This document shows, one piece after another, positions 1 to 64,000 of a stretch of 64,000 nucleotides of DNA. Position numbers and translations under genes: made by a program. Below the pieces are notes generated by a model that saw only the letters and a program-made list of their open reading frames with translations, searched no databases and had not been told where the DNA came from. How positions within the stretch are numbered: position 1 is the first letter of the stretch; the number at the start of each line of letters is the position of its first letter. This DNA comes from Streptomyces canus. GTDB lineage: Bacteria; Actinomycetota; Actinomycetes; Streptomycetales; Streptomycetaceae. Where the stretch lies: assembly GCF_041435015.1 (NCBI RefSeq), contig NZ_CP107989.1:1612001-1676000 (forward strand), written 5' to 3'.

Positions 1-737
1 GGGTCCGTGAGTTTGTAGCCGACGCCGAAGACGGTGATGAGACGGGCCGGCCGTCGTGGGGCGCGCTCGATCTTCTTGCGCAGGTTCATGACGTGCACGT
101 CGACGGTCCGGCCGCTGATGTACTTGTCGAAGCCGTGCAGCTCGTCCAGGAGCCGCGCCCTGGTGAAGACCCGGCCGGGCTCGGCCGCCATCGCCGCGAG
201 GATACGGAACTCACCGGGTGTGCACTCGACGGGCGTCCCGGCGACCGACACCTCGTGCCGCGAGGGATCGACCCTGAGCGCGCCGACCGTCAACGCCTCG
301 TCGTCCGGGGCCGCTTCGGGCTCCGTCGAGGCGGGAGCGGGTACGGTCGCCGGAGCCGGGTCGGGGCCGTGCCGGTTGCGGCGCAGCAACGTCCGTACCC
401 GAGCGGTGAGTTCACGCGGGCTGAACGGCTTGGTCATGTAGTCGTCGGCGCCGAGGTCGAGGCCGAGCAGCAGATCGTCCTCGGTGCTGCGGGCCGTCAG
501 CATCAGCACCGGCACCTCCCGGCGTTCGGCGCGCAGGATCCGTACGACGTCCAGGCCGTCGGCTCCGGGCATCATCACGTCGAGGACGACCAGGTCGGGT
601 TCCTGGTGCCGGACCGTCTCGAGAGCCGTCCGGCCGTCCTCGACGACCGTGACGGCGTGGCCCTCGTGCTCCAGGTAGCGGCGCACCAGTTCGGCCTGCT
701 TCGCGTCGTCTTCGGCGACCACAATGTTTGCGCACAC
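1..737 (-). CDS. OmpR-family response regulator, C-terminus cut by window edge
   Basis: A two-component DNA-binding regulator, incomplete because the frame runs off the left edge. The N-terminal receiver domain shows the acidic pair (VVAEDD), the phospho-acceptor Asp in LVVLDVMMPG, the switch Thr in MLTARS and the conserved Lys in MTKPFSPREL. A Pro/Ala/Glu-rich linker follows, then a winged helix with TPGEF, the recognition-helix stretch GRTVDVHVMNLRKK and the GVGYKL hairpin. Start: I chose the GTG at 737; an in-frame GTG at 758 is also possible and neither has a good ribosome binding site. The cognate kinase is probably just outside the window, downstream. The linker is longer than usual for this family. 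Confidence 0.9.
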   Translation of the reverse strand, partial: MCANIVVAEDDAKQAELVRRYLEHEGHAVTVVEDGRTALETVRHQEPDLVVLDVMMPGADGLDVVRILRAERREVPVLMLTARSTEDDLLLGLDLGADDYMTKPFSPRELTARVRTLLRRNRHGPDPAPATVPAPASTEPEAAPDDEALTVGALRVDPSRHEVSVAGTPVECTPGEFRILAAMAAEPGRVFTRARLLDELHGFDKYISGRTVDVHVMNLRKKIERAPRRPARLITVFGVGYKLTD

Positions 738-783
738 GCCGCAGATCGTAGCGACCACTGGCGCCGGGAGGTCGGAAGTGCCC

Positions 784-1362
784 TTACCGTGAGGGCGGTT
801 CGGTGGTGGACAGGCGAGGGTGCAGGGCCGCCGTCGAGCGTCCCGTGAGGTCGAGGAGCAGCTCGGCGAAGAGGGCGTCGCCCCAGCCGAACCAGGGGCG
901 GGTGAAGGTCGCGGGGTCGGCCAGGGACAAACTCGCGGCAACGGCGTTGACCAGCGCACCATTTACGCGTTGCACGCCTCCATCACCCAGGCGGCTGCGC
1001 AAAAGGTCCCGGATGACGTCGTGCAGGCGGACGCGCCCGCCACGGGCCGAGTCCAGCTCCAGAAGGGACAGACCTCCAAGCGCGGAACAGAGGTCTCTGG
1101 ACTGATACGCGGCGAGCTTCTCCAGGCAGCGCGGCGACAGACGGCACCGTGATCCGCTCGGCCCGCGCGATACCAGGGCCTCGATCCCGCCGTCCCGCCA
1201 CAGCTGGTGCCACTGGTAGGCCGACTTCCGGCTCACTCGGAGGCGCTGGGCGACCTCCGGCGGCTTGATCTTCTGCTCGAACAGCACGGCCGCCTGCCGC
1301 CTTACGGCCTCCCGACGCTGCCGTCCCGCAGCGGTCAGCCCGCCCCCATCCGCATATCGCAC
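784..1362 (-). pseudogene. Chimeric relic: IS630-type transposase N-terminus fused to NB-ARC regulator fragment
   Basis: One continuous frame joins two unrelated fragments. From the GTG at 1362 to about 1105 it reads as the helix-turn-helix N-terminus of an IS630-family transposase (RYADGGGLTA, then PPEVAQRLRVSRKSAYQW). The DDE catalytic domain is missing. From about 1100 to 784 it changes to a fragment like NB-ARC/AfsR-type regulators (GLSLLELDSARGG, RLHDVIRDLLR), without the P-loop. Sequence upstream of the GTG (about 1363-1440) may be the outer end of the element, but no matching inverted repeat is visible on the other side. I read this as an insertion followed by deletion. Expression is unlikely. 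Confidence 0.7.
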
Positions 1363-1484
1363 ACAGCACGAAATACAGCCCGCACCCCTGGCCCAACAGG
1401 CACATCGCCAAAGATCACCCTGACGAGCCGAAGTCAGTAACGACGGAGGGGCGAGAACCGACCAGCCCGGGCACCGCGCACGGC

Positions 1485-2303
1485 TCAAGCCACCGAAGCG
1501 ATCCGCGTCTTGATGTCGTCCGGCGACAGCACACCCTTGGCCGTCACATGGTCCCCGGAGGACTCCCCCCGCAGCCGGCGCCCGATCCACGGCACCAGAT
1601 ACTCCCGAGCCCAGTGGACGTCGTCCCGTCGCACGTCCAGCGGACCGCGCGGCGGAAGCGGCGGCCACGGCTGGTCCGGGTCGGCCGGGACCTCAAGGCC
1701 GAGGACCTGGCCCGCGCGGAGCGCCACACGCGTGTGCCCCTCCGGGGAGAGGTGCAGCCGGTCGCCGTCCCAGGCCCGCCGGTCCTGAATGGTCTTCAGG
1801 GACCACAGGTCGAGCACCGGACATCCGTAGCGGTCGGCGACGGCCCGCACATGTCCGTTGTACGTGGCGATCTTGCCGCGCAGATGCTTGAGTACGGGAA
1901 CGCCACGTGTGTCGAAGCCGGTCGTCACCATGACCCTGCCGCACGCCTCGGTGAGCCGGGAGATCGCCCGCTCGAAGCGCTCGGCGACCTCGTCGGGGTC
2001 GGTACCGGGACGGATGATGTCGTTGCCGCCGGCGCAGAACGACACCAGGTCCGGTGCCAGTTCGACGGCCTGCGGAAGCTGATCCTCGACGATCTGGTCG
2101 AGCAGCTTCCCGCGTACGGCGAGATTGCTGTACCTGAAGTCGCCCTCGGGCCGCCGGTCCGCGAGAAGTACCGCGAACCGGTCGGCCCAGCCGACGAACG
2201 CCCCGTCGGGGCCGGGGTCGCCGACGCCCTCGGTGAAGCTGTCCCCCACCGCCACGTACGACCCGATCACTGAACTGCTGTCATTCTTCGAATCGTCTGC
2301 CAC
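1485..2303 (-). CDS. SGNH/GDSL hydrolase
   Basis: A 272-aa esterase/lipase-type hydrolase of the SGNH superfamily. Block I is VAVGDSFTEGVGD with the catalytic Ser at residue 22, block III is CAGGNDI with the oxyanion Asn, and block V is DRLHLSPEGH, which supplies the Asp/His of the triad. There is no signal peptide, so it is probably cytoplasmic. The C-terminal 60 residues (from PWPPLPPRGPL) form the extra tail common in the streptomycete members. The chosen start is GTG at 2303 (VADDSKND); the ribosome binding site is weak. It stands alone, with the NB-ARC/IS relic downstream. The substrate cannot be inferred. Confidence 0.88.
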   Translation of the reverse strand: MADDSKNDSSSVIGSYVAVGDSFTEGVGDPGPDGAFVGWADRFAVLLADRRPEGDFRYSNLAVRGKLLDQIVEDQLPQAVELAPDLVSFCAGGNDIIRPGTDPDEVAERFERAISRLTEACGRVMVTTGFDTRGVPVLKHLRGKIATYNGHVRAVADRYGCPVLDLWSLKTIQDRRAWDGDRLHLSPEGHTRVALRAGQVLGLEVPADPDQPWPPLPPRGPLDVRRDDVHWAREYLVPWIGRRLRGESSGDHVTAKGVLSPDDIKTRIASVA

Positions 2304-2412
2304 AGCCGTTCATGATTCACCTTCGAATGTGACCTACGCGACCGTAGGAAGGGCTTGACGGGCGGTGAGATAAGCCACTCCTAAAGTGTTCGCCAAACGA
2401 GGAATAGGTCTC

Positions 2413-3132
2413 TCATCGGGAATGTTGACGCTGCGACCGCCACACCCTGAAGTCGCTGATCCGGAAGTGGCTCCAGGTGGTGCGGAACGCGAAGTGCCCC
2501 TTCGTGTAAGGCTCCCGGTCGCTGTAGTCGAAGACGAGCCGCCCGTTGTCCCACCACTGCACCTTGGAGCCGTCGGAGACGATCCGCACCCGGTTCGGCT
2601 CGTTCGCGACGAGCAGCGGCTCGGTGTAGTCGTAGATCAGCGGCCGCACACCGGACTCCCCGACGTATCGGCGCAGCCGTGTCGTGGTGTTGCAGTTGGC
2701 GCCGTAGCCCGAGTAGTACGTCTTCAGGTAGTCGTACTCCGCGAGCGCCCCGCCCCGTCGGGTGGCGAAGAGGTCGTCGGGAGACCGGACGTCGACCGCG
2801 TTCCAGAAGTTGTTCAGGTCGGACACCCGGTCGTTGGCTCCGCCCTCGGAGACAGGCGTGGCGGTGTACTCCAGGACGTACGGTCCTTCGAGCGGCTGCC
2901 TGAACCAGATCGTCGCGCCGGCGGGCACGTCGACCTCCAGCACTCCGCGCTGCGCGGTGACCGTGCCGCCCTGCTCCAGTTCGACGGCCCAGCGGCCGAG
3001 GCCGTGGCGGAAGTCGTCGTGGGCGATGAGGCGACGGTGGTGGGGCGACGCGCTCGCACCGGCTGCGGGGGCGAGGGCGGCCAGGGCGGAACCGGCGACG
3101 AGGGATCCGAAGGCTCTACGCGTGGTCGTCAT
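2413..3132 (-). CDS. Secreted DUF6250-domain protein (Tat signal)
   Basis: A 239-aa exported protein. It begins with a twin-arginine leader (MTTTRRAFGSLVAGSALAAL, ending near ASAS), so Tat export is likely. The mature part matches the DUF6250 family, a beta-sandwich found in secreted and glycan-active proteins: DDFRHGLGRWAVE, NDRVSDLNNFWNAVD, SPDDLF, NTTTRLRRY, PYTKGHFAFRT. No catalytic residues are recognised. Start: ATG at 3132 is preceded by a clear AAGGAG; the longer reading frame upstream is not coding. A glycan-binding or lyase-like role is inference from family context and from the neighbouring alpha-galactosidase. Confidence 0.85.
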   Translation of the reverse strand: MTTTRRAFGSLVAGSALAALAPAAGASASPHHRRLIAHDDFRHGLGRWAVELEQGGTVTAQRGVLEVDVPAGATIWFRQPLEGPYVLEYTATPVSEGGANDRVSDLNNFWNAVDVRSPDDLFATRRGGALAEYDYLKTYYSGYGANCNTTTRLRRYVGESGVRPLIYDYTEPLLVANEPNRVRIVSDGSKVQWWDNGRLVFDYSDREPYTKGHFAFRTTWSHFRISDFRVWRSQRQHSR

Positions 3133-3296
3133 GGGAGACGGCTCCTTCCGGGAGCCCGGGCACACGAAGAGTCTGTGCGCCCAGGCGGCAGCTGGTGTAC
3201 GTGGATTGCGGCGAGCAGCGCACGGTCCGGGCGACTCGGTGATGTGGTCGGCGGGCGCGGAGACGAACCCGCTCAGCGGGGCGGCCCTGGCGTGCA

Positions 3297-3451
3297 TCAG
3301 TGCCGGCCTCCGGGAAGGGCCACGATCCGGTCCGCCACCTTGCGGTGCCCTGGGCGCCCGGATGGACGGTGCCGTTGAAGTCTCCTGGCGCCGCGTCGAG
3401 CCCGCCCGTTGCCGGCCCGGATCGCCCTCCGCCGCCCGAAGCTCTCAACAC
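3297..3451 (-). pseudogene. Possible frameshifted C-terminal remnant of an SGNH hydrolase
   Basis: Two overlapping minus-strand frames together read like the last block of an SGNH hydrolase. One gives DFNGTVHPGAQG (about 3347-3384). The next frame continues with HRKVADRIVAL and stops at 3297. Joining them needs a frame shift near 3350. The pattern Asp-x-x-x-x-x-His-Pro-x-x-x-Gly-His fits the block V Asp/His of SGNH enzymes. No upstream blocks are recognisable, so this would be a heavily deleted copy. The evidence is short and could be coincidence. Confidence 0.35.
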
Positions 3452-3470
3452 AGCGACCTCCGAAAGCCCC

Positions 3471-3484
3471 AGAAAGCGCTTGCA
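3471..3484. promoter_or_regulatory. LacI-type operator-like palindrome
   Basis: The sequence AGAAAGCGCTTGCA is close to the GAAAGCGCTTTC consensus of LacI/CcpA-type sugar regulators, with one mismatched pair around the central GCGC. It lies about 340 bp upstream of the DUF6250 start and inside a gene-poor stretch that also holds the possible SGNH remnant. It may have controlled the lost gene. This is a motif match only. Confidence 0.25.
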
Positions 3485-3597
3485 CCACCACGGAGTTCAC
3501 TCTGTCCCCACCCTCCCCCGCCTGTCGACGCCCTGAGCACGTCTGCCACAAGAACGCAATGAAATGATCATGAAGGCGCAGAGCCGCTCAGCGGGAA

Positions 3598-3639
3598 CAC
3601 CGAAGGCCGGACCCGGGGATCGGGGTCCGGCCTTCGGTG
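3598..3639 (-). terminator. Hairpin terminator of the M23 peptidase gene
   Basis: A perfect 17-bp inverted repeat (3598-3614 and 3623-3639) with an 8-nt loop lies 16 nt beyond the stop codon of the M23 peptidase. It has no strong U-tract, which is usual for Streptomyces terminators. It separates the peptidase from the region upstream of the DUF6250 gene. Confidence 0.8.
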
Positions 3640-3655
3640 GCACAGGGGGGCGTTG

Positions 3656-4582
3656 TCAGCCGACGGCGACGCCCTTCGAGCGGAGGTAGGCGACCGGGTC
3701 CACGTCGGAGCCGTAGTCCGGCGTGGTGCGGATCTCGAAGTGCAGGTGCGGGCCGGTGACATTGCCGGTCGCACCGGAGAGGCCGATCTGCTGGCCCTCG
3801 GTCACGGTCTGACCGGCCGAGACGGAGAGCTGGGACAGGTGGGCGTACTGCGCGTAGTAGCCGTCGTTGAGCTTGATGACGACCTGGTTGCCGTAGGCGC
3901 CGCCCCAGCCCGCGGAGACGACCGTGCCCGCGGCCACGGCCTTCAGCGAGGTGCCGGTCGGGACGACGAAGTCGACGCCGGTGTGGTAGCCGCTGGACCA
4001 CATGCTGCCCGCCACGCGGTAACCGGTGCCGATGGTGGCACCGGTGACCGGCAGGGTGTAACCGCTGGAGCTGGTGGTGGCGGAGCTCTGGGTGGCGGCC
4101 GTCGAATTCGCGGACGACTTCGACTCCGTCTTCTTCGCCTTCGAGGAGGACGAGGAAGCGGAGGACTCGGTCTTCGTCGTGCCCGTCCTGGCCTTCTTGC
4201 CGATCGAGAGCTTCAGACCGGGGTGGATCAGTGACGGGTCGTCGCCGATGGCAGAACGGTTGTCGGCGTACAGCTTCTTCCAGCCACCGCTGACGTTCTG
4301 CTCATCGGCGATCTTCGAGAGATAGTCGCCGACGCGCACCGAATAGGTGCGCACCGTCGAGGTCTTCGCGGCGTTCTTCTTCGCGGCCGTCTTTTCGGCG
4401 GACTTCTGCGTGACAGGAAGCGACTGAACGGCCTTTTCCGACACGGACTGAGAGGTGGCGGCGTGCGCGCCGGTGGCCCCCATGAGCGGGAGGGCGAGAG
4501 CGGCGCCTCCGGTTCCGGCGACGGCTATCGAGCGGACGAAGCGCTGGGACTTCGGACGGCGGTGCTTACCCTTCGCGGGCAT
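3656..4582 (-). CDS. Secreted LysM/M23 peptidoglycan endopeptidase
   Basis: A 308-aa cell-wall hydrolase. A basic N-terminus (MPAKGKHRRPKSQRF) and hydrophobic core ending in HAATSQ form the signal peptide (about 1-42). One LysM domain follows (about residues 75-125, VRVGDYLSKIADEQNV). Next comes a Ser/Thr/Lys-rich linker, then a C-terminal M23 (lysostaphin-type) domain with the zinc ligands in YHTGVDFVVP and HLHFEI. It should cleave peptidoglycan cross-bridges outside the cell. The ATG at 4582 has AGAGGA upstream. The 5' leader carries a c-di-AMP riboswitch, so expression is probably switched off when c-di-AMP is high, as described for related wall hydrolases. A strong hairpin follows the gene. 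Confidence 0.95.
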   Translation of the reverse strand: MPAKGKHRRPKSQRFVRSIAVAGTGGAALALPLMGATGAHAATSQSVSEKAVQSLPVTQKSAEKTAAKKNAAKTSTVRTYSVRVGDYLSKIADEQNVSGGWKKLYADNRSAIGDDPSLIHPGLKLSIGKKARTGTTKTESSASSSSSKAKKTESKSSANSTAATQSSATTSSSGYTLPVTGATIGTGYRVAGSMWSSGYHTGVDFVVPTGTSLKAVAAGTVVSAGWGGAYGNQVVIKLNDGYYAQYAHLSQLSVSAGQTVTEGQQIGLSGATGNVTGPHLHFEIRTTPDYGSDVDPVAYLRSKGVAVG

Positions 4583-4599
4583 GGTGAATTCCTCTCCGG

Positions 4600-4763
4600 C
4601 GCCTGCGAGGTGAGCTGTCGGGTGCGGGCTGGAGATGCCCGGCCGCGTCGAGACGCGACTTAACCCCAAGCCGTTCCGGAGACCGGAACAGGCGGAACTA
4701 CCTGTGGGTCCCCCGCTCCTGCCGTGCACGGGTGAGTGAGTGAGCGGAATCCGTTCGGCGGCA
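4600..4763 (-). ncRNA. ydaO-yuaA c-di-AMP riboswitch
   Basis: On the minus strand this leader carries conserved blocks of the ydaO-yuaA class: GGGGGACCCA near its 5' half, GGGGTTAAGTCGCG, then GACGCGGCCGGGCATC, and AGCCCGCACCCGACAGCTCA before the final stem. The arrangement closely matches leaders of rpfA and M23 wall-hydrolase genes of other streptomycetes (from memory). The element ends about 18 nt before the M23 peptidase ATG, so it could act on both transcription and translation. Boundaries are approximate. Confidence 0.88.
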
Positions 4764-5053
4764 GGATTGGGCGTCCGACCGGATCGGTGGCGAACGTAAG
4801 CGAACAAGACGCAAAGGGACAAGTGAGAGGTTCCCTGCGTATGCGTTCCTGTTGATCGCTTAAGAGAATTACCGGTCACCCTGCGTGAATCGGACGCCCG
4901 TTACCCGGCCCGAATCCCTTGGAAAAACCTGCGAATTACGTGAACATGACGGGCGACACACCGTCACGGATATGACGCTCCTCACGTCACGAATTCACAG
5001 GAACCCTGACTCCGGAAGGAATTGGAAGGAAGCTATTAATTCGGACAGAAGCC
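4764..5053. other. Intergenic, promoter of riboswitch-controlled gene; no gene seen
   Basis: This stretch lies between the riboswitch and the 3' end of the alpha-galactosidase gene. It must hold the promoter of the M23 transcript. A short plus-strand frame (4885-5076) overlaps the alpha-galactosidase end, has no ribosome binding site and is unlike any known family. I see no clear terminator and no RNA gene here. Confidence 0.5.
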
Positions 5054-7129
5054 CTAGATGCGTCGCAGTCGGATAACCGTCGCATCGAGGTCACCGCGCA
5101 AACCGGTACGAAGTCCGTGATGCAGCAGTACGGCCCCTCGGTGCACTTCGCCCGTTTCGGGGCATTCATACGACGCTGTCGGGTCGAGTCCGCGCAGCCG
5201 CAGCGCCGGGACGGGCTCGCCGTACTGCTGCGCCTGGAGCCAGGCGAGGACGACGGTCTCGTCTCCGAGGGCGTACTGCACCGCGCTCAGCCCGCCCCGC
5301 GGAGGCCGCAGCCGGTAGAGGTCGCCGCGCTGCACCAAGGGCCGGATCTCCTTGTAGAGAGCCACCCACCGTCCGGCCTCGGCGAGCTCCTCCTCGGTCC
5401 ACTCCGCGAGGTCCCCGCCGACCCCGAGCACCCCGGCCATCGCACTCACGAACCGGAACCGCAGCGAGCTCACCCGGTCGTTGAGCTGGGTGTTGGGGCT
5501 GTCGGTGACCCAGGCGGCCATCACGCGCGCGGGGTGGATCTGGCTGAAGCCGTACTGAATGGCCAGGCGGTCGAGCGGGTCGGTGTTGTCCGAGGTCCAC
5601 ACCTGGTCGGTGCGGCTGAGCACCCCGAGGTCGATCCGGCCGCCGCCACCCGAGCAGGACTCGAAGGCGACGCCCGGGTGAGCTTCCCGCAAGCGGTCCA
5701 AAAGGGCATAGAAGCCGTGTACATGGTCGACCCACAGACGCTGCGGATAGGGGTCACCGGGCCAGCCCGCGTCCGTGAAGCAGCGGTTGAAGTCCCACTT
5801 CACATAGTCGATCGGGGCCGAGGAGAGCAGGGTGTCGAGCTGCCCCCACAGGTACTCCTGGACGTCCTCGCGCGCGAGGTTCAGCACGAGCTGATTGCGG
5901 AACTCCGTCCGCTTTCGTCCCGCTTGGTACTGCACCCAGTCCGGGTGGGCACGGTAGAGCTCGCTGTCCGGGTTGATCATCTCCGGCTCGACCCAGATGC
6001 CGAACTGCATGCCGAGCCCGTGCACGTGCTCAGCGAGCGGCTTGAGTCCGTTCGGGAAGCGGTCGGGGTTGGGCGCCCAGTCGCCGAGCCCGGACCGGTC
6101 GCTGGTGCGGGCACCGAACCAGCCGTCGTCGACCACGAACAGCTCGACGCCCATCTCCGCGGCCCGCCGGGCGAGGGTGCCCTGCTGCTCCTCGGAGATG
6201 TCGAAGTTCGTGGCCTCCCAGGAGTTGAACAGCACGGGACGGTCCTCGTCCGCGCCCGGGATGACGTACGCCCGCTGGTAGGCGTGCCAGGCACGGCTCG
6301 CCCCGCCGAACCCGCTGTCGCTCCAGAGACCGGCGAAGACAGGGGTCGTGAACGACTCCCCGGCCGCCAGCCGGAGCAGACCCGAGTCGTCGTATCCGGC
6401 GCCCCCGGTGATCTGAACGCGCGCGTCGGGCAGTTGCGCGACGGCGATCCGCCAGGACCCCGACCAGCCGAGGGCGACACCGTAGACCTCGCCGCGCTCC
6501 TCGGTGGCGTCGGTGTCGAGGGCGACCCAGGGCAGGTGCTGGTGCCCGGTGTGGCCGCGGCGGCTGCCGATGACCTTCTCGCCGTAGGTGAGGGGGGTCT
6601 GCGTGAGCAGGGACTCGGCGGCCCAGCGGCCGTGCAGCTGGGAGAGCCGCCAGCCGTCCTCGCGGTCGGGCAGGGTCCAGGTGGCGGAGTCGGCGCGCAG
6701 CAGCTCGACGGGTGCCGGGTCCTGGTTGTCCAGGGTCACCCAGCGCTCCAGGACGTCGTGGCGCATCCGGTAGTGCAGCGTGACGGTCAGCCCGCCGTCG
6801 CGGAACCGCAGCCGCAGTTCGTCGCCCTCGGTGTCGTACGCCTCGAAGCTCCACTCGGTGCCGCGCCGCTCGTCGGTGCGCACGGACAGGGCCGGGCGTG
6901 TGAAGCGGGGGCCGCCCTCGACGGGGTACTCCTCGCGTCCGTCGAGCGGGGCCTCGAAGGGCCGGTAATCGGGCAGCGGGCTCACCGCGAGGGCCTCGGC
7001 GTCGGCGAGGGCGATCCGCGGGCCCCAGTGCAGGTGCAGCAGCTCGTCCTCGGCGGTGAGGTGCAGGGCGTAACTGCTGGTCGGCCCGGACAGAATCCAT
7101 GTACGGCCGTTCTCGGCGATCTCCAGCAT
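5054..7129 (-). CDS. Alpha-galactosidase, glycoside hydrolase family 36
   Basis: A 691-aa cytoplasmic enzyme predicted to hydrolyse terminal alpha-galactosides such as melibiose and raffinose-type sugars. The N-terminal beta-sandwich (about 1-285) precedes the TIM barrel, which shows VVDDGWFG, FGIWVEPEMINPDS, the nucleophile Asp446 in YVKWDFNR and the acid/base Asp514 in WTSDNTDPLD. These are hallmark GH36 motifs; SCSGGGGRIDLG is also conserved. The C-terminal beta domain is complete. Start: ATG at 7129 with GAGGGA; a longer frame upstream lacks a site. No signal peptide is present. Repeats just upstream (7151-7180) are a likely sugar-regulator operator. It is divergent from the tyrosine phosphatase. 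Confidence 0.95.
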   Translation of the reverse strand: MLEIAENGRTWILSGPTSSYALHLTAEDELLHLHWGPRIALADAEALAVSPLPDYRPFEAPLDGREEYPVEGGPRFTRPALSVRTDERRGTEWSFEAYDTEGDELRLRFRDGGLTVTLHYRMRHDVLERWVTLDNQDPAPVELLRADSATWTLPDREDGWRLSQLHGRWAAESLLTQTPLTYGEKVIGSRRGHTGHQHLPWVALDTDATEERGEVYGVALGWSGSWRIAVAQLPDARVQITGGAGYDDSGLLRLAAGESFTTPVFAGLWSDSGFGGASRAWHAYQRAYVIPGADEDRPVLFNSWEATNFDISEEQQGTLARRAAEMGVELFVVDDGWFGARTSDRSGLGDWAPNPDRFPNGLKPLAEHVHGLGMQFGIWVEPEMINPDSELYRAHPDWVQYQAGRKRTEFRNQLVLNLAREDVQEYLWGQLDTLLSSAPIDYVKWDFNRCFTDAGWPGDPYPQRLWVDHVHGFYALLDRLREAHPGVAFESCSGGGGRIDLGVLSRTDQVWTSDNTDPLDRLAIQYGFSQIHPARVMAAWVTDSPNTQLNDRVSSLRFRFVSAMAGVLGVGGDLAEWTEEELAEAGRWVALYKEIRPLVQRGDLYRLRPPRGGLSAVQYALGDETVVLAWLQAQQYGEPVPALRLRGLDPTASYECPETGEVHRGAVLLHHGLRTGLRGDLDATVIRLRRI

Positions 7130-7150
7130 CGTGCTTCCCTCACAGATTCG

Positions 7151-7180
7151 AACAGGTGCCAACAGGTGCACTCAGGCACC
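7151..7180. promoter_or_regulatory. Repeat-based operator candidate upstream of alpha-galactosidase
   Basis: AACAGGTGCC and AACAGGTGCA stand as a tandem 10-bp repeat at 7151-7170. GGTGCC (7155-7160) and GGCACC (7175-7180) form an inverted pair around them. The block is 22-51 bp before the alpha-galactosidase ATG, where a repressor site would overlap the promoter or leader. The regulator is unknown and no regulator gene is adjacent. Confidence 0.4.
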
Positions 7181-7217
7181 AACATCATCAATGGCCACCC
7201 GCCCCGGCTGCAACGGC

Positions 7218-7258
7218 TGTGGACAAGTCATTGCCGGCCCTGTGGACAACTCATTGCC
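7218..7258. promoter_or_regulatory. Two DnaA-box-like sites in an 18-bp direct repeat
   Basis: An 18-bp sequence beginning TGTGGACAA is present twice, at 7218-7235 and 7241-7258, with one mismatch and a period of 23 bp. TGTGGACAA is the reverse complement of TTGTCCACA, the consensus DnaA box of Streptomyces oriC. Both boxes have the same orientation. They lie in the divergent promoter region, about 80-120 bp before the phosphatase start. Binding by DnaA is inferred from the match only. Confidence 0.45.
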
Positions 7259-7336
7259 CCAGGAACCCATGTCGTATGGTCGAGAGCGTGCCCGTCGACG
7301 AGCAGCGCCGACGGTGCCCGGCTGGGAGGAGCCCCC

Positions 7337-8134
7337 GTGACGCAGCAGATCCCGTCGACCGAACCGGAGCTGGCAGGTGTCCGCAACTTCCGTGACGTGG
7401 GCGGACTGCGGACGGCGGACGGACGGCGGGTGCGGTACGGCGTGCTGTTCCGCAGCGGTCACCTGGCGCACGCGACGGAGGACGACGCGGCCTTCCTGGC
7501 CTCCCTGGGTCTGCACACGATCTTCGACTTCCGCAACGCGGCGGACCAGAAGCTGGAGGGCCCGGACGTCGAGCTGCCGGGCGTCGCCAATGTGAACCTG
7601 CCGCTGAGCGACCCGGCGGAGGGCACCTGGTTCTGGAAGATGGTCCGCGACGGGGACATAGAGCAGCTGCGCGAACTCCTCGGCGACGGCAGGGCCGCGC
7701 AGCGGATGATCAACTCCTACCGCACGATGATCAAGGAGCGCACCGCCGAGCACTCCCAGGTGCTGCGCTCTCTCGCCGAGGACAGCGTGCCCGCCCTCAT
7801 GCACTGCGCGGCCGGCAAGGACCGCGCGGGGCTGTCCGTCGCGGTGACCCTGCTCGCCCTGGGCGTGGAGCGCGAGGCGATCGTCGCCGACTACCTGGAG
7901 TCGAACGCCAAGCACCGCCGCTACAAGGTGCGCCGCACCAGCACCTCCGCCGACGCCTACTCCCCCGAGGTCATGGAGCTGCTCAGTCCCCTGTTCGAGG
8001 CGCGCGCCGAGTACCTGTCGGCGGCCTTCGAGACCATCGAGGAGACATGGGGCAGCGTCGAGGTGTATCTGGAGGAGGGCCTCGGCCTGACTCCCGAGAT
8101 CCGCGAGCGGCTGCGGGACCGGCTGCTCGACTAG
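7337..8134 (+). CDS. Tyrosine phosphatase, Y_phosphatase3 family
   Basis: A 265-aa protein-tyrosine/serine or phosphoinositide-type phosphatase. The N-terminus carries the family motif AGVRNFRDVGGLRTADG. The P-loop Cys157-x5-Arg163 lies in MHCAAGKDRAGLS, giving the catalytic Cys and phosphate-binding Arg. The C-terminal half is helical and acidic. There is no signal peptide. Start: GTG at 7337, 6 nt after GGAGGA; the long open frame upstream is antisense to the alpha-galactosidase gene and is not coding. It is a single-gene unit, convergent with the DUF6126/XRE pair. Its substrate is unknown. Confidence 0.92.
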   Translation: MTQQIPSTEPELAGVRNFRDVGGLRTADGRRVRYGVLFRSGHLAHATEDDAAFLASLGLHTIFDFRNAADQKLEGPDVELPGVANVNLPLSDPAEGTWFWKMVRDGDIEQLRELLGDGRAAQRMINSYRTMIKERTAEHSQVLRSLAEDSVPALMHCAAGKDRAGLSVAVTLLALGVEREAIVADYLESNAKHRRYKVRRTSTSADAYSPEVMELLSPLFEARAEYLSAAFETIEETWGSVEVYLEEGLGLTPEIRERLRDRLLD

Positions 8135-8147
8135 AGCCGTACGGCCG

Positions 8148-8270
8148 CTACTGTCCGGCCCCCACCTCGAAGAGGAAGTAGATGAAGGCCGCGAAGACGT
8201 GGCCGACGGCGATGTAGACGATCAGGCGCACCCACAGGGCGCGGGGGAACTTCTCCTCCATGTCTTTCAT
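8148..8270 (-). CDS. Small membrane protein, DUF6126 family
   Basis: A 40-aa protein (MKDMEEKFPRALWVRLIVYI at its start) with one central hydrophobic helix ending in FAAFIYFLFEVGAGQ. The N-terminus is acidic then basic. It matches the DUF6126 family of small streptomycete membrane proteins that accompany XRE/cupin regulators. Its ATG overlaps the TGA of the upstream XRE gene (ATGA), so the two are translationally coupled. No function is established. A role as a membrane partner or sensor for the regulator is inference. Confidence 0.85.
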   Translation of the reverse strand: MKDMEEKFPRALWVRLIVYIAVGHVFAAFIYFLFEVGAGQ

Positions 8271-8872
8271 GGGGTCTCTCCAGGGGTGGGGCCCAGGCAC
8301 AGCGTGGCCGTGGGACTCTGCAACAGGGTGTGGACGAACAGGAGCTCGACTCCGTCGGGATCCTGGGCGGCGATGCGGTGCGGGGTCAGCGAGTCGAAGT
8401 GCGCGCTGTCGCCCGGGCCGAGCCGATGCGTGGTGTCACCGAGGCGCAGCCTGAGCCGCCCCTTGAGGACGTAGAGCCATTCCTCGCCGGGATGCACCCG
8501 CACGATGTCGCCCTGCGAACCGTGCGGCACCCGCACCCGCAGGGCCTGCATCCCACGGCCGGGCGCGCCGGCCTGGACGTACGTCCAGCCGCCCGCCTCG
8601 GTCGCCTCCATGTCGGCCGCGCGCACGACGGAGTCCCGCTCCGCGACCGTCTCGCCGAGCAGTTCCGAGACCGTCGTACCGTAGATACGGGCCAGCGCGA
8701 GCAGCATCGGCAGCGAGGGCTGGCGCTGACCGGTCTCCAGCCGGGAGAGATGGGCGGGTGACAGCCCCGCGGCACCGGCCGCGGCCTCCAGGGTGAGGGA
8801 GGCGCGGCGGCGCAGGGCGCGAAGCTGAGGAGCCACCGAGGGCAGCTCCGTGAAGGCTTCCGAAGAGCTCAT
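8267..8872 (-). CDS. XRE-family regulator with C-terminal cupin domain
   Basis: A 201-aa DNA-binding regulator. The N-terminal helix-turn-helix (about 15-70) reads LRRRASLTLEAAAGAAGLSP, then HLSRLETGQRQPSLPMLLAL. The C-terminal cupin_2 barrel (about 110-190) shows HPGEEWLYVLKGRLRLRLG and PGDSAHFDSLTPHRI, suggesting a small-molecule or metal effector. It is 4 nt overlapped with the DUF6126 gene. A twin dyad 21-55 bp upstream is the likely autoregulatory operator. The pair sits directly downstream of the hopanoid operon; in S. coelicolor the equivalent genes (about SCO6770/6771, from memory) occupy the same place. Regulation of the hopanoid genes by it is possible but unproven. Confidence 0.92.
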   Translation of the reverse strand: MSSSEAFTELPSVAPQLRALRRRASLTLEAAAGAAGLSPAHLSRLETGQRQPSLPMLLALARIYGTTVSELLGETVAERDSVVRAADMEATEAGGWTYVQAGAPGRGMQALRVRVPHGSQGDIVRVHPGEEWLYVLKGRLRLRLGDTTHRLGPGDSAHFDSLTPHRIAAQDPDGVELLFVHTLLQSPTATLCLGPTPGETP

Positions 8873-8884
8873 ACCTTCATTGAG

Positions 8885-8937
8885 CCGGAGTATTGCCTCT
8901 AGGGCAATTTTCTTGCCTTAGAGGCAAAAAGCTCCGG
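8885..8937. promoter_or_regulatory. Twin TTGCC-N5-GGCAA operator inside a nested palindrome
   Basis: Two dyads of the form TTGCC-N5-GGCAA occur at 8893-8907 and 8913-8927, 20 bp apart centre to centre, which is about two helical turns. The two 15-mers are also near-perfect reverse complements of each other. An outer stem CCGGAG (8885-8890) and CTCCGG (8932-8937) encloses them. The block lies between the end of hpnO and the XRE start, so it may serve both as operator/promoter for the XRE gene and as a terminator hairpin for the hopanoid operon. It is unusually AT-rich for this window. Confidence 0.7.
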
Positions 8938-8945
8938 ACGGGCCG

Positions 8946-10331
8946 CTACCGGTTGGCCACCGCCTGCTTCACCAGCGTCTTGCCGAAGTCCCACATCAGC
9001 CCGCTGCCGCTGTGCGCGTCGTCCATCACGTCGGTGAACGCGTCGACGAACCGGTCCACCTCCTTCTCCCCGACGACCAGCGGCGGAATCAGCTTGATGA
9101 CCTCCAGATGGTCGCCGGAGACCTGGGTGAGGATCCGGTGCCGCTGCAGGAGGGGGACGACCACCATCTGCGCGAACAGGCCCTTGCGCGCGGCCTGGAG
9201 CATGGTCCAGCGGCTGCGCAGCTTCAGCGACTTCGGCCTGCCGAACTCGATGCCGATCATCAGGCCACGGCCGCGGACGTCGGCGAGCAGCTCGTACTTG
9301 TCGACCAGCGCCGTGAGCCGGGACCTCAGCAGGTCGCCCGTGACGCGGGCGTTCGCGACGATCTGCTCGTTCTCCATGACCGAGAGGACCGCGAGGCCGG
9401 CCGCCATCGCCTGGGCGTTGGATCCGAAGCTCGCCGAGTGCACCAGCACCCGGTCCATCGACGAGTAGACCTTCTTGAAGATCCAGTCCTTGCCGAGGGT
9501 GGCGCCGACCGGCACATAGCCGCCGGAGAGCGCCTTGGCCACGCACACCAGGTCGGGCTCGACCCCGTCCTCGTGCTGGTAGGCGTAGAAGTCCCCGGTA
9601 CGGCCGAGCCCCGTCTGCACCTCGTCGGCGATGAGCAGCGCCTTGTGTTTGCGCAACAGCTCCTGCGCGGCCCGCAAGTAGCCGGGCGGGGCCTCGTGCA
9701 CCCCCTTGCCCTGGATCGGCTCCACGACCAGGGCGGCCACGTCGCCCTTCTTCAACTCCCGTGCCAGTGCGTCGAGATCGCCGAGAGGAACGGCGGTGTC
9801 GGGCAGCAGGGGCGCGAATCCGTCCCGGAAGCCCGACTCGCCGTTGACCGACAGCGACCCGGTGGTCAGCCCGTGGAAGGCATGGTCGCAGTACAGCACC
9901 CGGGGCTTCCCGGTGGCGTAGCGGGCGAACTTCAGCGCGGTCTCCACCGCCTCGGTGCCGCTGTTGCCGAAGAACACCCGGTCCAGGTGCGGGCTGTGGG
10001 CGAGGAGCTTCTCGGCCAGCAGCCCGGGCAGCGGCTGGCAGTCGAAGCGGGTGAGGTCGGCGAGCTGGGCGTCGAGGACGTCGTGCAGTGCCGTGCGGAC
10101 GACGGGGTGGTGGCGCCCCAGGCCCATGACGCCGAACCCGGCGAGCATGTCCAGGTAGTCGTTGCCGTCCGCGTCCCAGAAGTAGGCGCCCTCGCCGCGC
10201 TCGTAGACCTTGTCGAAGCCGATGGTGTGCAGCATGCGCGGGAGCTGGTGGTTCAGGTACCTGCCGTGCAGCTCGTAGCGCTCGGCTCCGCGCTCGGCCA
10301 GGAGTCTGCCGAGATCGAACTCCGTGCTCAT
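8946..10331 (-). CDS. hpnO: Hopanoid aminotransferase HpnO-like (class III PLP)
   Basis: A 461-aa PLP-dependent class-III aminotransferase, the last gene of the hopanoid operon. In the known pathway the enzyme converts an aldehyde form of ribosylhopane/bacteriohopanetriol to 35-aminobacteriohopanetriol. Visible motifs are [14 protein letters not shown] for phosphate binding, Asp236 in [15 protein letters not shown] for the pyridine nitrogen and the Schiff-base Lys266 in [13 protein letters not shown]. The ATG overlaps the dxs stop codon (ATGA). Length and context fit the streptomycete hopanoid cluster; other class-III aminotransferases look similar, so the assignment rests partly on position. 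Confidence 0.9.
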
Positions 10332-12226
10332 TCAGCCTTCTCCCTGACTTCGGTCTGTGCCTTCACGGCCAGACTCGCGCTGATCCGCCCCGCCACCTCG
10401 ACCGGCGTCAGACCGATGTCGGCGAGCACCTCGCCCCGCTTGGCGTGCGCGAGGAACTGCTCCGGGATCCCGAACCGCCGTACGGGTACGTCGACTTCGG
10501 CGTCACCGAGCGCCAACGCGACGGCGGCGCCCACTCCGGCGGCCCGGCTGTTGTCCTCGACGACGGCGACCAGCCGGTGTTCCGCGGCGAGGCCGGGCAG
10601 CGAGGGGTCGACGGGTTTGACCCAACGCGGGTCCACCACCGTGCAGTTGATGCCCCGCGCCTCCAGCAGCTCGGCGGCCTGGAGGCACACCGGGGCCATC
10701 ACACCGACGGCCACCAGCAGCACCTCGGGCCGCTCGCCACGATGCAGCACGTCCAGGCCACCGACCCGGTCGATCGCCGGCATCGAAGGCCCCACGGATT
10801 CCTTCGGGAACCGCACCAGGGTCGGCGCGTCGTCCACGGCGACCGCCTCCCGCAGCTGCGCCCGCAGCTGGTCGGCGTCCCGAGGAGCGGCGATCCTCAG
10901 TCCGGGGACGACCTGGAGGATCGACATGTCCCACATGCCGTTGTGGGAGGCCCCGTCGACGCCCGTGACCCCGGCCCGGTCCAGGACGAACGTGACCCCG
11001 CAACGGTGCAGGGCGACGTCCATCAGGAGCTGGTCGAAGGCCCGGTTCAGGAAGGTCGCGTACACGGCGACGACCGGATGCAGCCCACCGGTGGCAAGAC
11101 CCGCGGCGGAGACGGCCGCGTGCTGCTCGGCGATTCCGACGTCCCACACCCGGTCGGGGAAACGCGCCGCGAACTTCCCGAGGCCCACCGGGTGCAGCAT
11201 GGCCGCCGTGATCGCCACGACGTCCTCCCGCTCCTCCCCGATCGCGACGATCTCGTCGCCGAACACCGAGGTCCAGGAGGGCCCGTTGGACGGCGCGAGC
11301 GGCTCACAGGTGAGGGGGTCCATCACACCGACGGTGTGGAAGTGATCCTCTTCATGGGCCAGGGCGGGCTCGTAACCGCGCCCCTTCTCCGTCAGGCAGT
11401 GGACGAGAACCGGTCCGTGGAAGCGCTTGGCGCGCCTCAGCGCCGACTCCACGGCCCCGATGTCGTGTCCGTCGATCGGGCCGACGTACTTCAGCCCGAG
11501 GTCCTCGAACATGCCCTGCGGTGCGAAGGCGTCCTTGAAGCCCTTCTTCGCGCCGTGCAGGGACTCGTAGACGGTGTTGCCGACCAGGGGGGTTCTGAGG
11601 AGTACGTCCTTCCCCCAGGCCAGCACCTTCTCGTAGCCGTCGGTCGTGCGCAGCGTGGCCAGGTGGTTGGCGAGCCCGCCGATGGTCGGCGAGTACGACC
11701 GCTCGTTGTCGTTGACGACGATGATCAGCGGCCGGTCCTTGGCGGCCGCGATGTTGTTCAGCGCCTCCCAGGCCATGCCGCCGGTGAGCGCGCCGTCGCC
11801 GATGACCGCGACGACATGCCCCTTCGCCCCCTGCACCTGGCGGGCCTTGGCGAGCCCGTCGGCCCAGCCGAGCGCGGTGGAGGCGTGGCTGTTCTCGACG
11901 ATGTCGTGCTCGGACTCCTCGCGCGAGGGGTAGCCGGACAGGCCGCCCTTGCCGCGCAGCTTGGAGAAGTCCTGACGTCCCGTCAGAATCTTGTGCACAT
12001 AGCTCTGATGACCGGTGTCCCACACGATGCGGTCGACCGGTGACTCGAAGACCCGGTGGAGCGCGATGGAGAGTTCCACCACCCCCAGATTGGGCCCGAG
12101 GTGTCCGCCGGTCCTGGCGACCGCGTGCACCAGGAACTCCCTGATTTCTTCGGACAGTTCGCCGAGATCCGACTCGGACAGCGCCTTCAGGTCGCGTGGT
12201 CCCCGGATGTTCTCCAGAATGGTCAC
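10328..12226 (-). CDS. dxs: 1-deoxy-D-xylulose-5-phosphate synthase
   Basis: A 632-aa thiamine-diphosphate enzyme that condenses pyruvate and glyceraldehyde-3-phosphate, the first step of the MEP pathway. The ThDP-binding motif is [18 protein letters not shown], and the N-terminal [18 protein letters not shown] and [12 protein letters not shown] are typical. The pyrimidine-binding domain has [17 protein letters not shown]; the transketolase C-terminal domain is complete. Start: GTG at 12226 after AAGGGGG. It lies inside the hopanoid operon, 27 nt after ispG, and overlaps hpnO by 4 nt. Streptomycetes usually carry a second dxs elsewhere, so this copy likely boosts precursor supply for hopanoids. 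Confidence 0.97.
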
Positions 12227-12253
12227 GCTCGGGCCCCCTTCGGTCCGTGCTGT

Positions 12254-13411
12254 TCAACTCACGGTGACGGCCGGCTCCCCCGACGCGACGCCGTCCTGCT
12301 CCATCTGTTCGGCGATCTTCATCGCCTCCTCGATGAGGGTCTCCACGATCTTCGACTCCGGGACGGTCTTGATGACCTCGCCCTTCACGAAGATCTGCCC
12401 CTTGCCGTTGCCGGAGGCGACCCCGAGGTCCGCCTCCCGTGCCTCGCCGGGACCGTTGACCACACATCCCATCACCGCGACCCGCAGGGGCACTTCCATG
12501 CCCTCGAGACCCGCCGTGACCTCGTCGGCCAGCTTGTAGACGTCGACCTGCGCACGCCCGCAGGACGGACACGACACGATCTCCAGCCGGCGTTGCCGCA
12601 GGTTCAGCGACTCCAGGATCTGGATGCCGACCTTGACCTCCTCGACCGGCGGGGCACTCAGCGACACCCGGATGGTGTCGCCGATCCCCCTGCTGAGCAG
12701 CGCGCCGAAGGCCACCGCCGACTTGATCGTCCCCTGGAAGGCGGGCCCGGCCTCCGTGACCCCCAGATGCAGCGGGTAGTCGCTCTGCTCGGCGAGCAGC
12801 GTGTAGGCGCTGACCATCACCACGGGATCGTTGTGCTTGACGGAGATCTTGATGTCCCGGAAGCCGTGTTCCTCGAACAACGATGCTTCCCACAACGCCG
12901 ATTCGACGAGCGCCTCCGGAGTCGCCTTCCCGTACTTCTGGAGCAGTCTCCTGTCCAGCGACCCGGCGTTGACCCCGATCCGGATCGGTGTGCCGTGGTC
13001 CTTCGCGGCCCGCGCGATCTCCTTGACCTTGTCGTCGAACTGCTTGATGTTGCCGGGATTGACGCGTACGGCCGCACAGCCGGCCTCGATCGCCGCGAAG
13101 ACGTACTTGGGCTGGAAGTGGATGTCCGCGATCACCGGGATCTGCGACTTGCGCGCGATGGTCGCCAGGGCGTCCGCGTCGTCCTGCGTGGGACAGGCGA
13201 CGCGGACGATCTGGCAGCCGGACGCGGTGAGCTCGGCGATCTGCTGGAGCGTGGCGCCGATGTCCGACGTACGGGTCGTCGTCATCGACTGCACCGACAC
13301 CGGGGCCCCGCCCCCGACCGCCACCGGTCCGACGTGGATCTGCCGCGACAGGCGCCGCTCGGCGATCGGCCGGACCGGCACCTCGGGGACGCCCAAGGAA
13401 ATGGCGGTCAT
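12254..13411 (-). CDS. ispG: 4-hydroxy-3-methylbut-2-en-1-yl diphosphate synthase
   Basis: A 385-aa iron-sulfur enzyme (GcpE) of the MEP pathway, making HMBPP from MEcPP. The N-terminal TIM barrel shows [13 protein letters not shown] and [14 protein letters not shown]. The C-terminal Fe-S domain shows the cysteines of [11 protein letters not shown] and the terminal [10 protein letters not shown]. It starts 4 nt after the hpnH stop with little ribosome binding site of its own, so translational coupling is likely. Like the adjacent dxs it is probably an operon-dedicated paralogue; a housekeeping ispG is expected elsewhere in the genome. Confidence 0.97.
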
Positions 13412-13415
13412 GACG

Positions 13416-14438
13416 CTACTCGCGGTTTCCGGAGACCGTCTCGCGCATGGCGCGCAGCGACTCCTTGAGCGAGCCCATCGTGGCGAGAACGGCGGTGGGC
13501 TCGTAGCCGCAGTGCGCCATGCAGTTGGCGCACCGCGGGTCCTTGCCGCGGCCGTACTTGTCCCAGTCGGTCTCCTCGATGAGTTCGCGGTACGTCGGCA
13601 CGTATCCGTCGCTCATCAGGTAGCAGGGCCGCTGCCAGCCGAACAGGGAGTAGTTCGGGATCGCCCAGGCCGTGCACGGGAAGTCGACCTTGCCCTCCAG
13701 GAAGTCCAGGAAGAGCGGGGAGTGGTTGAGCCGCCACTTCTTGCGGTTGCCGCCCGCGAAGGCCTTCTTGAACAGCTCACGGGTCTGCTCCACGCCCAGG
13801 AAGTGCTCCTGGTCGGGCGCCTTCTCGTAGGCGTAGGCGGGCGAGATCATCATCTCGTCGACCTTGAGGTCGTCGTTGAGGAAGTTGAGCACCTCGATGA
13901 TGGTCTGCGGGGTGTCGGTGTTGAAGAAGGTCGAGTTGGTGGTGACCCGGAAGCCGCGCTGCTTTGCCTCCTTGATCGCCTCCACGGCCTCGTCGAACAC
14001 GCCCTCCTTCGCCACGGACTCGTCGTGCCGCTCACGCAGCCCGTCGATGTGCACCGCGAAGGCGAAGTAGGGGGAGGGCTTGAACTTGTCCATCTTCTTG
14101 CGCAGCAGCATGGCGTTGGTGCAGAGGAAGACGTACTTCTTCTTCGCCACCAACTGCCGGACGATCTCATCGATCTGAGGGTGCATCAGCGGCTCACCGC
14201 CGGCGATGGACACCATCGGCGCACCGGACTCCAACACCGCCCCGACGGCCTGCGCCACCGGCATGCGCTGCTTGAGGACACCCGCCGGATGCTGGATCTT
14301 GCCGCAGCCCTCGCATTTGAGATTGCACGCGAAGAGAGGCTCCAGCTCCACGATCAGCGGGAACTTGTCCCGCTTGCGGAGCTTTTGTTCGGCCAAGTAT
14401 GTAGCGACCTTGATGGACTGGCGCAGCGGCATGGCCAT
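13416..14438 (-). CDS. hpnH: Adenosylhopane synthase HpnH (radical SAM)
   Basis: A 340-aa radical-SAM enzyme that adds the 5'-deoxyadenosyl group to diploptene to form adenosylhopane. The [4Fe-4S] motif is Cys38-x3-Cys42-x2-Cys45 in [22 protein letters not shown] is the GGE motif. The C-terminal region has a second Cys-rich stretch, [15 protein letters not shown], as in other HpnH proteins. Start: ATG at 14438 (MAMPLRQS), 8 nt after AGGAGGTGA; an upstream extension of the frame is not needed. It follows hpnG by 5 nt. Confidence 0.96.
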
Positions 14439-14443
14439 CTGGC

Positions 14444-15085
14444 TCACCTCCTGGGGAGCAGCAAGGAACGGTGCCATTCATGGAAAGCTGGAAGAACGGA
14501 ACGAAGGACGCGGAAGGCTGATATTCCACCGCGTACCGTGCCGATCCGGACGAGTTCATGTTGTGGAGCATCCACGACCACCCGGACGGCCGCAACAGGG
14601 TGCTCGCCGGCGCGCACGGCGCTCAGGAGCGTGGCCGCGGACTCCATGTCGACCGCGATCGCACCGGTCGCGAGCAGATCCGACCGCTCGTGACCGCGGA
14701 CGACGTGATCGGAGCCGGTGAGCGGTCCGGTGTGCACGGTACGTCCCGGTACGGCCCGTACGAGCTCCTTGACCAGTAGGTCGGTCTCCACACAGGGAAC
14801 GGTTCCGTCCGGATCCCGGGTCTCCTCGGCGACCACCAGATCGCCGGGGTGCATCCCGGGGGCGAGCCCCGCGCAGAAGCCGGTGGCCAGGACGGCGGCC
14901 CCGGCGAGCGCGGGGTCGGCCAGGCGCCGGGTGACGGACCGTTCCGCCGCCTTGGGGCCCATGCCCGTCCTGAGCAGGGTGACCGGCCCGCCGGCCCCGC
15001 CGCGGTCGCCGGTGCGCAGGGCGAGGTGCTCGATGCCGAGAGCGCAGGCGATCAGCAGCGGGGCGGTGGCGGGCTGGGTGCTCAT
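14444..15085 (-). CDS. hpnG: Adenosylhopane nucleosidase/phosphorylase HpnG
   Basis: A 213-aa protein of the nucleoside-phosphorylase/MTAN-like superfamily that removes adenine from adenosylhopane, giving ribosylhopane. Visible features are LLRTGMGPKAAERSV, ATGFCAGLAPGMHPGDLVVA and the substrate-binding AVDMESAATL, the nucleosidase signature. It overlaps the end of shc by one base (TGATG) and hpnH follows within 5 nt, so all three are co-translated. Automatic pipelines often call this gene simply a phosphorylase. Confidence 0.92.
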   Translation of the reverse strand: MSTQPATAPLLIACALGIEHLALRTGDRGGAGGPVTLLRTGMGPKAAERSVTRRLADPALAGAAVLATGFCAGLAPGMHPGDLVVAEETRDPDGTVPCVETDLLVKELVRAVPGRTVHTGPLTGSDHVVRGHERSDLLATGAIAVDMESAATLLSAVRAGEHPVAAVRVVVDAPQHELVRIGTVRGGISAFRVLRSVLPAFHEWHRSLLLPRR

Positions 15086-17076
15086 CAGGGGGCCTCGGTC
15101 CGGGAGAACGGTTCTCCGTGGACGTACCGGCCCAGGGCGGTGAGCGGGAAGACCTGTCGGTAGAGGTGGTAGTTGATGGAGAAGTCCGAGGGGAAACCGG
15201 TGCCGGTGAAGTAGGGCTCGTCCCAGGAGCCGTCCTCGCGCTGGGTGCTCGCGAGCCACTCGATGCCGCGCTCGACGGCCTTGGAGTCCTTCTCCTCCGC
15301 GGCCAGCAGCGCCATCAGCGCCCAGGCCGTCTGCGAGGCCGTGGAGGCGCCACGGCCGCTCCACTCCTTGACGTACTTGTAGGAGCGCAGGTCCTCGCCC
15401 CAGCCACCGTCGTCGTTCTGCACCTTCTCCAGCCAGGCCACCGCCCGCCGGATCGCCGGGTGCGAGGCGGGCAGACCGGCGGCGGTCAGCGCGGGCACCA
15501 CCGACCCGGTGCCGTAGACGTAGTTGACGCCCCAGCGTCCGAACCACGAACCGTCCGGCTCCTGTTCGGCGAGCAGCCACTCGATGCCGCGCCGGGTGCG
15601 CGGGTCGTGGGAGAGCCCCTCGAACGCGAGCATCTCCACCACGTGCGCGGTGACGTCGGCTGACGGCGGGTCGATGACCTCGCCGAAGTCGCAGAACGGC
15701 AGCCGGTTGGGGAACGGGCTGGTGTTGTCGACGTCGAAGGCGCCCCAGGCGCCGTTCTTCGACTGCATCCCGAGGTTCCAGCGCACTCCGCGTCCGATGG
15801 CCTTCTCCACCCGCTCGGGGTCGTGGTGCCTGACCCGGCGCAGGGCGAGGACGACCTCGGCGGTGTCGTCGATGTCGGGGTAGTTGTCGTTGTGGAACTC
15901 GAACGCCCATCCACCCGGCGGGAGTTGCGGTCTTTTGACGGCCCAGTCGCCGGGCCGGACGATCTCCTCGCCGAGCATCCAGTCCGCGGCCTTGACGAGC
16001 TGCGGGTGATCGGCGGGCACACCCGCGTCGGCGAGCGCGATGGTGGCGAGGCAGGTGTCCCACACCGGCGACTGGCAGGCCTCGATCATCCGGGACCCGT
16101 CCTCGCGCCAGATGGCGAAGCGGTCCAGGGACTCCAACCCGGCCCGCATGACCGGGTGTTCGAGGTCGTAGCCGAGCAGGTGCAGCGCGATCACCGAATA
16201 GACGGCCGGGGGCTGGATACCGCCCCAGCAGCCGTCGTTCTCCTGCCGCTCGATGATCCAGCGGGCCGCGCTGTTCATCGCGGCTCTGCGCAGTCGGCGC
16301 GGGGCGACCTTGCGCAGCTGGTGCAGCGCCTTGTCGAGACGCTGGAAGGCGCCGTCCCAGCTCGCCACCGGGGCGAGGGGCTTGGCCGGGTTCGGGTCGG
16401 CCGGGTCGATGTGCAGCTCGTCGAGCGGGAAGGGTGCGGGCCGGACCGGGCGCTTCGCGGAGACGATCGTCAGCGGGACGATGGTCTGGCGGGCCCAGCA
16501 GCCGAAGTCGTAGATGTTGAGCGGCATCCACCGGGGGAAGTAGATGAGCTCCGGCGGGAGTTCGGGCAGGTCCTCCCACTTCCACCAGCCGAACAGGGCG
16601 AGCCAGATCCGGGTGAACACCCGGGCCGCGGCGATACCGCCCTGAGCGCGGATCCAGGCGGAGGCCTTCGCCATGTGCGGGGCGTCGGGCGCGTCGCCGT
16701 CCAGGCGCAGAGCGACGTACGCCTCGATGGTGGTGGAGAGTTCGCCGGGCCCGCCGTAGAAGCCGGCCCAGGCGCCGTCCTCGCGCTGCTCGCCGCGGAT
16801 GAACTGGGCGGCGGCACGGGTGGTCGACTCGTCGCGGATGCCCAGGAACTGTCGGAGCAGCAGGTCCTCGGCGTCCATCGTGACGTTGGTCTCGAGGTCG
16901 CCCTTCCACCAGCCCTCGGCGTCCTGCCGGGCGAGCAGGTGCTCGGTGGCGCGCTGTACGGCACGTACGGCGGCTTCTTGTATCCCGGCCGCCACGGGGG
17001 TGTCGAGGTGGGTTTCGCTGGCCGCGGCAGCGCGGGGCGGCAGGGCCCCGGTGCTTCCGTCGGTCGTCGCTGTCAT
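15085..17076 (-). CDS. shc: Squalene-hopene cyclase
   Basis: A 663-aa monotopic membrane cyclase (HpnF/Shc) that converts squalene to hopene and hopanol. The catalytic DxDD motif is Asp401-Ile-Asp403-Asp404 in NYPDIDDTAEVVLAL. Repeated QW motifs are spread through the protein, for example near GAWAGFYGG, GCWGGIQPP, GAWGAFDVD, GSWFGRWGV, GGWGEDL and GSWDEP. Length fits the family. Start ATG 17076 follows GAAGGGGAAG. About 120 nt separates it from the preceding polyprenyl synthase gene, the largest gap in the operon, so an internal promoter is possible. It overlaps hpnG by one base. Confidence 0.98.
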   Translation of the reverse strand: MTATTDGSTGALPPRAAAASETHLDTPVAAGIQEAAVRAVQRATEHLLARQDAEGWWKGDLETNVTMDAEDLLLRQFLGIRDESTTRAAAQFIRGEQREDGAWAGFYGGPGELSTTIEAYVALRLDGDAPDAPHMAKASAWIRAQGGIAAARVFTRIWLALFGWWKWEDLPELPPELIYFPRWMPLNIYDFGCWARQTIVPLTIVSAKRPVRPAPFPLDELHIDPADPNPAKPLAPVASWDGAFQRLDKALHQLRKVAPRRLRRAAMNSAARWIIERQENDGCWGGIQPPAVYSVIALHLLGYDLEHPVMRAGLESLDRFAIWREDGSRMIEACQSPVWDTCLATIALADAGVPADHPQLVKAADWMLGEEIVRPGDWAVKRPQLPPGGWAFEFHNDNYPDIDDTAEVVLALRRVRHHDPERVEKAIGRGVRWNLGMQSKNGAWGAFDVDNTSPFPNRLPFCDFGEVIDPPSADVTAHVVEMLAFEGLSHDPRTRRGIEWLLAEQEPDGSWFGRWGVNYVYGTGSVVPALTAAGLPASHPAIRRAVAWLEKVQNDDGGWGEDLRSYKYVKEWSGRGASTASQTAWALMALLAAEEKDSKAVERGIEWLASTQREDGSWDEPYFTGTGFPSDFSINYHLYRQVFPLTALGRYVHGEPFSRTEAP

Positions 17077-17197
17077 GGCTTCCCCTTCGTGCAGTGTGCA
17101 ATGTGGTGCTCTGCTGTGGGTCCGCCGTCGGCCGGTGCTTTTCCTTTCCTCGCAGCACCGGCCGGCGACTACGCGAGGGCTATTCGACCGATAGTGA

Positions 17198-18334
17198 TCA
17201 TCTCTTTCGTACGACGACGAAGTCGGCGAGCGCCGTGAACCGGTCCCGCACCCGGTCGGGCATGTCGATGGCGTTCAGGGCCTCGATGGCGACGGTGTGC
17301 TGACGGCGGGCCTCCGCCGCCGTCCACTCGCGGCCTCCGGCCTCCTCGATGAGGGCGGCGCGGGCCGCGAACTCCGCCTCGGAGAAGTTCTCGAAATCGC
17401 TGCTCTTGGCGTCGGCGGCGAGCATCTCTCCGAGCCGCTCGGAGGCGGCACCGCCCGCCGCGAGCGCGGCCACGACCGGCAGGGACTTCTTGCGCTGGCG
17501 CAGATCGCTCCAGGTCTGCTTGCCGGTGGAGACCGGGTCGCCCCAGATGCCGAGGAGGTCGTCGACGGCCTGGAAGGCGAGGCCGAGGTGGTAGCCGTAC
17601 TTCTCCAGGGTGTCGGCGGTGCGGTCGTCGGCGCCGCCGAGCACCGCGCCGATGGAGGAGGCGCAGGCGAGCAGGGCGCCGGTCTTGTTGCCCTCCATCT
17701 CCAGGCACTCCTCGACGCTGACGCGGTCGCGGTGCTCGTAGGAGATGTCCTGGGCCTGGCCGTCGATCAGGGCGCGGGTGGCGGTGGTCAGACGGCGGGT
17801 GGCGCGGCCGGCCTCGGCCGTGCCGAGCTCGAGCAGCACCTCGTTGGCCAGGGCGAACAGGGCGTCGCCGACCAGGATGGCCTGGGCGGGGCCGTGCACC
17901 TTCCACACGGTGTCGCGGTGGCGGCGCTGCTCGTCGCCGTCCATCAGGTCGTCGTGCAGCAGAGAGAAGTTGTGGACCAGTTCGACGGCGACGGCGCCGG
18001 GGATGCCGGTCTCGGGCGGGGCGCCGGTGACCTCGGCCGAGAGCACCGCGAGAGCGGGGCGCACGGCCTTGCCGCCGTCTCCGTCCGCGGGGTTGCCCTG
18101 GGCGTCGATCCAGCCGAAGTGGTAGGCGGAAACGGTGTCCATCGGGGGTGCCAGGCGGTCGACGGCCGCCTTCAGCTCCGGTGTGGCCAGGGTCCGGCCG
18201 CGCTCGAGGAGCGCGGTCACGTCCACCGCGGTCCTCGCAGCGGCTGTCTCTGCCGGGGGCACAGTGGGCACAGTCTCTCCTCTTGTTGCGGTACCGGAGG
18301 TGCTGGGGCCTGACGCGCCGTGCTGATCGAGCAT
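17198..18334 (-). CDS. Polyprenyl diphosphate synthase of the hopanoid operon
   Basis: A 378-aa trans-isoprenyl diphosphate synthase, most likely supplying farnesyl diphosphate for squalene. The first Asp-rich motif is LLHDDLMDGDEQRR and the second is FQAVDDLLGIWGDP; KTGALLACAS lies between them. Product length cannot be read with certainty from sequence. The N-terminal 45 residues (Ser/Thr/Ala-rich) are an extension beyond the core. Start: ATG 18334 overlaps the hpnE stop (TGATG) and has GAGGAGG upstream; a GTG at 18337 is possible. The equivalent streptomycete gene is about SCO6763 (from memory). Confidence 0.93.
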   Translation of the reverse strand: MLDQHGASGPSTSGTATRGETVPTVPPAETAAARTAVDVTALLERGRTLATPELKAAVDRLAPPMDTVSAYHFGWIDAQGNPADGDGGKAVRPALAVLSAEVTGAPPETGIPGAVAVELVHNFSLLHDDLMDGDEQRRHRDTVWKVHGPAQAILVGDALFALANEVLLELGTAEAGRATRRLTTATRALIDGQAQDISYEHRDRVSVEECLEMEGNKTGALLACASSIGAVLGGADDRTADTLEKYGYHLGLAFQAVDDLLGIWGDPVSTGKQTWSDLRQRKKSLPVVAALAAGGAASERLGEMLAADAKSSDFENFSEAEFAARAALIEEAGGREWTAAEARRQHTVAIEALNAIDMPDRVRDRFTALADFVVVRKR

Positions 18335-19728
18335 CACGCGGCCTCCTCGAACTCGAAGAGGCGGGCGGGGCGGGGCCGGCCCAGGGCAGCGAGGGCGGCA
18401 TCCGCCGCACTCACACCGCTGCGGACCGCACTCTCCATGGTCGCGGGCCACCCTGTGGCGGTCCACGCGCCGGCCAGGTAGAGGCCGGGGGCTTTCGTAC
18501 GGGCGCCGGGCCGCAGCCGTCCGACGCCGGGGGCCGGGGCGAACGTCGCCGTGCGCTCCCGGGTCACGAAGAAGTCCTTCACCTCGGCGCCGCGCGCGAG
18601 CGGAAGAAGCCGCTCCAGCTCGGGCAGATAGCGCTCGCGCAGCGCGGCCACCGGCTCGTCGATCTCGTGGTGCGCGGCCGACTGGGACAGGGCGAGGTAC
18701 TGGCCCTCGCGCAGCCCGGAGGCGTCGGTGCGGTCGAAGACCCACTGCACCGGAGTGCCGAGGGCCGCGAAGAACGGCTTGTCGAGCACCTTGCGGTCGT
18801 AGACGACATGGACGTTGAGGATCGGCGCGGTGCCGATCTCCCGAAGATTTTCCGGGACGTCCAGCGCGCCCTTCGGCAGCAGGTCACACGCCTCGTTCTG
18901 GGCCACGGCGAGGACGACCGCGTCGGCGCGGAGCGTCTCCCCGGGAACCTGAACGCTCCAAGTGCCGTTCTCGTCAGTAGAGATGGAGGTGACGCGTGTA
19001 CGGACCTCGGTACGCACGCCCGCGGAGTCGAGCGCCTTGCGGGCGAGCCGGTCATGCAGGTCACCGAGCGGGACGTGCGCCCAGCCGATGTCGGCCGCGC
19101 CCGGGTCGGACAGCAGACCGGTCTTGAACACCATCGCGGCGAGCCCCAGCGAGGCGTCGCCCGCGACCGCGTTGAGGGTGGCGACCCCGACCAGGTCCCA
19201 CAGGGCCTCGACGGCACGCGCCGACTGACCGTGCGCGGTCAGCCAGCTGCCGAAGTCCTGTGCGTCCAGGCTCGGATCGGCGAGGTCGAGCCCCTTGAGC
19301 GCGAGCGCGGCACGCCCCACCCTGGCCCGCTCGGCGAGCGAGAGATGCGGATAGGTCGCGAGGCTGCGCCCCAGATGCAGGGGCACCGGCAGCGCGTCAC
19401 GCCGGAGTCTGCCGAGCCGTCTGCCTTCGGGCCGGGCCACGTCGAGTACGGGCACGTCGAGCCGGTCCTGCAGTGGCGCCAGCGCCGTTCCCTCGATGCG
19501 GTCGAGGAACCAGCGGTAGGCGGTGCAGCAGCGCAGGTAGACGTGCTGCCCGTTGTCGACGGTCAGTTCGCCGCGCTGGAAGGAGAAGGCGAGCCCGCCC
19601 AGGCGTGGTCTGCCTTCGAGCAGGGTGACACGCACCCCGGCGTCGGCGAGCGCGAGCGCGGTGGTGATACCGGCGAGCCCACCGCCGATCACGACGGCGT
19701 CCCGCCCGGACTGCTGCCCGTCGGTCAT
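18334..19728 (-). CDS. hpnE: Hydroxysqualene dehydroxylase HpnE
   Basis: A 464-aa FAD-dependent amine-oxidase/phytoene-desaturase-like enzyme that reduces hydroxysqualene to squalene. The N-terminal dinucleotide fold is VVIGGGLAGITTALALADAG, followed by LGGLAFSF; the C-terminal FAD motif is GLYLAGAWTATGWPATMESAVRSG in part. Start: ATG 19728 with GGGAGGG upstream; it overlaps the stop of the DUF6380 gene by 4 nt. It completes the HpnC-HpnD-HpnE route to squalene, which replaces a single squalene synthase. Confidence 0.96.
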   Translation of the reverse strand: MTDGQQSGRDAVVIGGGLAGITTALALADAGVRVTLLEGRPRLGGLAFSFQRGELTVDNGQHVYLRCCTAYRWFLDRIEGTALAPLQDRLDVPVLDVARPEGRRLGRLRRDALPVPLHLGRSLATYPHLSLAERARVGRAALALKGLDLADPSLDAQDFGSWLTAHGQSARAVEALWDLVGVATLNAVAGDASLGLAAMVFKTGLLSDPGAADIGWAHVPLGDLHDRLARKALDSAGVRTEVRTRVTSISTDENGTWSVQVPGETLRADAVVLAVAQNEACDLLPKGALDVPENLREIGTAPILNVHVVYDRKVLDKPFFAALGTPVQWVFDRTDASGLREGQYLALSQSAAHHEIDEPVAALRERYLPELERLLPLARGAEVKDFFVTRERTATFAPAPGVGRLRPGARTKAPGLYLAGAWTATGWPATMESAVRSGVSAADAALAALGRPRPARLFEFEEAA

Positions 19729-19865
19729 CGCACACCCTCCCCTGCGCGGACGCCGTGGTGCTTGAACGATGCACGGTCGGCCGTTGCAGTCAGGGACGCC
19801 GTCCTCGAGCGGAGGGTTGCGTGCCACTTTTCTCCGGCGGCATCACCTTGGACCGAATTGTCCAT
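19725..19865 (-). CDS. DUF6380-family small protein
   Basis: A 46-aa basic, hydrophilic protein beginning MDNSVQGDAAGEKWHATLRS and rich in Thr, Ala and Arg, with no membrane segment. It is coupled on both sides: its ATG overlaps the hpnD stop (TGATG) and its TGA overlaps the hpnE start (ATGA). It matches a small streptomycete family (DUF6380) that I recall between hpnD and hpnE. Function is unknown; it may be a scaffold or simply preserve translational coupling. Below usual gene-calling size limits, so often missed. Confidence 0.8.
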   Translation of the reverse strand: MDNSVQGDAAGEKWHATLRSRTASLTATADRASFKHHGVRAGEGVR

Positions 19866-20815
19866 CAGGCGCGCCTCCTGACGGTCTGCCGCGTCACATG
19901 CCGTGCGTCCAGGCCGGACAGCCCGCGGACGGCGACATACGCCTTCTCACGTCCGGGCAGGGAGACCCGGCCGCGCAGCACCGCCTCGGGGTCGCGCTCG
20001 ATGCGGTCGAGCAGGCGGCGGTAGATGCCGGCCATGGCGGCGACACAGGCCCCGCTGCGCCGGTCGAGCATGGGGAGCAGCCGGTAGCCCTCGGCGAAAA
20101 GGGCGCGGGCCCGTCGCACTTCGAAGTGCACGAGGCCCGCGAAGTCGGCGCCCTCCGGTGGCTTCGGCCCCTTGAAGCCGGCCGAGCAGCCGAACTTCGC
20201 GAGGTCGTCGGCGGGCAGATAGACGCGTCCGCCCTCGGCGTCCTCGCGGACGTCTCTGAGGATGTTGGTGAGCTGGAGCGCAAGACCGAGCGTGTCGGCA
20301 TACTCCGGCGCGCGTTCGGCGGCGCGCGCCCCGGGTTCGGTGCCGAACACACCGAGTGAGAGCCTTCCGATGGCGCCCGCCACACAGCGGCAGTACACCT
20401 TCAGGTCGTCCCAGGTCTCGTAGGTCTCGCCGCGTACGTCCATCAGGACGCCGTCGATCAGTTCGTCCAGGCCGCCGAGCGGGATCGGGAAGGTCTGTGC
20501 GGCATGGGCGAGGGCGACGGCCACCGGATCGGTGTCGTCCTCGTCGACCGAGCCCTCCCGCACCCGGGTCAGCATCGCCCGGGTGTCCTCGAGTCTCGCG
20601 GTCTTCACGTCGTCCGCCAGCGCGCCGTCGCCGATGTCGTCGACGCGCCGCGAGAACGCGTAGAGCGCCGACATCGCACGCCGCTTGGACGTGGGCAGCA
20701 GCCTGATGCCGTACGCGAAGTTGCGCGCCTGCTGCCCGGTCACGGTCTCGCAGTAGCTGTAGGCGGCGAGTACCGGTGCGGACACATGCGGTGATGGCTC
20801 CACGGTCCGGATCAC
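19865..20815 (-). CDS. hpnD: Presqualene diphosphate synthase HpnD
   Basis: A 316-aa squalene/phytoene-synthase-family enzyme that joins two farnesyl diphosphates into presqualene diphosphate. The two Asp-rich Mg2+ sites are FSRRVDDIGDG and NILRDVREDAEGGRVYLP. YAFSR and YCRCVAGAIG are also conserved. Start: GTG 20815, overlapping the hpnC stop (GTGA). Downstream, its TGA overlaps the DUF6380 ATG. Confidence 0.96.
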   Translation of the reverse strand: MIRTVEPSPHVSAPVLAAYSYCETVTGQQARNFAYGIRLLPTSKRRAMSALYAFSRRVDDIGDGALADDVKTARLEDTRAMLTRVREGSVDEDDTDPVAVALAHAAQTFPIPLGGLDELIDGVLMDVRGETYETWDDLKVYCRCVAGAIGRLSLGVFGTEPGARAAERAPEYADTLGLALQLTNILRDVREDAEGGRVYLPADDLAKFGCSAGFKGPKPPEGADFAGLVHFEVRRARALFAEGYRLLPMLDRRSGACVAAMAGIYRRLLDRIERDPEAVLRGRVSLPGREKAYVAVRGLSGLDARHVTRQTVRRRA

Positions 20816-21714
20816 CCCTCTCCTCGCAGAGTGACGCCCACCTCGCGCAGCAGCTGGAGCTTGCCGGGCTTGGGCGGGCCGGGAAGTACGTCGTGTTCTG
20901 CGGCAGCGATCGCGCGGAGCGCCGCCCTTCCCCCCGCCACGAACCCTGCGAGCAGCAGCTTCAGTCTGCCGTGGACGCTACCCACCAGGGGGGCGCCTTC
21001 ATTCAGGAGTTCGCGGGCGCGTTGTGCTTCGTATGCAACCAGAGCGCGCACCGATGCGCTCGCGGTTTTCGCGGCGAGATCCGCTTCCTGGACGTGAAAG
21101 CGCTTCATGTCCTCGGCGGGCAGATAGATCCGGTCGCGGCCGAGGTCCTCGGCGACGTCCTGAAGGTGTTCGACGATCTGGAGAGCCGTGCAGATCGCGT
21201 CCGAGAGACGGATCCGCTCGGGGGTCGAGGAGCCGGTGACGGCGAGCACGAGACGGCCTACCGGGTTGGCGGACAGCTCGCAGTAGGCGAGCAGGTCGTC
21301 GTAGGTCTCGTAGCGGGTGACGAGCTGGTCCTGGCGGTTGGCGGCGATCAGGCCGTGGAAGGGCTCGGGGGTGAGCGCGCGGCGGCGGACCGTGGCCTGG
21401 AGGCGGCGCAGCAGGGGATGGGCCGGGGTTCCGTCGAAGACCCGGTCCAGATCGGCCTCGAAGGCGTCCAGGAGGAGCAACCGGTCCTCGGCCTCCTCGG
21501 ACGACACGCCGAGCAGCCGGGCGTCGGCTCCGCCGGGGGCCAGGTCGCCGTCGCCGATGTCGTCGACGAGCCGGGCGAAACCGTAGACCGCGACGAGGTC
21601 GGTGCGCCAGTCCCTGGGCAGGAAGAACGGAGCCACGGGGAAGTTCTCCCCCGCGGCCTTGTCGAGCGTCCCACGCTCCGGATCGCCGGCGCGCGCCGTA
21701 CCGGTTCCCGTCAC
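20812..21714 (-). CDS. hpnC: Hydroxysqualene synthase HpnC
   Basis: A 300-aa squalene/phytoene-synthase-family enzyme that converts presqualene diphosphate to hydroxysqualene. The first Asp-rich site is FARLVDDIGDGD and the second is EHLQDVAEDLGRDRIYLP; YCELSANPVGRLVL is the typical middle motif. It is the first large gene of the hopanoid operon. Start: GTG 21714 (VTGTGTARAG), which overlaps the stop of a 21-codon upstream reading frame (GTGA) and lacks a strong ribosome binding site of its own, so translation may be coupled to that leader. Confidence 0.95.
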   Translation of the reverse strand: MTGTGTARAGDPERGTLDKAAGENFPVAPFFLPRDWRTDLVAVYGFARLVDDIGDGDLAPGGADARLLGVSSEEAEDRLLLLDAFEADLDRVFDGTPAHPLLRRLQATVRRRALTPEPFHGLIAANRQDQLVTRYETYDDLLAYCELSANPVGRLVLAVTGSSTPERIRLSDAICTALQIVEHLQDVAEDLGRDRIYLPAEDMKRFHVQEADLAAKTASASVRALVAYEAQRARELLNEGAPLVGSVHGRLKLLLAGFVAGGRAALRAIAAAEHDVLPGPPKPGKLQLLREVGVTLRGEG

Positions 21715-21776
21715 CGCTCGCTGCCCGGGGCAGGGACGGCACGAGCTGGGCGGAGCTGGGGATCTTCGGTCGCCAT
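21711..21776 (-). CDS. Putative 21-aa leader peptide of the hopanoid operon
   Basis: A short frame, MATEDPQLRPARAVPAPGSE plus one Arg, begins at an ATG with GGGAGAT 8-9 nt upstream and ends in a TGA overlapping the hpnC GTG. This is the same coupling geometry used by the rest of the operon. It has no known homologue that I recognise. It may be a coupling leader, or the true hpnC start may lie elsewhere and this may be chance. Confidence 0.45.
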   Translation of the reverse strand: MATEDPQLRPARAVPAPGSER

Positions 21777-22030
21777 TGCCGTCACATCTCCCGTTCTACA
21801 CCGCAGACCCAATACAGACTATTTCGGACACGCCGCCCGGCCGTCCGCGCAGCGCCCCAGTGATCGGGTGTCGCGCATTATCGCCCCACTTGCCGCGATT
21901 AGGCACCCGTACAGCTTACGTTGTACAACGCGGCAAGGATCGTCGGGGTGTCCTGCACATCACAACAACACACCGATTGGCCCCAAGATTCCTAAGGGGG
22001 CCCGAAGTTGACGTTTCCTTTGCAGACGCG
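21777..22030. other. Promoter region of the hopanoid operon; no gene seen
   Basis: This 250-bp gap holds the likely promoter of the hopanoid operon. I see no confident -10/-35 pair. Notable features are the 12-bp palindrome CGTTGTACAACG at 21919-21930 and, on the minus strand, GGCGATAA (21878-21885), one mismatch from a WhiG -10 box but without a correctly spaced -35. The ABC-exporter terminator lies at its left border with the next operon. Confidence 0.5.
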
Positions 22031-22061
22031 GGGCCCCGCCGGAACAGTTCCGGCGGGGCCC
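22031..22061 (-). terminator. Terminator of the polymer/ABC-exporter operon
   Basis: A perfect 14-bp GC-rich inverted repeat (22031-22044 and 22048-22061) with a 3-nt loop begins 40 nt after the stop of the ABC ATPase gene. No U-tract follows. It separates the exporter operon from the hopanoid operon on the same strand. Confidence 0.85.
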
Positions 22062-22101
22062 GGTCAAGCGGAGCGGCCCTGTTCGTCCGCGGCGCGGTGG
22101 A

Positions 22102-22941
22102 CTACTTGCCCGTGAACTTCTCGTACTCCTTGATGACCTCGTCGGTCGGGCCGTCCATGCGCAGCTCGCCACGCTCCAGCCACAGGACGCGGTTGCAGGT
22201 GTCACGGATCGACTTGTTGTTGTGACTGACGAGAAACACCGTGCCCGCGGTCTCACGCAGCTCGCGGATGCGGGCCTCCGAGCGCTTCTGGAAGGAACGG
22301 TCGCCGGTGGCCAGGGCCTCGTCGATCATGAGTACGTCGTGGTCCTTGGCGGCGGCGATGGAGAAGCGCAGACGGGCCGCCATGCCGGAGGAGTACGTGC
22401 GCATCGGCAGGGTGATGAAGTCGCCCTTCTCGTTGATCCCGGAGAAGTCGACGATCTCCTGGTAACGCTCCCTGATCTGCTCCCGGGTCATACCCATGGC
22501 GAGCCCGCCCAGGATGACGTTCCGCTCGCCGGTGAGGTCGTTCATCAGGGCCGCGTTGACGCCGAGCAGGGAGGGCTGGCCGTGGGTGTAGACGCGGCCG
22601 CTCTCGGCGGGCAGCAGACCCGCGATGGCACGCAGGAGGGTCGACTTGCCGGAGCCGTTGGAGCCGATCAGTCCGATCGCCTCGCCCTTGTAGGCGACGA
22701 AGGAGACGCCCTTGACGGCGTGCACCCGGCGCACCCCGCGCGCCGCCTCGTCGGAGCCTCGCTTGAGGATGCGGCTGAGCGCGGCGGTCGCGCTGCCCTT
22801 TCCGGTCTTGGCGCCGTTGACGCGGTAGACGATGTGCAGCTCGTCCGCGATGACGGTGGGGGTGTGCTCGTCCGCGATGACGGTGGGGGTGTGCTCGTCC
22901 GCGACGGCGGGGGTGTGCTCGTCCCTGATGTCCTCAGCCAC
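22102..22941 (-). CDS. ABC exporter ATP-binding subunit (TagH/Wzt type)
   Basis: A 279-aa ATPase of the polysaccharide/teichoic-acid exporter class. Walker A is LIGSNGSGKSTLLRA, the signature is TYSSGMAARLRF, Walker B is VLMIDEALATGD and the switch His is in LVSHNNKS. TYSSGM is typical for surface-polymer exporters. The N-terminus carries three to four tandem copies of a DEHTPxV(I)A unit, encoded by a 27-bp repeat, which is not part of the ATPase fold. There is no C-terminal glycan-binding domain. Start: GTG 22941, overlapping the permease gene by 8 nt. It works with the permease just upstream. Confidence 0.92.
   Translation of the reverse strand: MAEDIRDEHTPAVADEHTPTVIADEHTPTVIADELHIVYRVNGAKTGKGSATAALSRILKRGSDEAARGVRRVHAVKGVSFVAYKGEAIGLIGSNGSGKSTLLRAIAGLLPAESGRVYTHGQPSLLGVNAALMNDLTGERNVILGGLAMGMTREQIRERYQEIVDFSGINEKGDFITLPMRTYSSGMAARLRFSIAAAKDHDVLMIDEALATGDRSFQKRSEARIRELRETAGTVFLVSHNNKSIRDTCNRVLWLERGELRMDGPTDEVIKEYEKFTGK
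22840..22929. repeat. 27-bp in-frame tandem repeat
   Basis: Copies begin at about 22840, 22867, 22894 and 22918 (period 27, 27, 24 bp), each containing CTCGTCCGCGATGACGG or a variant. They encode DEHTPxV repeats at the N-terminus of the exporter ATPase. The two central copies are nearly identical, so copy number is likely to vary between strains. Confidence 0.85.
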
Positions 22942-23863
22942 GGCCGTACCTTTCCTCCGCCTTCCAGAAGTACACGAAACCGCCGAGCGCGAAGAGCGCG
23001 GCCCAGCCGCCCGCGGCCGCCCAGACGTGGTCCGGCAGGTTCTCGGCGCCGTACTCGTCGATCAGGGCGAAGCGCATCAGGTCCATGTAGATGGCCGCCG
23101 GGTTCCACTGGAGCACCGTGGCGAGCCACTGCGGCTTGTCGGCCAGCATGATCGGGATCGAGAACATCACGCCGGACGCGTACATCCAGGTACGCATCAC
23201 GAACGGCATGAGCTGCGCCAGGTCGGGGGTCTTGGCACCAGCGCGGGCCATGATCAGCGCCAGGCCGGTGTTGAAGAGGAACTGAAGGATCAGCACCGGG
23301 ACGATCAGCGCCCAGGACAGGTCCGGGAAGTGACCGAAGCCGATCACCACGGCGAACAGCACGACCATCGAGAACAGCAGCTGCTGGAGCTGCTGGAGCG
23401 CGAAGGAGATCGGCAGGGAAGCGCGCGGGAAGTGCAGCGCGCGGACCAGGCCGAGGTTGCCGGAGATGGCGCGGACGCCCGCCATGACGGAGCTCTGCGT
23501 GAAGGTGAACACGAAGACACCCGTGACCAGGAACGGGATGTACACGTCCTTCGACATGCCCCGGCTGGCGTTCAGGATGACGCCGAAGATGAAGAAGTAC
23601 ACGGCCGCGTTCAGCAGCGGCGTCGCCACCTGCCACAGCTGGCCGAGCTTGGCCTGGCTGTACTGGGCGGTCAGCTTCGCCCGCGAGAACGCGAGGATGA
23701 AGTGGCGCCGGTCCCAGAGCTGGCGGACGTACTCGACGAGTGAGGGCCTGGCGCCGCTCACGGTCAGGCCGTTCCGGGCGGCGAGCTGTGCCGCCGTCAG
23801 GCCTTCGTCGGGCGGCACGGGCGCGCTCACCGCGACCGTGCCGTCATGCGTTGTCTCACTCAC
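22934..23863 (-). CDS. ABC exporter permease (ABC2/TagG type)
   Basis: A 309-aa integral membrane subunit. After a soluble N-terminus of about 75 residues it has six predicted membrane segments, including VYFFIFGVILNASRGM, FLVTGVFVFTF and LPFVMRTWMYASGVMFSIPI, as in Wzm/TagG exporters. It should form the channel with the ATPase encoded just downstream, exporting an undecaprenyl- or lipid-linked polymer, or a polar lipid. Start: GTG 23863 (VSETTHDG) with GAGGAAAG upstream; the frame continues further upstream but that part is antisense-like and overlaps the GT gene. About 98 nt separates it from the glycosyltransferase. Confidence 0.92.
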   Translation of the reverse strand: MSETTHDGTVAVSAPVPPDEGLTAAQLAARNGLTVSGARPSLVEYVRQLWDRRHFILAFSRAKLTAQYSQAKLGQLWQVATPLLNAAVYFFIFGVILNASRGMSKDVYIPFLVTGVFVFTFTQSSVMAGVRAISGNLGLVRALHFPRASLPISFALQQLQQLLFSMVVLFAVVIGFGHFPDLSWALIVPVLILQFLFNTGLALIMARAGAKTPDLAQLMPFVMRTWMYASGVMFSIPIMLADKPQWLATVLQWNPAAIYMDLMRFALIDEYGAENLPDHVWAAAGGWAALFALGGFVYFWKAEERYGRG

Positions 23864-23961
23864 TGATGGATAGCTTTCCTCTTCGGGATGCGCGGCCTGT
23901 GGGGGGCAGGGCATGAGCGTGGGGCCGCGGTGCGGCCCGGTCGCTCTCAGGAACGAGCTTG

Positions 23962-24846
23962 TCAGATGACCGGGGGCCGGCCCAGTCGGGTCAGGCGCCA
24001 GACGGTACGCCACTTCATCGGCCTGCGCGGTCCGCACGGCGTGCTCCAGCCCTCCCGGAAGCCGCCGAACCAGGCCTTCAGGGCGGGCCGCGAGGGGCGG
24101 CGCAGCAGGGTGAGGAGCAGCCAGACGCCGAGATAGACCGGGACCAGGGGCGCGGGCAGGTTGCGGCGGGCGAGCCAGACCCTGTTGCGGGCGACCATGC
24201 GGTGGTAGACCGCGTGCCGGGAGGGCGCGGTCGTGGGGTGGTACAGCACCATGTCGGACCGGTAGTCGATCATCCAGCCCGCATCGAGGGCCCGCCATGC
24301 GAGGTCGGTTTCCTCGTGGGCGTAGAAGAACTCGTCCGGGAGGCCGCCGACTTCGGCGAAGACCTGGGTGCGTACGGCGTTGGCGCCGCCGAGGAAGGTG
24401 GTGACCCGGGAGGAGCGCATCGGGTCGGCGGCCCGCAGCCGTGGGACGTGCCGCCGCTGGGTGACCCCGGTGTCGGGGTCGGCGATGCGGAAGCTGACGA
24501 TGCCGAGCCTCGGGTCGGCCTCGAAGGCCTGGCGGCACAGTTCGGCGGTGTCGTGGTTCGGGAGGAGACCGTCGTCGTCGAGGAAGAGCAAGATGTCGAC
24601 GTCGCGGCCGCTGGGACCGAAGGCCTCGATGCCGACGTTGCGGCCGCCGGGGATGCCGAGGTTCTCCGGCAGTTCGATCGTGCGGACGCCGTCGGGGACG
24701 TCCGGGACGGGCGAGCCGTTGCCGACGACGACCACCTGGACCGGGTCGCCGTCCTGCTTGGCGACCGAGTCGAGCAGGGCGCGCAGCTCCTCGGGGCGGT
24801 TGCCCATGGTGATGATGACCGCGCCCACCTTCATGCCGGTGCTCAC
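23962..24846 (-). CDS. Family 2 glycosyltransferase
   Basis: A 294-aa GT-A fold transferase. The nucleotide-binding N-terminus is GAVIITMGNRPEELRALL, the acidic motif is LLFLDDDGLLPNHD and the acceptor region shows FFYAHEETDLAWRALDAGW. A C-terminal hydrophobic stretch (PVYLGVWLLLTLL) and basic tail suggest membrane association. It resembles rhamnosyl/galactofuranosyl-type GT2 enzymes, but donor and acceptor cannot be read. Start: GTG 24846, overlapping the stop of the CDP-alcohol transferase gene (GTGA); an ATG four codons later is an alternative. Confidence 0.92.
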   Translation of the reverse strand: MSTGMKVGAVIITMGNRPEELRALLDSVAKQDGDPVQVVVVGNGSPVPDVPDGVRTIELPENLGIPGGRNVGIEAFGPSGRDVDILLFLDDDGLLPNHDTAELCRQAFEADPRLGIVSFRIADPDTGVTQRRHVPRLRAADPMRSSRVTTFLGGANAVRTQVFAEVGGLPDEFFYAHEETDLAWRALDAGWMIDYRSDMVLYHPTTAPSRHAVYHRMVARNRVWLARRNLPAPLVPVYLGVWLLLTLLRRPSRPALKAWFGGFREGWSTPCGPRRPMKWRTVWRLTRLGRPPVI

Positions 24847-25622
24847 TTCAGCCTGCTGGAGGCGAGGATCGACACGAGGTGCAGCAGGGTCTGGAGCAGG
24901 GCGATACCCGCGAGCACCGCGACGCCGAGCCGCGAGAAGAACAGGTCGTCGCGCAGCTGGTCCGCTATCGCGAGGACCAGGATCAGCAGGGAGGCCTCGA
25001 TGCCGAGGATCAGCCGGTGGAACTTGAACGCGGCGGCGGCCCGGCGGGCCAGTGCCATGCCGGAGGAGCGCATCTCCGCGGCCGCCTCCTTGACCGGGGG
25101 CAGTCCGCCCTGGTGGCGCGCGACGCCGACCAGGTCGGTCTCGGCCTTGATCAGGATGGCGCCGAGGGCGGCCAGGGTGCCGAGGAAGGCCCACAGCCAG
25201 TCGATACGGCCGCTGCCGAACACGTCGGCGGCGCGCAGACCGAAGCCGACGAGCACGGCGGCGTCGGTCAGGTAGGCGCCGACCCGGTCGAGGTACACGC
25301 CGTTGAGCGAGTACTGCTTCTTCCAGCGCGCGATCTCGCCGTCGACGCAGTCGAGGAGCAGGTACATCTGGACGCACACCACGCCGAGCACGGCTCCCGG
25401 GATCCCCGGCACCAGGAGCGCCGGGGCCGCGAGGACACCGAAGACGGTCATCAGGTACGTGAGCTGGTTGGGCGTGACCTTGGTGTTCACCAGGTAGCGG
25501 TCCACCCGCAGGGACACCTCACGCATGTAGAGGCGTCCCATCCAGTGCTCACCGCTGCGCCGGTCCTTGACCCCTGCGGGGTGGACGACCGGACGGAGTT
25601 CAGCTACCGATGGCCTTGACAT
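24843..25622 (-). CDS. CDP-alcohol phosphatidyltransferase family protein
   Basis: A 259-aa integral membrane enzyme. The family signature D-x2-D-G-x2-A-R...G...D...D is seen in LLDCVDGEIARWKKQYS followed by GVYLDRVGAYLTD. It would use a CDP-linked alcohol and transfer the phospho-alcohol to a second alcohol. Several membrane helices follow. Start: ATG 25622 (MSRPSVAEL) lies inside the 3' end of the dehydrogenase gene, a 23-nt overlap. Together with the nucleotidyltransferase and dehydrogenase it points to a CDP-polyol route. Substrates are unknown. Confidence 0.9.
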   Translation of the reverse strand: MSRPSVAELRPVVHPAGVKDRRSGEHWMGRLYMREVSLRVDRYLVNTKVTPNQLTYLMTVFGVLAAPALLVPGIPGAVLGVVCVQMYLLLDCVDGEIARWKKQYSLNGVYLDRVGAYLTDAAVLVGFGLRAADVFGSGRIDWLWAFLGTLAALGAILIKAETDLVGVARHQGGLPPVKEAAAEMRSSGMALARRAAAAFKFHRLILGIEASLLILVLAIADQLRDDLFFSRLGVAVLAGIALLQTLLHLVSILASSRLK

Positions 25623-26661
25623 AGTCGGTGTAGATGTCCTTGATCTGGTCGGTCTTGAGGTCGAGGTGTTCGAGGATGGTGTAGCGGCCGGGGCGGGTCT
25701 GCGGGGCGAACTCCACGGCGCGGACGAACTCCGCGGGCGTGAAGCCGATCTCCTCCGGCAGGACGGGCAGTCCGTGCCGGCGCAGTACCTGGGCCATGTA
25801 CGCCGATTCCTCGTGGGCTCCGCGCAGGTACATCGCGAAGGCCGCGCCCAGGCCGCACTGCTCGCCGTGGGCGGCGGCGCGCTTGGGGTAGAGCAGGTCG
25901 AACGCGTGGTTGATCTCGTGGCAGGAGCCGGACGCGGGCCGTGAGTCGCCCGAGATCGACATCGCGACGCCGGTGAGGACGAGGGCCTCGGCGAGCACCT
26001 GGAGGAAGTTGTTGTCGCCGACACCTCCCGGGTGCCGGAGCACGGCCTCGCCGGCCTGGCGGGCCATGGCGGCCGCCAGTCCGTCGATCTTCTCGCCCTT
26101 GACGCGGTTCGCCAGCTCCCAGTCGGCGATCGCGTTGATGTTGGAGACCGCGTCGCCGATGCCGGCGCGCACGAAGCGCACCGGGGCCTCGCGGATGACG
26201 TCGAGGTCGATGACGGCCGCTATCGGGTTGGGCACGCCGTACGAGCCGCGGCCCGCGTCGTTGTCGAGGGTCGCGACGGGCGAGCACAGGCCGTCGTGCG
26301 CGAGATTGGTCGGTACGGCGACCAGGGGCAGGCCGATGCGCGCCGCGGCGAACTTGGCGCAGTCGATGATCTTGCCGCCGCCGAGTCCGACGACCGCGTC
26401 GTAGTGGCCGGCCTTCATCTCGCCGGCCAGCCGGATCGCGTCGTCGAGGGTGCCGCCGCCGACCTCGTACCAGGTGGCGCCGGGCAGGGCGGGAGCAATC
26501 CGCTCCTTCAGCTTGGCGCCGGAGCCGTTGCTGACGGCGACGGCCAGCTTGCCCGAGTGCGAGATCCGCTCGTCGGCGAGCACACCTGCCAGGTCGTCGA
26601 GGGCACCGGGGCGGATGTCCACGACGACCGGCGAGGGAATCAGTCTTGTCAGTAGCGGCAC
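25600..26661 (-). CDS. Iron-containing alcohol dehydrogenase, glycerol-1-phosphate dehydrogenase-like
   Basis: A 353-aa dehydroquinate-synthase-like metal enzyme. Features shared with sn-glycerol-1-phosphate dehydrogenases (EgsA/AraM) are EVGGGTLDDAIRLAGEM, VGLGGGKIIDCAKFAA, and VAVPTNLAHDGLCSPVA. Candidate metal ligands are the Asp of AHDG or GDAVSN and the His residues of SCHEINHAFD and AAHGEQCGLG. By homology it would reduce dihydroxyacetone phosphate to glycerol-1-phosphate, the archaeal-type enantiomer, though other polyol phosphates are possible. Start: GTG 26661 within the end of the nucleotidyltransferase gene (13-nt overlap). Confidence 0.85.
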   Translation of the reverse strand: MPLLTRLIPSPVVVDIRPGALDDLAGVLADERISHSGKLAVAVSNGSGAKLKERIAPALPGATWYEVGGGTLDDAIRLAGEMKAGHYDAVVGLGGGKIIDCAKFAAARIGLPLVAVPTNLAHDGLCSPVATLDNDAGRGSYGVPNPIAAVIDLDVIREAPVRFVRAGIGDAVSNINAIADWELANRVKGEKIDGLAAAMARQAGEAVLRHPGGVGDNNFLQVLAEALVLTGVAMSISGDSRPASGSCHEINHAFDLLYPKRAAAHGEQCGLGAAFAMYLRGAHEESAYMAQVLRRHGLPVLPEEIGFTPAEFVRAVEFAPQTRPGRYTILEHLDLKTDQIKDIYTDYVKAIGS

Positions 26662-27401
26662 GCGATCTCCCGTCCGCGGGCGAGATCGTCGTGGTTGTCG
26701 ATCTCCACCCACTGGACGTCACCGATCGGCGCGACGTCGATGCGGAAGCCGCGGTGCACAAGCTCCTGGTAGCCGTGCTCGTAGAACTGCTGCGGGTCGG
26801 TCTCCCAGACCGTCTTCAGGGCGTCGGCCAGTTCCGGGGCGGCGGCGCCCTCGATGAGGGTGACACCGATGTACTCGCCGGTGGCCTCGGCCGGGTCCAT
26901 CAGCTTGGTGATCTTCGTCATGCCCTTCTCGGCGTCGACGACGACCTTCATCTCCTCGTCGGCGAGGGACTTCACGGTGTCGAGAGCGAGGATGATCCGC
27001 TTGCCCTCGCCGCGGGCAGCGAGCAGCGTCTTCTCGACGGAGACCGGGTGCACGGTGTCGCCGTTGGCGAGGATCACGCCGTCCTTGAGGGCGTCACGGC
27101 CGCACCACAGGGAGTAGGCGTTGTTCCACTCCTCGGCCTTGTCGTTGTCGATGAGGGTGAGCTGGAGGCCGTACTTCGCCTCCAGCGCCGCCTTGCGCTC
27201 GTACACGGCCTCCTTGCGGTAGCCGACGATGACCGCGACCTCGGTCAGACCGATCTCGGCGAAGTTGCCGAGGGTCAGGTCCAGAACCGTGGGTTCGCCC
27301 TCTATGCCCGCGGGGCCCACCGGCACCAGAGCCTTGGGAAGGCTGTCGGTGTAGGGGCGCAGACGGCGTCCGGCGCCGGCCGCCAGCACAAGGCCGATCA
27401 T
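26649..27401 (-). CDS. Sugar/polyol-phosphate nucleotidyltransferase (LicC/IPCT-like)
   Basis: A 250-aa nucleotidyltransferase. The nucleotide-binding motif is GLVLAAGAGRRLRPYTDSLP followed by KALVPV, and LANGDTVHP carries the metal-binding Asp. Overall it looks like cytidylyltransferases acting on phosphocholine or inositol-1-phosphate more than RmlA-type enzymes, which suggests CTP and a small alcohol phosphate. It is 4 nt overlapped with the DUF5941 gene (ATGA). With the downstream CDP-alcohol transferases it probably makes the CDP-activated alcohol of this operon; that is inference. Confidence 0.88.
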   Translation of the reverse strand: MIGLVLAAGAGRRLRPYTDSLPKALVPVGPAGIEGEPTVLDLTLGNFAEIGLTEVAVIVGYRKEAVYERKAALEAKYGLQLTLIDNDKAEEWNNAYSLWCGRDALKDGVILANGDTVHPVSVEKTLLAARGEGKRIILALDTVKSLADEEMKVVVDAEKGMTKITKLMDPAEATGEYIGVTLIEGAAAPELADALKTVWETDPQQFYEHGYQELVHRGFRIDVAPIGDVQWVEIDNHDDLARGREIACRY

Positions 27402-29185
27402 GCGGGTTCTCCTTCATCGTGTACGGCGGGCGCCCCTGCGGACACCCAGAAGCGGATGCTCTCGACGAGCACCAGCAGGGCCACCGCCACGGCCAGGACC
27501 GTGAGCGCGACCGTGAACTGCGAAGCGGTGAGCAGCGCGGCCAGGACGGTGACGAGCAGCGTCCGTCCCTCGTGCCCCCCGATGGCGCGCACCAGCCAGG
27601 CCGGGGGCGCTCCGGCGTTGCCGCGGATGCGGTACACCGTGTCGTAGTGATGGTAGGCGACGGCGGCCACCAGGCCGAAAGCCGCAGGGAGAGCTCCGTT
27701 CACGTCCGCTGCGGCCGCGAGGATCAGCACGGTGCCGTATTCGGCGGCGCGGAAGAGCGGGGGGACGAGCCAGTCGAGGGCGCCCTTGAGGGGGCGGTAC
27801 AGGGTTTGACCGGCGGCGACGGCGTAGACGAACGCACCGGCGACGGGCGCCCAGGTCACGCCCGAGAACAGGGCCACGGCCAGGACCACGATGCCGCCCA
27901 CCGCTGCCACGAGCGGGCCTCCGAGAGGTACGTGCGCGACCCTTGCCAGTAGTCCGGCCGCCGGCCCGTTGTCCGCGAGGTCCACCAGCGCCTGCGCCGC
28001 CCGGTCCGTGCGCTGCGCCTTGCGGGTCAGCGACCGCAGGACCCGGCCCGCCGTCGTGTAGGTCGCCGCGAAGGCGCACCCGATGAGAAGGGCGTAGAAG
28101 GTGATACGAGGCGTGGTGGCCGCCGTCAGGACCGCGATCATCGCCCAGCGCTCACCGATCGGCAGGACGATCATCCGCCGTACCCACACCGTCCAGCCGA
28201 CGCTGTCGAGCTTGTCCGAAAGGGCCGCCGTGGGGCTGGTGTTGGCGGTCGCGTCATGGTTGGCCTCGTTGAACGAGAAGTCGACGACGTGCCGGCAGGT
28301 CTGCAGGATCATCGCGCCCAGCGCCAAGGCCCACACATCGTCGCCCCCGCGGGCCGCCCCGAGGGCGAGGCCCGCGTAGTAGGCGTATTCCTTGGCCCGG
28401 TCGAAGGTGGCGTCGAGCCAGGCGCCGAGCGTGGAGTACTGGAGGGAGTAGCGGGCGAGCTGGCCGTCGGTGCAGTCCAGGACGAAGGACGCGATGAGCA
28501 GGACGCCGGCGGCGATGAACCCGCCGCGGGTACCGGTGGCCGCGCAGGCCGCCGCTATGAGCGCGGTGATCAGCGAGGCGGTGGTGACCTGGTTCGGGGT
28601 CAGGCCCCGGCGGGCGCACCAGCGTGCGAGGTAGCGGGAGTAGGGGCTGATGAAGTGGGTGGTGAAGAAGCCGTCCCGGGACTTCACGGCCGACTTCAGG
28701 CGTACGGCCTCGTCGTCGACGTCCGCGACGGCCTGCCGTGCCTCGTTGCGGGCCTGCGGGTCGGCGGGGACGGCGGCGACCAGGCTGCCGAGGTCGGGGC
28801 GGTACACCTCGGCGGCGTCGTCGGCCAGCGCGGTGACGATGCGGTCGGGGAGGCTGTCCACCGCCAGCACCGTGCCGCCGCCCGCGGAGTTCTCGCGGGC
28901 CAGCGCCCGGGTGAGCGTCGCGCGGCCTTCGGGCTGCGCGGTGAGGGCACCGGGCACGGCGGCGAGCCGGAAGCGGGGGTCGGTGAGGCCGAGCCGCAGG
29001 GCGTGCGCGTGGCCGACGAAGCGGGCGTCGACGAGGGCGACCCGCTGCTCGCAAGGTACCTCGGCGACCAGCCGCTCGGCGTCGGCGGCGTCCACGGCGA
29101 CCCGCACGTCGAAGCCGAGAGACCGCAGATCACCCTCGATCGACGATCCGGGGACCGGCTGACCGGTGAGGATGGCGGTCGACAA
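27398..29185 (-). CDS. DUF5941 protein with central CDP-alcohol phosphatidyltransferase domain
   Basis: A 595-aa membrane protein, first gene of its operon. Residues about 1-190 form a soluble domain (VRVAVDAADAERL, EVYRPDLGSLVAA) unlike known CDP-alcohol transferases. The central domain carries the D-x2-D-G-x2-A-R signature in SFVLDCTDGQLARYSLQYS and then WLDATFDRAKEY. More helices and the DUF5941 C-terminal membrane region follow. It resembles the fusion style of inositol-phosphate transferases. Start: TTG 29185 (LSTAIL) with GGGAG about 9 nt upstream; no better start exists. A 14-bp palindrome lies 128 bp upstream. Confidence 0.88.
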   Translation of the reverse strand: MSTAILTGQPVPGSSIEGDLRSLGFDVRVAVDAADAERLVAEVPCEQRVALVDARFVGHAHALRLGLTDPRFRLAAVPGALTAQPEGRATLTRALARENSAGGGTVLAVDSLPDRIVTALADDAAEVYRPDLGSLVAAVPADPQARNEARQAVADVDDEAVRLKSAVKSRDGFFTTHFISPYSRYLARWCARRGLTPNQVTTASLITALIAAACAATGTRGGFIAAGVLLIASFVLDCTDGQLARYSLQYSTLGAWLDATFDRAKEYAYYAGLALGAARGGDDVWALALGAMILQTCRHVVDFSFNEANHDATANTSPTAALSDKLDSVGWTVWVRRMIVLPIGERWAMIAVLTAATTPRITFYALLIGCAFAATYTTAGRVLRSLTRKAQRTDRAAQALVDLADNGPAAGLLARVAHVPLGGPLVAAVGGIVVLAVALFSGVTWAPVAGAFVYAVAAGQTLYRPLKGALDWLVPPLFRAAEYGTVLILAAAADVNGALPAAFGLVAAVAYHHYDTVYRIRGNAGAPPAWLVRAIGGHEGRTLLVTVLAALLTASQFTVALTVLAVAVALLVLVESIRFWVSAGAPAVHDEGEPA

Positions 29186-29312
29186 CCGAACTCACTCCCT
29201 GGGTGCCGACGCGCGGGCGCCGGTCATGTGCACGATGGGGGCGCCCCTTGGCTGCACCAGGCGGGCGGCATGTCGGCAGAGGCTATCGGATGCCAAGAAG
29301 ACCGCGTTCACC

Positions 29313-29326
29313 GCCCGTTAACGGGC
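29313..29326. promoter_or_regulatory. Perfect 14-bp palindrome in a divergent promoter region
   Basis: GCCCGTTAACGGGC is a perfect palindrome with an AT-rich centre. It lies between the divergent DUF5941 operon and the galE-like gene, 128 bp from one start and 137 bp from the other, and could be an operator for either. No regulator gene is adjacent. Confidence 0.35.
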
Positions 29327-29462
29327 CGATCAACGCCGCCTCCCCCGGCCTTTGCCGCGATCATCATCGGTGATCCGGGCCCCCGCTCACAAACCGCGCC
29401 CCACAGAGCGGACATCCAGGACATCGCGGGGAGCCCGGAGCGTCGGCATAGGGTGGGCGACC

Positions 29463-30431
29463 ATGACGTGGCTGATCACCGGCGGTGCCGGGTACATAGG
29501 GGCGCATGTGGCGCGGGCCATGACGGGGGCCGGGGAGCGGGTGCTCGTCCTGGACGACCTCTCGGCGGGCGTGCCCGCGCGGCTTCCCGCCGAGGTGCCG
29601 CTGGTGCGGGGCTCCTCGCTCGACGGCGGCCTGCTCAAGCGGGTGCTGGCCGACCACGCGGTGACGGGTGTGGTGCATCTCGCGGCGCGCAAGCAGGTCG
29701 CGGAGTCGGTGGCACAGCCGACCCGCTACTACCAGGAGAACCTCGGCGGCCTCGCGACCCTCCTGGAGGCGGTCGCGGAAGCCGGTGTCGAGCGCTTCCT
29801 GTTCTCCTCGTCGGCGGCCGTCTACGGCAACCCCGATGTGGAACTGATCACGGAGGAGACGCCGTGCGCCCCCGTGAACCCGTACGGCGAGACGAAACTC
29901 GCCGGGGAGTGGCTGGTGCGGGCGGCCGGGCAGGCACACGGGATCTCCACCGTCTGTCTGCGCTACTTCAACGTCGCCGGGGCCGCGACGCCGGAACTCG
30001 CGGACACCGGCGTCTTCAACATCGTCCCGATGGTCTTCGACCGGCTCACGCGCGGCGAGGCCCCGCGGATCTTCGGTGACGACTACCCGACGCCGGACGG
30101 CACCTGCGTCCGTGACTACATCCATGTGTCCGACCTGGCCGAGGCGCATCTCGCGGCGGCCCGGCGGCTGTCCGAAGGCGGACAGCGCGGTGACCTCACG
30201 GTCAACATCGGTCGCGGCGAGGGCGTCTCCGTACGCGAGATGGTCACGGTGATCGGCGAGGTGACCGGAGACCGACGACCGGCCGTCGTGGAGCCCCGGC
30301 GTCCGGGAGACGCTCCCGTGTCGGTGGCCTCGGCCGCCCGGGCCGCCGAGACGCTCGGCTGGAGCGCGCGGCGAGGGGTGCGCGAGATGATCGACTCCGC
30401 CTGGCGGGGCTGGCTGCTGCACCACCGCTGA
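29463..30431 (+). CDS. galE: UDP-glucose 4-epimerase-like NAD-dependent epimerase
   Basis: A 322-aa short-chain (extended SDR) epimerase. The NAD-binding motif is WLITGGAGYIGAHVARAM, the active site is Ser/Thr in FSSSAAVYGNPD and Tyr-x3-Lys in NPYGETKLAGE, and CLRYFNVAGA is typical for GalE. It is predicted to interconvert UDP-glucose and UDP-galactose and may supply donor sugar to the adjacent glycan operon. Start: ATG 29463 (MTWLITGGAG); the ribosome binding site is weak. A strong hairpin follows. Related NDP-sugar epimerases cannot be excluded. Confidence 0.9.
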   Translation: MTWLITGGAGYIGAHVARAMTGAGERVLVLDDLSAGVPARLPAEVPLVRGSSLDGGLLKRVLADHAVTGVVHLAARKQVAESVAQPTRYYQENLGGLATLLEAVAEAGVERFLFSSSAAVYGNPDVELITEETPCAPVNPYGETKLAGEWLVRAAGQAHGISTVCLRYFNVAGAATPELADTGVFNIVPMVFDRLTRGEAPRIFGDDYPTPDGTCVRDYIHVSDLAEAHLAAARRLSEGGQRGDLTVNIGRGEGVSVREMVTVIGEVTGDRRPAVVEPRRPGDAPVSVASAARAAETLGWSARRGVREMIDSAWRGWLLHHR

Positions 30432-30434
30432 GGG

Positions 30435-30471
30435 TGCCCTGACCTGCAATTCGTTTCCGCAGGTCAGGGCA
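30435..30471 (+). terminator. Terminator after galE
   Basis: A perfect 13-bp inverted repeat (30435-30447 and 30459-30471) with an 11-nt loop starts 4 nt after the galE stop codon. It is on the transcript of galE and precedes the CDF gene. Confidence 0.85.
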
Positions 30472-30575
30472 TATGACAACGGTGTTCAGTGCCGCGTTGC
30501 CGGATACCCCCTACCCGTAGTTCACTGTGATCCCGGACGGGCTGTTCCGGGCCAAACGCGTAGGAGGCGGCTTCC

Positions 30576-31511
30576 ATGGGGGCAGGGCACGATCACGGGC
30601 ACTCGCATGCGCCGGCCCGCGGTACGGCGACCGCTGCGTACGTGGGCAGATTGCGGGTGGCGCTGTCGATCACCCTCACCGTCATGGTGGTCGAGATCGT
30701 CGGCGGCTTCCTCGCGGACTCCCTCGCCCTGGTCGCCGACGCGGCGCACATGGCGACGGACGCGCTGGGCCTGGGCATGGCCCTCCTGGCGATCCACTTC
30801 GCGAACCTCCCGGCGACCGGCAACCGCACCTTCGGGTACGCCCGCGCCGAGATCCTCGCCGCCCTCGCGAACTGTCTGCTGCTGCTCGGCGTCGGCGGCT
30901 ACGTCCTGTACGAGGCGATCCAGCGGTTCGTCACGCCGGCCGACACCGAGGGCGGGCTGACCATCGTGTTCGGCGCCATCGGTCTGGTCGCGAACATGAT
31001 CTCGCTGACGCTGCTGATGCGCGGCCAGAAGGAGAGCCTGAACGTGCGCGGGGCGTTTCTGGAGGTCGCGGCGGACGCGCTGGGCTCGCTCGCGGTGATC
31101 GTCTCGGCCGTGGTGATCCTCACCACGGGCTGGCAGGCCGCCGACCCGATCGCGTCCCTCGTCATCGGCCTGATGATCGTGCCGCGCACGGTCAAGCTGC
31201 TGCGCGAGACCCTCGACGTCCTGCTGGAGTCGGCCCCCAAGGACGTCGACATGACGGAGGTGCGCACGCACATCCTGGCCCTGGACGGCGTGGAGGACGT
31301 CCACGACCTGCACGCCTGGACCATCACCTCGGGCATGCCGGTCCTCTCCGCGCACGTCGTCGTGCGCTCCGACGTCCTCAGCGCGATCGGCCACGAGAAG
31401 ATGCTGCACGAACTCCAGAACTGCCTCGGCGACCACTTCGACGTGGAGCACTGCACCTTCCAGCTGGAGCCGAGCGGGCACGCGGAACACGAGGCACGGC
31501 TGTGCCACTGA
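30576..31511 (+). CDS. Cation diffusion facilitator (CzcD/ZitB-like)
   Basis: A 311-aa metal/proton antiporter. The N-terminus is His-rich (GHDHGHSHA). Six membrane segments follow. The metal site shows ADSLALVADAAHMATDAL in helix 2 with the HxxxD pair, and EVAADALGSLAVIVSAVVI in helix 5 with its Asp residues. The C-terminal cytoplasmic domain (DVHDLHAWTITSG) is the usual ferredoxin-like regulatory fold, with a His-containing tail. Zn2+ or Co2+ efflux is likely. Start: ATG 30576 with GGAGG upstream. It appears to be a single-gene unit. Confidence 0.93.
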   Translation: MGAGHDHGHSHAPARGTATAAYVGRLRVALSITLTVMVVEIVGGFLADSLALVADAAHMATDALGLGMALLAIHFANLPATGNRTFGYARAEILAALANCLLLLGVGGYVLYEAIQRFVTPADTEGGLTIVFGAIGLVANMISLTLLMRGQKESLNVRGAFLEVAADALGSLAVIVSAVVILTTGWQAADPIASLVIGLMIVPRTVKLLRETLDVLLESAPKDVDMTEVRTHILALDGVEDVHDLHAWTITSGMPVLSAHVVVRSDVLSAIGHEKMLHELQNCLGDHFDVEHCTFQLEPSGHAEHEARLCH

Positions 31512-31698
31512 CACACGTGTACGGTGCATGAAACGCCCGTTCTGACGGAATGCAGCGATCCGGCGCACCTTTGCGTCCTCCACCCCACAGCACCGCCCCG
31601 AGCGGTTCCCCGCCCGCCGCGCCGGGCACGATCAACTGCCGGGAGTGCCGATTCCGTGCGGCACACTTGGGGCGCGAAGACCGATGTGAAGGATGGGT

Positions 31699-32292
31699 AT
31701 GCCGACCACACCTGCCACCACGACGCACACTCCGTCGAACGGCGCCGCGAACGCGATCCTGCTGGAACTGGTCGACGAGCACGGTGTGACGATCGGCACC
31801 GCGGAGAAGCTCGCCGCCCACCAGCCGCCGGGGCAGCTGCACCGCGCCTTCTCGGTGTTCCTCTTCGACGAGCGGGGCCGGCTGCTCCTCCAACAGCGCG
31901 CCCTGGGCAAGTACCACTCCCCCGGTGTGTGGTCCAACACCTGCTGCGGCCACCCCTACCCGGGCGAGGCGCCCTTCGCGGCGGCGGCCCGGCGGACGTA
32001 CGAGGAGCTGGGCGTCTCTCCGTCGCTGCTCGCCGAGGCGGGCACGGTCCGCTACAACCACCCGGACCCCGACTCGGGCCTGGTCGAGCAGGAGTACAAC
32101 CACCTCTTCGTCGGCATGGTGCAGACCCCGCTCGGCCCGGACCCGGAGGAGGTCGGCGCGACGGCGTTCGTGACGCCGGACGAGCTGGCGGAGCGGCACG
32201 CGAAGGATGCCTTCTCGTCCTGGTTCATGACGGTGCTGGACGCGGCCCGCCCCGCGGTCAGGGAGCTGACGGGCACCGCGGCCGGCTGGTGA
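31699..32292 (+). CDS. idi: Isopentenyl-diphosphate isomerase, type I
   Basis: A 197-aa Nudix-fold enzyme interconverting IPP and DMAPP. The active-site Cys is in WSNTCCGHPYPGE, and the Nudix-like region is AAARRTYEELGV; the second Glu lies in LVEQEYNHLF. HRAFSVFLFDERGRLLLQQRA is the usual N-terminal strand pattern. Start: ATG 31699 with GAAGGA at good spacing; another ATG at 31693 is too close to that site. MEP-pathway bacteria do not strictly need Idi; here it would balance C5 units for the nearby hopanoid operon. Confidence 0.94.
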   Translation: MPTTPATTTHTPSNGAANAILLELVDEHGVTIGTAEKLAAHQPPGQLHRAFSVFLFDERGRLLLQQRALGKYHSPGVWSNTCCGHPYPGEAPFAAAARRTYEELGVSPSLLAEAGTVRYNHPDPDSGLVEQEYNHLFVGMVQTPLGPDPEEVGATAFVTPDELAERHAKDAFSSWFMTVLDAARPAVRELTGTAAGW

Positions 32293-32298
32293 CCGCCC

Positions 32299-32844
32299 TC
32301 AGGACACGCGCAGGGACTTGAGCGGCAGGGCGGCCCAGATCACCTTGCCGCCGCTGGACGTGTGCTCGACGTCGCATACCCCGCCCGCCTCCCGGGTGAC
32401 CTCACGGACCAGCAGCAGCCCCCGGCCCCCGGTCTCGCTGTGGGCGGCCTCCAGAGCGGTCGGCCGGTAGGGGTGGTTGTCCTCCACGGACACCCGCACC
32501 CACTCCGCGCCCACGGCCACCTCGACGCCGAGCATCGGCGAGAGCAGGGCCGCGTGCCGGACGGCGTTCGTGACGAGTTCGGACACGATCAGCAGGAGGC
32601 CCTGGACCAGGTCGTCCGAGACGGGCACTCCCTGGCGGTACAGCAGGTCCCGCACGGCGTGTCGCGCCTGCGGGACCGACGCGTCGACAGCGGGTGCGGT
32701 GAACCGCCACACACCCTCGTACGGCAGCGGATCCGGTGTGCCCGGGTCGAGGGGGTCTTCTCCGCTGTCCGGTGGGCGAGGGCCGGACCCGCGCCCATGG
32801 TCGTCCATTCTTCGGTCGCCACCCTTGCGCTCGATTGTCACCAC
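32299..32844 (-). CDS. Anti-sigma-type serine kinase/ATPase (HATPase_c_2)
   Basis: An up to 181-aa RsbW/SpoIIAB-like ATP-binding protein of the very large streptomycete family. The N-box is LIVSELVTNAVRHAALL, the G1 Asp is in VRVSVEDNHPYRP and the G2 loop is TGGRGLLLVREV. The N-terminal 45 residues are Pro/Gly/Asp-rich and disordered. It would bind a sigma factor or an anti-anti-sigma protein, but no partner gene is adjacent. Start is uncertain: GTG 32844 lacks a ribosome binding site and could be leaderless; ATG 32808 would give 169 aa. It ends 6 nt from the convergent idi gene. Confidence 0.85.
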   Translation of the reverse strand: MVTIERKGGDRRMDDHGRGSGPRPPDSGEDPLDPGTPDPLPYEGVWRFTAPAVDASVPQARHAVRDLLYRQGVPVSDDLVQGLLLIVSELVTNAVRHAALLSPMLGVEVAVGAEWVRVSVEDNHPYRPTALEAAHSETGGRGLLLVREVTREAGGVCDVEHTSSGGKVIWAALPLKSLRVS

Positions 32845-32933
32845 ATGTCGAGTGTTGGCAGCGCGTCACTCCCCCCGGATGTCTGAACAGAAGTCAGCGG
32901 ATATCGAATGCCCCTGACCGACTCCGCGCAGAA

Positions 32934-33539
32934 CTATTCGAGACGTGTCGGTTTGGCGGCCGCTTCATGCTGCTCCGTGACCATTCCGACGATCTTGCGG
33001 CCACCGAAGCCGGTGGCGATGAGGCCGAGACCGTCGAAGAGCAGGCCGAGCGAGAAGAAGCAGCCGATCACGTATTTGCTGCTGCTCGGCCAGGAGGCCA
33101 GTACCAGGATGCCCAGCAGCAGACCGAAGGCGCCCTGCACGAGGGTCCAGCCGAACTGCGGTCCGCGCACCACCAGGCTGCCGGCCAGCCGGAACACCCC
33201 GCCGGTCAGGAAGAGCAGCGCGGCGAACATGGTCAGGGCCGCGGCCGCGGCCTCCGGGCGCACGATGACGACGACGCCGGCCGCGATGTTCAGGGCGGCG
33301 ACCACGACACCGAGCCAGAAGAAGTTGGAGCCCCGGGCCTGGACCGCGTGCAGCAGTCCCACGACGCCGCCGATCAGCAGGAGCCAGCCGAACAGGATCA
33401 TCGAGGTGAGCGTGGCCACACCGGTGTAGATCAGCCCGACGAGTCCGGCGAGCACCAGGATCACACCGAGCGCCGCGAGCCAGCCGAAATCGCGGCTCAG
33501 CCTGGCCGTCTCGGGGTTCTCCGCCTTGTTCACCGCCAT
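32934..33539 (-). CDS. HdeD-family membrane protein
   Basis: A 201-aa protein with about six hydrophobic segments arranged as short paired helices (LAALGVILVLAGLVGLIYTG, MILFGWLLLIGGVVGLLHAV, and so on), matching the DUF308/HdeD acid-resistance family. The ends are charged and soluble. Start: ATG 33539 with GAGGAGG upstream. The start is 69 bp from the divergent enoyl-CoA hydratase. In enteric bacteria HdeD protects against acid; in actinomycetes the role is undefined. Confidence 0.88.
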   Translation of the reverse strand: MAVNKAENPETARLSRDFGWLAALGVILVLAGLVGLIYTGVATLTSMILFGWLLLIGGVVGLLHAVQARGSNFFWLGVVVAALNIAAGVVVIVRPEAAAAALTMFAALLFLTGGVFRLAGSLVVRGPQFGWTLVQGAFGLLLGILVLASWPSSSKYVIGCFFSLGLLFDGLGLIATGFGGRKIVGMVTEQHEAAAKPTRLE

Positions 33540-33608
33540 GCGGGGCCTCCTCGCGCCGCGGCCCCTTCTTGATCGTGCGGTCGGGGCATACGACTAGCAT
33601 CCGACGCT

Positions 33609-34373
33609 ATGGAGCTCTCGGAGCCGCAGCTGCTGCACACCGTCACCGACTCGGTCGCTACCGTCGTAGTCCACCATCCGGCCAAGCGCAATGCCATGAC
33701 GGCCTCGATGTGGCGGTCGCTGCCGCCGCTGCTGGACACGCTGGCCGCCGATCCGGGGGTACGGGCGCTCGTGCTGACCGGGGAGGGCGGAACGTTCTGC
33801 GCGGGCGCCGACATCTCCACGCTGCGCCGGTCGCCCGAGGAGGCGCAGGGGCTCGCGGTGCACGCCGAAGAGGCCCTCGCCGCGTTCCCGAAGCCGACGC
33901 TGGCGGCGATCCGGGGGCACTGTGTGGGCGGCGGGTCGCAGCTCGCGGCGGCCTGCGATCTGCGGTTCGCCGAGGAGGGCTCGCTGTTCGGGGTGACCCC
34001 GGCGAAGCTCGGGATCGTGTATCCGGCTTCCTCCACCCGGCGGTTGGTGTCGCTGGTCGGCCCGGCCGCCGCCAAGTACCTGCTGTTCTCCGGCGAGTTG
34101 ATCGACGCGGAGCGCGCGCTGCGCACGGGCCTGGTCGACGAGGTGCTGCCCGAGGGTGAACTAGCCAAACGGGTCGGTGAGTTCACCCGGATCCTGGCGT
34201 CCCGCTCACAGCTGACGCAGGCGGCGGCGAAGGAGTTCGCGAACGGCCGCACGGACCGGGACGCGTACTGGACCGGGCAGGCGCGGGGCAGCGGCGACAC
34301 CGCGGAGGGGGTCGCCGCGTTCCTCGAGCGCCGTCAGCCGCGGTTCACGTGGTCGGTGCCTGGCCGAGGATGA
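33609..34373 (+). CDS. Enoyl-CoA hydratase/isomerase family protein
   Basis: A 254-aa crotonase-fold enzyme. The CoA-binding/oxyanion region is FCAGADISTLRRS and the second oxyanion motif is AIRGHCVGGGSQLAAACDLRFA. At the hydratase Glu positions it shows GVTPAKLGIVYPASST; the second catalytic Glu is not obvious, so isomerase or another crotonase activity is possible. Start: ATG 33609 with a weak site. The last 29 nt overlap the convergent DJ-1 gene. Confidence 0.9.
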   Translation: MELSEPQLLHTVTDSVATVVVHHPAKRNAMTASMWRSLPPLLDTLAADPGVRALVLTGEGGTFCAGADISTLRRSPEEAQGLAVHAEEALAAFPKPTLAAIRGHCVGGGSQLAAACDLRFAEEGSLFGVTPAKLGIVYPASSTRRLVSLVGPAAAKYLLFSGELIDAERALRTGLVDEVLPEGELAKRVGEFTRILASRSQLTQAAAKEFANGRTDRDAYWTGQARGSGDTAEGVAAFLERRQPRFTWSVPGRG

Positions 34374-34995
34374 ACCGGCTCCTCGACCGGATCAGCTCGA
34401 CGACGTCCGCGGGCGCCTTCTGCGGGGCTCCGGCGTCGTAGGGCGGCTGCGGGTCGTACTCGATGCCCAGTTGCACGGCCTGGGCCACGAAGTCGCCGGA
34501 GATCCGGCCGAGCAGGGCGAGCCCCATGTCGATGCCGGAGGACACCCCGGCCGCGGTGACGTACTTGCCGTCCGTCACGACCCGCTCCCCCGTCGGCTCG
34601 ACCCCGAACTTCCTCAGTTCGTCGAGCGCCAGCCAGTGCGAGGTCGCACGACGCCCTTCGAGGCGGCCCGCGGCCGCGAGCAGCAGGGAGCCGGTGCACA
34701 CGGACGTCGTCCAGGTGCTGGTGGTGTCGGCGACGCGGATCCAGTCGAGGAGCGCCTCGTTCGTCATCTGCGGGGTCTGCCCCGGGCCGCCCGGGACGAC
34801 CACCACATCGGGGTTCGGCACCTCGCCCAGGGTCCTGTCGGCGATCAGCGCGAGGTGCCCGCTGTCGGTGCGCACGGGGCCGGTCTCCTCGGCGACGAAG
34901 ACGACCTCGGAGTCGGGGAGACGGCCGAGGGTCTCGTACGGTCCTACGGCGTCCAGGGCGGTGAACCGGTCGTAGAGCACGATGGCGATCTGCAC
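34345..34995 (-). CDS. DJ-1/PfpI family protein (isocyanide hydratase-like)
   Basis: A 216-aa class-I glutamine-amidotransferase-like protein. The nucleophile-elbow Cys lies in TTSVCTGSLLLAAAGRL, and an N-terminal acidic residue (LDAVGPYETL) completes the site. ATSHWLALDEL is typical of isocyanide hydratase/InhA-like members. It begins 10 nt after the GlxA-type regulator gene with GAAAGGAG in between, so they form an operon. The regulator also has a DJ-1 domain, so the enzyme may act on the same ligand class. Confidence 0.9.
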   Translation of the reverse strand: MQIAIVLYDRFTALDAVGPYETLGRLPDSEVVFVAEETGPVRTDSGHLALIADRTLGEVPNPDVVVVPGGPGQTPQMTNEALLDWIRVADTTSTWTTSVCTGSLLLAAAGRLEGRRATSHWLALDELRKFGVEPTGERVVTDGKYVTAAGVSSGIDMGLALLGRISGDFVAQAVQLGIEYDPQPPYDAGAPQKAPADVVELIRSRSRFILGQAPTT

Positions 34996-35005
34996 GGGAC
35001 TCCTT

Positions 35006-35965
35006 TCAGTGGGCCGGGGTCGGGTGAAAGCGGCGGCGGTACTCGGACGGGGCCGTGCCGAGGGCTTTGACGAAGGCGCGGCGCATCCCCTCGGGGGTGC
35101 CGTAGCCGCAGGCGCGGGAGATCTCCTCGATGCCGTCGGAGGTGTCCTCCAGGAGACGGCGGGCGTGTTCCAGCCGGACCCGGTCGACGTAACGGCCCGG
35201 CGTCATGCCGGTCTCGGTCTGGAAGGCGCGGGCGAAGTGGCGGGGCGAGAGACGGGCCCGAGCGGCGAGAGTCTCGACGCTCAAGTCGCCGGCGGGGTGC
35301 TCGGTGATCCAGTGCTGAACCTCGCGCAGCGGCTCGCGCCGGGCGGTCTGGGCGGCGAGCTGGGCGCTGAACTGGGCCTGGTTGCCCGGCCTGCGCAGGA
35401 AGACCACCAGGTGGCGGGCGATGGCGAGGGCGGTGTCCCGGCCCAGGTCCTCCTCGACCAGGGCGAGCGCGAGGTCGATGCCCGAGGTGACGCCGGCGGA
35501 CGTCGACACCTGCCCGTCGCGCACATAGATCGGGTCGGGGTCCACCTCCACGGCCGGGTGGTCGCGGGCGAGCTTGTCGCTGTACGCCCAGTGCGTCGTG
35601 ACGCGGCGCCCGTCCAGGAGCCCCGCCTCGGCGAGCCGGATGGCGCCGGTGCACACCGAGACCAGCCGCTCGGCCCGGGGGCCGTGCTCGCGCAGCCAGT
35701 CGGTGAGGCGCACATCGGGACGCCGGGTGCCCTGGCCGCCGGGCACCAGGAGGGTGTGCGGGGCCTCGGCCCGCGCGAGGGTTTCGTCCGGTACGACGGT
35801 CAGGCCGCTGGAGGTGCGTACGGGAGCGCCGTCCAGAGAGGCGGTACGGAGGCGGTAGGTGCCCGGCGTGTGCTGCTCGGCCCCGGCGAAGACCTCCAGC
35901 GGGCCGGTGACGTCGAGGCTCTGCATGCCGTCGAAGAGGACGAAGAGAACGGTTCGCTGGGCCAT
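35006..35965 (-). CDS. GlxA-family regulator: DJ-1-like domain plus AraC HTH
   Basis: A 319-aa transcription factor. The N-terminal DJ-1/PfpI-like sensor (about 1-185) has the elbow VSVCTGAIRLAEAGLL and THWAYSDKLA. The C-terminal AraC/XylS domain (about 215-315) shows LSVETLAARARLSPRHFARA and CGYGTPEGMRRAFVKALG. Start: ATG 35965 with CGGAGG 5 nt upstream; a longer frame (to 36028) lacks a site. It is the first gene of an operon with the DJ-1 enzyme and divergent from the SCO6745-family gene, so it may regulate both. Confidence 0.93.
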   Translation of the reverse strand: MAQRTVLFVLFDGMQSLDVTGPLEVFAGAEQHTPGTYRLRTASLDGAPVRTSSGLTVVPDETLARAEAPHTLLVPGGQGTRRPDVRLTDWLREHGPRAERLVSVCTGAIRLAEAGLLDGRRVTTHWAYSDKLARDHPAVEVDPDPIYVRDGQVSTSAGVTSGIDLALALVEEDLGRDTALAIARHLVVFLRRPGNQAQFSAQLAAQTARREPLREVQHWITEHPAGDLSVETLAARARLSPRHFARAFQTETGMTPGRYVDRVRLEHARRLLEDTSDGIEEISRACGYGTPEGMRRAFVKALGTAPSEYRRRFHPTPAH

Positions 35966-36078
35966 GCCTCCGATTCTTGGGGGCGCCGACGATGGCGGCA
36001 ATGACGAGTTCCCCACCTTTTCTGCCATCGGGAGCTCCCCCGTAGAGGGGATACCAAGCGGTCGGTAACCTGCACGCC

Positions 36079-36948
36079 ATGACTACTGCCGTCCTGGAAC
36101 CGCGCGCCGGCCGCCGCTGTCACAACCCGCTCAACTCCCTGCATGCCGCGCACTACTTCTCTCCCGACCTGGGCAGGGAGCTGGCCGCGATCGGTGTCAC
36201 GCACCCGAGGGCCGTCAACTTCGCGGTGCGGGCCGCGGCCCTGGGGCCGGTCGGCCCGGGGGCGGTGACGGCCGCGTTCTACAACTACAAGCACGAGCTG
36301 GTGGCGGAGCACGTGCCCGCGGTGTGGCGGACCGCCGCGCCCGAACAGGTCCTCGCGGCACGCACGCGTGCCGTCGACGCGACACTGCGCCGCCTGCTGG
36401 GTGAGCAGGCCGTGGCATCCGACGAGATGGCCGAGGCCGCGCGGCTCGCTCTCCGCGCCACCGAGGCCTGCTCGCGCGCCGCCCGCCCGCTGTACTCCGC
36501 GCACGCCGACCTGCCGGTGCCCCAAGAGCCCCACCTGGCGTTCTGGCACGCCGCGACCCTGCTGCGCGAACACCGGGGCGACGGGCATCTCGCTGCCCTG
36601 ATGTCCGCGGGGCTCGACGGCCTGGAAGCCCTGGTGACCCACACCGCGACGGGCAGGGGCATGACGCCGTCCTGGGTGTTCACCACGCGCGGATGGACCC
36701 GGCAGGAGTGGGACGCGGCCGTGGGACGGCTCCGGGAGCGCGGGCTGCTGGACGCCGACGGCGAGCTGACGGAGCGGGGTGTCGCCCTGCGGGACGAGAT
36801 CGAGGCCGAGACCGACCGGCTGGACCGGGCCCCGTACGAGCACCTCGGAGCCGAGGACGTGCGGCGGCTGACGGAGCTCGCGATCGGGTTCGCGCGTACC
36901 GCGATGGCCGCGGGGGCCTATCCCGCGGACCTGATCGGCAAGCGCTGA
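36079..36948 (+). CDS. SCO6745-family protein
   Basis: A 289-aa all-helical protein of an actinobacterial family named after S. coelicolor SCO6745. The N-terminus has NPLNSLHAAHYFSPD and AAFYNYKHELV; the C-terminal part resembles a MarR-like winged helix (WTRQEWDAAVGRLRERGLLD, then ADGELTERGVALRDEIE). No catalytic residues are evident. A DNA-binding or ligand-sensing function is inference. It is divergent from the GlxA-type regulator, and its start (ATG 36079) is 113 bp from it. Confidence 0.88.
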   Translation: MTTAVLEPRAGRRCHNPLNSLHAAHYFSPDLGRELAAIGVTHPRAVNFAVRAAALGPVGPGAVTAAFYNYKHELVAEHVPAVWRTAAPEQVLAARTRAVDATLRRLLGEQAVASDEMAEAARLALRATEACSRAARPLYSAHADLPVPQEPHLAFWHAATLLREHRGDGHLAALMSAGLDGLEALVTHTATGRGMTPSWVFTTRGWTRQEWDAAVGRLRERGLLDADGELTERGVALRDEIEAETDRLDRAPYEHLGAEDVRRLTELAIGFARTAMAAGAYPADLIGKR

Positions 36949-36953
36949 GCCAC

Positions 36954-36992
36954 GACGGCCCAAGTCCGCGCATCGAAGATTGCCGGGCCGTC
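36954..36992 (+). terminator. Weak terminator hairpin after the SCO6745-family gene
   Basis: GACGGCCC (36954-36961) and GGGCCGTC (36985-36992) form an 8-bp stem with a 23-nt loop just after the stop codon at 36948. The long loop makes this a weak candidate. Confidence 0.4.
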
Positions 36993-37049
36993 ACGGAGGT
37001 ACCCGTTCTTCTCCCGGTCGTGGTGGCCGGGAGAGGAAAGGGGATGCAC

Positions 37050-37181
37050 ATGTTCCGCGCGATCGCAGACGTACTGCGCCAGATCGGTGGCGCCATCGCC
37101 ACCGTGGTGACGCTGCCGTTCCGGGCGGTGGCCCGGCTCTTCGGCGGTGCGTCCAGCTCCACGAGGAGCCGCAGGGCCTGA
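37050..37181 (+). CDS. LPFR-motif small protein
   Basis: A 43-aa basic amphipathic protein starting MFRAIADVLRQIGGAIATVV and containing the defining TLPFRAVARLFGG segment. It matches a small actinobacterial family named for the Leu-Pro-Phe-Arg motif. I chose the ATG at 37050 because AGGAAAGGGG lies at good distance; an ATG at 37044 would add two residues. It could bind membranes as an amphipathic helix. Function is unknown. It precedes tex by about 95 bp. Confidence 0.75.
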   Translation: MFRAIADVLRQIGGAIATVVTLPFRAVARLFGGASSSTRSRRA

Positions 37182-37275
37182 TGACCACGGCCGGATGACC
37201 GCGCCCTGAGCCCCGACTGTCGGTGCCGCCTGCCACAATTGCCGCGCAACCTCAGTGAGAAGGCGGTACGGGATC

Positions 37276-39645
37276 GTGACGACACCCGGGTCCAGCGGGT
37301 CCATCAACGCAGGGTCGATTTCGATCGAAAGCAGGATCGCCGAGGAACTCGGCGTACGGGAGCGGCAGGTCAAGGCTGCCGTGGAACTGCTCGACGGCGG
37401 TTCCACGGTTCCCTTCATCGCCCGCTACCGCAAGGAAGCGACCGAGATGCTCGACGACGCGCAGCTGCGCACGCTCGAGGAGCGGTTGCGGTATCTGCGG
37501 GAGCTGGAGGAGCGGCGGACCGCGATCCTCGACTCGGTGCGTGAGCAGGGAAAGCTCACCGAGGAGCTGGAGGCGCGGATCCGGGGCGCGGAGACCAAGG
37601 CGCGCCTCGAGGACATCTATCTGCCGTTCAAGCCGAAGCGCCGTACCAAGGCGCAGATCGCGCGCGAGGCCGGCCTCGAGCCGCTCGCCGAGGGCCTGCT
37701 CGGGGACCCGGGCGTCGCTCCGCTCGCCGCGGCCGCCGCGTTCGTGGACGCCGACAAGGGCGTGCCCGACGCGCAGGCCGCGCTCGACGGTGCCCGGGCG
37801 ATCCTGACCGAGCGCTTCTCGGAGGACGCCGACCTGATCGGCGAGCTCCGCGAGCGCATGTGGGTGCGCGGCCGTCTGGCCGCCAAGGTGCGCGACGGCA
37901 AGGAGGAGGCGGGCGCCAAGTTCGCCGACTACTTCGACTTCGCCGAACCCTTCACGAACCTGCCCTCGCACCGGATCCTGGCGATGCTGCGCGGCGAGAA
38001 GGAGGAGGTCCTCGATCTCGTCCTGGAGCCGGAGGAGGCCGCGGAGGGGCCTTCGTCCTACGAGGGGATCGTGGCCCACAGGTTCGGGATCGCCGACCGC
38101 GGCCGTCCCGGCGACAAGTGGCTGACGGACACGGTCCGCTGGGCCTGGCGGACCCGGATCCTCGTGCACCTCGGCATCGACCTCAGGCTGCGGCTGCGTA
38201 CGGCCGCCGAGGACGAGGCGGTCAACGTGTTCGCGGCCAACCTCCGCGACCTGCTGCTCGCGGCCCCGGCCGGCACGCGCGCGACGCTCGGCCTGGACCC
38301 CGGATTCCGTACGGGTGTGAAGGTCGCCGTGGTCGACGCGACCGGCAAGGTGGTCGCCACCGACGTCATCTACCCGCACGTCCCGGCCAACAAGTGGGAC
38401 GAGGCGATCGCCAAGCTGGCCCGCCTCGCCAAGGAGCACGCGGTCGACCTGATCGCGATCGGCAACGGCACGGCGTCCCGCGAGACCGACAAGCTCGCCG
38501 GTGAACTCATCACCAAGCACCCCGAGCTGAAGCTCACCAAGGTGATGGTGTCCGAGGCGGGCGCCTCCGTGTACTCGGCCTCCGCGTTCGCCTCGCAGGA
38601 GCTGCCCGACATGGACGTGTCGCTGCGCGGCGCGGTCTCCATCGCGCGCCGGCTCCAGGACCCGCTGGCCGAGCTGGTGAAGATCGACCCGAAGTCGATC
38701 GGCGTCGGCCAGTACCAGCACGACCTGTCCGAGGTGAAGCTGTCGCGTTCGCTGGACGCTGTGGTGGAGGACTGTGTGAACGGCGTGGGGGTCGACGTGA
38801 ACACCGCGTCCGCCCCGCTGCTCGCCCGGGTCTCCGGGATCACCTCCGGACTCGCCGAGAACATCGTGTCGCACCGGGACGCCAACGGTCCCTTCAAGGC
38901 GCGCACCGAGCTGAAGAAGGTGGCCCGGCTGGGTCCCAAGGCGTACGAGCAGTGCGCGGGCTTCCTGCGGATCCGTGGCGGCGAGGACCCGCTGGACTCC
39001 TCCAGCGTGCACCCCGAGGCGTACCCGGTGGTGCGGCGCATGGTGAAGACCGCCGGGCAGGAGGTCGGTTCCCTCATCGGCAACACGGGTGTGCTGCGCT
39101 CGCTGCGGCCGCAGGACTACGTGGACGAGACGTTCGGTCTGCCGACCGTGACCGACATCCTCAAGGAGCTGGAGAAGCCGGGGCGTGACCCTCGGCCCGC
39201 CTTCAAGACGGCGACCTTCAAGGACGGCGTCGAGAAGATCTCCGACCTCGTCTCCGGGATGGTGCTGGAGGGTGTCGTGACGAATGTGGCGGCGTTCGGG
39301 GCGTTCATCGACGTCGGTGTCCACCAGGACGGTCTGGCGCATGTTTCCGCGCTGTCGAAGACGTTCGTCAAGGATCCCCGGGATGTGGTGAAGCCCGGTG
39401 ACATCGTCAAGGTGAAGGTGCTCGAGGTCGACATTCCGCGGAAGCGGATCTCCCTGACACTGCGGCTGGACGACGAGGCGCAGGCGAAGCCGTCCGGTGG
39501 GGAACGGCGTCAGCCGCAGCGGGGTGGACGGCCGCCTCAGCAGCGGCAGCAGCAGCGGCAGGCCGCGCCCGCTCCGGCCAACAGTGCGATGGCTGACGCC
39601 TTGCGCAAGGCGGGGCTGCTCGAATCCAAGAAAAAGGGGCGGTAG
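37276..39645 (+). CDS. tex: Tex-family S1 RNA-binding transcription accessory protein
   Basis: A 789-aa protein with the standard Tex order: helical Tex_N ([20 protein letters not shown], then [15 protein letters not shown]), YqgF-like domain ([31 protein letters not shown]), helix-hairpin-helix ([29 protein letters not shown]), and a C-terminal S1 domain ([20 protein letters not shown]). A Gln/Arg/Pro-rich tail follows (about 745-775). It binds nucleic acid and affects transcription/RNA turnover. Start: GTG 37276 (VTTPGSSG); an upstream extension to 37255 is less likely. Confidence 0.95.
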
Positions 39646-39652
39646 CGGTTGT

Positions 39653-39693
39653 GGGGAACTGCCGGCCGGTTGTGGCTGGTCGCGCAGTTCCCC
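39653..39693. terminator. Bidirectional hairpin between tex and the ABC-F gene
   Basis: GGGGAACTGC (39653-39662) and GCAGTTCCCC (39684-39693) form a 10-bp stem flanking a GGCCGGTTGTGGCTGGTCGC-type loop. Stems of this wording recur after many genes in streptomycete chromosomes, so it is probably a copy of a dispersed hairpin element used as a terminator between convergent genes. Confidence 0.75.
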
Positions 39694-39703
39694 CCGCGCC
39701 CCT

Positions 39704-41347
39704 TCAGGGCGCTTCAGTCACCTTGCCCGATGAGACCTCCAGGCGACGGTTCACCCTCACCGCGTCCAGCATTCTGCGGTCGTGTGTGACCAATAGCAGC
39801 GTGCCTTCGTAGACGTCGAGGGCGGACTCCAGCTGTTCGATCGCCGGTAGGTCGAGGTGGTTGGTGGGCTCGTCCAGGACCAGCAGGTTCACTCCTCGAC
39901 CTTGCAGCAACGCCAGCGCCGCTCTGGTCCGCTCACCCGGCGACAGCGTCGCCGCCGAGCGCAGGACGTGGTCGGCCTTCAGGCCGAACTTGGCCAGGAG
40001 GGTGCGGACCTCCGCCGGTTCCGTGTCGGGGACCGCCGCGCAGAAGGCGTCCAGCAGGGCCTCCTCGCCGTGGAAGAGCTTGCGGGCCTGGTCGACCTCG
40101 CCGATCAGGACGCCGGAGCCCAGGGAGGACTGTCCGTCGGTCAGCGGCACCCGGCCGAGCAGGGCGCCGAGCAACGTGGACTTGCCGGCGCCGTTCGCGC
40201 CGGTGACCGCCACTCGGTCCGCCCAGTCGATCTGGAGGGACACCGGGCCGAGGACGAAGTCGCCGTGGCGGACCTCGGCGTCCCGCAGCGTCGCGACGAC
40301 CGCGCCCGAGCGGGGGGCCGACGCGATCTCCATCCGCAGGTCCCATTCCTTGCGCGGCTCGTCGACGACGTCCAGGCGTTCGATCATCCGCTGGGTCTGG
40401 CGGGCCTTCGCGGCCTGCTTCTCGCTGGCCTCGCTGCGGAACTTACGGCCGATCTTGTCGTTGTCGTTGTTCGCCTTGCGGCGCGCGTTCTTCACGCCCT
40501 TGTCCATCCAGGAGCGCTGCATCTGCGCCCGGTCCTGGAGAGCGGCCCGCTTGTCGGCGTACTCCTCGTAGTCGTCGCGGGCGTGCCGACGGGCCACGTC
40601 CCGTTCCTCCAGGTAGGCCTCGTAGCCGCCGCCGTAGAGGGTGATCTGCTGCTGGGCCAGGTCGAGTTCGAGGACCTTGGTGACGGTGCGGGTGAGGAAC
40701 TCGCGGTCGTGGCTGACCACCACCGTGCCGGCGCGCAGGCCCTTCACGAACCGCTCGAGGCGCTCCAGGCCGTCCAGGTCGAGGTCGTTGGTCGGCTCGT
40801 CGAGGAGGAAGACGTCGTAGCGGGAGAGCAGGAGGGAGGCGAGGCCTGCTCGCGCCGCCTGGCCGCCCGACAGGGACGTCATCGGCAGGTCCAGGTCGAC
40901 CGCGAGGCCCAGGGAACCGGCGACCTCCTCGGCGCGTTCGTCGAGGTCGGCGCCGCCGAGGTCCAGCCAGCGCTCCAGGCCGGTGGCGTACGCGTCGTCC
41001 GCTCCCGGCTCCCCGTCGACCAGGGCCTGGGTCGCCTCGTCCATCACCCGCTGGGCCTCGGCGACTCCGGTACGGCGGGCGAGGAACTCCCGCACGGTCT
41101 CGCCCGGGCGCCGCTCGGGCTCCTGCGGGAGGTGCCCCACGGACGCCGTCGGCGGGGAGAGCCTGAGCTCCCCCTCCTCCGGCGCGAGCAGGCCCGCGAG
41201 CATCCTGAGCAGCGTGGACTTGCCCGCGCCGTTGGCCCCGACCAGGCCGATGACATCTCCGGGCGCGACGACGAGGTCGAGCCCGCTGAACAGGGAACGG
41301 TCGCCGTGGCCGGCGGCGAGGTTCTTGGCGACGAGGGTGGCAGTCAT
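39704..41347 (-). CDS. ABC-F family ATPase
   Basis: A 547-aa soluble protein with two ABC domains and no membrane segments. Domain 1 has LVGANGAGKSTLLRM, SLSGGQAARAGLASLLLSRY and VFLLDEPTNDLDL; domain 2 has VTGANGAGKSTLLGA, TLSPGERTRAALALLQG and LLVLDEPTNHLDL. The charged linker between them (about 245-330) is typical of ribosome-associated ABC-F proteins. It may be a translation factor (EttA/Uup-like) or a ribosome-protection resistance protein; sequence alone does not decide. Convergent with tex. Confidence 0.93.
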   Translation of the reverse strand: MTATLVAKNLAAGHGDRSLFSGLDLVVAPGDVIGLVGANGAGKSTLLRMLAGLLAPEEGELRLSPPTASVGHLPQEPERRPGETVREFLARRTGVAEAQRVMDEATQALVDGEPGADDAYATGLERWLDLGGADLDERAEEVAGSLGLAVDLDLPMTSLSGGQAARAGLASLLLSRYDVFLLDEPTNDLDLDGLERLERFVKGLRAGTVVVSHDREFLTRTVTKVLELDLAQQQITLYGGGYEAYLEERDVARRHARDDYEEYADKRAALQDRAQMQRSWMDKGVKNARRKANNDNDKIGRKFRSEASEKQAAKARQTQRMIERLDVVDEPRKEWDLRMEIASAPRSGAVVATLRDAEVRHGDFVLGPVSLQIDWADRVAVTGANGAGKSTLLGALLGRVPLTDGQSSLGSGVLIGEVDQARKLFHGEEALLDAFCAAVPDTEPAEVRTLLAKFGLKADHVLRSAATLSPGERTRAALALLQGRGVNLLVLDEPTNHLDLPAIEQLESALDVYEGTLLLVTHDRRMLDAVRVNRRLEVSSGKVTEAP

Positions 41348-41395
41348 CAGACCGTCGATCCTAATGGCCGCGGCGGCCGCCCGACGCTTCGCTTC

Positions 41396-42424
41396 TCAGC
41401 GGGCCATCGCCTCCACCAGGACACTTCCCGAGGTCCGCGCCACCACGAACGATTCCCCCTTCACCGCCTTGGCGTCCAGCGCGATACGGTGCCGGCCCGC
41501 TTCCAGGACGCCGTCGAAGACCTCGTGGGCCTGGGTGCGGTACAGCCGGTCGAGGCGGTACGCCGTCAGGCGCACGCGGCACGGTGAGGTGACCTCGACG
41601 GCCGCCTCGCCGTCGGCGGCGACCAGCCGGGTCAGCCGGCGCCGTTCGACGGGGCTGCGGTCCAGGGCGTGCTCTATCTGGGCCACGAGCAGCGGGACGA
41701 TCGGGGCGAGGCCGTCGACGTAGGTCACGTCGACGGCCGCACGTTCGAAGGAGGCGCGCACGGCGGTACGTTCCTCCTCGGTGACCGCGCGGCCGAAGGC
41801 GACCGCGCCGTAACCGCGCAGTTCGTCGGCGTGGACGGCGCCCACCTCACGGGTGATGTCGGCGCCGATGCCGATGGTGCGCAGGGCGGCGGCCAGTTTG
41901 GCGAGGACGGCGACGCGGGCGCCGATGAGCAGGACGCGGCGGCGGGCACCCTCCGGCTCGGCGCCGCCTCGGAGCAGGGAGTCGAGCGCCGCGCGGTACT
42001 CGGCGCCCTGGAAGCGGAACGGCCCGATGCCGTGGTAGCCGTTGAGCTGGAGGTCCACGGCTTCCTCGGTCTGCCAGGCGAAGTCCCGCCAGATGAAGTC
42101 GTCGCCGTCCCGCTCGATGACCGCGGTGACGGCTCCGCAGGCGAGGTCCTCGCACTCGGGGCAGCCGTAGATGACGTGACGACCGCTCGGAAGCGGGGCG
42201 TCCGTCTCGCCCAGGAAGCTGCGGACCTGGGCGGTGAAGATCGCGGGTGGGACGTCGGAGGCGAGTGGGGAGACGGCGTCGAGGTCGGAGAGCTGGAAGA
42301 GGAGCGGGCGGCCGTCGACGAGGAAGTCCACGAAGTCCCGGTGTATCTGGAAGTCACCGTTGGCGAGGACTCCACCGGCACGCATCGCCGGTGCCAGACC
42401 GAAGGTCGCGTAGGCGGCAGACAT
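41396..42424 (-). CDS. Uncharacterised conserved protein
   Basis: A 342-aa protein I cannot assign. It is often labelled oxidoreductase in streptomycete genomes, without visible support. Notable parts are YGCPECEDLACGAVTAVIERD, a Cys cluster of the C-x2-C-x4-C type, and a Rossmann-like strand RVLLIGARVAVLAKLA. The C-terminal third is Val/Arg-rich and beta-like. No signal peptide or membrane helix is seen. Start: ATG 42424 (MSAAYATFGLA); the site is weak and a longer frame begins at 42466. It follows the BCCT gene across a terminator, so it is probably transcribed alone. Confidence 0.8.
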   Translation of the reverse strand: MSAAYATFGLAPAMRAGGVLANGDFQIHRDFVDFLVDGRPLLFQLSDLDAVSPLASDVPPAIFTAQVRSFLGETDAPLPSGRHVIYGCPECEDLACGAVTAVIERDGDDFIWRDFAWQTEEAVDLQLNGYHGIGPFRFQGAEYRAALDSLLRGGAEPEGARRRVLLIGARVAVLAKLAAALRTIGIGADITREVGAVHADELRGYGAVAFGRAVTEEERTAVRASFERAAVDVTYVDGLAPIVPLLVAQIEHALDRSPVERRRLTRLVAADGEAAVEVTSPCRVRLTAYRLDRLYRTQAHEVFDGVLEAGRHRIALDAKAVKGESFVVARTSGSVLVEAMAR

Positions 42425-42478
42425 GGTGTGAGTATTCCCGGCTTTGGGCCGGTCTGAGCACGGCATGCGTCATTCCGC

Positions 42479-42506
42479 TCACGCCGGGCGGCGCGGCCCG
42501 GCGTGA
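42479..42506 (-). terminator. Terminator after the BCCT transporter gene
   Basis: TCACGCCGGG (42479-42488) and CCCGGCGTGA (42497-42506) form a perfect 10-bp stem with an 8-nt loop, 70 nt after the BCCT stop codon and 55 nt before the next start. Confidence 0.75.
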
Positions 42507-42575
42507 ACGGCGTACGCATGGGCGAAGGAGGACCGGTCGGAGCGAGGGCGACCTCCTCCCGCACATGTGCCGTAC

Positions 42576-44276
42576 TCAGCTGTGGTCGTGGCCCAGCGGG
42601 TCGCCCTCCGTCTCCGTGCCGGGGCCCGGACCGATCTGGATCCCGAAGTCGCCGTCGTACTTCCTGTGGCCCTCGATCACGGCGAGCTCGACGGCCTCGG
42701 AGCCCATCTCACCGCGCACGATCAACGGGTCCCGGCGCAGGTCGCGCATGAGGGCGACACACATGCCGATCATCACGAGCACGAAGGGCGCGGCGGCGAG
42801 GATCGTGAGGTTCTGCAGGCCGGTGAGCGCGTCGCCCTGGCCGCTGCCGACGAGCAGCATGATGGCGGCGACCGCTCCGGTGACCACACCCCAGAACACC
42901 ACCACGAATCGGCCGGGTTCGAGGGCGCCCCGCTGGGAGAGCGTGCCCATCACGATGGACGCGGCGTCCGCTCCCGAGACGAAGAAGATGCCGACCAGGA
43001 TCATCACCAGCAGACTGGTGGCGGTGGCGATGGGGAACTCCTGGAGCACGCCGAAGAGTTGGCCCTCCGGAGTCGACTCGCCGCCGAGCGCGCCGCCCTC
43101 CTTCAGCTTCATGGCCGTACCGCCGAAGATCGCGAACCAGACCAGGCTGACCGTGCTGGGCACGAGGATGACACCGCCGACGAACTGCCGGATGGTGCGG
43201 CCGCGGCTGATACGGGCGATGAACATGCCGACGAAGGGCGTCCAGGAGATCCACCAGGCCCAGTAGAAGACGGTCCAGCTGCCGAGCCAGTCCGCGACGC
43301 CCTTGCCACCGCTGGCCTCGGTGCGTCCGGCGAGCTGGGGCAGGTCGCCGAGGTAGGAGAAGACCGAGGTGGGCAGCAGGTCGAGCACGATGATCGTGGG
43401 TCCGGCGATGAACACGAAGACCGCGAGGATCAGGGCGAGCACCATGTTGGTGTTGGACAGCCACTGGATGCCCCGCTCGATGCCGGAGACGGCCGAGAGC
43501 ACGAAGGCCAGGGTCAGCACGGCGATGATCGTGACGAGCAGACCGGTGCTGACGTCGTCCATCCAGTCCAGTTCCTGGAAGCCGGAGCCGATCTGGAGGG
43601 CGCCGAGACCGAGAGAGGCCGCGGAGCCGAAGACGGTGGCGATGATCGCGAGGATGTCGATCACCCGGCCCACACCGCCGTTCGCGTGCCTCTCCCCGAT
43701 GAGCGGGGTGAAGACGGCGCTGATGGTCTGGCGCCTGCGCTTGCGGAAGGTGCTGTAGGCGATGCCGAGTCCGACCACCGCGTAGATCGCCCAGGGGTGC
43801 AGGGTCCAGTGGAAGAGGGTGGTGGCCATCGCCGTCTCCATGCGTTCACCGGAGTTGGCGGGGTTCGTGCCCGGCGGCGGGGTCGTGTAGTGCGAGAGCG
43901 GCTCGCTGACGCCGTAGAACATCAGGCCGATGCCCATGCCGGCGCTGAACATCATCGCGACCCAGGACACGGTCTTGAACTCGGGTTCCTCGCCCTCGGC
44001 GCCCAGGTGGATACGGCCGTAGCGGCTCATCGCGAGCCACAGGGCGAACACCACGAAACACGAGGCGGCCAGCATGAAGGCCCAGCCGCCGTTGTGGATC
44101 AGCCCGTTGAGCATGGAGGTGGAGACGTCCTCCAGCGAGTCCGTCGCCGCCCAGCCCCAGATCACGAAGGCCAGGGTGATGGCGGCGGTGACTCCGAACA
44201 CCACCCGGTCGGTCTGGTGGCCGAGAGTCCCCGCGGGGTCTTCCCGGCCACCTCTCTTCTTCAGCTCTTCCGTCAT
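42576..44276 (-). CDS. BCCT-family choline/glycine-betaine transporter
   Basis: A 566-aa secondary transporter with 12 predicted helices. Family motifs are SAGMGIGLMFYGVSEPLSHY, the Trp-rich helix-8 region FYWAWWISWTPFVGMFIARI, and SRGRTIRQFVGG. Substrate is likely a trimethylammonium compatible solute, coupled to Na+ or H+, for osmoprotection. The C-terminus is soluble and acidic with a final GHDHS. Start: ATG 44276 (MTEELKKRGG) with GGAAGG upstream; the GTG three codons earlier is too close to that site. Confidence 0.95.
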   Translation of the reverse strand: MTEELKKRGGREDPAGTLGHQTDRVVFGVTAAITLAFVIWGWAATDSLEDVSTSMLNGLIHNGGWAFMLAASCFVVFALWLAMSRYGRIHLGAEGEEPEFKTVSWVAMMFSAGMGIGLMFYGVSEPLSHYTTPPPGTNPANSGERMETAMATTLFHWTLHPWAIYAVVGLGIAYSTFRKRRRQTISAVFTPLIGERHANGGVGRVIDILAIIATVFGSAASLGLGALQIGSGFQELDWMDDVSTGLLVTIIAVLTLAFVLSAVSGIERGIQWLSNTNMVLALILAVFVFIAGPTIIVLDLLPTSVFSYLGDLPQLAGRTEASGGKGVADWLGSWTVFYWAWWISWTPFVGMFIARISRGRTIRQFVGGVILVPSTVSLVWFAIFGGTAMKLKEGGALGGESTPEGQLFGVLQEFPIATATSLLVMILVGIFFVSGADAASIVMGTLSQRGALEPGRFVVVFWGVVTGAVAAIMLLVGSGQGDALTGLQNLTILAAAPFVLVMIGMCVALMRDLRRDPLIVRGEMGSEAVELAVIEGHRKYDGDFGIQIGPGPGTETEGDPLGHDHS

Positions 44277-44459
44277 CTGCGGCACCTTCCCCTGGGGCGG
44301 CGGATACGCCGGTTTTCACACAGTTCCCCAGGACCTACCACAGGTGCCACAGATCAGACTCCTCGACGAACGCGCCCCCTACCACCTCACAGTCGGCGTC
44401 CTAGGGCGAGTTCGTCCTTCACCTCCAGGTACTGGGCGTCGGTGAGCCGACGCGGATCG

Positions 44460-46433
44460 TCATCCTCCCTCCGGGACGCGGTGGGCGGTGTGCGGGGCCC
44501 GGACTCCGTCAAGGGCCCCCGCCGCCTCGGGTACGGCGGTCTCGGCGCCCTTCGTGGCATGGGCGAAGGCGGCGGCGCCGCCGACCAGCGGGACGCGGGC
44601 CGACGTGCGGGACAGGTCGATCGTGAGGGTGGGCTTGGTGGACGGCGGGTCGATGAGGTCCTTGTCGGTGCCCGCGACGATCAGGGCGAGGCGGTGGCCC
44701 GCCGGGACGACGTGGTCCGTGGCGCCGAGGTCCAGGGTGATGGTGTACGCCGTGCCCGGGGTGAGCGGGACGCCCTTTCCGGGGTCGGCGTAATGGCCGA
44801 GGTCGGCCCAGCCGCGGCTGACGACCGTGTAGTCGACGGCGCTGGTCTTCGCCTGCGTCTCCTTGAAGCAGGCGCTGTCACCCGACGTGCCGACACCCCA
44901 GCAGGTGCGGTGGGTGAGGGTGGCGATGCCTTCGCCCGCGGCCGCGTAGTCGCGGATGGTGTCGGGGCCGAGGTCCACGAGTACGGCGGAGAGGTGGGCC
45001 GTGGTGGTGGTCGGGCTCGCTGTCACGGTGACCTTGGAGGAGCCGGACAGGCGGAGGTCCTTGGTGAGGGTTCCGGTGGTGAAGCCCGCCTTGTCGGGGG
45101 TGGACGTGTCGATCCGGGCGGCCCAGTCGGTCTCGCTCAGCGCGGGGTCGTCGGTGAAGGTCTCGGTGCCCTTGGCCTTGCTCAGACCGAGGGTGCCGAC
45201 GCCGGGCCGGTACCCCTTCGCGGGGCGCAGGGTCGTGGTGGCCGTGCCGCGCGGGGGCCAGGTCTTCGAGGTGACCCACTGATCGGGGTGGCGCTCGATG
45301 TCGGCCATGGGTTCACGGTCGATGCCGTTGGCGTAGCCGAGGAGTTCGTGGTCGAACCAGCGGTGCAGGGTGTCGACCCATTGCGCGCGGCGGAAGTCGA
45401 AGGGGTCGACGTGGCCGGTCTGGGAGAGCCAGATCTTGCGCTCGACGCCGTTCTTCGCGAGGGCGTCCCACCACGGACCGAGGTGCTGGAGGCGGACGTT
45501 GAGGTCCTGCATGCCATGGATCGCGAAGACGCTGGCCTTGACCTTGCGGGCGTCCTTCACGTAGTCGCGCTCGGTCCAGAGCGGGGTCCGGTCTCCGGTG
45601 CGGGGCGCCTGGTCGACGAGCTTCTGCTGGACGGCGGCGCACTTGGCGCGGGCGTCGGGGCTGTCGACGTAGTCGGAGAGCCAGTCGGGGCCGGAGTCGT
45701 AGAGCGGGGCGCCCTGGGAGAAGAAGTAGTCGTACCAGGTGGAGATGGCGCTGATCGGGACGATGGTCTTCAGGCCCTTGACCCCGGTGGCGGCGACGCC
45801 GTTGGCGATGGTGCCGTCCCAGCTCTTGCCGATCATGCCGGTCTTGCCGTTGGTCCAGGTGGCCTTGGCCTTCGCTGTGCCCGTGCGGCTGGTGTAGGCG
45901 GTGGCTCGGCCGTTCAGCCAGTCGACCACCGCCTTGGCGGACTGGATGTCGGAGCGGCCACCGACGTCCACACAGCCGTCGGAGCGGTTGGTACCGGCGA
46001 GGTCGACCCCGACGAAGGCGTAGCCGCGGGGCACGAAGTAGTTGTCGTAGAACAGCGGCATCTGGACGACGTTGCCCTGGGCATCGTACGTCTTCAGCTG
46101 ACTCTCGTTGCCGCGTCCGCAGCAGGAGTAGTAGGGGCTGGCGTCCATGATGACCGGGACCTTGCGGCCCTGCTGGGCGGGTTCGCGGGGCCGGACGATG
46201 TCGACGGCGACGCGGTCGGTCTTTCCGTCACCGTCGCCGTCGAGCCGGGTGTCCACCCAGACGGCCTCGCGGACGGCGTTGCCGTACGAGTAGACCGGTT
46301 GGCTCTCTCGCGGGGCCGTCCGCTCCTGTGCCTGTGCGGTCGCGGGCGCGAGGAAGGTCGCCAGCAGGGCGGCGGTGGCCGCGGCGGCTGTCGCGAGCGG
46401 TCTCCAGATCATGAAGCGCGTGCGTTTCGACAT
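44460..46433 (-). CDS. Secreted Xaa-Pro dipeptidyl-peptidase (S15/CocE-like)
   Basis: A 657-aa exported serine peptidase. The signal peptide is MSKRTRFMIWRPLATAAAAT and on to about residue 36 (AQAQ). The alpha/beta-hydrolase domain has nucleophile Ser204 in GMIGKSWDGTIANG; the His is in LSQTGHVDPFDF, and an acidic residue is likely in DALAKNG or nearby. The C-terminal jelly-roll X-PRO_C domain (about 430-620) is present. It should release X-Pro dipeptides outside the cell. Divergent from the secreted M1 aminopeptidase 160 bp away, so the pair could act together in peptide use. Confidence 0.93.
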   Translation of the reverse strand: MSKRTRFMIWRPLATAAAATAALLATFLAPATAQAQERTAPRESQPVYSYGNAVREAVWVDTRLDGDGDGKTDRVAVDIVRPREPAQQGRKVPVIMDASPYYSCCGRGNESQLKTYDAQGNVVQMPLFYDNYFVPRGYAFVGVDLAGTNRSDGCVDVGGRSDIQSAKAVVDWLNGRATAYTSRTGTAKAKATWTNGKTGMIGKSWDGTIANGVAATGVKGLKTIVPISAISTWYDYFFSQGAPLYDSGPDWLSDYVDSPDARAKCAAVQQKLVDQAPRTGDRTPLWTERDYVKDARKVKASVFAIHGMQDLNVRLQHLGPWWDALAKNGVERKIWLSQTGHVDPFDFRRAQWVDTLHRWFDHELLGYANGIDREPMADIERHPDQWVTSKTWPPRGTATTTLRPAKGYRPGVGTLGLSKAKGTETFTDDPALSETDWAARIDTSTPDKAGFTTGTLTKDLRLSGSSKVTVTASPTTTTAHLSAVLVDLGPDTIRDYAAAGEGIATLTHRTCWGVGTSGDSACFKETQAKTSAVDYTVVSRGWADLGHYADPGKGVPLTPGTAYTITLDLGATDHVVPAGHRLALIVAGTDKDLIDPPSTKPTLTIDLSRTSARVPLVGGAAAFAHATKGAETAVPEAAGALDGVRAPHTAHRVPEGG

Positions 46434-46594
46434 GCGCGGACGGTACAGCGGTCAACTCCCGTGCAAAAGAGGGCCCCTTGAGACCATGACGGCCGAATGG
46501 CGATCGTGTGACAGGAGTGCCCATGGACACATCCAGCTCACAGGTGGTGAATAGGCTGCGAACAGACTTCGTGCCCCTACGACTTGGAGCTTTC

Positions 46595-48109
46595 GTGCAC
46601 CGCAGACTCATCGCACCGGGCGCACTCGCGACGGCCTCCCTGATGCTGGCGATCCCGGCGTCGGCAGCGGGCTTCTCCCCCGGCGCACCGGGTATCGGCG
46701 ACCCCTACTACCCGGCCTACGGCAACGGCGGATACGACGTCTCCCACTACGACCTGCGGCTGAAGTACCAGCCGGCGACGGACGAGTTGGAGGGAACGGC
46801 GACTCTTCTCGCGCGCACCACGCAGGATCTGTCCCGCTTCGATCTGGACTTTCTGCTCGACGCGAGCGAGGTGCGGGTCAACGGCGCCAAGGCGTCGTTC
46901 ACGACCTCCGGTGAGCACGAGTTGGAGATCACGCCGAAGTCGCCCCTGGCCAAGGGCACGTCCGTGACCGTGGTGGTCCGCTACAGCGGGGTGCCGTCGT
47001 CGAAGCAGGCGTACGGCTTCACCAGCTGGCACCGCACTCCTGACGGCGGGGTCGGGGCGAACGAGCCCGAGGCGGCCTGGTGGTGGTTCCCGAGCAACGA
47101 CCACCCGCTCGACAAGGCCACCTACGACGTGTCGGTCCTGGTGCCGGACGGCAGCCAGGCCATCTCCAACGGAACGCTCCAGTCGACGAGTTCACGCCTC
47201 GGCTGGACGCGCTACACCTGGCGCTCCGACAAACCGCAGGCCACCTATCTCGCGACCCTGGCCGTCGGGAAGTTCGACGTCACGACCGGGACGACCGACG
47301 GCGGGATCCCGGTCGTCAACGCCTACAGCAAGGACCTCGGGGCCAACTACGGCGCGGCCCGTGCCAGTGTCGAGCGGACCGGGGAGATCGCCGACTGGCT
47401 GAGCGGATACTTCGGGCCGTATCCCTTCAACGCGCTCGGCGGATATGTGCCGAACACCACCACCGGGTACGCGCTGGAGACGCAGACCCGCCCGTTCTAC
47501 AGCCCGCGGCAGTTCGCGAACGGGTCCAACACCTCCGTGGTCGTGCACGAGTTGGCCCACCAGTGGTACGGCGACCTCGTGTCCGTGCGCGGCTGGAAGG
47601 ACATCTGGGTCAACGAGGGCTTCGCACGGTACGCGCAGTGGCTGTGGTCCGAGCACGAGGGCGAGGGGACGGCGCAGGAACTCGCCGACTACGTGTACGC
47701 CTCGCATCCGGCCGACGACGCGTTCTGGACGGTGAAGCCGGGTGATCCCGGGCCGGAGAACCAGTTCGACCTCGCCGTCTACGACCGGGGTGCGCTGGCC
47801 CTGCAGGCGCTGCGGAACGAGATCGGCGACGAGGCCTTCTTCGCCGTGCTGAAGGGCTGGCCGCAGAAGTACGCGTACGGCAACGCGTCCGTCGCCGACT
47901 TCCAGAGGTACGCCGAGGAGGTGTCCGGGCAGCCGCTGGCGGCGCTGTTCGACACGTGGCTGTTCCAGCCGTCGAAGCCGGGGGCGCCGGCGGCGCGGGG
48001 CGCGTCGATCGCGAAGGCCGGGGAGGCCGCGGACGCCTCCGTGCAGCCGAAGTCGTGGAAGAAGATCGCGGCGACGAACGACGTGCACGAGCAGGAGCAC
48101 GGCGAGTAG
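46595..48109 (+). CDS. Secreted M1-family metallopeptidase
   Basis: A 504-aa zinc aminopeptidase. A Sec signal peptide spans about 1-25 (cleavage near ASAAG). The N-terminal beta domain is followed by the catalytic domain with H318-E-L-A-H322 in VVVHELAHQWYGD and the third ligand Glu341 in WVNEGFARYAQ. The usual GAMEN exopeptidase motif is not seen at its expected place (NTTTGYALETQT is there), as in several streptomycete members. The helical C-terminal domain of longer M1 enzymes is absent; the tail after about 470 is Ala/Lys-rich. Start: GTG 46595 with TTGGAG upstream; an upstream extension is unnecessary. Confidence 0.93.
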   Translation: MHRRLIAPGALATASLMLAIPASAAGFSPGAPGIGDPYYPAYGNGGYDVSHYDLRLKYQPATDELEGTATLLARTTQDLSRFDLDFLLDASEVRVNGAKASFTTSGEHELEITPKSPLAKGTSVTVVVRYSGVPSSKQAYGFTSWHRTPDGGVGANEPEAAWWWFPSNDHPLDKATYDVSVLVPDGSQAISNGTLQSTSSRLGWTRYTWRSDKPQATYLATLAVGKFDVTTGTTDGGIPVVNAYSKDLGANYGAARASVERTGEIADWLSGYFGPYPFNALGGYVPNTTTGYALETQTRPFYSPRQFANGSNTSVVVHELAHQWYGDLVSVRGWKDIWVNEGFARYAQWLWSEHEGEGTAQELADYVYASHPADDAFWTVKPGDPGPENQFDLAVYDRGALALQALRNEIGDEAFFAVLKGWPQKYAYGNASVADFQRYAEEVSGQPLAALFDTWLFQPSKPGAPAARGASIAKAGEAADASVQPKSWKKIAATNDVHEQEHGE

Positions 48110-48219
48110 GGCCTGGGGTTCTGGCGAAGGGTACGACTCCAGAACTCCGTGGGCGTCCGACCGGCGTTCTGCGACGCTTCCGCAGCCCGCGAGGGCCGGT
48201 CCGAACAGGATCAGGAGTT

Positions 48220-49125
48220 TCAGCGTGCCGATCCCACGCGGGCGAGGAGTGCGTCCCTGGTGATCGCGTCCGTCTCCGTCGACGGCACGGTGCAGGCGTG
48301 GGCGCCGGCCACCGCGCCGTACAGCGCGCACCGGTGCGGGGGTTCGCCGGTCAGGCGGCCGAGGAGGAAGGCGGCGGCGAAGGCGTCCCCGGCGCCGTTG
48401 GAGTCGATCACGGGGGCGGGGGGTGCGACCGGCGGGATGTGGGTCAGCTCGTCGTCGGTGAGGAGGTACGCACCCTCGGCGCCCGCGGTGGCGACGACCA
48501 CTTCGGCACGGCCGCGCGCGGCGATGTCGCGCAGGGTGTGCTCGGGGTCGGTGAGGGCGGCCGCGGACAGGAAAACCACGTCGGCGGCGAGGGCGAACGG
48601 CTCGTGGTACGGGTTCTCGCCGTCCCAGTCGTGGAGGTCGGTGGAGAGGGTGGCCCCGGTGTCCCGGAGGAGGGGAAGGGCGTGGGCGCAGGGGTGGGTG
48701 ATCGAGACGTGGACATGGCGGCTCGCCTCGGCGAGGGGCCTCAGGGTGTCCGGCGGGATGCGGTCGTCGGGGCGGGCGCGGCTGGTGTCGTACAGGGACA
48801 GGCGCCTGCCGTCGGGGCCGACGAGGTTGACCGCCCGCTTGGTCCCGGCGGGCTGGGGTACGGCGGTGAGGGCGATGCCGCGATCGCGGTGAAGGGCGCG
48901 GACGAGGTCGCCCTCGGGGTCGTCGCCGAGGAAGTCGAGGTGGTGGGTCTTCAGTCCGAGGGCACCGAGGCCCACGGCGACGAAGTCCCCGGTCTGTCCG
49001 GCGCGGGTGCGGATGCCGGAGTCGATCATGTAACTGTCGGCGTAGGGCAAGGGCAGCGCGGGGACGTACACGATGGTGTCCACCCCGGCCCCGCCGAGCA
49101 CGAGCACGTCGATGTCCCGGCTCAC
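48220..49125 (-). CDS. PfkB-family carbohydrate/nucleoside kinase
   Basis: A 301-aa ribokinase-superfamily kinase. The N-terminus has VLVLGGAGVDTIVYV, and IRTRAGQTGDFVAVGL contains the substrate-binding Gly-rich turn. The C-terminal PfkB signature with the catalytic Asp is IDSNGAGDAFAAAFLLGRL. Substrate may be a sugar or nucleoside. Start: GTG 49125, one nucleotide after the macro-domain stop codon, with GGGGAG 8 nt upstream inside that gene, so the two genes are co-translated. The partner suggests ribose or ADP-ribose breakdown products as substrate; that is inference. Confidence 0.92.
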   Translation of the reverse strand: MSRDIDVLVLGGAGVDTIVYVPALPLPYADSYMIDSGIRTRAGQTGDFVAVGLGALGLKTHHLDFLGDDPEGDLVRALHRDRGIALTAVPQPAGTKRAVNLVGPDGRRLSLYDTSRARPDDRIPPDTLRPLAEASRHVHVSITHPCAHALPLLRDTGATLSTDLHDWDGENPYHEPFALAADVVFLSAAALTDPEHTLRDIAARGRAEVVVATAGAEGAYLLTDDELTHIPPVAPPAPVIDSNGAGDAFAAAFLLGRLTGEPPHRCALYGAVAGAHACTVPSTETDAITRDALLARVGSAR

Positions 49126-49126
49126 G

Positions 49127-49609
49127 TCAATTCTCCCCGTGGTCGTAGACGGTGACGGCGACACCCCGCCTCACCAGCCGCTCGTTGATCAGCGGCTCCA
49201 CGCGGGACCACTTCCCGCCGGCCAGTCCGCACCCTATCCGTGGCATGTGCACGGACGCTGTGAGTTCCAGGGCCTTCTCGGCCAGGCGGCCCAGAGCCGC
49301 GTCGATCGCCTCGTACCGGACCGGGACGCCCTTGCTGCCGGTCCGTATCCCCCGCTGTCCGACCATGTTGGCCACCCAGACGTACGGCTCGACCTGCACG
49401 AACTGTGCGGCGCCCAACCCGAAGTCGTTCGACGCGCGCCCCCGGTGCCAGGCGCGGTACGCGGTCTCCGGCTCGGGCCACCTGCGCGACACCGCGACGA
49501 CGAAGCCCTTGCCCCAGCCCCCGAGGTCGTTGCAGACGTGCGCGATCAGCTTGATGCCCTTCGCCGACGGAGCGGTGGCGTCGCCTCGGATGTACGTGAT
49601 CTCCCCCAT
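49127..49609 (-). CDS. Macro-domain protein (ADP-ribose-binding/hydrolase)
   Basis: A 160-aa stand-alone macro domain. It shows YIRGDATAPSAKGIKLIAHV, then CNDLGGWGKGFVVAVSRR, and the terminal loop MPRIGCGLAGGKWSRVEPLI, all lining the ADP-ribose pocket. Its pattern resembles the ALC1/TARG1-like subclass that removes ADP-ribose from proteins or nucleic acid. The ATG 49609 is followed without gap by the PfkB kinase gene downstream. No ADP-ribosyltransferase gene is visible in the window. Confidence 0.93.
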   Translation of the reverse strand: MGEITYIRGDATAPSAKGIKLIAHVCNDLGGWGKGFVVAVSRRWPEPETAYRAWHRGRASNDFGLGAAQFVQVEPYVWVANMVGQRGIRTGSKGVPVRYEAIDAALGRLAEKALELTASVHMPRIGCGLAGGKWSRVEPLINERLVRRGVAVTVYDHGEN

Positions 49610-49648
49610 GACGCCACCGTAGAGGGCGCCACTGACAAAGGGGGTTCG

Positions 49649-51115
49649 TCAGTCCGTGAGGTCGGTCAGTTCGCGGTCTGCCGTGCGTTCGACCCTGCGG
49701 CGGATGCCGAACCAGCCGCCCACCAGGAGTACCGCGATCACCGGGATCAGCAGGAGCGTCCTGCGGCCGACCTCCGGGTCGTTCCACATCATGCCCAGGC
49801 AGGCGAGGAGGAAGACGATCGTGGTGATCTCCGTGGCCGGGCTGAAGGGCAGACGGAAGGAGGGGCGGGTGACCAGGCCCGCCCGTGCCCGGCGGACGAA
49901 GACCAGGTGGCAGATCATGATGATCACCCAGGTACTGATGACGCCGAGGGAGGCGACGTTCAGCACGATCTCGAAGGCCTGGCTCGGCATGAGGTAGTTC
50001 AGGCCGACGCCGAGGACGCAGACCGCGCAGGTGAGCAGGATGCCGCCGTAGGGGACCTGGCTGCGGTTCATGCGGGCCGTGAACTTCGGGGCCGAGCCCG
50101 CCGTCGCCATGGAGCGCAGGATGCGGCCGGTGGAGTACAGGCCCGAGTTCAGCGAGGACATCGCCGCGGTCAGGACCACCAGGTTCATCACGTCACCGGC
50201 CGCCGGGATCCCGATCTTCGACAGGACCGTGACGAAGGGGCTCTCGTCGGCCGAGTAGACCGAACCCGGCAGGAGCAGGGCCAGGAGGACGACCGAGCCG
50301 ACGTAGAACAGGCCCACTCGCCACATGATCGAGTTCACCGCGCGCGGGACGACCTTCTCCGGTTCCGCCGTCTCCCCCGCCGCGACCCCGACCAGCTCCA
50401 GCGCGGCGTAGGCGAAGATCACGCCCTGCATGACGAGGACGACCGGCATCACGCCGTGCGGGAGGACACCGCCGTTGTCGGTGATCACACTCGGACCGGG
50501 TGTGCCACCGCCCACCTCGTGCTGAGTGGCCAGCAGGAAGATGCCGATCAGCATGAAGCCGACGAGCGTGGCGACCTTGATGATCGCGAACCAGAACTCC
50601 ATCTCGCCGAAGATCTTCACCGAGATCAGGTTCACGGCGAGGACCACGGCCAGCGCGATCAGGGCCAGCGTCCACTGGGGGATGTCGGTGAACAGGCTCC
50701 AGTAGTGGGTGTAGAGCGCGATCGCGGTGATGTCGGCGATGCCGGTCGTCGACCAGTTCAGGAAGTACATCCAGCCGGCGACGTAGGCCCCTTTCTCGCC
50801 GAGGAACTCCCGCGCGTACGACACGAAGGAGCCCGAGGAGGGCCGGTAGAGGACCAGCTCGCCCAGGGCACGGACGACGAAGAAGGCGAAGACGCCGCAG
50901 ACCAGGTAGGCCAGCGCCAGCGCCGGGCCCGCGGTGTGGAGGCGTCCTCCGGCGCCCAGGAAGAGGCCGGTGCCGATCGCGCCGCCGATGGCGATCATGT
51001 TGACGTGGCGGGCCTTGAGGTCCTTGCTGTAGCCGGCGTCGCCCGCGTCGGCGGGCACCCGGGCCACGTCGGTGCGGGCGGCGGCCTGTGCCGATTGCAC
51101 GGCGTCCTTGCTCAC
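49649..51115 (-). CDS. Amino-acid permease (APC superfamily, AAT family)
   Basis: A 488-aa transporter with 12 predicted helices. The family motif is HVNMIAIGGAIGTGLFLGAGGRL in the first helix region, followed by FAFFVVRALGELVLYRPSSG. It resembles GABA/asparagine/proline permeases; the substrate cannot be fixed. The N-terminal 35 residues are soluble. Start: GTG 51115 (VSKDAVQSAQ), without a good ribosome binding site; the longer frame upstream is Cys/Arg-rich and not coding. It is divergent from the MerR regulator, which may control it. Confidence 0.92.
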   Translation of the reverse strand: MSKDAVQSAQAAARTDVARVPADAGDAGYSKDLKARHVNMIAIGGAIGTGLFLGAGGRLHTAGPALALAYLVCGVFAFFVVRALGELVLYRPSSGSFVSYAREFLGEKGAYVAGWMYFLNWSTTGIADITAIALYTHYWSLFTDIPQWTLALIALAVVLAVNLISVKIFGEMEFWFAIIKVATLVGFMLIGIFLLATQHEVGGGTPGPSVITDNGGVLPHGVMPVVLVMQGVIFAYAALELVGVAAGETAEPEKVVPRAVNSIMWRVGLFYVGSVVLLALLLPGSVYSADESPFVTVLSKIGIPAAGDVMNLVVLTAAMSSLNSGLYSTGRILRSMATAGSAPKFTARMNRSQVPYGGILLTCAVCVLGVGLNYLMPSQAFEIVLNVASLGVISTWVIIMICHLVFVRRARAGLVTRPSFRLPFSPATEITTIVFLLACLGMMWNDPEVGRRTLLLIPVIAVLLVGGWFGIRRRVERTADRELTDLTD

Positions 51116-51287
51116 AGGTGGTTCCACTCTCTGGTGCGCCCCGGCAGGTCTCGCTCGGGTTTCCGGACGTGCGTCGGCCCGTGCCCCCTTCGGTGATGGG
51201 CACAGGCCGAGGGCTCGCCTTCCCGGGAAGCCGCCCCGCACACGGTGGCGGACGTCACAGAGGCAGACGTCTCGAAGGTGGTCGGAA

Positions 51288-51316
51288 CAGGTGTCACAGC
51301 ACCAGGTGTCACAGCA
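51288..51316. promoter_or_regulatory. Direct repeat before the MerR gene
   Basis: CAGGTGTCACAGCA occurs twice, at 51288-51301 and 51303-51316, perfectly repeated with a 15-bp period, 27-55 bp upstream of the MerR start. It lies in the divergent region shared with the permease gene. Function as an operator is inferred from position. MerR proteins usually bind dyads rather than tandem repeats, so another factor may be involved. Confidence 0.45.
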
Positions 51317-51342
51317 ATGGTGAGACAGCGATACTGCTCCAC

Positions 51343-52062
51343 ATGACGACCGACACCTCAACCGACGCCGAGGAGCCGACCTTCACCGTCGACGAGCTGG
51401 CCGCGCAGGCGGGGGTCACGGTCCGCACGGTGCGCTTCTACGGCACGCGAGGGCTGCTGCCGCCGCCGGTGATCGGTCCGCGCCGGGTCGGTCACTACGG
51501 CCGCGAGCACCTCGCCCGCCTCGCGCTGATCGAGGAGCTCCAGCACCGGGGCATGACCCTCGCGGCAATCGAACGCTACGTGCAGCAGCTGCCGGCCGAC
51601 CTGAGCCCCCATGACCTCGCGATCCACCGGGCGGTGGTGGCCTCCTGGGCCCCGGACACCGTGGAGCTGGTGGCGCGCGAGGAGCTCCGGCGGCGGGCGG
51701 GACGGGCGCTGAGCGACGACGACCTGGAACGGCTCGCCGCGATGGACGTCGTACGACCGGACGGCGACGGCTACCGCGTCGACCTGGGCCTGCTCCGGCT
51801 CGGTGTCGGACTGCTCGACGTCCCGCTGTCGCTGGAGGCGATCCTGGCCTCGCGCAAGGTGCTCATCGAGCACTCCCGGGCCGCCGCGCACGAGTTGTCC
51901 CAGCTGTTCCGGGGCGAGGTGGCCCAACGTGACGCGCAGGACGTGAAATCACTGTCCGCGCACATGGAACCCCTGGTCGTGCAGGCCCTGTTGACGACCT
52001 TTCAGCGGTCGCTCAAGGAGGAGCTGCGGGAGTGGACGTCGGAGGTCGGCGGAGGCTCCTGA
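51343..52062 (+). CDS. MerR-family transcriptional regulator
   Basis: A 239-aa regulator. The N-terminal MerR winged helix is [20 protein letters not shown], then [19 protein letters not shown]. The coiled-coil dimer helix and a long C-terminal effector region (about 90-239) follow, without Cys clusters, so an organic ligand is more likely than a metal. Start: ATG 51343; the long open frame upstream is not needed. It is divergent from the amino-acid permease and convergent with the beta-oxidation operon. Confidence 0.92.
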
Positions 52063-52240
52063 CCGGTTACGGGTTCGGTTCCGGTGCGGGCGCGCAGAGG
52101 CAGTTCGGTGGTAGGGCGGTGACCCATGGGCGCTCCTCGTGGCGGGAGTTGAGGTGCGACCGGCTCGCAAGCCGGCGTCGGGGAGCCCTGGGTTGTGGGC
52201 CCGAAGAGACGCGATTGGACGGGCTGAGTCGGCCGGCCCC

Positions 52241-52277
52241 GAACGCCGGGCGAGCCGCACTCGCCCGCCCGGCGTTC
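52241..52277. terminator. Bidirectional terminator between merR and fadB genes
   Basis: GAACGCCGGGCG (52241-52252) and CGCCCGGCGTTC (52266-52277) form a perfect 12-bp stem with a 13-nt loop, 12 nt beyond the fadB-like stop codon and 179 nt beyond merR. The 200 bp between merR and this hairpin hold nothing I recognise. Confidence 0.85.
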
Positions 52278-52289
52278 ATCGCATGCGCG

Positions 52290-54482
52290 TCACTGGTCCC
52301 CGAAGCGCTCTCCGTTCTCCGCCTTCTCCACCAGCAACGCCGGCGGCGTGAACCGCTCTCCGTACCGCTCCGCCAGTTCACGTGCGCGGGCCACGAAGCC
52401 CGGGAGGCCGCCCTGGTAGCCGTTGATGTACTGCAGGACTCCGCCCGTCCAGCCGGGGAATCCGATGCCGAAGATGGAGCCGATGTTGGCGTCGGCGACC
52501 GAGGTCAGCACTCCCTCCTCCAGGAGTTTGACCGTGTCCAGGGCCTCGGAGAAGAGCATGCGTTCCTGCATGTCTTTGAAAGGCACCGTCTCGAGGGGGA
52601 TCTCCGAACCCGCGCGCGTGAAGTGTTCCCGCAGGCCCGGCCACAGGGAGGTGCGCCCGCCGTCGTCGCCGTAGTCGTAGAAGCCGCCTCCCCCGCTGCG
52701 GCCCGTGCGGCCGAACTCGTCGACCATGCGGTCGATGACCGCCTCCGCGGGGTGGGGTGTCCAGGTTCCGCCCGCCTCCTCCACCGCCTGCTTCGTCTCC
52801 TTGCGGATCTTGCGCGGGAGCGTGAGGGTCAGCTCGTCCATCAGCGACAGGACCTTCGCCGGGTAGCCCGCCTGTGCTGCCGCCTGCTCGATCGACGCGG
52901 GCTCGATGCCCTCGCCGACCATGGCCACACCCTCGTTGAGGAAGTGCCCGATGACGCGGGAGGTGAAGAAGCCGCGGGAGTCGTTCACGACGATCGGCGT
53001 CTTCTTGATCTGCCGGACCAGGTCGAAGGCACGAGCCAGCGCCTCCTCGCCCGTCCTCTCCCCCTTGATGATCTCGACCAGCGGCATCTTGTCGACCGGG
53101 GAGAAGAAGTGCAGGCCGACGAAGTCCGTCTGGCGCTCCACGCCCTCGGCCAGCGCGGTGATCGGCAGGGTCGAGGTGTTGGAGCAGAGCAGCGCGTCCG
53201 GCTCGACGATGTGCTGGATCTCCTGGAAGACCTTGTGCTTCAGCGCCGAGTCCTCGAAGACGGCCTCGATGACCGCATCGCAGCCGGCCAGGTCCTGTGG
53301 GTCTGCCGTGGGAGTGATGCGGGCCAGGAGCGCGTCCGCCTTCTCCTGGGTCGTCCGGCCGCGGGAGACCGCCTTCGCGCAGAGCTTCTCCGAGTAGGCC
53401 TTGCCCTTGGCCGCGGCCTGCGGGTCCACGTCCTTCAGGACCACGTCGATGCCCGCGCGGGCGCACGAGTACGCGATGCCCGCGCCCATCATCCCGGCGC
53501 CGAGTACGGCCACCTTGCGGACCTGACGGGGGGCCACGCCCTTGGGGCGGTTCGCGCCGGAGTTCACCGCCTGGAGGTCGAAGAAGAACGCCTGGATCAT
53601 GTTCTTGGACGTCTGACCGGCGGCCAGCTCGACGAAGTAGCGCGCCTCGATGACCTGGGCCGTCTCGAAGTCGACCTGGGCGCCTTCCACCGCCGCCGCG
53701 AGGATGTTGCGCGGGGCCGGGTAGGGCGCGCCGTTCGTCTGCTTGCGGAGCGTCGCCGGGAAGGCGGGGAGGTTCGCCGCGAACTTCGGGTGGGCGGGTG
53801 TGCCGCCGGGGATGCGGTAGCCCGGCTTGTCCCAGGGCTGCTGGGACTCGGGGTTGGCGTCGATGAAGGCCCGGGCCTTGGCCAGGAGTTCGTCCTGTGT
53901 GGTGGCCACGTCGTCGACCAGGCCGTTCTGCAGGGCGCGCTGCGGGGCGTACTGGGTGCCCTGGAGCAGGACCTTCAGGAGGGCGTCGGCGATGCCCAGG
54001 AGGCGGACCGTACGGACGACTCCGCCGCCTCCGGGGAGCAGGCCGAGGGTGACCTCGGGGCAGCCGATCTTGGAGCCGGGTGCGTCGAGGGCGATGCGGT
54101 GGTGGCAGGCGAGGGCGATCTCGTAACCGCCGCCCAGGGCCGCGCCGTTGATCGCGGCGACGACCGGCTTGCCCAGGGTCTCGATGCGGCGCAGGTTGCG
54201 CTTGATCGCGAGGCCGCCGTCGAAGAGTTCCTGTGCGGTTTCGGGCGTGACCCGGATGAGGTCGCGCAGGTCGCCGCCCGCGAAGAAGGTCTTCTTGGCG
54301 GAGGTGATGATGACACCGCGGACGGTGTCCTTCTCGGCCTCCAGGCGGTCGGTGATCACCGCGAGGGAGTCGCGGAACGCCTTGTTCATGGTGTTCGCGG
54401 ACTGGTCGGGGTCGTCGAGGACGAGGGTGACGACGCCGGTGCGGTCCTGTTCCCAGCGGATGGTCGTGGACTGAGTGCTCAT
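52290..54482 (-). CDS. FadB-like multifunctional beta-oxidation enzyme
   Basis: A 730-aa fusion of enoyl-CoA hydratase and 3-hydroxyacyl-CoA dehydrogenase. The N-terminal crotonase domain shows [13 protein letters not shown] and [20 protein letters not shown] with a catalytic Glu in [15 protein letters not shown]. The NAD-binding domain begins at [20 protein letters not shown] and carries [15 protein letters not shown] and [19 protein letters not shown]. Two C-terminal 3HCDH domains complete it. Start: ATG 54482 with GGAG 9 nt upstream. It is the last gene of a four-gene beta-oxidation operon, 42 nt after the thiolase. Confidence 0.95.
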
Positions 54483-54524
54483 GTGGAAGTGCTCCATGTG
54501 ATCCGTCGTATCCGTGGGAGGGGG

Positions 54525-55739
54525 TCAGATGCGCTCGACGATGGTGGCGATGCCCATGCCGCCGCCCACACAGAGCGTCGCGAGGCCGTACCGCTTGTCC
54601 TGGCGCTCCAGTTCGTCGATCAGGCTGCCCAGGATCATGGCGCCGGTGGCACCGAGCGGGTGGCCGAGCGCGATCGCGCCGCCGTTGACGTTGACCTTGT
54701 CCAGTGACAGGCCCATGTCCCGCACGAAGCGCAGGACGACCGCCGCGAAGGCCTCGTTGATCTCGACGAGGTCGATGTCGTCGATGGTCAGTCCGGCCTT
54801 GGCGAGTGCCTTGCGGGTGGCGGGCGCGGGGCCGGTGAGCATGATGGTGGGTTCGGAACCGGAGACCGCCGCGGACACGATCCGCGCGCGCGGGGTGAGG
54901 CCGTAGCGCTCGCCGACCTCCCGGGAGCCGATCGCGACCAGCGAGGCACCGTCCACGATGCCGGAGGAGTTGCCCGCGTGGTGGACGTGGTCGATCTTCT
55001 CGACCCAGTGGTACTTCTGCAAGGCCACGGCGTCGAAGCCGCCGAGGTCGCCGATGTCCGCGAAGGACGGCTTGAGCTTGCCGAGGGAGTCGGCGGTCGT
55101 ACCCGGTCGCAGGTGCTCGTCGTGGTCGAGGACCGTCAGGCCGGCGCGGTCCTTGACCGGGACGACGGACCGGTCGAAGCGACCCTCTTTCCAGGCCGTG
55201 GCCGCGCGCTCCTGAGAGAGGGCCGCGTACTCGTCGACGTCACGGCGGGAGAATCCCTCGATCGTGGCGATCAGGTCGGCGCCGATGCCCTGCGGCACGA
55301 AGTTGACGGCCAGGTTGGTCATCGGGTCGTTGAACCAGGCGCCGCCGTCGGAGGCCATCGGCACCCGGGACATCGACTCGACACCGCCCGCGAGGACCAG
55401 GTCCTCCCAGCCCGAACGCACCTTGGCGGCCGCCATGTTGACGGCCTCCAGGCCCGAGGCACAGAAGCGGTTCTCCTGTACGCCCGCGACCGTGTCCGGC
55501 AGCCCGGCGGCGACGGCGGCGATCCGGGCGATGTCGGAGCCCTGGTCCCCGACCGGGCCGACGACGCCGAGCACGATGTCGTCGACCGCGGCCGGGTCCA
55601 GGTCCGGGAAGCGGGCGCGGATCTCATGGATGAGTCCGACGACCAGGTCGATGGGCTTGGTGCCGTGCAGGGCGCCGTTCGCCTTGCCCCGGCCGCGCGG
55701 GGTGCGGATCGCGTCGTACACGTACGCTTCGGTGCTCAC
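54525..55739 (-). CDS. Acetyl-CoA C-acyltransferase (thiolase, FadA-like)
   Basis: A 404-aa thiolase for the last step of beta-oxidation. The nucleophile Cys is in [15 protein letters not shown], the His in [16 protein letters not shown] and the second Cys in [31 protein letters not shown] at the N-terminus is typical of degradative FadA types. Start: GTG 55739 (VSTEAYVYD). It sits between the acyl-CoA dehydrogenase (19-nt gap) and the FadB-like gene. Confidence 0.96.
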
Positions 55740-55758
55740 GGGAAGCCTTTCGGGAGAG

Positions 55759-56901
55759 TCAGCTCAGGAGGGAACGGCCGATGATCTCTTTCATGATCTC
55801 GGTCGTGCCGCCGTAGATGGTCTGGATACGGCCGTCGGTGAAGGCCTTGGCGACGGGGTACTCGCTCATGTAGCCGTACCCGCCGTGCAGTTGGAGACAG
55901 CGATCGGCGACCCGCTTCTGGAGCTCGGTCGCCCACCACTTGGCCATGGAGGCGTGGACGGCGTCCAGTCCCCCCTCGGAGTGGTCCTCGACGCAACGGT
56001 CGACGAACGTCCGCGTGACCGCGCACTCCGTGGCCATCTCGGCTATCTCGAACCGGATGTGCTGCTTGGTGGCGAGCGGCCGACCGAAGGCCTCGCGCTC
56101 CTTGACGTACTCGGTGGTGATCTCCAGGAGGTGTTCGGCGGCGGCGATCGCGGAGACGGCGATGCTCAGGCGCTCCTGCGCGAGGTTGGCCATCAGGTGC
56201 CCGAAGGCGCCGTTGTGTTCGCCGAGGAGGTTCTCCTTCGGCACGCGCACGTCGTGAAAGAACAACTCGGCCGTGTCCTGGGCCTTCTGGCCGATCTTGT
56301 CGAGGTTGCGGCCGCGCTCGAAACCCTCCGTGCCGCGCTCGACGACCAGCAACGACAGTCCGCGTGCCCCGCCCTCGGGTGTCGTCCTGGCGACCACGAT
56401 CACCAGGTCGGCGATGATCCCGTTGGAGATGAACGTCTTGGAGCCGTTCAGCAGCCAGTGCTCGCCGCGGTCCTCCGCGTGCGTGCGGATGCCCTGGAGG
56501 TCGGAGCCCGCGCCGGGCTCGGTCATGGCGATGGCGGTGACGAGCGAACCGTCACAGAAGCCGGGCAGCCAGCGGCGCTTCTGTTCCTCGGTGGCGAGGC
56601 CGGTGAGATACGGGCCGATGACGTCGTTGTGCAGGCCCAGGGCGAGGCCGGGAGCACCCGCGCGCGTGAACTCCTCGGCCAGGACGGTGGCGTAGCGGAA
56701 GTCGGTCGTGCCGCCGCCCCCGAACTCCTCGGGCACGGCGAGCCCGAGCAGGCCCTGCTTGCCGGCCGCCCGCCAGGCCTCGCGCGCGACGATGCCGTCC
56801 TTCTCCCACTGCTCGTAGTGCGGCAGCACCTCCCTGGCCAGGAAGGCGCGCACGGTCTCGCGGAACGCGTCGTGCTCGGGCGCGAAGAGCTGCCGCTTCA
56901 T
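55759..56901 (-). CDS. Acyl-CoA dehydrogenase
   Basis: A 380-aa FAD enzyme for the first oxidation of beta-oxidation. Signatures are [20 protein letters not shown] and [20 protein letters not shown], with [17 protein letters not shown] in the middle domain. In the usual place of the catalytic Glu near the C-terminus the sequence reads [20 protein letters not shown], consistent with the family. Start: ATG 56901 ([10 protein letters not shown]) with GAAAGG upstream; a longer frame to 56928 is possible. It follows the CoA-transferase by 10 nt. Confidence 0.95.
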
Positions 56902-56911
56902 TCGGGGCCTT

Positions 56912-58054
56912 TCATGCGGGGCCTTCATTCGGGCCTTTCAGGAGATCCGGTACGTCCCAGTCGCGTGCCACGTCCGCGGTGTCGGCGCCGGCCGTGGCGG
57001 GCCCCGTGCGGACGGACGTCGGGGTCGCCGAGAAGCGGGGCGCGGGCGCGGGCTGGGTGATGCCGCCGTGGTCGGTGAAGGTGCCGCGGGCGGCGAGGTG
57101 TGGGTGGTGCGGGGCCTCGCGCAGGGACAGGACGGGCGCCACGCACGCGTCGGTGCCCTCGAAGACGGTCGTCCACTCGTCTCTCGTACGGGACTTGAAG
57201 CGGGCGGTGACCGCCTCGCGCAGTTCGCCCCAGCGGGTCCAGTCCTTGCGGGCGTCCTCGAAGTCCGGCAGGCCGAGCAGGTCCAGGAACAGGTCGTAGA
57301 ACTGCGGCTCCAGCGCGCCCACCGCCATGTACGTGCCGTCCGCGGTCTCGTAGGTGCCGTAGTACGGGCAGCCGCCGTCCAGGAGGTTGGCGCCGCGCCG
57401 GTCCTGCCAGCCGCCGGCGGCGGTCATGGCGTGGATCATCGCGGCGAGGTGGGAGGCGCCGTCGACGATGGCGGCGTCGACGACCTGGCCGGTGCCGGTC
57501 GCGCGCGCGTGGTGCAGGGCGGCGAGGACGCCGACGACGAGGTACAGGGAGCCGCCCGCGTAGTCGCCGAGGAGGTTGGCGGGGACGGCGGGGGGCCGGC
57601 CCGGTTCGCCGATCATGCCGAGGGTGCCGGTGAGCGCGATGTACGCGATGTCGTGCCCGGCGCGCTGGGCGAGCGGCCCTTGCTGGCCCCAGCCGGTCAT
57701 CCGGCCGTAGACGAGGGCGGGGTTGCGCGCGTGGCAGTCCTCGGGGCCGACCCCGAGGCGCTCGGCGACTCCCGGGCGGTTGCCCTCGATCAGGATGTCG
57801 GCGCGGGCGGCGAGGTCGAGCACGCGCGCGGCGCCGTCGGGAGCCTTGAGGTCGACGACCACCGAGCGTTTGTTGCGGTTGGTGATGTCGTAGGCGGGGT
57901 TGATCGACAGGCTGACGCCGCCCGGCCGGGACACGTGGACGACGTCGGCCCCCAGGTCGGCGAGGAGCATGGCGGCGAACGGGCCGGGCCCGATACCGGC
58001 CAGCTCGACCACGCGTACGCCGGCGAGCGGCCCGGGCGTCGTTGCCGTTGTCAT
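56912..58054 (-). CDS. CaiB/BaiF family CoA-transferase (alpha-methylacyl-CoA racemase-like)
   Basis: A 380-aa class-III CoA-transferase-fold protein. The N-terminus LAGVRVVELAGIGPGPFAAM and LADLGADVVHVSRPG, and the middle HARATGTGQVVDAAIVDGA, are typical of Amacr-like members, which epimerise 2-methylacyl-CoA for beta-oxidation. GHDIAYIALTGTLG carries the expected active-site Asp/His region. Start: ATG 58054 (MTTATTPG) after a G-rich stretch; an upstream in-frame extension is possible. First gene of the beta-oxidation operon. Confidence 0.92.
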   Translation of the reverse strand: MTTATTPGPLAGVRVVELAGIGPGPFAAMLLADLGADVVHVSRPGGVSLSINPAYDITNRNKRSVVVDLKAPDGAARVLDLAARADILIEGNRPGVAERLGVGPEDCHARNPALVYGRMTGWGQQGPLAQRAGHDIAYIALTGTLGMIGEPGRPPAVPANLLGDYAGGSLYLVVGVLAALHHARATGTGQVVDAAIVDGASHLAAMIHAMTAAGGWQDRRGANLLDGGCPYYGTYETADGTYMAVGALEPQFYDLFLDLLGLPDFEDARKDWTRWGELREAVTARFKSRTRDEWTTVFEGTDACVAPVLSLREAPHHPHLAARGTFTDHGGITQPAPAPRFSATPTSVRTGPATAGADTADVARDWDVPDLLKGPNEGPA

Positions 58055-58163
58055 CCAGCCCCCATTGGCGTGACACAACTGATGTAACACCAGTGATGCT
58101 ATGAACGCGTTCCAGTGGACACAAGACCTGAGCGAGCAAGCGCTTAGCCAATTATGGGCCCGG

Positions 58164-58544
58164 TCACCGGGCGTCGAGCTCCGCTATCAGCCGTTTCGGC
58201 GCGATCGCGCGATAGCTCTCCTCGACCCAGTCGCACAGCAGGTCCGCCGCCGGGGAGCCCTTCTCCGCGAGCGGGACGCGCACCCACCCGGCCTTGCCCA
58301 GGCCGTACCCTGCGGGCTCGGCGCCCGGGGAGGTCAGCGCGTGGGCGTGGGCCTCGGCGTCCTTGAGCTTCACCGTGGCGCCCATAGGGTGGCTGCCGTC
58401 ACTCACGCCCAGGAAGACGAAGACCTTCTTGTTGACCTTGGCGACGGTCTCGCCCCAGGGGAACTCCTCCGCGGCACCCGGCAGCCCCAGCGCGAACTCG
58501 CGCACTTTCTCCCACTTCTTCAGGGCATTCCTGGGCACGGCCAC
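58164..58544 (-). CDS. MmcQ/YjbR-family protein
   Basis: A 126-aa small protein of the CyaY-like YjbR/MmcQ family. Typical segments are FALGLPGAAEEFPWGETVAKV, split here as ALGLPGAAEEFPWGE and VNKKVFVFLG, and GWVRVPLAEKGSPAADLLCDW, followed by EESYRAIAPKRL. A DNA-binding role is proposed for the fold but not proven. Start: GTG 58544 with GGAGG 7 nt upstream; the frame extends further but that part is non-conserved. It is divergent from the enoyl-reductase gene. Confidence 0.88.
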   Translation of the reverse strand: MAVPRNALKKWEKVREFALGLPGAAEEFPWGETVAKVNKKVFVFLGVSDGSHPMGATVKLKDAEAHAHALTSPGAEPAGYGLGKAGWVRVPLAEKGSPAADLLCDWVEESYRAIAPKRLIAELDAR

Positions 58545-58635
58545 CGTCCCACCTCCGGCCTCCTCGTCGGGCTCCACACTCCTCACGCTAGCCTCGGCCA
58601 CCGACAACGGCGCGTGCGGCGGGACCAGGAGTGTC

Positions 58636-59814
58636 ATGAGCAGGCTGAAAAGGGCGGACCGCCCCTACGACATCGTGCTCTTCGGAGCGACCAGCTTCGC
58701 GGGAGTGCTCACCGCGGAGTACCTCGCCGCACACGGCCCGGACGATCTGCGCTGGGCGATCGCCGGCCGCAGCGAGGGCAAGCTCCGGGCACTGCGAGAG
58801 AAGCTTCCCGAGGGCACGGATGTCGGGGTGCTCACGGCCGACGTCTCGGACCCGGAGTCGCTGCGTGCCCTCGCCGGGCACGCGCGCGTGGTAGCCACCA
58901 CGGTCGGCCCCTATCTGACGTACGGCGAGGAGCTCGTCGCCGCCTGCGCGGACGCCGGCACGGACTACCTCGACCTCTCGGGCGAGCCGGAGTTCGTGGA
59001 CCTGATGTACGTCCGGCACGACGCACGCGCGCGTGAGACGGGCTCACGGCTGGTGCACGCGTGCGGGTTCGACTCGGTCCCGCACGACCTGGGGGCGTAC
59101 TTCACGGTCCGGCAACTGCCGGAGGGCGTGCCGCTGACCGTCGACGGGTTCGTGACCGCCGACGCCACCTTCTCCGGCGGAACATTCGCCTCGGCGCTGA
59201 ACCAGTTCGCGCGGGGCCGGCAGATGATCGCCGCCGCCCGGGACCGCGGACGGCACGAGCCGCGCCTGGTGGGCCGACGGGCCACCGCGCCGACCGGAAC
59301 CCCGCGGTACGCCCAGGAGATCGGCGCCTGGGCCCTGCCCCTGCCGACCATCGACGCGCAGATCGTGCGCCGCTCCGCGAAGGCACTCGAGCGCTACGGC
59401 CCCGACTTCCGCTACCGCCACTACGCGGCGGTACGGCGACTGCCCATGGCGGTGGGCGGGGTCGCCGCCGTGAGCGCGTTGTTCGCGGCGGCGCAGGTGC
59501 CGCCCGCCCGGCGCTGGTTGTCCGGCCGGGTCAAGCCGGGTGACGGGCCGAGCGCCGATAAACGGGCCAAGAGCTGGTTCACCGTGCGCTTCGTCGGCGA
59601 GGGCGGCGGGCGCCGGGTGTTCACCGAGGTCGCGGGCGGCGATCCCGGATACGACGAGACGGCGAAGATGTTCGCCGAGTCGGCGCTGTCCCTGGCCTTC
59701 GACGACCTGCCGGAGACCGCGGGTCAGGTCACGACGGCGGTGGCGATGGGGGACGCGCTGATCGAACGGCTGCAACGGGCCGGAATCACCTTCCGGGTGG
59801 CGTCGAACCGGTGA
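58636..59814 (+). CDS. Saccharopine-dehydrogenase-like trans-acting enoyl reductase
   Basis: A 392-aa NAD(P)-binding protein. The Rossmann motif is YDIVLFGATSFAGVLTAEYL and the family has LTADVSDPESLRALAG, TTVGPYLTYGEELVAACADA and GTDYLDLSGEPEF. It resembles the mycobacterial trans-acting enoyl reductase family (Rv2953-like), which acts on lipid intermediates, although no PKS is present here. A hydrophobic segment in the middle (GGVAAVSALFAAAQV) may touch membranes. Start: ATG 58636 with CAGGAG upstream. Confidence 0.9.
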   Translation: MSRLKRADRPYDIVLFGATSFAGVLTAEYLAAHGPDDLRWAIAGRSEGKLRALREKLPEGTDVGVLTADVSDPESLRALAGHARVVATTVGPYLTYGEELVAACADAGTDYLDLSGEPEFVDLMYVRHDARARETGSRLVHACGFDSVPHDLGAYFTVRQLPEGVPLTVDGFVTADATFSGGTFASALNQFARGRQMIAAARDRGRHEPRLVGRRATAPTGTPRYAQEIGAWALPLPTIDAQIVRRSAKALERYGPDFRYRHYAAVRRLPMAVGGVAAVSALFAAAQVPPARRWLSGRVKPGDGPSADKRAKSWFTVRFVGEGGGRRVFTEVAGGDPGYDETAKMFAESALSLAFDDLPETAGQVTTAVAMGDALIERLQRAGITFRVASNR

Positions 59815-59821
59815 TCCCGGG

Positions 59822-59980
59822 TCAGAAGGACCAGCCCGCCACCGTGTAGATCATCCCCGCGATCCAGCCGAGTCCCGCGAGCACACCGAGGACCAGTGCG
59901 GCGGTCACCGCGCGCTCGACGGGCCGGTTCGGGTCGGCGAGGGGCTTGGGAGAACGGTGGGTCATGCGGTGCGTCGTCAT
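59822..59980 (-). CDS. Small membrane protein, unknown
   Basis: A 52-aa protein: a basic, soluble N-terminus (MTTHRMTHRSPKPLADPNRP) and one long hydrophobic helix (AVTAALVLGVLAGLGWIAGM) ending in YTVAGWSF. I do not recognise the family with certainty. The ATG at 59980 lacks a good ribosome binding site and an ATG five codons later is an alternative. It is convergent with the enoyl-reductase gene, which ends 7 nt away. Confidence 0.65.
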   Translation of the reverse strand: MTTHRMTHRSPKPLADPNRPVERAVTAALVLGVLAGLGWIAGMIYTVAGWSF

Positions 59981-60078
59981 GCGGGACAGCCTGCCGATCG
60001 CACCGGGGCGCGCACATCCGTACAGATACTCAGACGACGTACTCAGTCCCCCTGGCTCCGTCCCCTCCTGGAGCGCGG

Positions 60079-60768
60079 TCAGGCGGTCGCCGCCCGCAGC
60101 GCCTTCCGGCACAGCGCGTCCGCCCTGCGGGTCGTCTCCGGGAGCCGGTACGCCGGCGTGAGGGCGAGTGTGTGGGCGCAGGCGTTGTCGAGGCTCACGC
60201 GGTGGCCGACCGAGACGAAGACCGGCTTCACGGCCTCGCGGGTCCGCAGGGCCCGGCCCACCTCCTCCGTGTCCGCCATCAGCGGCGCCCAGGTGCCACG
60301 CCGGGCGCCGGGATCGTCGTAGGTGAAGGCGAACGGGTTCTTGGCGACACCGATCGTCGGCAGACCGGTGAGCACGCCCAAGTGGCTCGCGAGGCCGAAG
60401 CGGCGGGGATGGGCGAGGCCGTAGCCGTCGCAGACGACCAGGCCGGGCGGCGACGGCAGGGCGCCGAGGGCGGCGAGGACCGTGGGGATCTCGCGGAAGG
60501 CGAGCAGGCCGGGGACGTACGGGAAGGAGATCCGCCCGATCGCCGTGGCCTCGGCGACGACGTCCAGGGTCACCGCGTCCAGCACCACGGCCGCCGCCGC
60601 GACGACATCCCGTTCGTCGTCGTAGGCCACGTCGACCCCGGTGACATGGCCGGTGCCGGGCGGTGGGCCGGACTCGTCGAGGACCGTCCTCGCCCTCAAC
60701 TCGTCCTGGACCGCGCGGGCCTGCTCCTCGGTCGCGGGCCAGCCCGCGGGAATGTCTACGGTCGTCAT
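60079..60768 (-). CDS. nfi: Endonuclease V
   Basis: A 229-aa deoxyinosine-specific DNA repair nuclease. The catalytic Asp lies in TGVDVAYDDERD, the middle Glu in LLAFREIPTVLAAL, and the second Asp in LVVCDGYGLAHPRRFGLASH. TIGVAKNPF is also conserved. It nicks DNA 3' to deaminated adenine. Start: ATG 60768 (MTTVDIPAGW); a longer frame exists upstream but overlaps the divergent YciI gene start. Confidence 0.95.
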   Translation of the reverse strand: MTTVDIPAGWPATEEQARAVQDELRARTVLDESGPPPGTGHVTGVDVAYDDERDVVAAAAVVLDAVTLDVVAEATAIGRISFPYVPGLLAFREIPTVLAALGALPSPPGLVVCDGYGLAHPRRFGLASHLGVLTGLPTIGVAKNPFAFTYDDPGARRGTWAPLMADTEEVGRALRTREAVKPVFVSVGHRVSLDNACAHTLALTPAYRLPETTRRADALCRKALRAATA

Positions 60769-60810
60769 GGTGGGGACGAGGGTACGGCGAGGCGGCGTAC
60801 CCTCGCGATC

Positions 60811-61107
60811 ATGTTCGTACTGGAGCTGACCTACACCGCCCCGCTCGATGCCGTGGACGCCGTGCTGCCGGCACATGTCGCCTGGTTGGACGAGCAGTAC
60901 GAGCGAGGTGTCTTCCTGGCGTCCGGGCGCAAGAACCCCCGCGACGGCGGGGTGATCATCGCCGTCGCGGAGGACCGCGCGCGGATCCAGGAGACCGTCG
61001 CGGGTGACCCGTTCGTCAAGGCCGGGGTGTGTGCCTACCGCGTCACCGAGTTCGCCGCGACGAAGACGGCCCCCGCGCTGGAGGAGTACCGCGAGACCCT
61101 GGACTGA
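60811..61107 (+). CDS. YciI-family protein
   Basis: A 98-aa ferredoxin-like small protein of the YciI/muconolactone-isomerase-like fold. Typical motifs are LDAVDAVLPAHVAWLDEQYE, GVFLASGRKNPRDGG and GDPFVKAGVCAYRVTEF, with a His and Asp at the possible active site. Start: ATG 60811 with weak site. The enzymatic role of the family is mostly unknown. It is divergent from nfi and convergent with the Rho-N-like gene, whose end is 3 nt away. Confidence 0.9.
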   Translation: MFVLELTYTAPLDAVDAVLPAHVAWLDEQYERGVFLASGRKNPRDGGVIIAVAEDRARIQETVAGDPFVKAGVCAYRVTEFAATKTAPALEEYRETLD

Positions 61108-61110
61108 GGG

Positions 61111-61440
61111 TCAGCTCTTGCCGCCCAGAGCACGCTGGAGCTCGCTCTTGTTCATGTCCGAACGGCCCTTGACGCCCTTGCGTTTGGCTTCCTCGTAGAG
61201 CTGGTCGTAGGTCGGGCCCTGGGAGCCCTTGCCTGACCGCTCGCCGCCCCGCTTGCCCGAGGACATGTCCTGGGTCGAGGTACGGCTGGCGGTCTTGGAC
61301 TCGCCGGACCGGGCGCGTTCCTTGTTGACCGTCCGCGCCGCGATCTCCTTGGCCCGTCCGGTGCTCTCGCCCCGGTCCTGGGCGCTCTCCTTGATGTGCT
61401 CGTACTGACGCTCGCGCTTGGAGCTCGAACCGGCCGGCAT
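61111..61440 (-). CDS. Rho-N-like small basic protein (plasmid stabilization annotation)
   Basis: A 109-aa highly charged protein. The first 75 residues are Lys/Arg/Glu/Ser-rich and probably disordered or coiled. The C-terminal 35 residues (TYDQLYEEAKRKGVKGRSDM, then NKSELQRALGG) look like a SAP/Rho-N nucleic-acid-binding module. Streptomycete homologues are often labelled plasmid stabilization protein without functional proof. Start: ATG 61440 with AAAGGAG at good spacing. Monocistronic by spacing. Confidence 0.82.
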   Translation of the reverse strand: MPAGSSSKRERQYEHIKESAQDRGESTGRAKEIAARTVNKERARSGESKTASRTSTQDMSSGKRGGERSGKGSQGPTYDQLYEEAKRKGVKGRSDMNKSELQRALGGKS

Positions 61441-61490
61441 GAGGGATCACTCCTTTCGCCGTCGGCGACCGGGTACCCACATTCCGCCAC

Positions 61491-62603
61491 TCAGCCCTCC
61501 AGACGTGCCACCCGCCCCTTCTCCCCGGCCGCCCAGCAGCCGCCGTCGACCGTGCAGTCCACGGTGTCGTACGAGCCGGTGTCGACGATCCGCCAGGTCC
61601 GGCCGCCGTCCCTGGTGAGGTCGGTGCCGGCGGGGCCGACCGCGAGGGCGGAGGTGCGGCTGTGCGGGAGCCAGGCCACTCCGGAGCGGTAGCCGTTCAC
61701 CGGGACTGCGGCGGGCCGCCAGGAGTCGCCCCCGTCGCCGGTTCGGGCGGCGGCCTGCGGAGAGCTCTGGTCGGGGCGGTAGTCGCCGCCGACCGCGAGT
61801 CCGTGCGCGCGGTCGCGGAAGGCGAGCGCGAAGACACCCTTGGCCGGGTCGCCCGCCGGGATCGGCGTGTCGGAGGCCGTCCAGGTCAGCCCCCGGTCGG
61901 CGGAGTGCAGTACACGCGCGCGTGCCGCCCCGCCGGTGGCCAGCCAGACGTCCCGTGGCCCGGAACTGACCAGGCACTGCCCGCTCGCCGCGAAGCCGGC
62001 CTCGCCGTCGAGCGCGGCCGGCATCCCGGTGTTCGGCAGCACCTTCCAGGAGCGGCCGCCGTCGGCGGTCGACAGGATGCGGAACTTCCCGTCCACCGGG
62101 TCGCTCATGGCGAGGCCGTGGCGGTGGTCGAAGAAGGTGAGGCAGTCGTAGAAGGCCTTGGCGTCGGTGTTGCGGAAGGACTCGGTCCAGGTCGCGCCGC
62201 CGTCGTCGGTGCGGTACACACGGGACGCCTCGCCCTCTCCGATGGCCAGGACCACGGCCCGGCGCGCGTCGAAGGACTCGATGTCGCGGAACTGGAGTTC
62301 GGCGGTGCCGGGCGGCGAGACGTTTCGCCAGCTCGCGCCGCCGTCCGTGGTGCGCAGCACGGTGCCCTGGGTACCGGCCAGCCAGGCGGTGTCCCGGCTG
62401 ACGGCCGACAACCCACGGAACCGCACCTCAGGGGTACCGCTGTCCTTGAGCTCCCAGTGCGGAGTGCGGCCGTCGGGATCGTGCGCCTCGGCCGGTACGG
62501 CGGCCAGGGCGGCCAGCGCCGCCGCACAGGCCACCCCCACGGCGATGGTCCGGCTCGTCAGGCCCGTACATCTCTTGCCTCGCGTGTTTCCCAAGCGCCT
62601 CAT
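61491..62603 (-). CDS. Secreted BNR/YCF48-like beta-propeller protein
   Basis: A 370-aa exported protein. After a basic N-terminus a hydrophobic signal (TIAVGVACAAALAALAAVPA) ends near AEAHDPDG. The mature part has repeated Asp-x-Gly-x-x-Trp BNR boxes: TTDGGASWRN, TDDGGATWTE, TADGGRSWKV, SADRGLTWTA, TGDGGDSWRP and TRDGGRTWRI, giving about six to seven blades. It resembles sialidase-like and photosystem assembly (YCF48) propellers, without a sialidase active site that I can identify. Start: ATG 62603 (MRRLGNTRGK) with no good site. Confidence 0.85.
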   Translation of the reverse strand: MRRLGNTRGKRCTGLTSRTIAVGVACAAALAALAAVPAEAHDPDGRTPHWELKDSGTPEVRFRGLSAVSRDTAWLAGTQGTVLRTTDGGASWRNVSPPGTAELQFRDIESFDARRAVVLAIGEGEASRVYRTDDGGATWTESFRNTDAKAFYDCLTFFDHRHGLAMSDPVDGKFRILSTADGGRSWKVLPNTGMPAALDGEAGFAASGQCLVSSGPRDVWLATGGAARARVLHSADRGLTWTASDTPIPAGDPAKGVFALAFRDRAHGLAVGGDYRPDQSSPQAAARTGDGGDSWRPAAVPVNGYRSGVAWLPHSRTSALAVGPAGTDLTRDGGRTWRIVDTGSYDTVDCTVDGGCWAAGEKGRVARLEG

Positions 62604-62845
62604 GGCGGGCGAAGCTAGCCCACGCTCCCGGCGCCGTCCAGATGCCCTCGGTCGTCCGCCCGGGGGTGCGGGGGTCGCCCCAAGTGCCCCTAGGGGCACG
62701 GGAAGACGACTGAATCACACTGGTGCATGAAGACGGTGACAGAGGTCACTCGACTTTCGTGTACACGGATTGGCTCATTCCGTCGTCTCTTCCAGTGCCC
62801 GTCCTCACCCCTAAGCCCCACCAGCCGTCATAAGGGAGCAAGGCG

Positions 62846-63262
62846 TTGTCCACCGTCATCGAGCAGCCCGTCGAGGCCCGTCTCGTCGCCGCGGCACCGC
62901 GGATGCCGAGCATTCCCGCCACACTGCACTACGACCGCTGTGATCCGTTCGCGGTCCGTATGACCTTCCCCGCCCCGGCCACCCTGGAGGGGGTCGAGGT
63001 CTGCTGGACCTTCAGCCGCGATCTGCTCAGCACCGGCCTGCACGAGCCCGAGGGCCACGGCGACGTCCGGGTGCGGCCGTACGGCTACGACCGCACCGTT
63101 CTCGAGTTCCACGCCCCCGAGGGCACCGCCGTCGTGCATGTGCGCACGGGTGAGCTGCGCCGGTTCCTGGAGGCGACGAACGATCTGGTGCCGACCGGCC
63201 TGGAGCACCTCCAGCTCGACCTCGACCACGACCTGGCGGAGCTGATGCGGGACGCCTACTGA
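62846..63262 (+). CDS. ssgD: SsgA-family sporulation/cell-division regulator, SsgD-like
   Basis: A 138-aa SALP-family protein. Typical segments are IPATLHYDRCDPFAVRMTFP, VEVCWTFSRDLLSTGL, GHGDVRVRPYGYDRTVLEFH and TGELRRFLEATNDLVPTGLE. SALPs are unique to sporulating actinomycetes and steer septum and wall-related events; SsgD is linked to wall integrity. Start: TTG 62846 (LSTVIEQPV) with GGGAGC about 6 nt upstream; no ATG or GTG fits. The match to SsgD rather than other SALPs is from memory of the S. coelicolor protein. Confidence 0.9.
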   Translation: MSTVIEQPVEARLVAAAPRMPSIPATLHYDRCDPFAVRMTFPAPATLEGVEVCWTFSRDLLSTGLHEPEGHGDVRVRPYGYDRTVLEFHAPEGTAVVHVRTGELRRFLEATNDLVPTGLEHLQLDLDHDLAELMRDAY

Positions 63263-63700
63263 GGCGGGCCACCGAAGAGGACGTTGAGCTCGCCGTGGTC
63301 GAGCCCGTCGGCCGGCTCGGCGACGGGCGGGTGCCGGATCCGGCCATGACGTTCATCTGTCCGTCCACGCCGTCGACCAGGAGTTCGACGGTCCCCGGGT
63401 CGACGGCCCCGGGGACGAAGCTCCCGTCGGCAGCCACGGCGAGGTAGGCGGCGGCCCGCTCCCCTACCGGTCCGGTGCGGTGCGGTGCGGTGCGGTGCGG
63501 TGCAGGAACGATCCGGGCGTTCACGAACACCGGCACGCCCTCGGCGTCGGCGGCCTCGCTGGCCGCGGCGACACGCTCGGCCGGCTCATCGATCGCCCGC
63601 TCTCGATGTCCGCGCTGACCAGCACGCCGACCTCGGCGGCGATCCGTCTCACGGCCCCCAGAGCCTGCTCCCGGTCCAAGCGGTCACGTTCCGCAGCGCC
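63263..63700 (-). pseudogene. Decayed PEP-mutase/isocitrate-lyase-family gene
   Basis: Minus-strand frames in this stretch read as a broken PEP-mutase/isocitrate-lyase-like protein. One frame gives LDREQALGAVRRIAAEVGVL, then VSADIESG, the metal/substrate-binding strand of the family. It then shifts to DEPAERVAAASEAADAEGVP, VFVNARI, and further down AAAYLAVAADGSFVPGA, DPGTVELLVDGVDGQMNVMA, the usual C-terminal strands. The block between ADIESG and VFVNAR is far shorter than in intact proteins and the N-terminus is missing. A pentanucleotide repeat interrupts it at 63474-63503. Confidence 0.75.
63474..63503. repeat. (GGTGC)6 microsatellite
   Basis: Six perfect copies of GGTGC in a row. It lies inside the PEP-mutase-like pseudogene, where it replaces the segment after VFVNARIVPAP. 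Short repeats of this length are unusual in coding streptomycete DNA and fit slippage in a relic. Confidence 0.9.
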
Positions 63701-63755
63701 CAGGGTTCAGCAGAGCCCGGCTCTCGTGCCGGCCACGGCGGCGCCGCGCCGGTGT

Positions 63756-64000
63756 TCAGGCTCCGGCCGAGGCCGCCGCCACCGCCCCGCGCAGCTCATG
63801 GACGACCTTCCGCAGTGCCGGGGCCGCCTGTCCGCTGCGCTCGATCAGCTCCTCGACCCGGGTGTCGCGCGACTCCTTGCGGGACAGCAGGGTCCGCAGC
63901 CCGGCGGCGGCCGCGAGCGCGACCACGGCCGCGTCCCGGTCGGAGATGTCCACGGCCGGGACCGGCCCCCGCAGGATCCCTAGTGCCTCCTCCTGGAGCG
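63756..64000 (-). CDS. C-terminal end of a truncated gene, possibly GPP34/GOLPH3-like
   Basis: The frame is open to the right edge and stops at 63756. The 81 visible residues include [40 protein letters not shown] and RVEELIERSGQAAPALRKVV. The pattern resembles the C-terminal helical tail of actinobacterial GPP34-type or related regulatory proteins, but the family is uncertain without the N-terminus. The start lies outside the window. Confidence 0.6.
   Translation of the reverse strand, partial: LQEEALGILRGPVPAVDISDRDAAVVALAAAAGLRTLLSRKESRDTRVEELIERSGQAAPALRKVVHELRGAVAAASAGA

Follow-up and report, generated by a model that had tools for sequence, protein, structure and literature searches.

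Some Streptomyces produce glycerol-phosphate wall and lipoteichoic acids, and sequenced actinobacteria have no clear LtaS orthologues, according to the excerpt of PMC3196553 on which we draw; tagO of S. coelicolor is named in an extract of PMC7300013. The wall teichoic acid system of Bacillus (TagD, TagB/F, TagGH) resembles the locus described here in its CDP-glycerol unit, which is predicted in our case, in a TagGH-type exporter and in a TagF encoded in the genome. It differs in that the making of CDP-glycerol, the job of TagD, would fall in our operon to a glycerol-1-phosphate dehydrogenase (G1PDH) together with a COG1213 enzyme, and in that the operon has transferases of the CDP-alcohol phosphotransferase family where Bacillus has TagB/F. 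A 2026 synteny paper places the genes in a region tied to teichoic acid biosynthesis and secondary metabolism, the passage in question giving the association without a mechanism (PMC13118837, in part). Such a pathway is not described in the titles and abstract openings retrieved on G1P, CDP-glycerol, cytidylyltransferase, teichoic acid and AraM or on choline phosphotransferase with teichoic acid, nor among the matches listed for teichoic acid and CDP-alcohol transferases in the Streptomyces literature, and our searches returned no named gene for a CTP:sn-glycerol-1-phosphate cytidylyltransferase. For SCO6752-SCO6757, the presumed S. coelicolor counterparts, a literature search gave one paper, a network-inference study.

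The window analysed here is a stretch of 64,000 nucleotides from Streptomyces canus. Seven consecutive open reading frames, free of internal stops, occupy 22102-29185 of its minus strand (Table 1), confirming the operon proposed in the first-pass annotation, whose family calls (two transferases, a nucleotidyltransferase, a G1PDH-like enzyme, a GT2 and a TagGH-type exporter) are matched by Pfam and NCBIfam profiles. Its description of the genes as tightly overlapped holds at five junctions, where neighbours share 4, 13, 23, 4 and 8 nt with starts chosen by homology, and fails between genes 5 and 6, which are 131 nt apart and form the sole non-overlapping junction. Scans of 21600-29700 for sigma-70 promoters and terminators found none, and Rfam gave no match within the operon. 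The arrangement is not due to chance, since the G1PDH-like gene is present in all 150 Streptomyces genomes searched and, in every one of the 54 genomes for which both positions are listed (61 searched), no more than 3.2 kb separates it from the permease. The core of the operon is the nucleotidyltransferase-dehydrogenase pair, genes 2 and 3, which are adjacent in every one of the 80 named relatives kept, and of the 54 named loci that have gene 4, 53 have gene 5 immediately after it. Close relatives of the operon are found in many filamentous soil bacteria.

Table 1. The seven genes of the operon, with positions in the window and family assignments.
Gene	Position	Strand	Family or predicted role
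gene 1	27398..29185	(-)	AF2299-like N-terminal domain + CDP-OH_P_transf + DUF5941
gene 2	26649..27401	(-)	NTP_transferase; predicted COG1213-type CTP:alcohol-phosphate cytidylyltransferase
gene 3	25600..26661	(-)	Fe-ADH_2; glycerol-1-phosphate dehydrogenase (G1PDH)-like
gene 4	24843..25622	(-)	CDP-OH_P_transf; second CDP-alcohol phosphotransferase fold
gene 5	23962..24846	(-)	GT2 glycosyltransferase, PF00535
gene 6	22934..23830	(-)	ABC-2 export permease, TagG/Wzm-like, PF01061
gene 7	22102..22941	(-)	ABC export ATPase, TagH/Wzt-like

We first consider the pair. Gene 3 is read from a GTG at 26661, the longest frame extending to 26712, and its residue numbers follow this 370-aa frame. Because its best NCBIfam match, the archaeal G1PDH model NF002022, scores 246.7 bits, under the curated cut-off of 413, we name it only G1PDH-like and do not file it as an archaeal equivalog. 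In the PDB, its nearest relatives are G1PDHs of archaea (4rfl/4rgq, phmmer E 9e-43; 5fb3 was also aligned). Across 181 loci (174 distinct sequences), D187 is found in 180 and H265 and H282 in all, residues that we take to be metal ligands after the glycerol dehydrogenase family, and the motifs DGxxSP and RPxR[YF]T are retained in 180-181. Gene 2 groups by sequence with CTP:alcohol-phosphate cytidylyltransferases of the COG1213 type: its top three PDB sequence matches are LicC, 4jd0 (a nucleotidyl transferase, presumably IMPCT) and 6pd1 (presumably PntC), it shares the motifs common to these three, and its Arg13, Lys23 and Asp115 align with residues of IMPCT, a correspondence read by eye from the PDB sequence alignment. 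These residues, NNxYSL and WxEID are retained in 175-177 of 178 loci, the remainder being unaligned there. IMPCT depends critically on an Arg, a Lys and an Asp, and the enzyme family of gene 2 is catalytically diverse with varied substrates, CpgD having no activity with glycerol-1-phosphate (PMC12275187, in part). Such diversity, together with the identity of only 46-54% between gene 3 and its relatives outside the genus and its score under the G1PDH equivalog cut-off, would suit a pair whose substrate is some other phosphoketose or polyol, for instance tetritol or ribitol, and whose product is a different CDP-polyol. We regard this as quite unlikely: the checked G1PDH motif residues are near-invariant, the nearest structures are those of archaeal G1PDHs, and the replacement of TagD described below predicts glycerol. 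We take G1P as the most plausible intermediate.

Co-occurrence across genomes provides the strongest of the new evidence. Among 345 genomes of the class, with presence set at E 1e-20 for TagD and E 1e-50 for TagF, none of the 85 having the G1PDH-like gene also has TagD, an exclusion that depends on the threshold, and a TagF-type polymerase is present in 77 of these 85 compared with 43 of the 260 others. In a Nocardioides-like genus, TagD is missing from 8/8 genomes with G1PDH and present in 109 of the 120 others (p=5e-8, genome relatedness inflating all p values). The TagD counts stem mostly from matches under the curated cut-off, which is exceeded in 3/345 genomes of the class and 2/128 of the Nocardioides-like genus; two TagD genes tested in the latter score 112 and 163 bits for TagD, where the next model reaches 67 and 60. 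The source genome itself gives no TagD match (TIGR01518) at E 1e-3, and none of 61 Streptomyces exceeds the cut-off. Weaker matches occur in 43 of these, the stronger ones in 25 (58-70 bits, E 1e-18 to 7e-15); in the two of the 25 that were examined, TagD scores 70 and 68 bits against 69 and 68 for heptose-phosphate adenylyltransferase, and the RTxxISTT motif is missing from both. This pattern looks like an enzyme exchange, with the pair taking the place of TagD, and the pair therefore most likely makes CDP-glycerol. Where the first-pass annotation had left the polymer as unknown, the genomic pattern suggests CDP-glycerol for the activated compound. An exchange at the same chromosomal position was considered and rejected, as the neighbours of 13 TagD loci and 7 further pair loci in the Nocardioides-like genus differ and no in-place replacement is seen. 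At one TagD locus (L222), a LicD-like gene and a TagF-domain gene lie nearby. TagF occurs with neither TagD nor G1PDH in 28 genomes.

From the absence of TagF-type polymerases (PF04464), it had been concluded that the pathway is not a standard teichoic acid pathway. None is found among the seven operon genes, so the observation stands; the conclusion does not carry over, as two matches lie elsewhere in the same genome and TagF co-occurs strongly with the G1PDH-like gene across the class. One of these TagF genes has in its vicinity a TagGH pair that is a close relative of the operon's exporter, and a paralogue of gene 7, 83% identical, lies near TagF in the same genome. Only 6 of 120 loci have the polymerase domain inside the stretch retrieved; tblastn with the whole TagF of this genome gives matches in 11 named loci, and a fusion query (L088) adds 4. 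TagF inside the Nocardiopsis clusters was dropped as a candidate, the tblastn matches spanning the GT2 domain only. Extra Streptomyces copies of the pair sit outside the operon, between rne and rplU-rpmA-obg (placed by Pfam at locus L095 and by matching gene sizes for the other copies), and a TagF domain lies within about 10 kb in 4 of the 8 read. These copies, as well as the TagD exclusion and TagF co-occurrence, would also agree with a pair that only supplies CDP-glycerol for ordinary TagF wall teichoic acid, genes 1, 4 and 5 being co-regulated for an unrelated lipid job. We consider this unlikely, as, of the 80 named loci, 54 with gene 4 and 19 with a single transferase have a CDP-alcohol transferase gene that overlaps the dehydrogenase gene or lies right beside it, and 8 of the 85 G1PDH genomes have no TagF match at E 1e-50.

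We turn now to the transferases. Gene 1, like the other Streptomyces copies read whole, carries the entire D1-D4 signature (DxxDGxxAR...GxxxDxxxD). The catalytic motif is lost in Nocardiopsis-type loci, and gene 1 therefore cannot be the universal transferase. Outside Streptomyces, DUF5941 is usually a separate neighbouring gene (one fused exception was read, L093), and gene 1 is therefore a fusion. Its predicted model resembles eukaryotic choline phosphotransferases across the transferase domain and DUF5941, matching CHPT1/CEPT1 both in the transferase half and in the C-terminal membrane half, at a very low sequence identity of 10-14%. This likeness of fold suggests transfer of phosphoglycerol to a lipid alcohol, with gene 1 as a predicted CDP-glycerol:lipid phosphoglycerol transferase. 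DUF5941 does not match gene 4, with which it was compared as a possible internal repeat of the transferase domain, and our literature search found no publication on it; the model would give it a structural meaning, as the latter half of a membrane enzyme resembling choline phosphotransferase. Gene 4 keeps the CDP-alcohol phosphotransferase fold and D1-D3, with D4 replaced by Ala in the window; the fourth Asp is absent in 130/130 loci (124 distinct sequences; Ala or His, with His in most relatives outside the genus). In a related enzyme, this Asp is the putative catalytic base, and its change to Asn nearly abolished activity (PMC4634129, in part). Gene 4 is probably a partner subunit, or else an atypical enzyme lacking the usual base, and the two successive transfers proposed earlier are doubtful, since the residue is missing in every locus examined.

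From the genes, their motifs and conservation, the TagF co-occurrence, the TagD exclusion and the predicted fold of gene 1, we infer every substrate, chirality, acceptor and product of the following scheme. Gene 3 would reduce DHAP to sn-glycerol-1-phosphate, which gene 2 would join with CTP to give CDP-glycerol of sn-1 configuration. The phosphoglycerol of this CDP-glycerol would then be moved by gene 1, probably together with gene 4 as its partner subunit, onto a lipid alcohol of the membrane, be it diacylglycerol, a glycolipid or a polyprenol; gene 5 would glycosylate the product, and genes 6 and 7 would export it. The CDP-glycerol pool probably also supplies the TagF-type polymerases encoded elsewhere. 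Of the steps proposed before, the reduction of DHAP to an alcohol phosphate, its activation with CTP, phosphotransfer at the membrane and export by a TagGH-type system fit the families, motifs and neighbourhoods and are kept as predictions. For export, the closest type of gene 7 is TagH (NF010066, 184 of 320 bits), with galactan Wzt third (NF050108, 156 of 400 bits), and the sole NCBIfam match of gene 6 is the galactan exporter Wzm; all are under cut-off and confer no curated membership. On the whole, we hold it somewhat more likely than not that genes 1-7 form a cell-envelope pathway for phosphoglycerol that does without TagD, and the operon may provide the missing first teichoic-acid steps in bacteria without the usual enzyme. 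A more specific and tentative possibility is an LtaS-independent lipoteichoic acid, in which G1P-derived CDP-glycerol would be used by gene 1 on diacylglycerol or a glycolipid, extended by TagF and exported by the operon; the sn-1 configuration typical of lipoteichoic acid would then arise in the cytoplasm.

Two further readings concern lipids. Gene 3 adjoins hopanoid and isoprenoid genes, and the genus includes species with all three archaeal lipid genes, as stated in part of PMC6431249, so its G1P might become prenylated glycerol phosphate, as in Bacillus, en route to the archaeal-type ether lipid entertained earlier. This is very unlikely, because the next enzyme, GGGPS/PcrB (PF01884), is found in 0/61 Streptomyces genomes, the source genome included, whereas the search picks up 7 of the 14 control genomes, 5 of these over the cut-off. 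The position of the operon between a hopanoid cluster (HpnC/D/E and squalene-hopene cyclase directly downstream) and idi upstream could likewise indicate hopanoid side-chain or carrier-lipid metabolism, and hpnC, hpnD, an efflux gene and idi lie beside it in four other Streptomyces loci read, with galE in two of them. The 80 named pair loci, however, give no hpnC or galE match and one idi match, and we rate this reading as exceedingly improbable.

If the pair does make CDP-glycerol from G1P, a missing step would be filled, bacterial G1P would have a use other than in ether lipids, and teichoic polymers would be expected to have the opposite chirality; GlpQ is a stereospecific enzyme (PMC7086022, in part). 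Compared with other known systems, the phosphoglycerol pathway proposed here combines familiar parts. First, gene 1 shares with CHPT1/CEPT1 of the Kennedy pathway the predicted fold and a predicted soluble CDP-alcohol donor, and differs in its extra N-terminal domain and in the predicted donor, CDP-glycerol. Second, genes 1 and 4 have their nearest PDB sequences in AF2299 and IPCT-DIPPS of Archaeoglobus, which, like gene 1, fuse an N-terminal nucleotidyltransferase-like domain to a CDP-alcohol transferase and use soluble CDP-alcohol donors; inositol is the acceptor known for this group, and the structures compared contain no DUF5941, glycosyltransferase or exporter. Third, among the G1P dehydrogenases AraM (Bacillus) and EgsA (archaea), gene 3 has the metal ligands and motifs of the archaeal enzymes; it differs from these systems in its linkage to a cytidylyltransferase gene, and GGGPS is absent from the Streptomyces genomes searched. 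Finally, the mycobacterial galactan exporter with GlfT1 likewise has a GT2 beside a Wzm/Wzt-type transporter, whereas our operon scores far under the curated cut-offs for it and adds the phosphoglycerol genes.

We focus here on a putative CDP-glycerol pathway encoded by seven genes on the minus strand at 22102-29185. Gene reading of the window bears out this stretch as the first-pass annotation had drawn it; its description as tightly overlapped holds at five junctions, which overlap by 4-23 nt, and fails between genes 5 and 6, which are separated by 131 nt. Upstream and divergent lie galE, a gene identified as cation-efflux solely from its translation, and idi; downstream lies a hopanoid cluster whose HpnC, HpnD, HpnE and squalene-hopene cyclase score above curated cut-offs. 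The top model for the polyprenyl synthase of that cluster (17198-18226) is family 2 encapsulin cargo, at 402 bits and below its 450-bit cut-off. A c-di-AMP riboswitch occupies 4585-4756 on the minus strand (Rfam RF00379, 65.7 bits, E 5e-13), and an Rfam scan of the whole window at gathering threshold found nothing besides it.

Operon genes and associated features (window positions, except the last row)
Feature	Position	Strand	Remark
Gene 1, CDP-alcohol phosphotransferase-DUF5941	27398-29185	-	start fitted to relatives
Gene 2, nucleotidyltransferase	26649-27401	-	start fitted to relatives
Gene 3, G1PDH-like dehydrogenase	25600-26661	-	start fitted to relatives
Gene 4, second CDP-alcohol phosphotransferase fold	24843-25622	-	start fitted to relatives
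Gene 5, GT2	23962-24846	-	start fitted to relatives
Gene 6, ABC-2 permease (TagG-like)	22934-23830	-	start fitted to relatives
Gene 7, ABC ATPase (TagH-like)	22102-22941	-	start fitted to relatives
Hopanoid cluster, downstream of operon	15085-21714	-	squalene-hopene cyclase, polyprenyl synthase, HpnE, HpnD, HpnC
GT2-TagF, TagG/TagH and galE paralogues, own genome (L121/L203)	C1:6.10-6.11 Mb		

In the proposed pathway, gene 3 would convert DHAP to sn-glycerol-1-phosphate (G1P), gene 2 would convert this to CDP-glycerol, gene 1, with gene 4, would transfer phosphoglycerol onto a lipid alcohol, gene 5 would glycosylate and genes 6 and 7 would export; the acceptor, polymer and chirality are putative. 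The closest PDB sequences to gene 3 are archaeal G1P dehydrogenases (E 9e-43), and Asp187, His265, His282 (numbered on the 370-aa form), DGxxSP and RPxR[YF]T are conserved in 180 or 181 of 181 loci (174 distinct sequences, a few stretches having been fetched twice); since it scores under the curated equivalog cut-off, we call it G1PDH-like. Those closest to gene 2 are LicC, 4jd0 and 6pd1, the latter two of which we take to be IMPCT and PntC, and all three use CTP with an alcohol phosphate or phosphonate. NNxYSL, WxEID and the residues aligned to the critical ones of IMPCT are found in 175-177 of 178 loci (169 distinct sequences), the others being unaligned there. Substrates in this family vary, and its member CpgD is described, in an excerpt of PMC12275187, as inactive on glycerol-1-phosphate. 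According to portions of PMC8262930, most bacteria are assumed to lack free G1P, and one Archaeoglobus activity that prefers G1P has no gene assigned to it. We consider CDP-glycerol the probable product of genes 2 and 3 and, with somewhat less assurance, favour sn-1 chirality.

The pair of genes 2 and 3 is widespread. The G1PDH-like gene occurs in all 150 Streptomyces genomes searched; across the class, at E 1e-30, it was found in 33 of 126 genera. In each of the 54 genomes with both positions listed (61 Streptomyces searched, 7 without a listed G1PDH position), the permease gene is no more than 3.2 kb away from the dehydrogenase gene. Among the best 80 of 589 confirmed related stretches, the nucleotidyltransferase gene directly precedes the dehydrogenase gene in 80/80, with a median gap of 5 nt. 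Genes 4 and 5 accompany it in 54; 19 (Micromonosporaceae by name) have only one complete CDP-alcohol transferase; three Nocardioides loci carry a GlfT2-like polymerase, TagG and TagH; and in the last four the pair stands by itself, next to TagGH, or next to a gene-1 relative. Outside this set, L088 has the pair, TagGH and a GT2-TagF fusion, and at L104 no nucleotidyltransferase was found next to the dehydrogenase. Some Streptomyces carry a second copy of the pair between rne and rplU-rpmA-obg, an odd site for envelope enzymes. Of eight such loci read, with identities from Pfam on L095 and from matching gene sizes in the others, six have both genes (L095, L096, L098, L100, L102, L105); at L097 and L101 the dehydrogenase was found and the nucleotidyltransferase was not. 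These second copies originated within Streptomyces.

The distribution of TagD, the usual CDP-glycerol maker, suggests that the pair has replaced it. Across 345 genomes of the class, G1PDH-like genes (E 1e-30) occur in 85, TagD (E 1e-20) in 27, only 3 of them above the curated cut-off, and the TagF polymerase family (E 1e-50) in 120. G1PDH-like and TagD genes occur together in 0/345 (Fisher p 7e-4; all co-occurrence p values here are inflated by genome relatedness). In a genus with both genes (128 genomes, in a family whose loci cluster with named Nocardioides), 8 carry G1PDH (E 1e-40), in at least three gene arrangements, and 109 TagD (E 1e-20), with an overlap of 0 (p 5e-8). TagD above cut-off was found in 0/61 Streptomyces, and the window's own genome lacks even a weak match. 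TagD-model matches of 58-70 bits, below the survey threshold, occur in 25 of the 61; the two examined (L115, L116) score as well with a heptose-phosphate adenylyltransferase model as with TagD and have no RTxxISTT motif, whereas for two TagD genes from the Nocardioides-like genus the TagD model is clearly the better fit. The L115 and L116 gene is a conserved HxGH cytidylyl/adenylyltransferase.

TagF, on the other hand, accompanies the dehydrogenase, being present in 77 of 85 G1PDH genomes versus 43 of 260 others, in 46 of 52 G1PDH genomes outside Streptomyces, and in 30 of 33 G1PDH genera versus 20 of 93 others (p 1.4e-12, likewise inflated). At the survey thresholds, 15 of the 43 TagF genomes without G1PDH have TagD and 28 have neither; these 28 may use a third CDP-glycerol source or other donors. 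TagF occurs in 57 of 61 Streptomyces, with two matches in the window's own genome. One, of 752 aa (GT2 plus PF04464), lies ~5.5 kb from a TagGH pair that is 69% and 83% identical to that of the operon, with a galE paralogue in between. The operon exporter is thus a paralogue of one adjoining a teichoic-acid-type polymerase, and the arrangement suggests duplication of a teichoic-acid export unit.

In gene 4, all 130 loci (124 distinct sequences) keep D1, D2, G, AR and D3 unchanged, and the fourth position is Asp in none, being Ala in 53 and His in 5 Streptomyces, His in 50 and Ala in 4 (all Nonomuraea) of the best-80 set, and His in 18 further relatives. In a related enzyme, D-to-N at this position nearly abolished activity, as stated in part of PMC4634129. 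Conversely, in nine loci (L075, L077, L079, L082, L083, L085, L086, L089, L108) and in nine of the best-80 set, mostly Nocardiopsis-type and partly the same DNA, the CDP-alcohol transferase signature is gone from the gene 1 relative, with DUF5941 and gene 4 retained; gene 4 there retains His where read, the reverse of the usual situation. Judged by sequence, this relative is a predicted natural pseudo-enzyme in a conserved operon. We infer that genes 1 and 4 may form a heteromer of two unequal subunits, or else that His acts as base; we lean towards a lipid as the gene 1 acceptor.

What the final product would be is best weighed against known polymers. In Bacillus, WTA glycerol is sn-3, and that of lipoteichoic acid (LTA) and the phosphatidylglycerol head group is sn-1 (PMC7086022, in extract); CDP-glycerol derived from G1P would yield sn-1 units. 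Sections of PMC3196553 describe S. hygroscopicus LTA as a poly(glycerol phosphate) that closely resembles its wall polymer, and note that actinobacteria are not known to have a clear LtaS orthologue; this pathway would account for their LTA. The same sections report LTA in some species and not others of one genus, yet the dehydrogenase is in every Streptomyces searched, which counts against LTA. We regard LTA as a possible final product, though less likely than not. We judge that the operon combines common families in a way that is unusual yet found widely, and regard it as a new form of CDP-glycerol/teichoic-type envelope biosynthesis.
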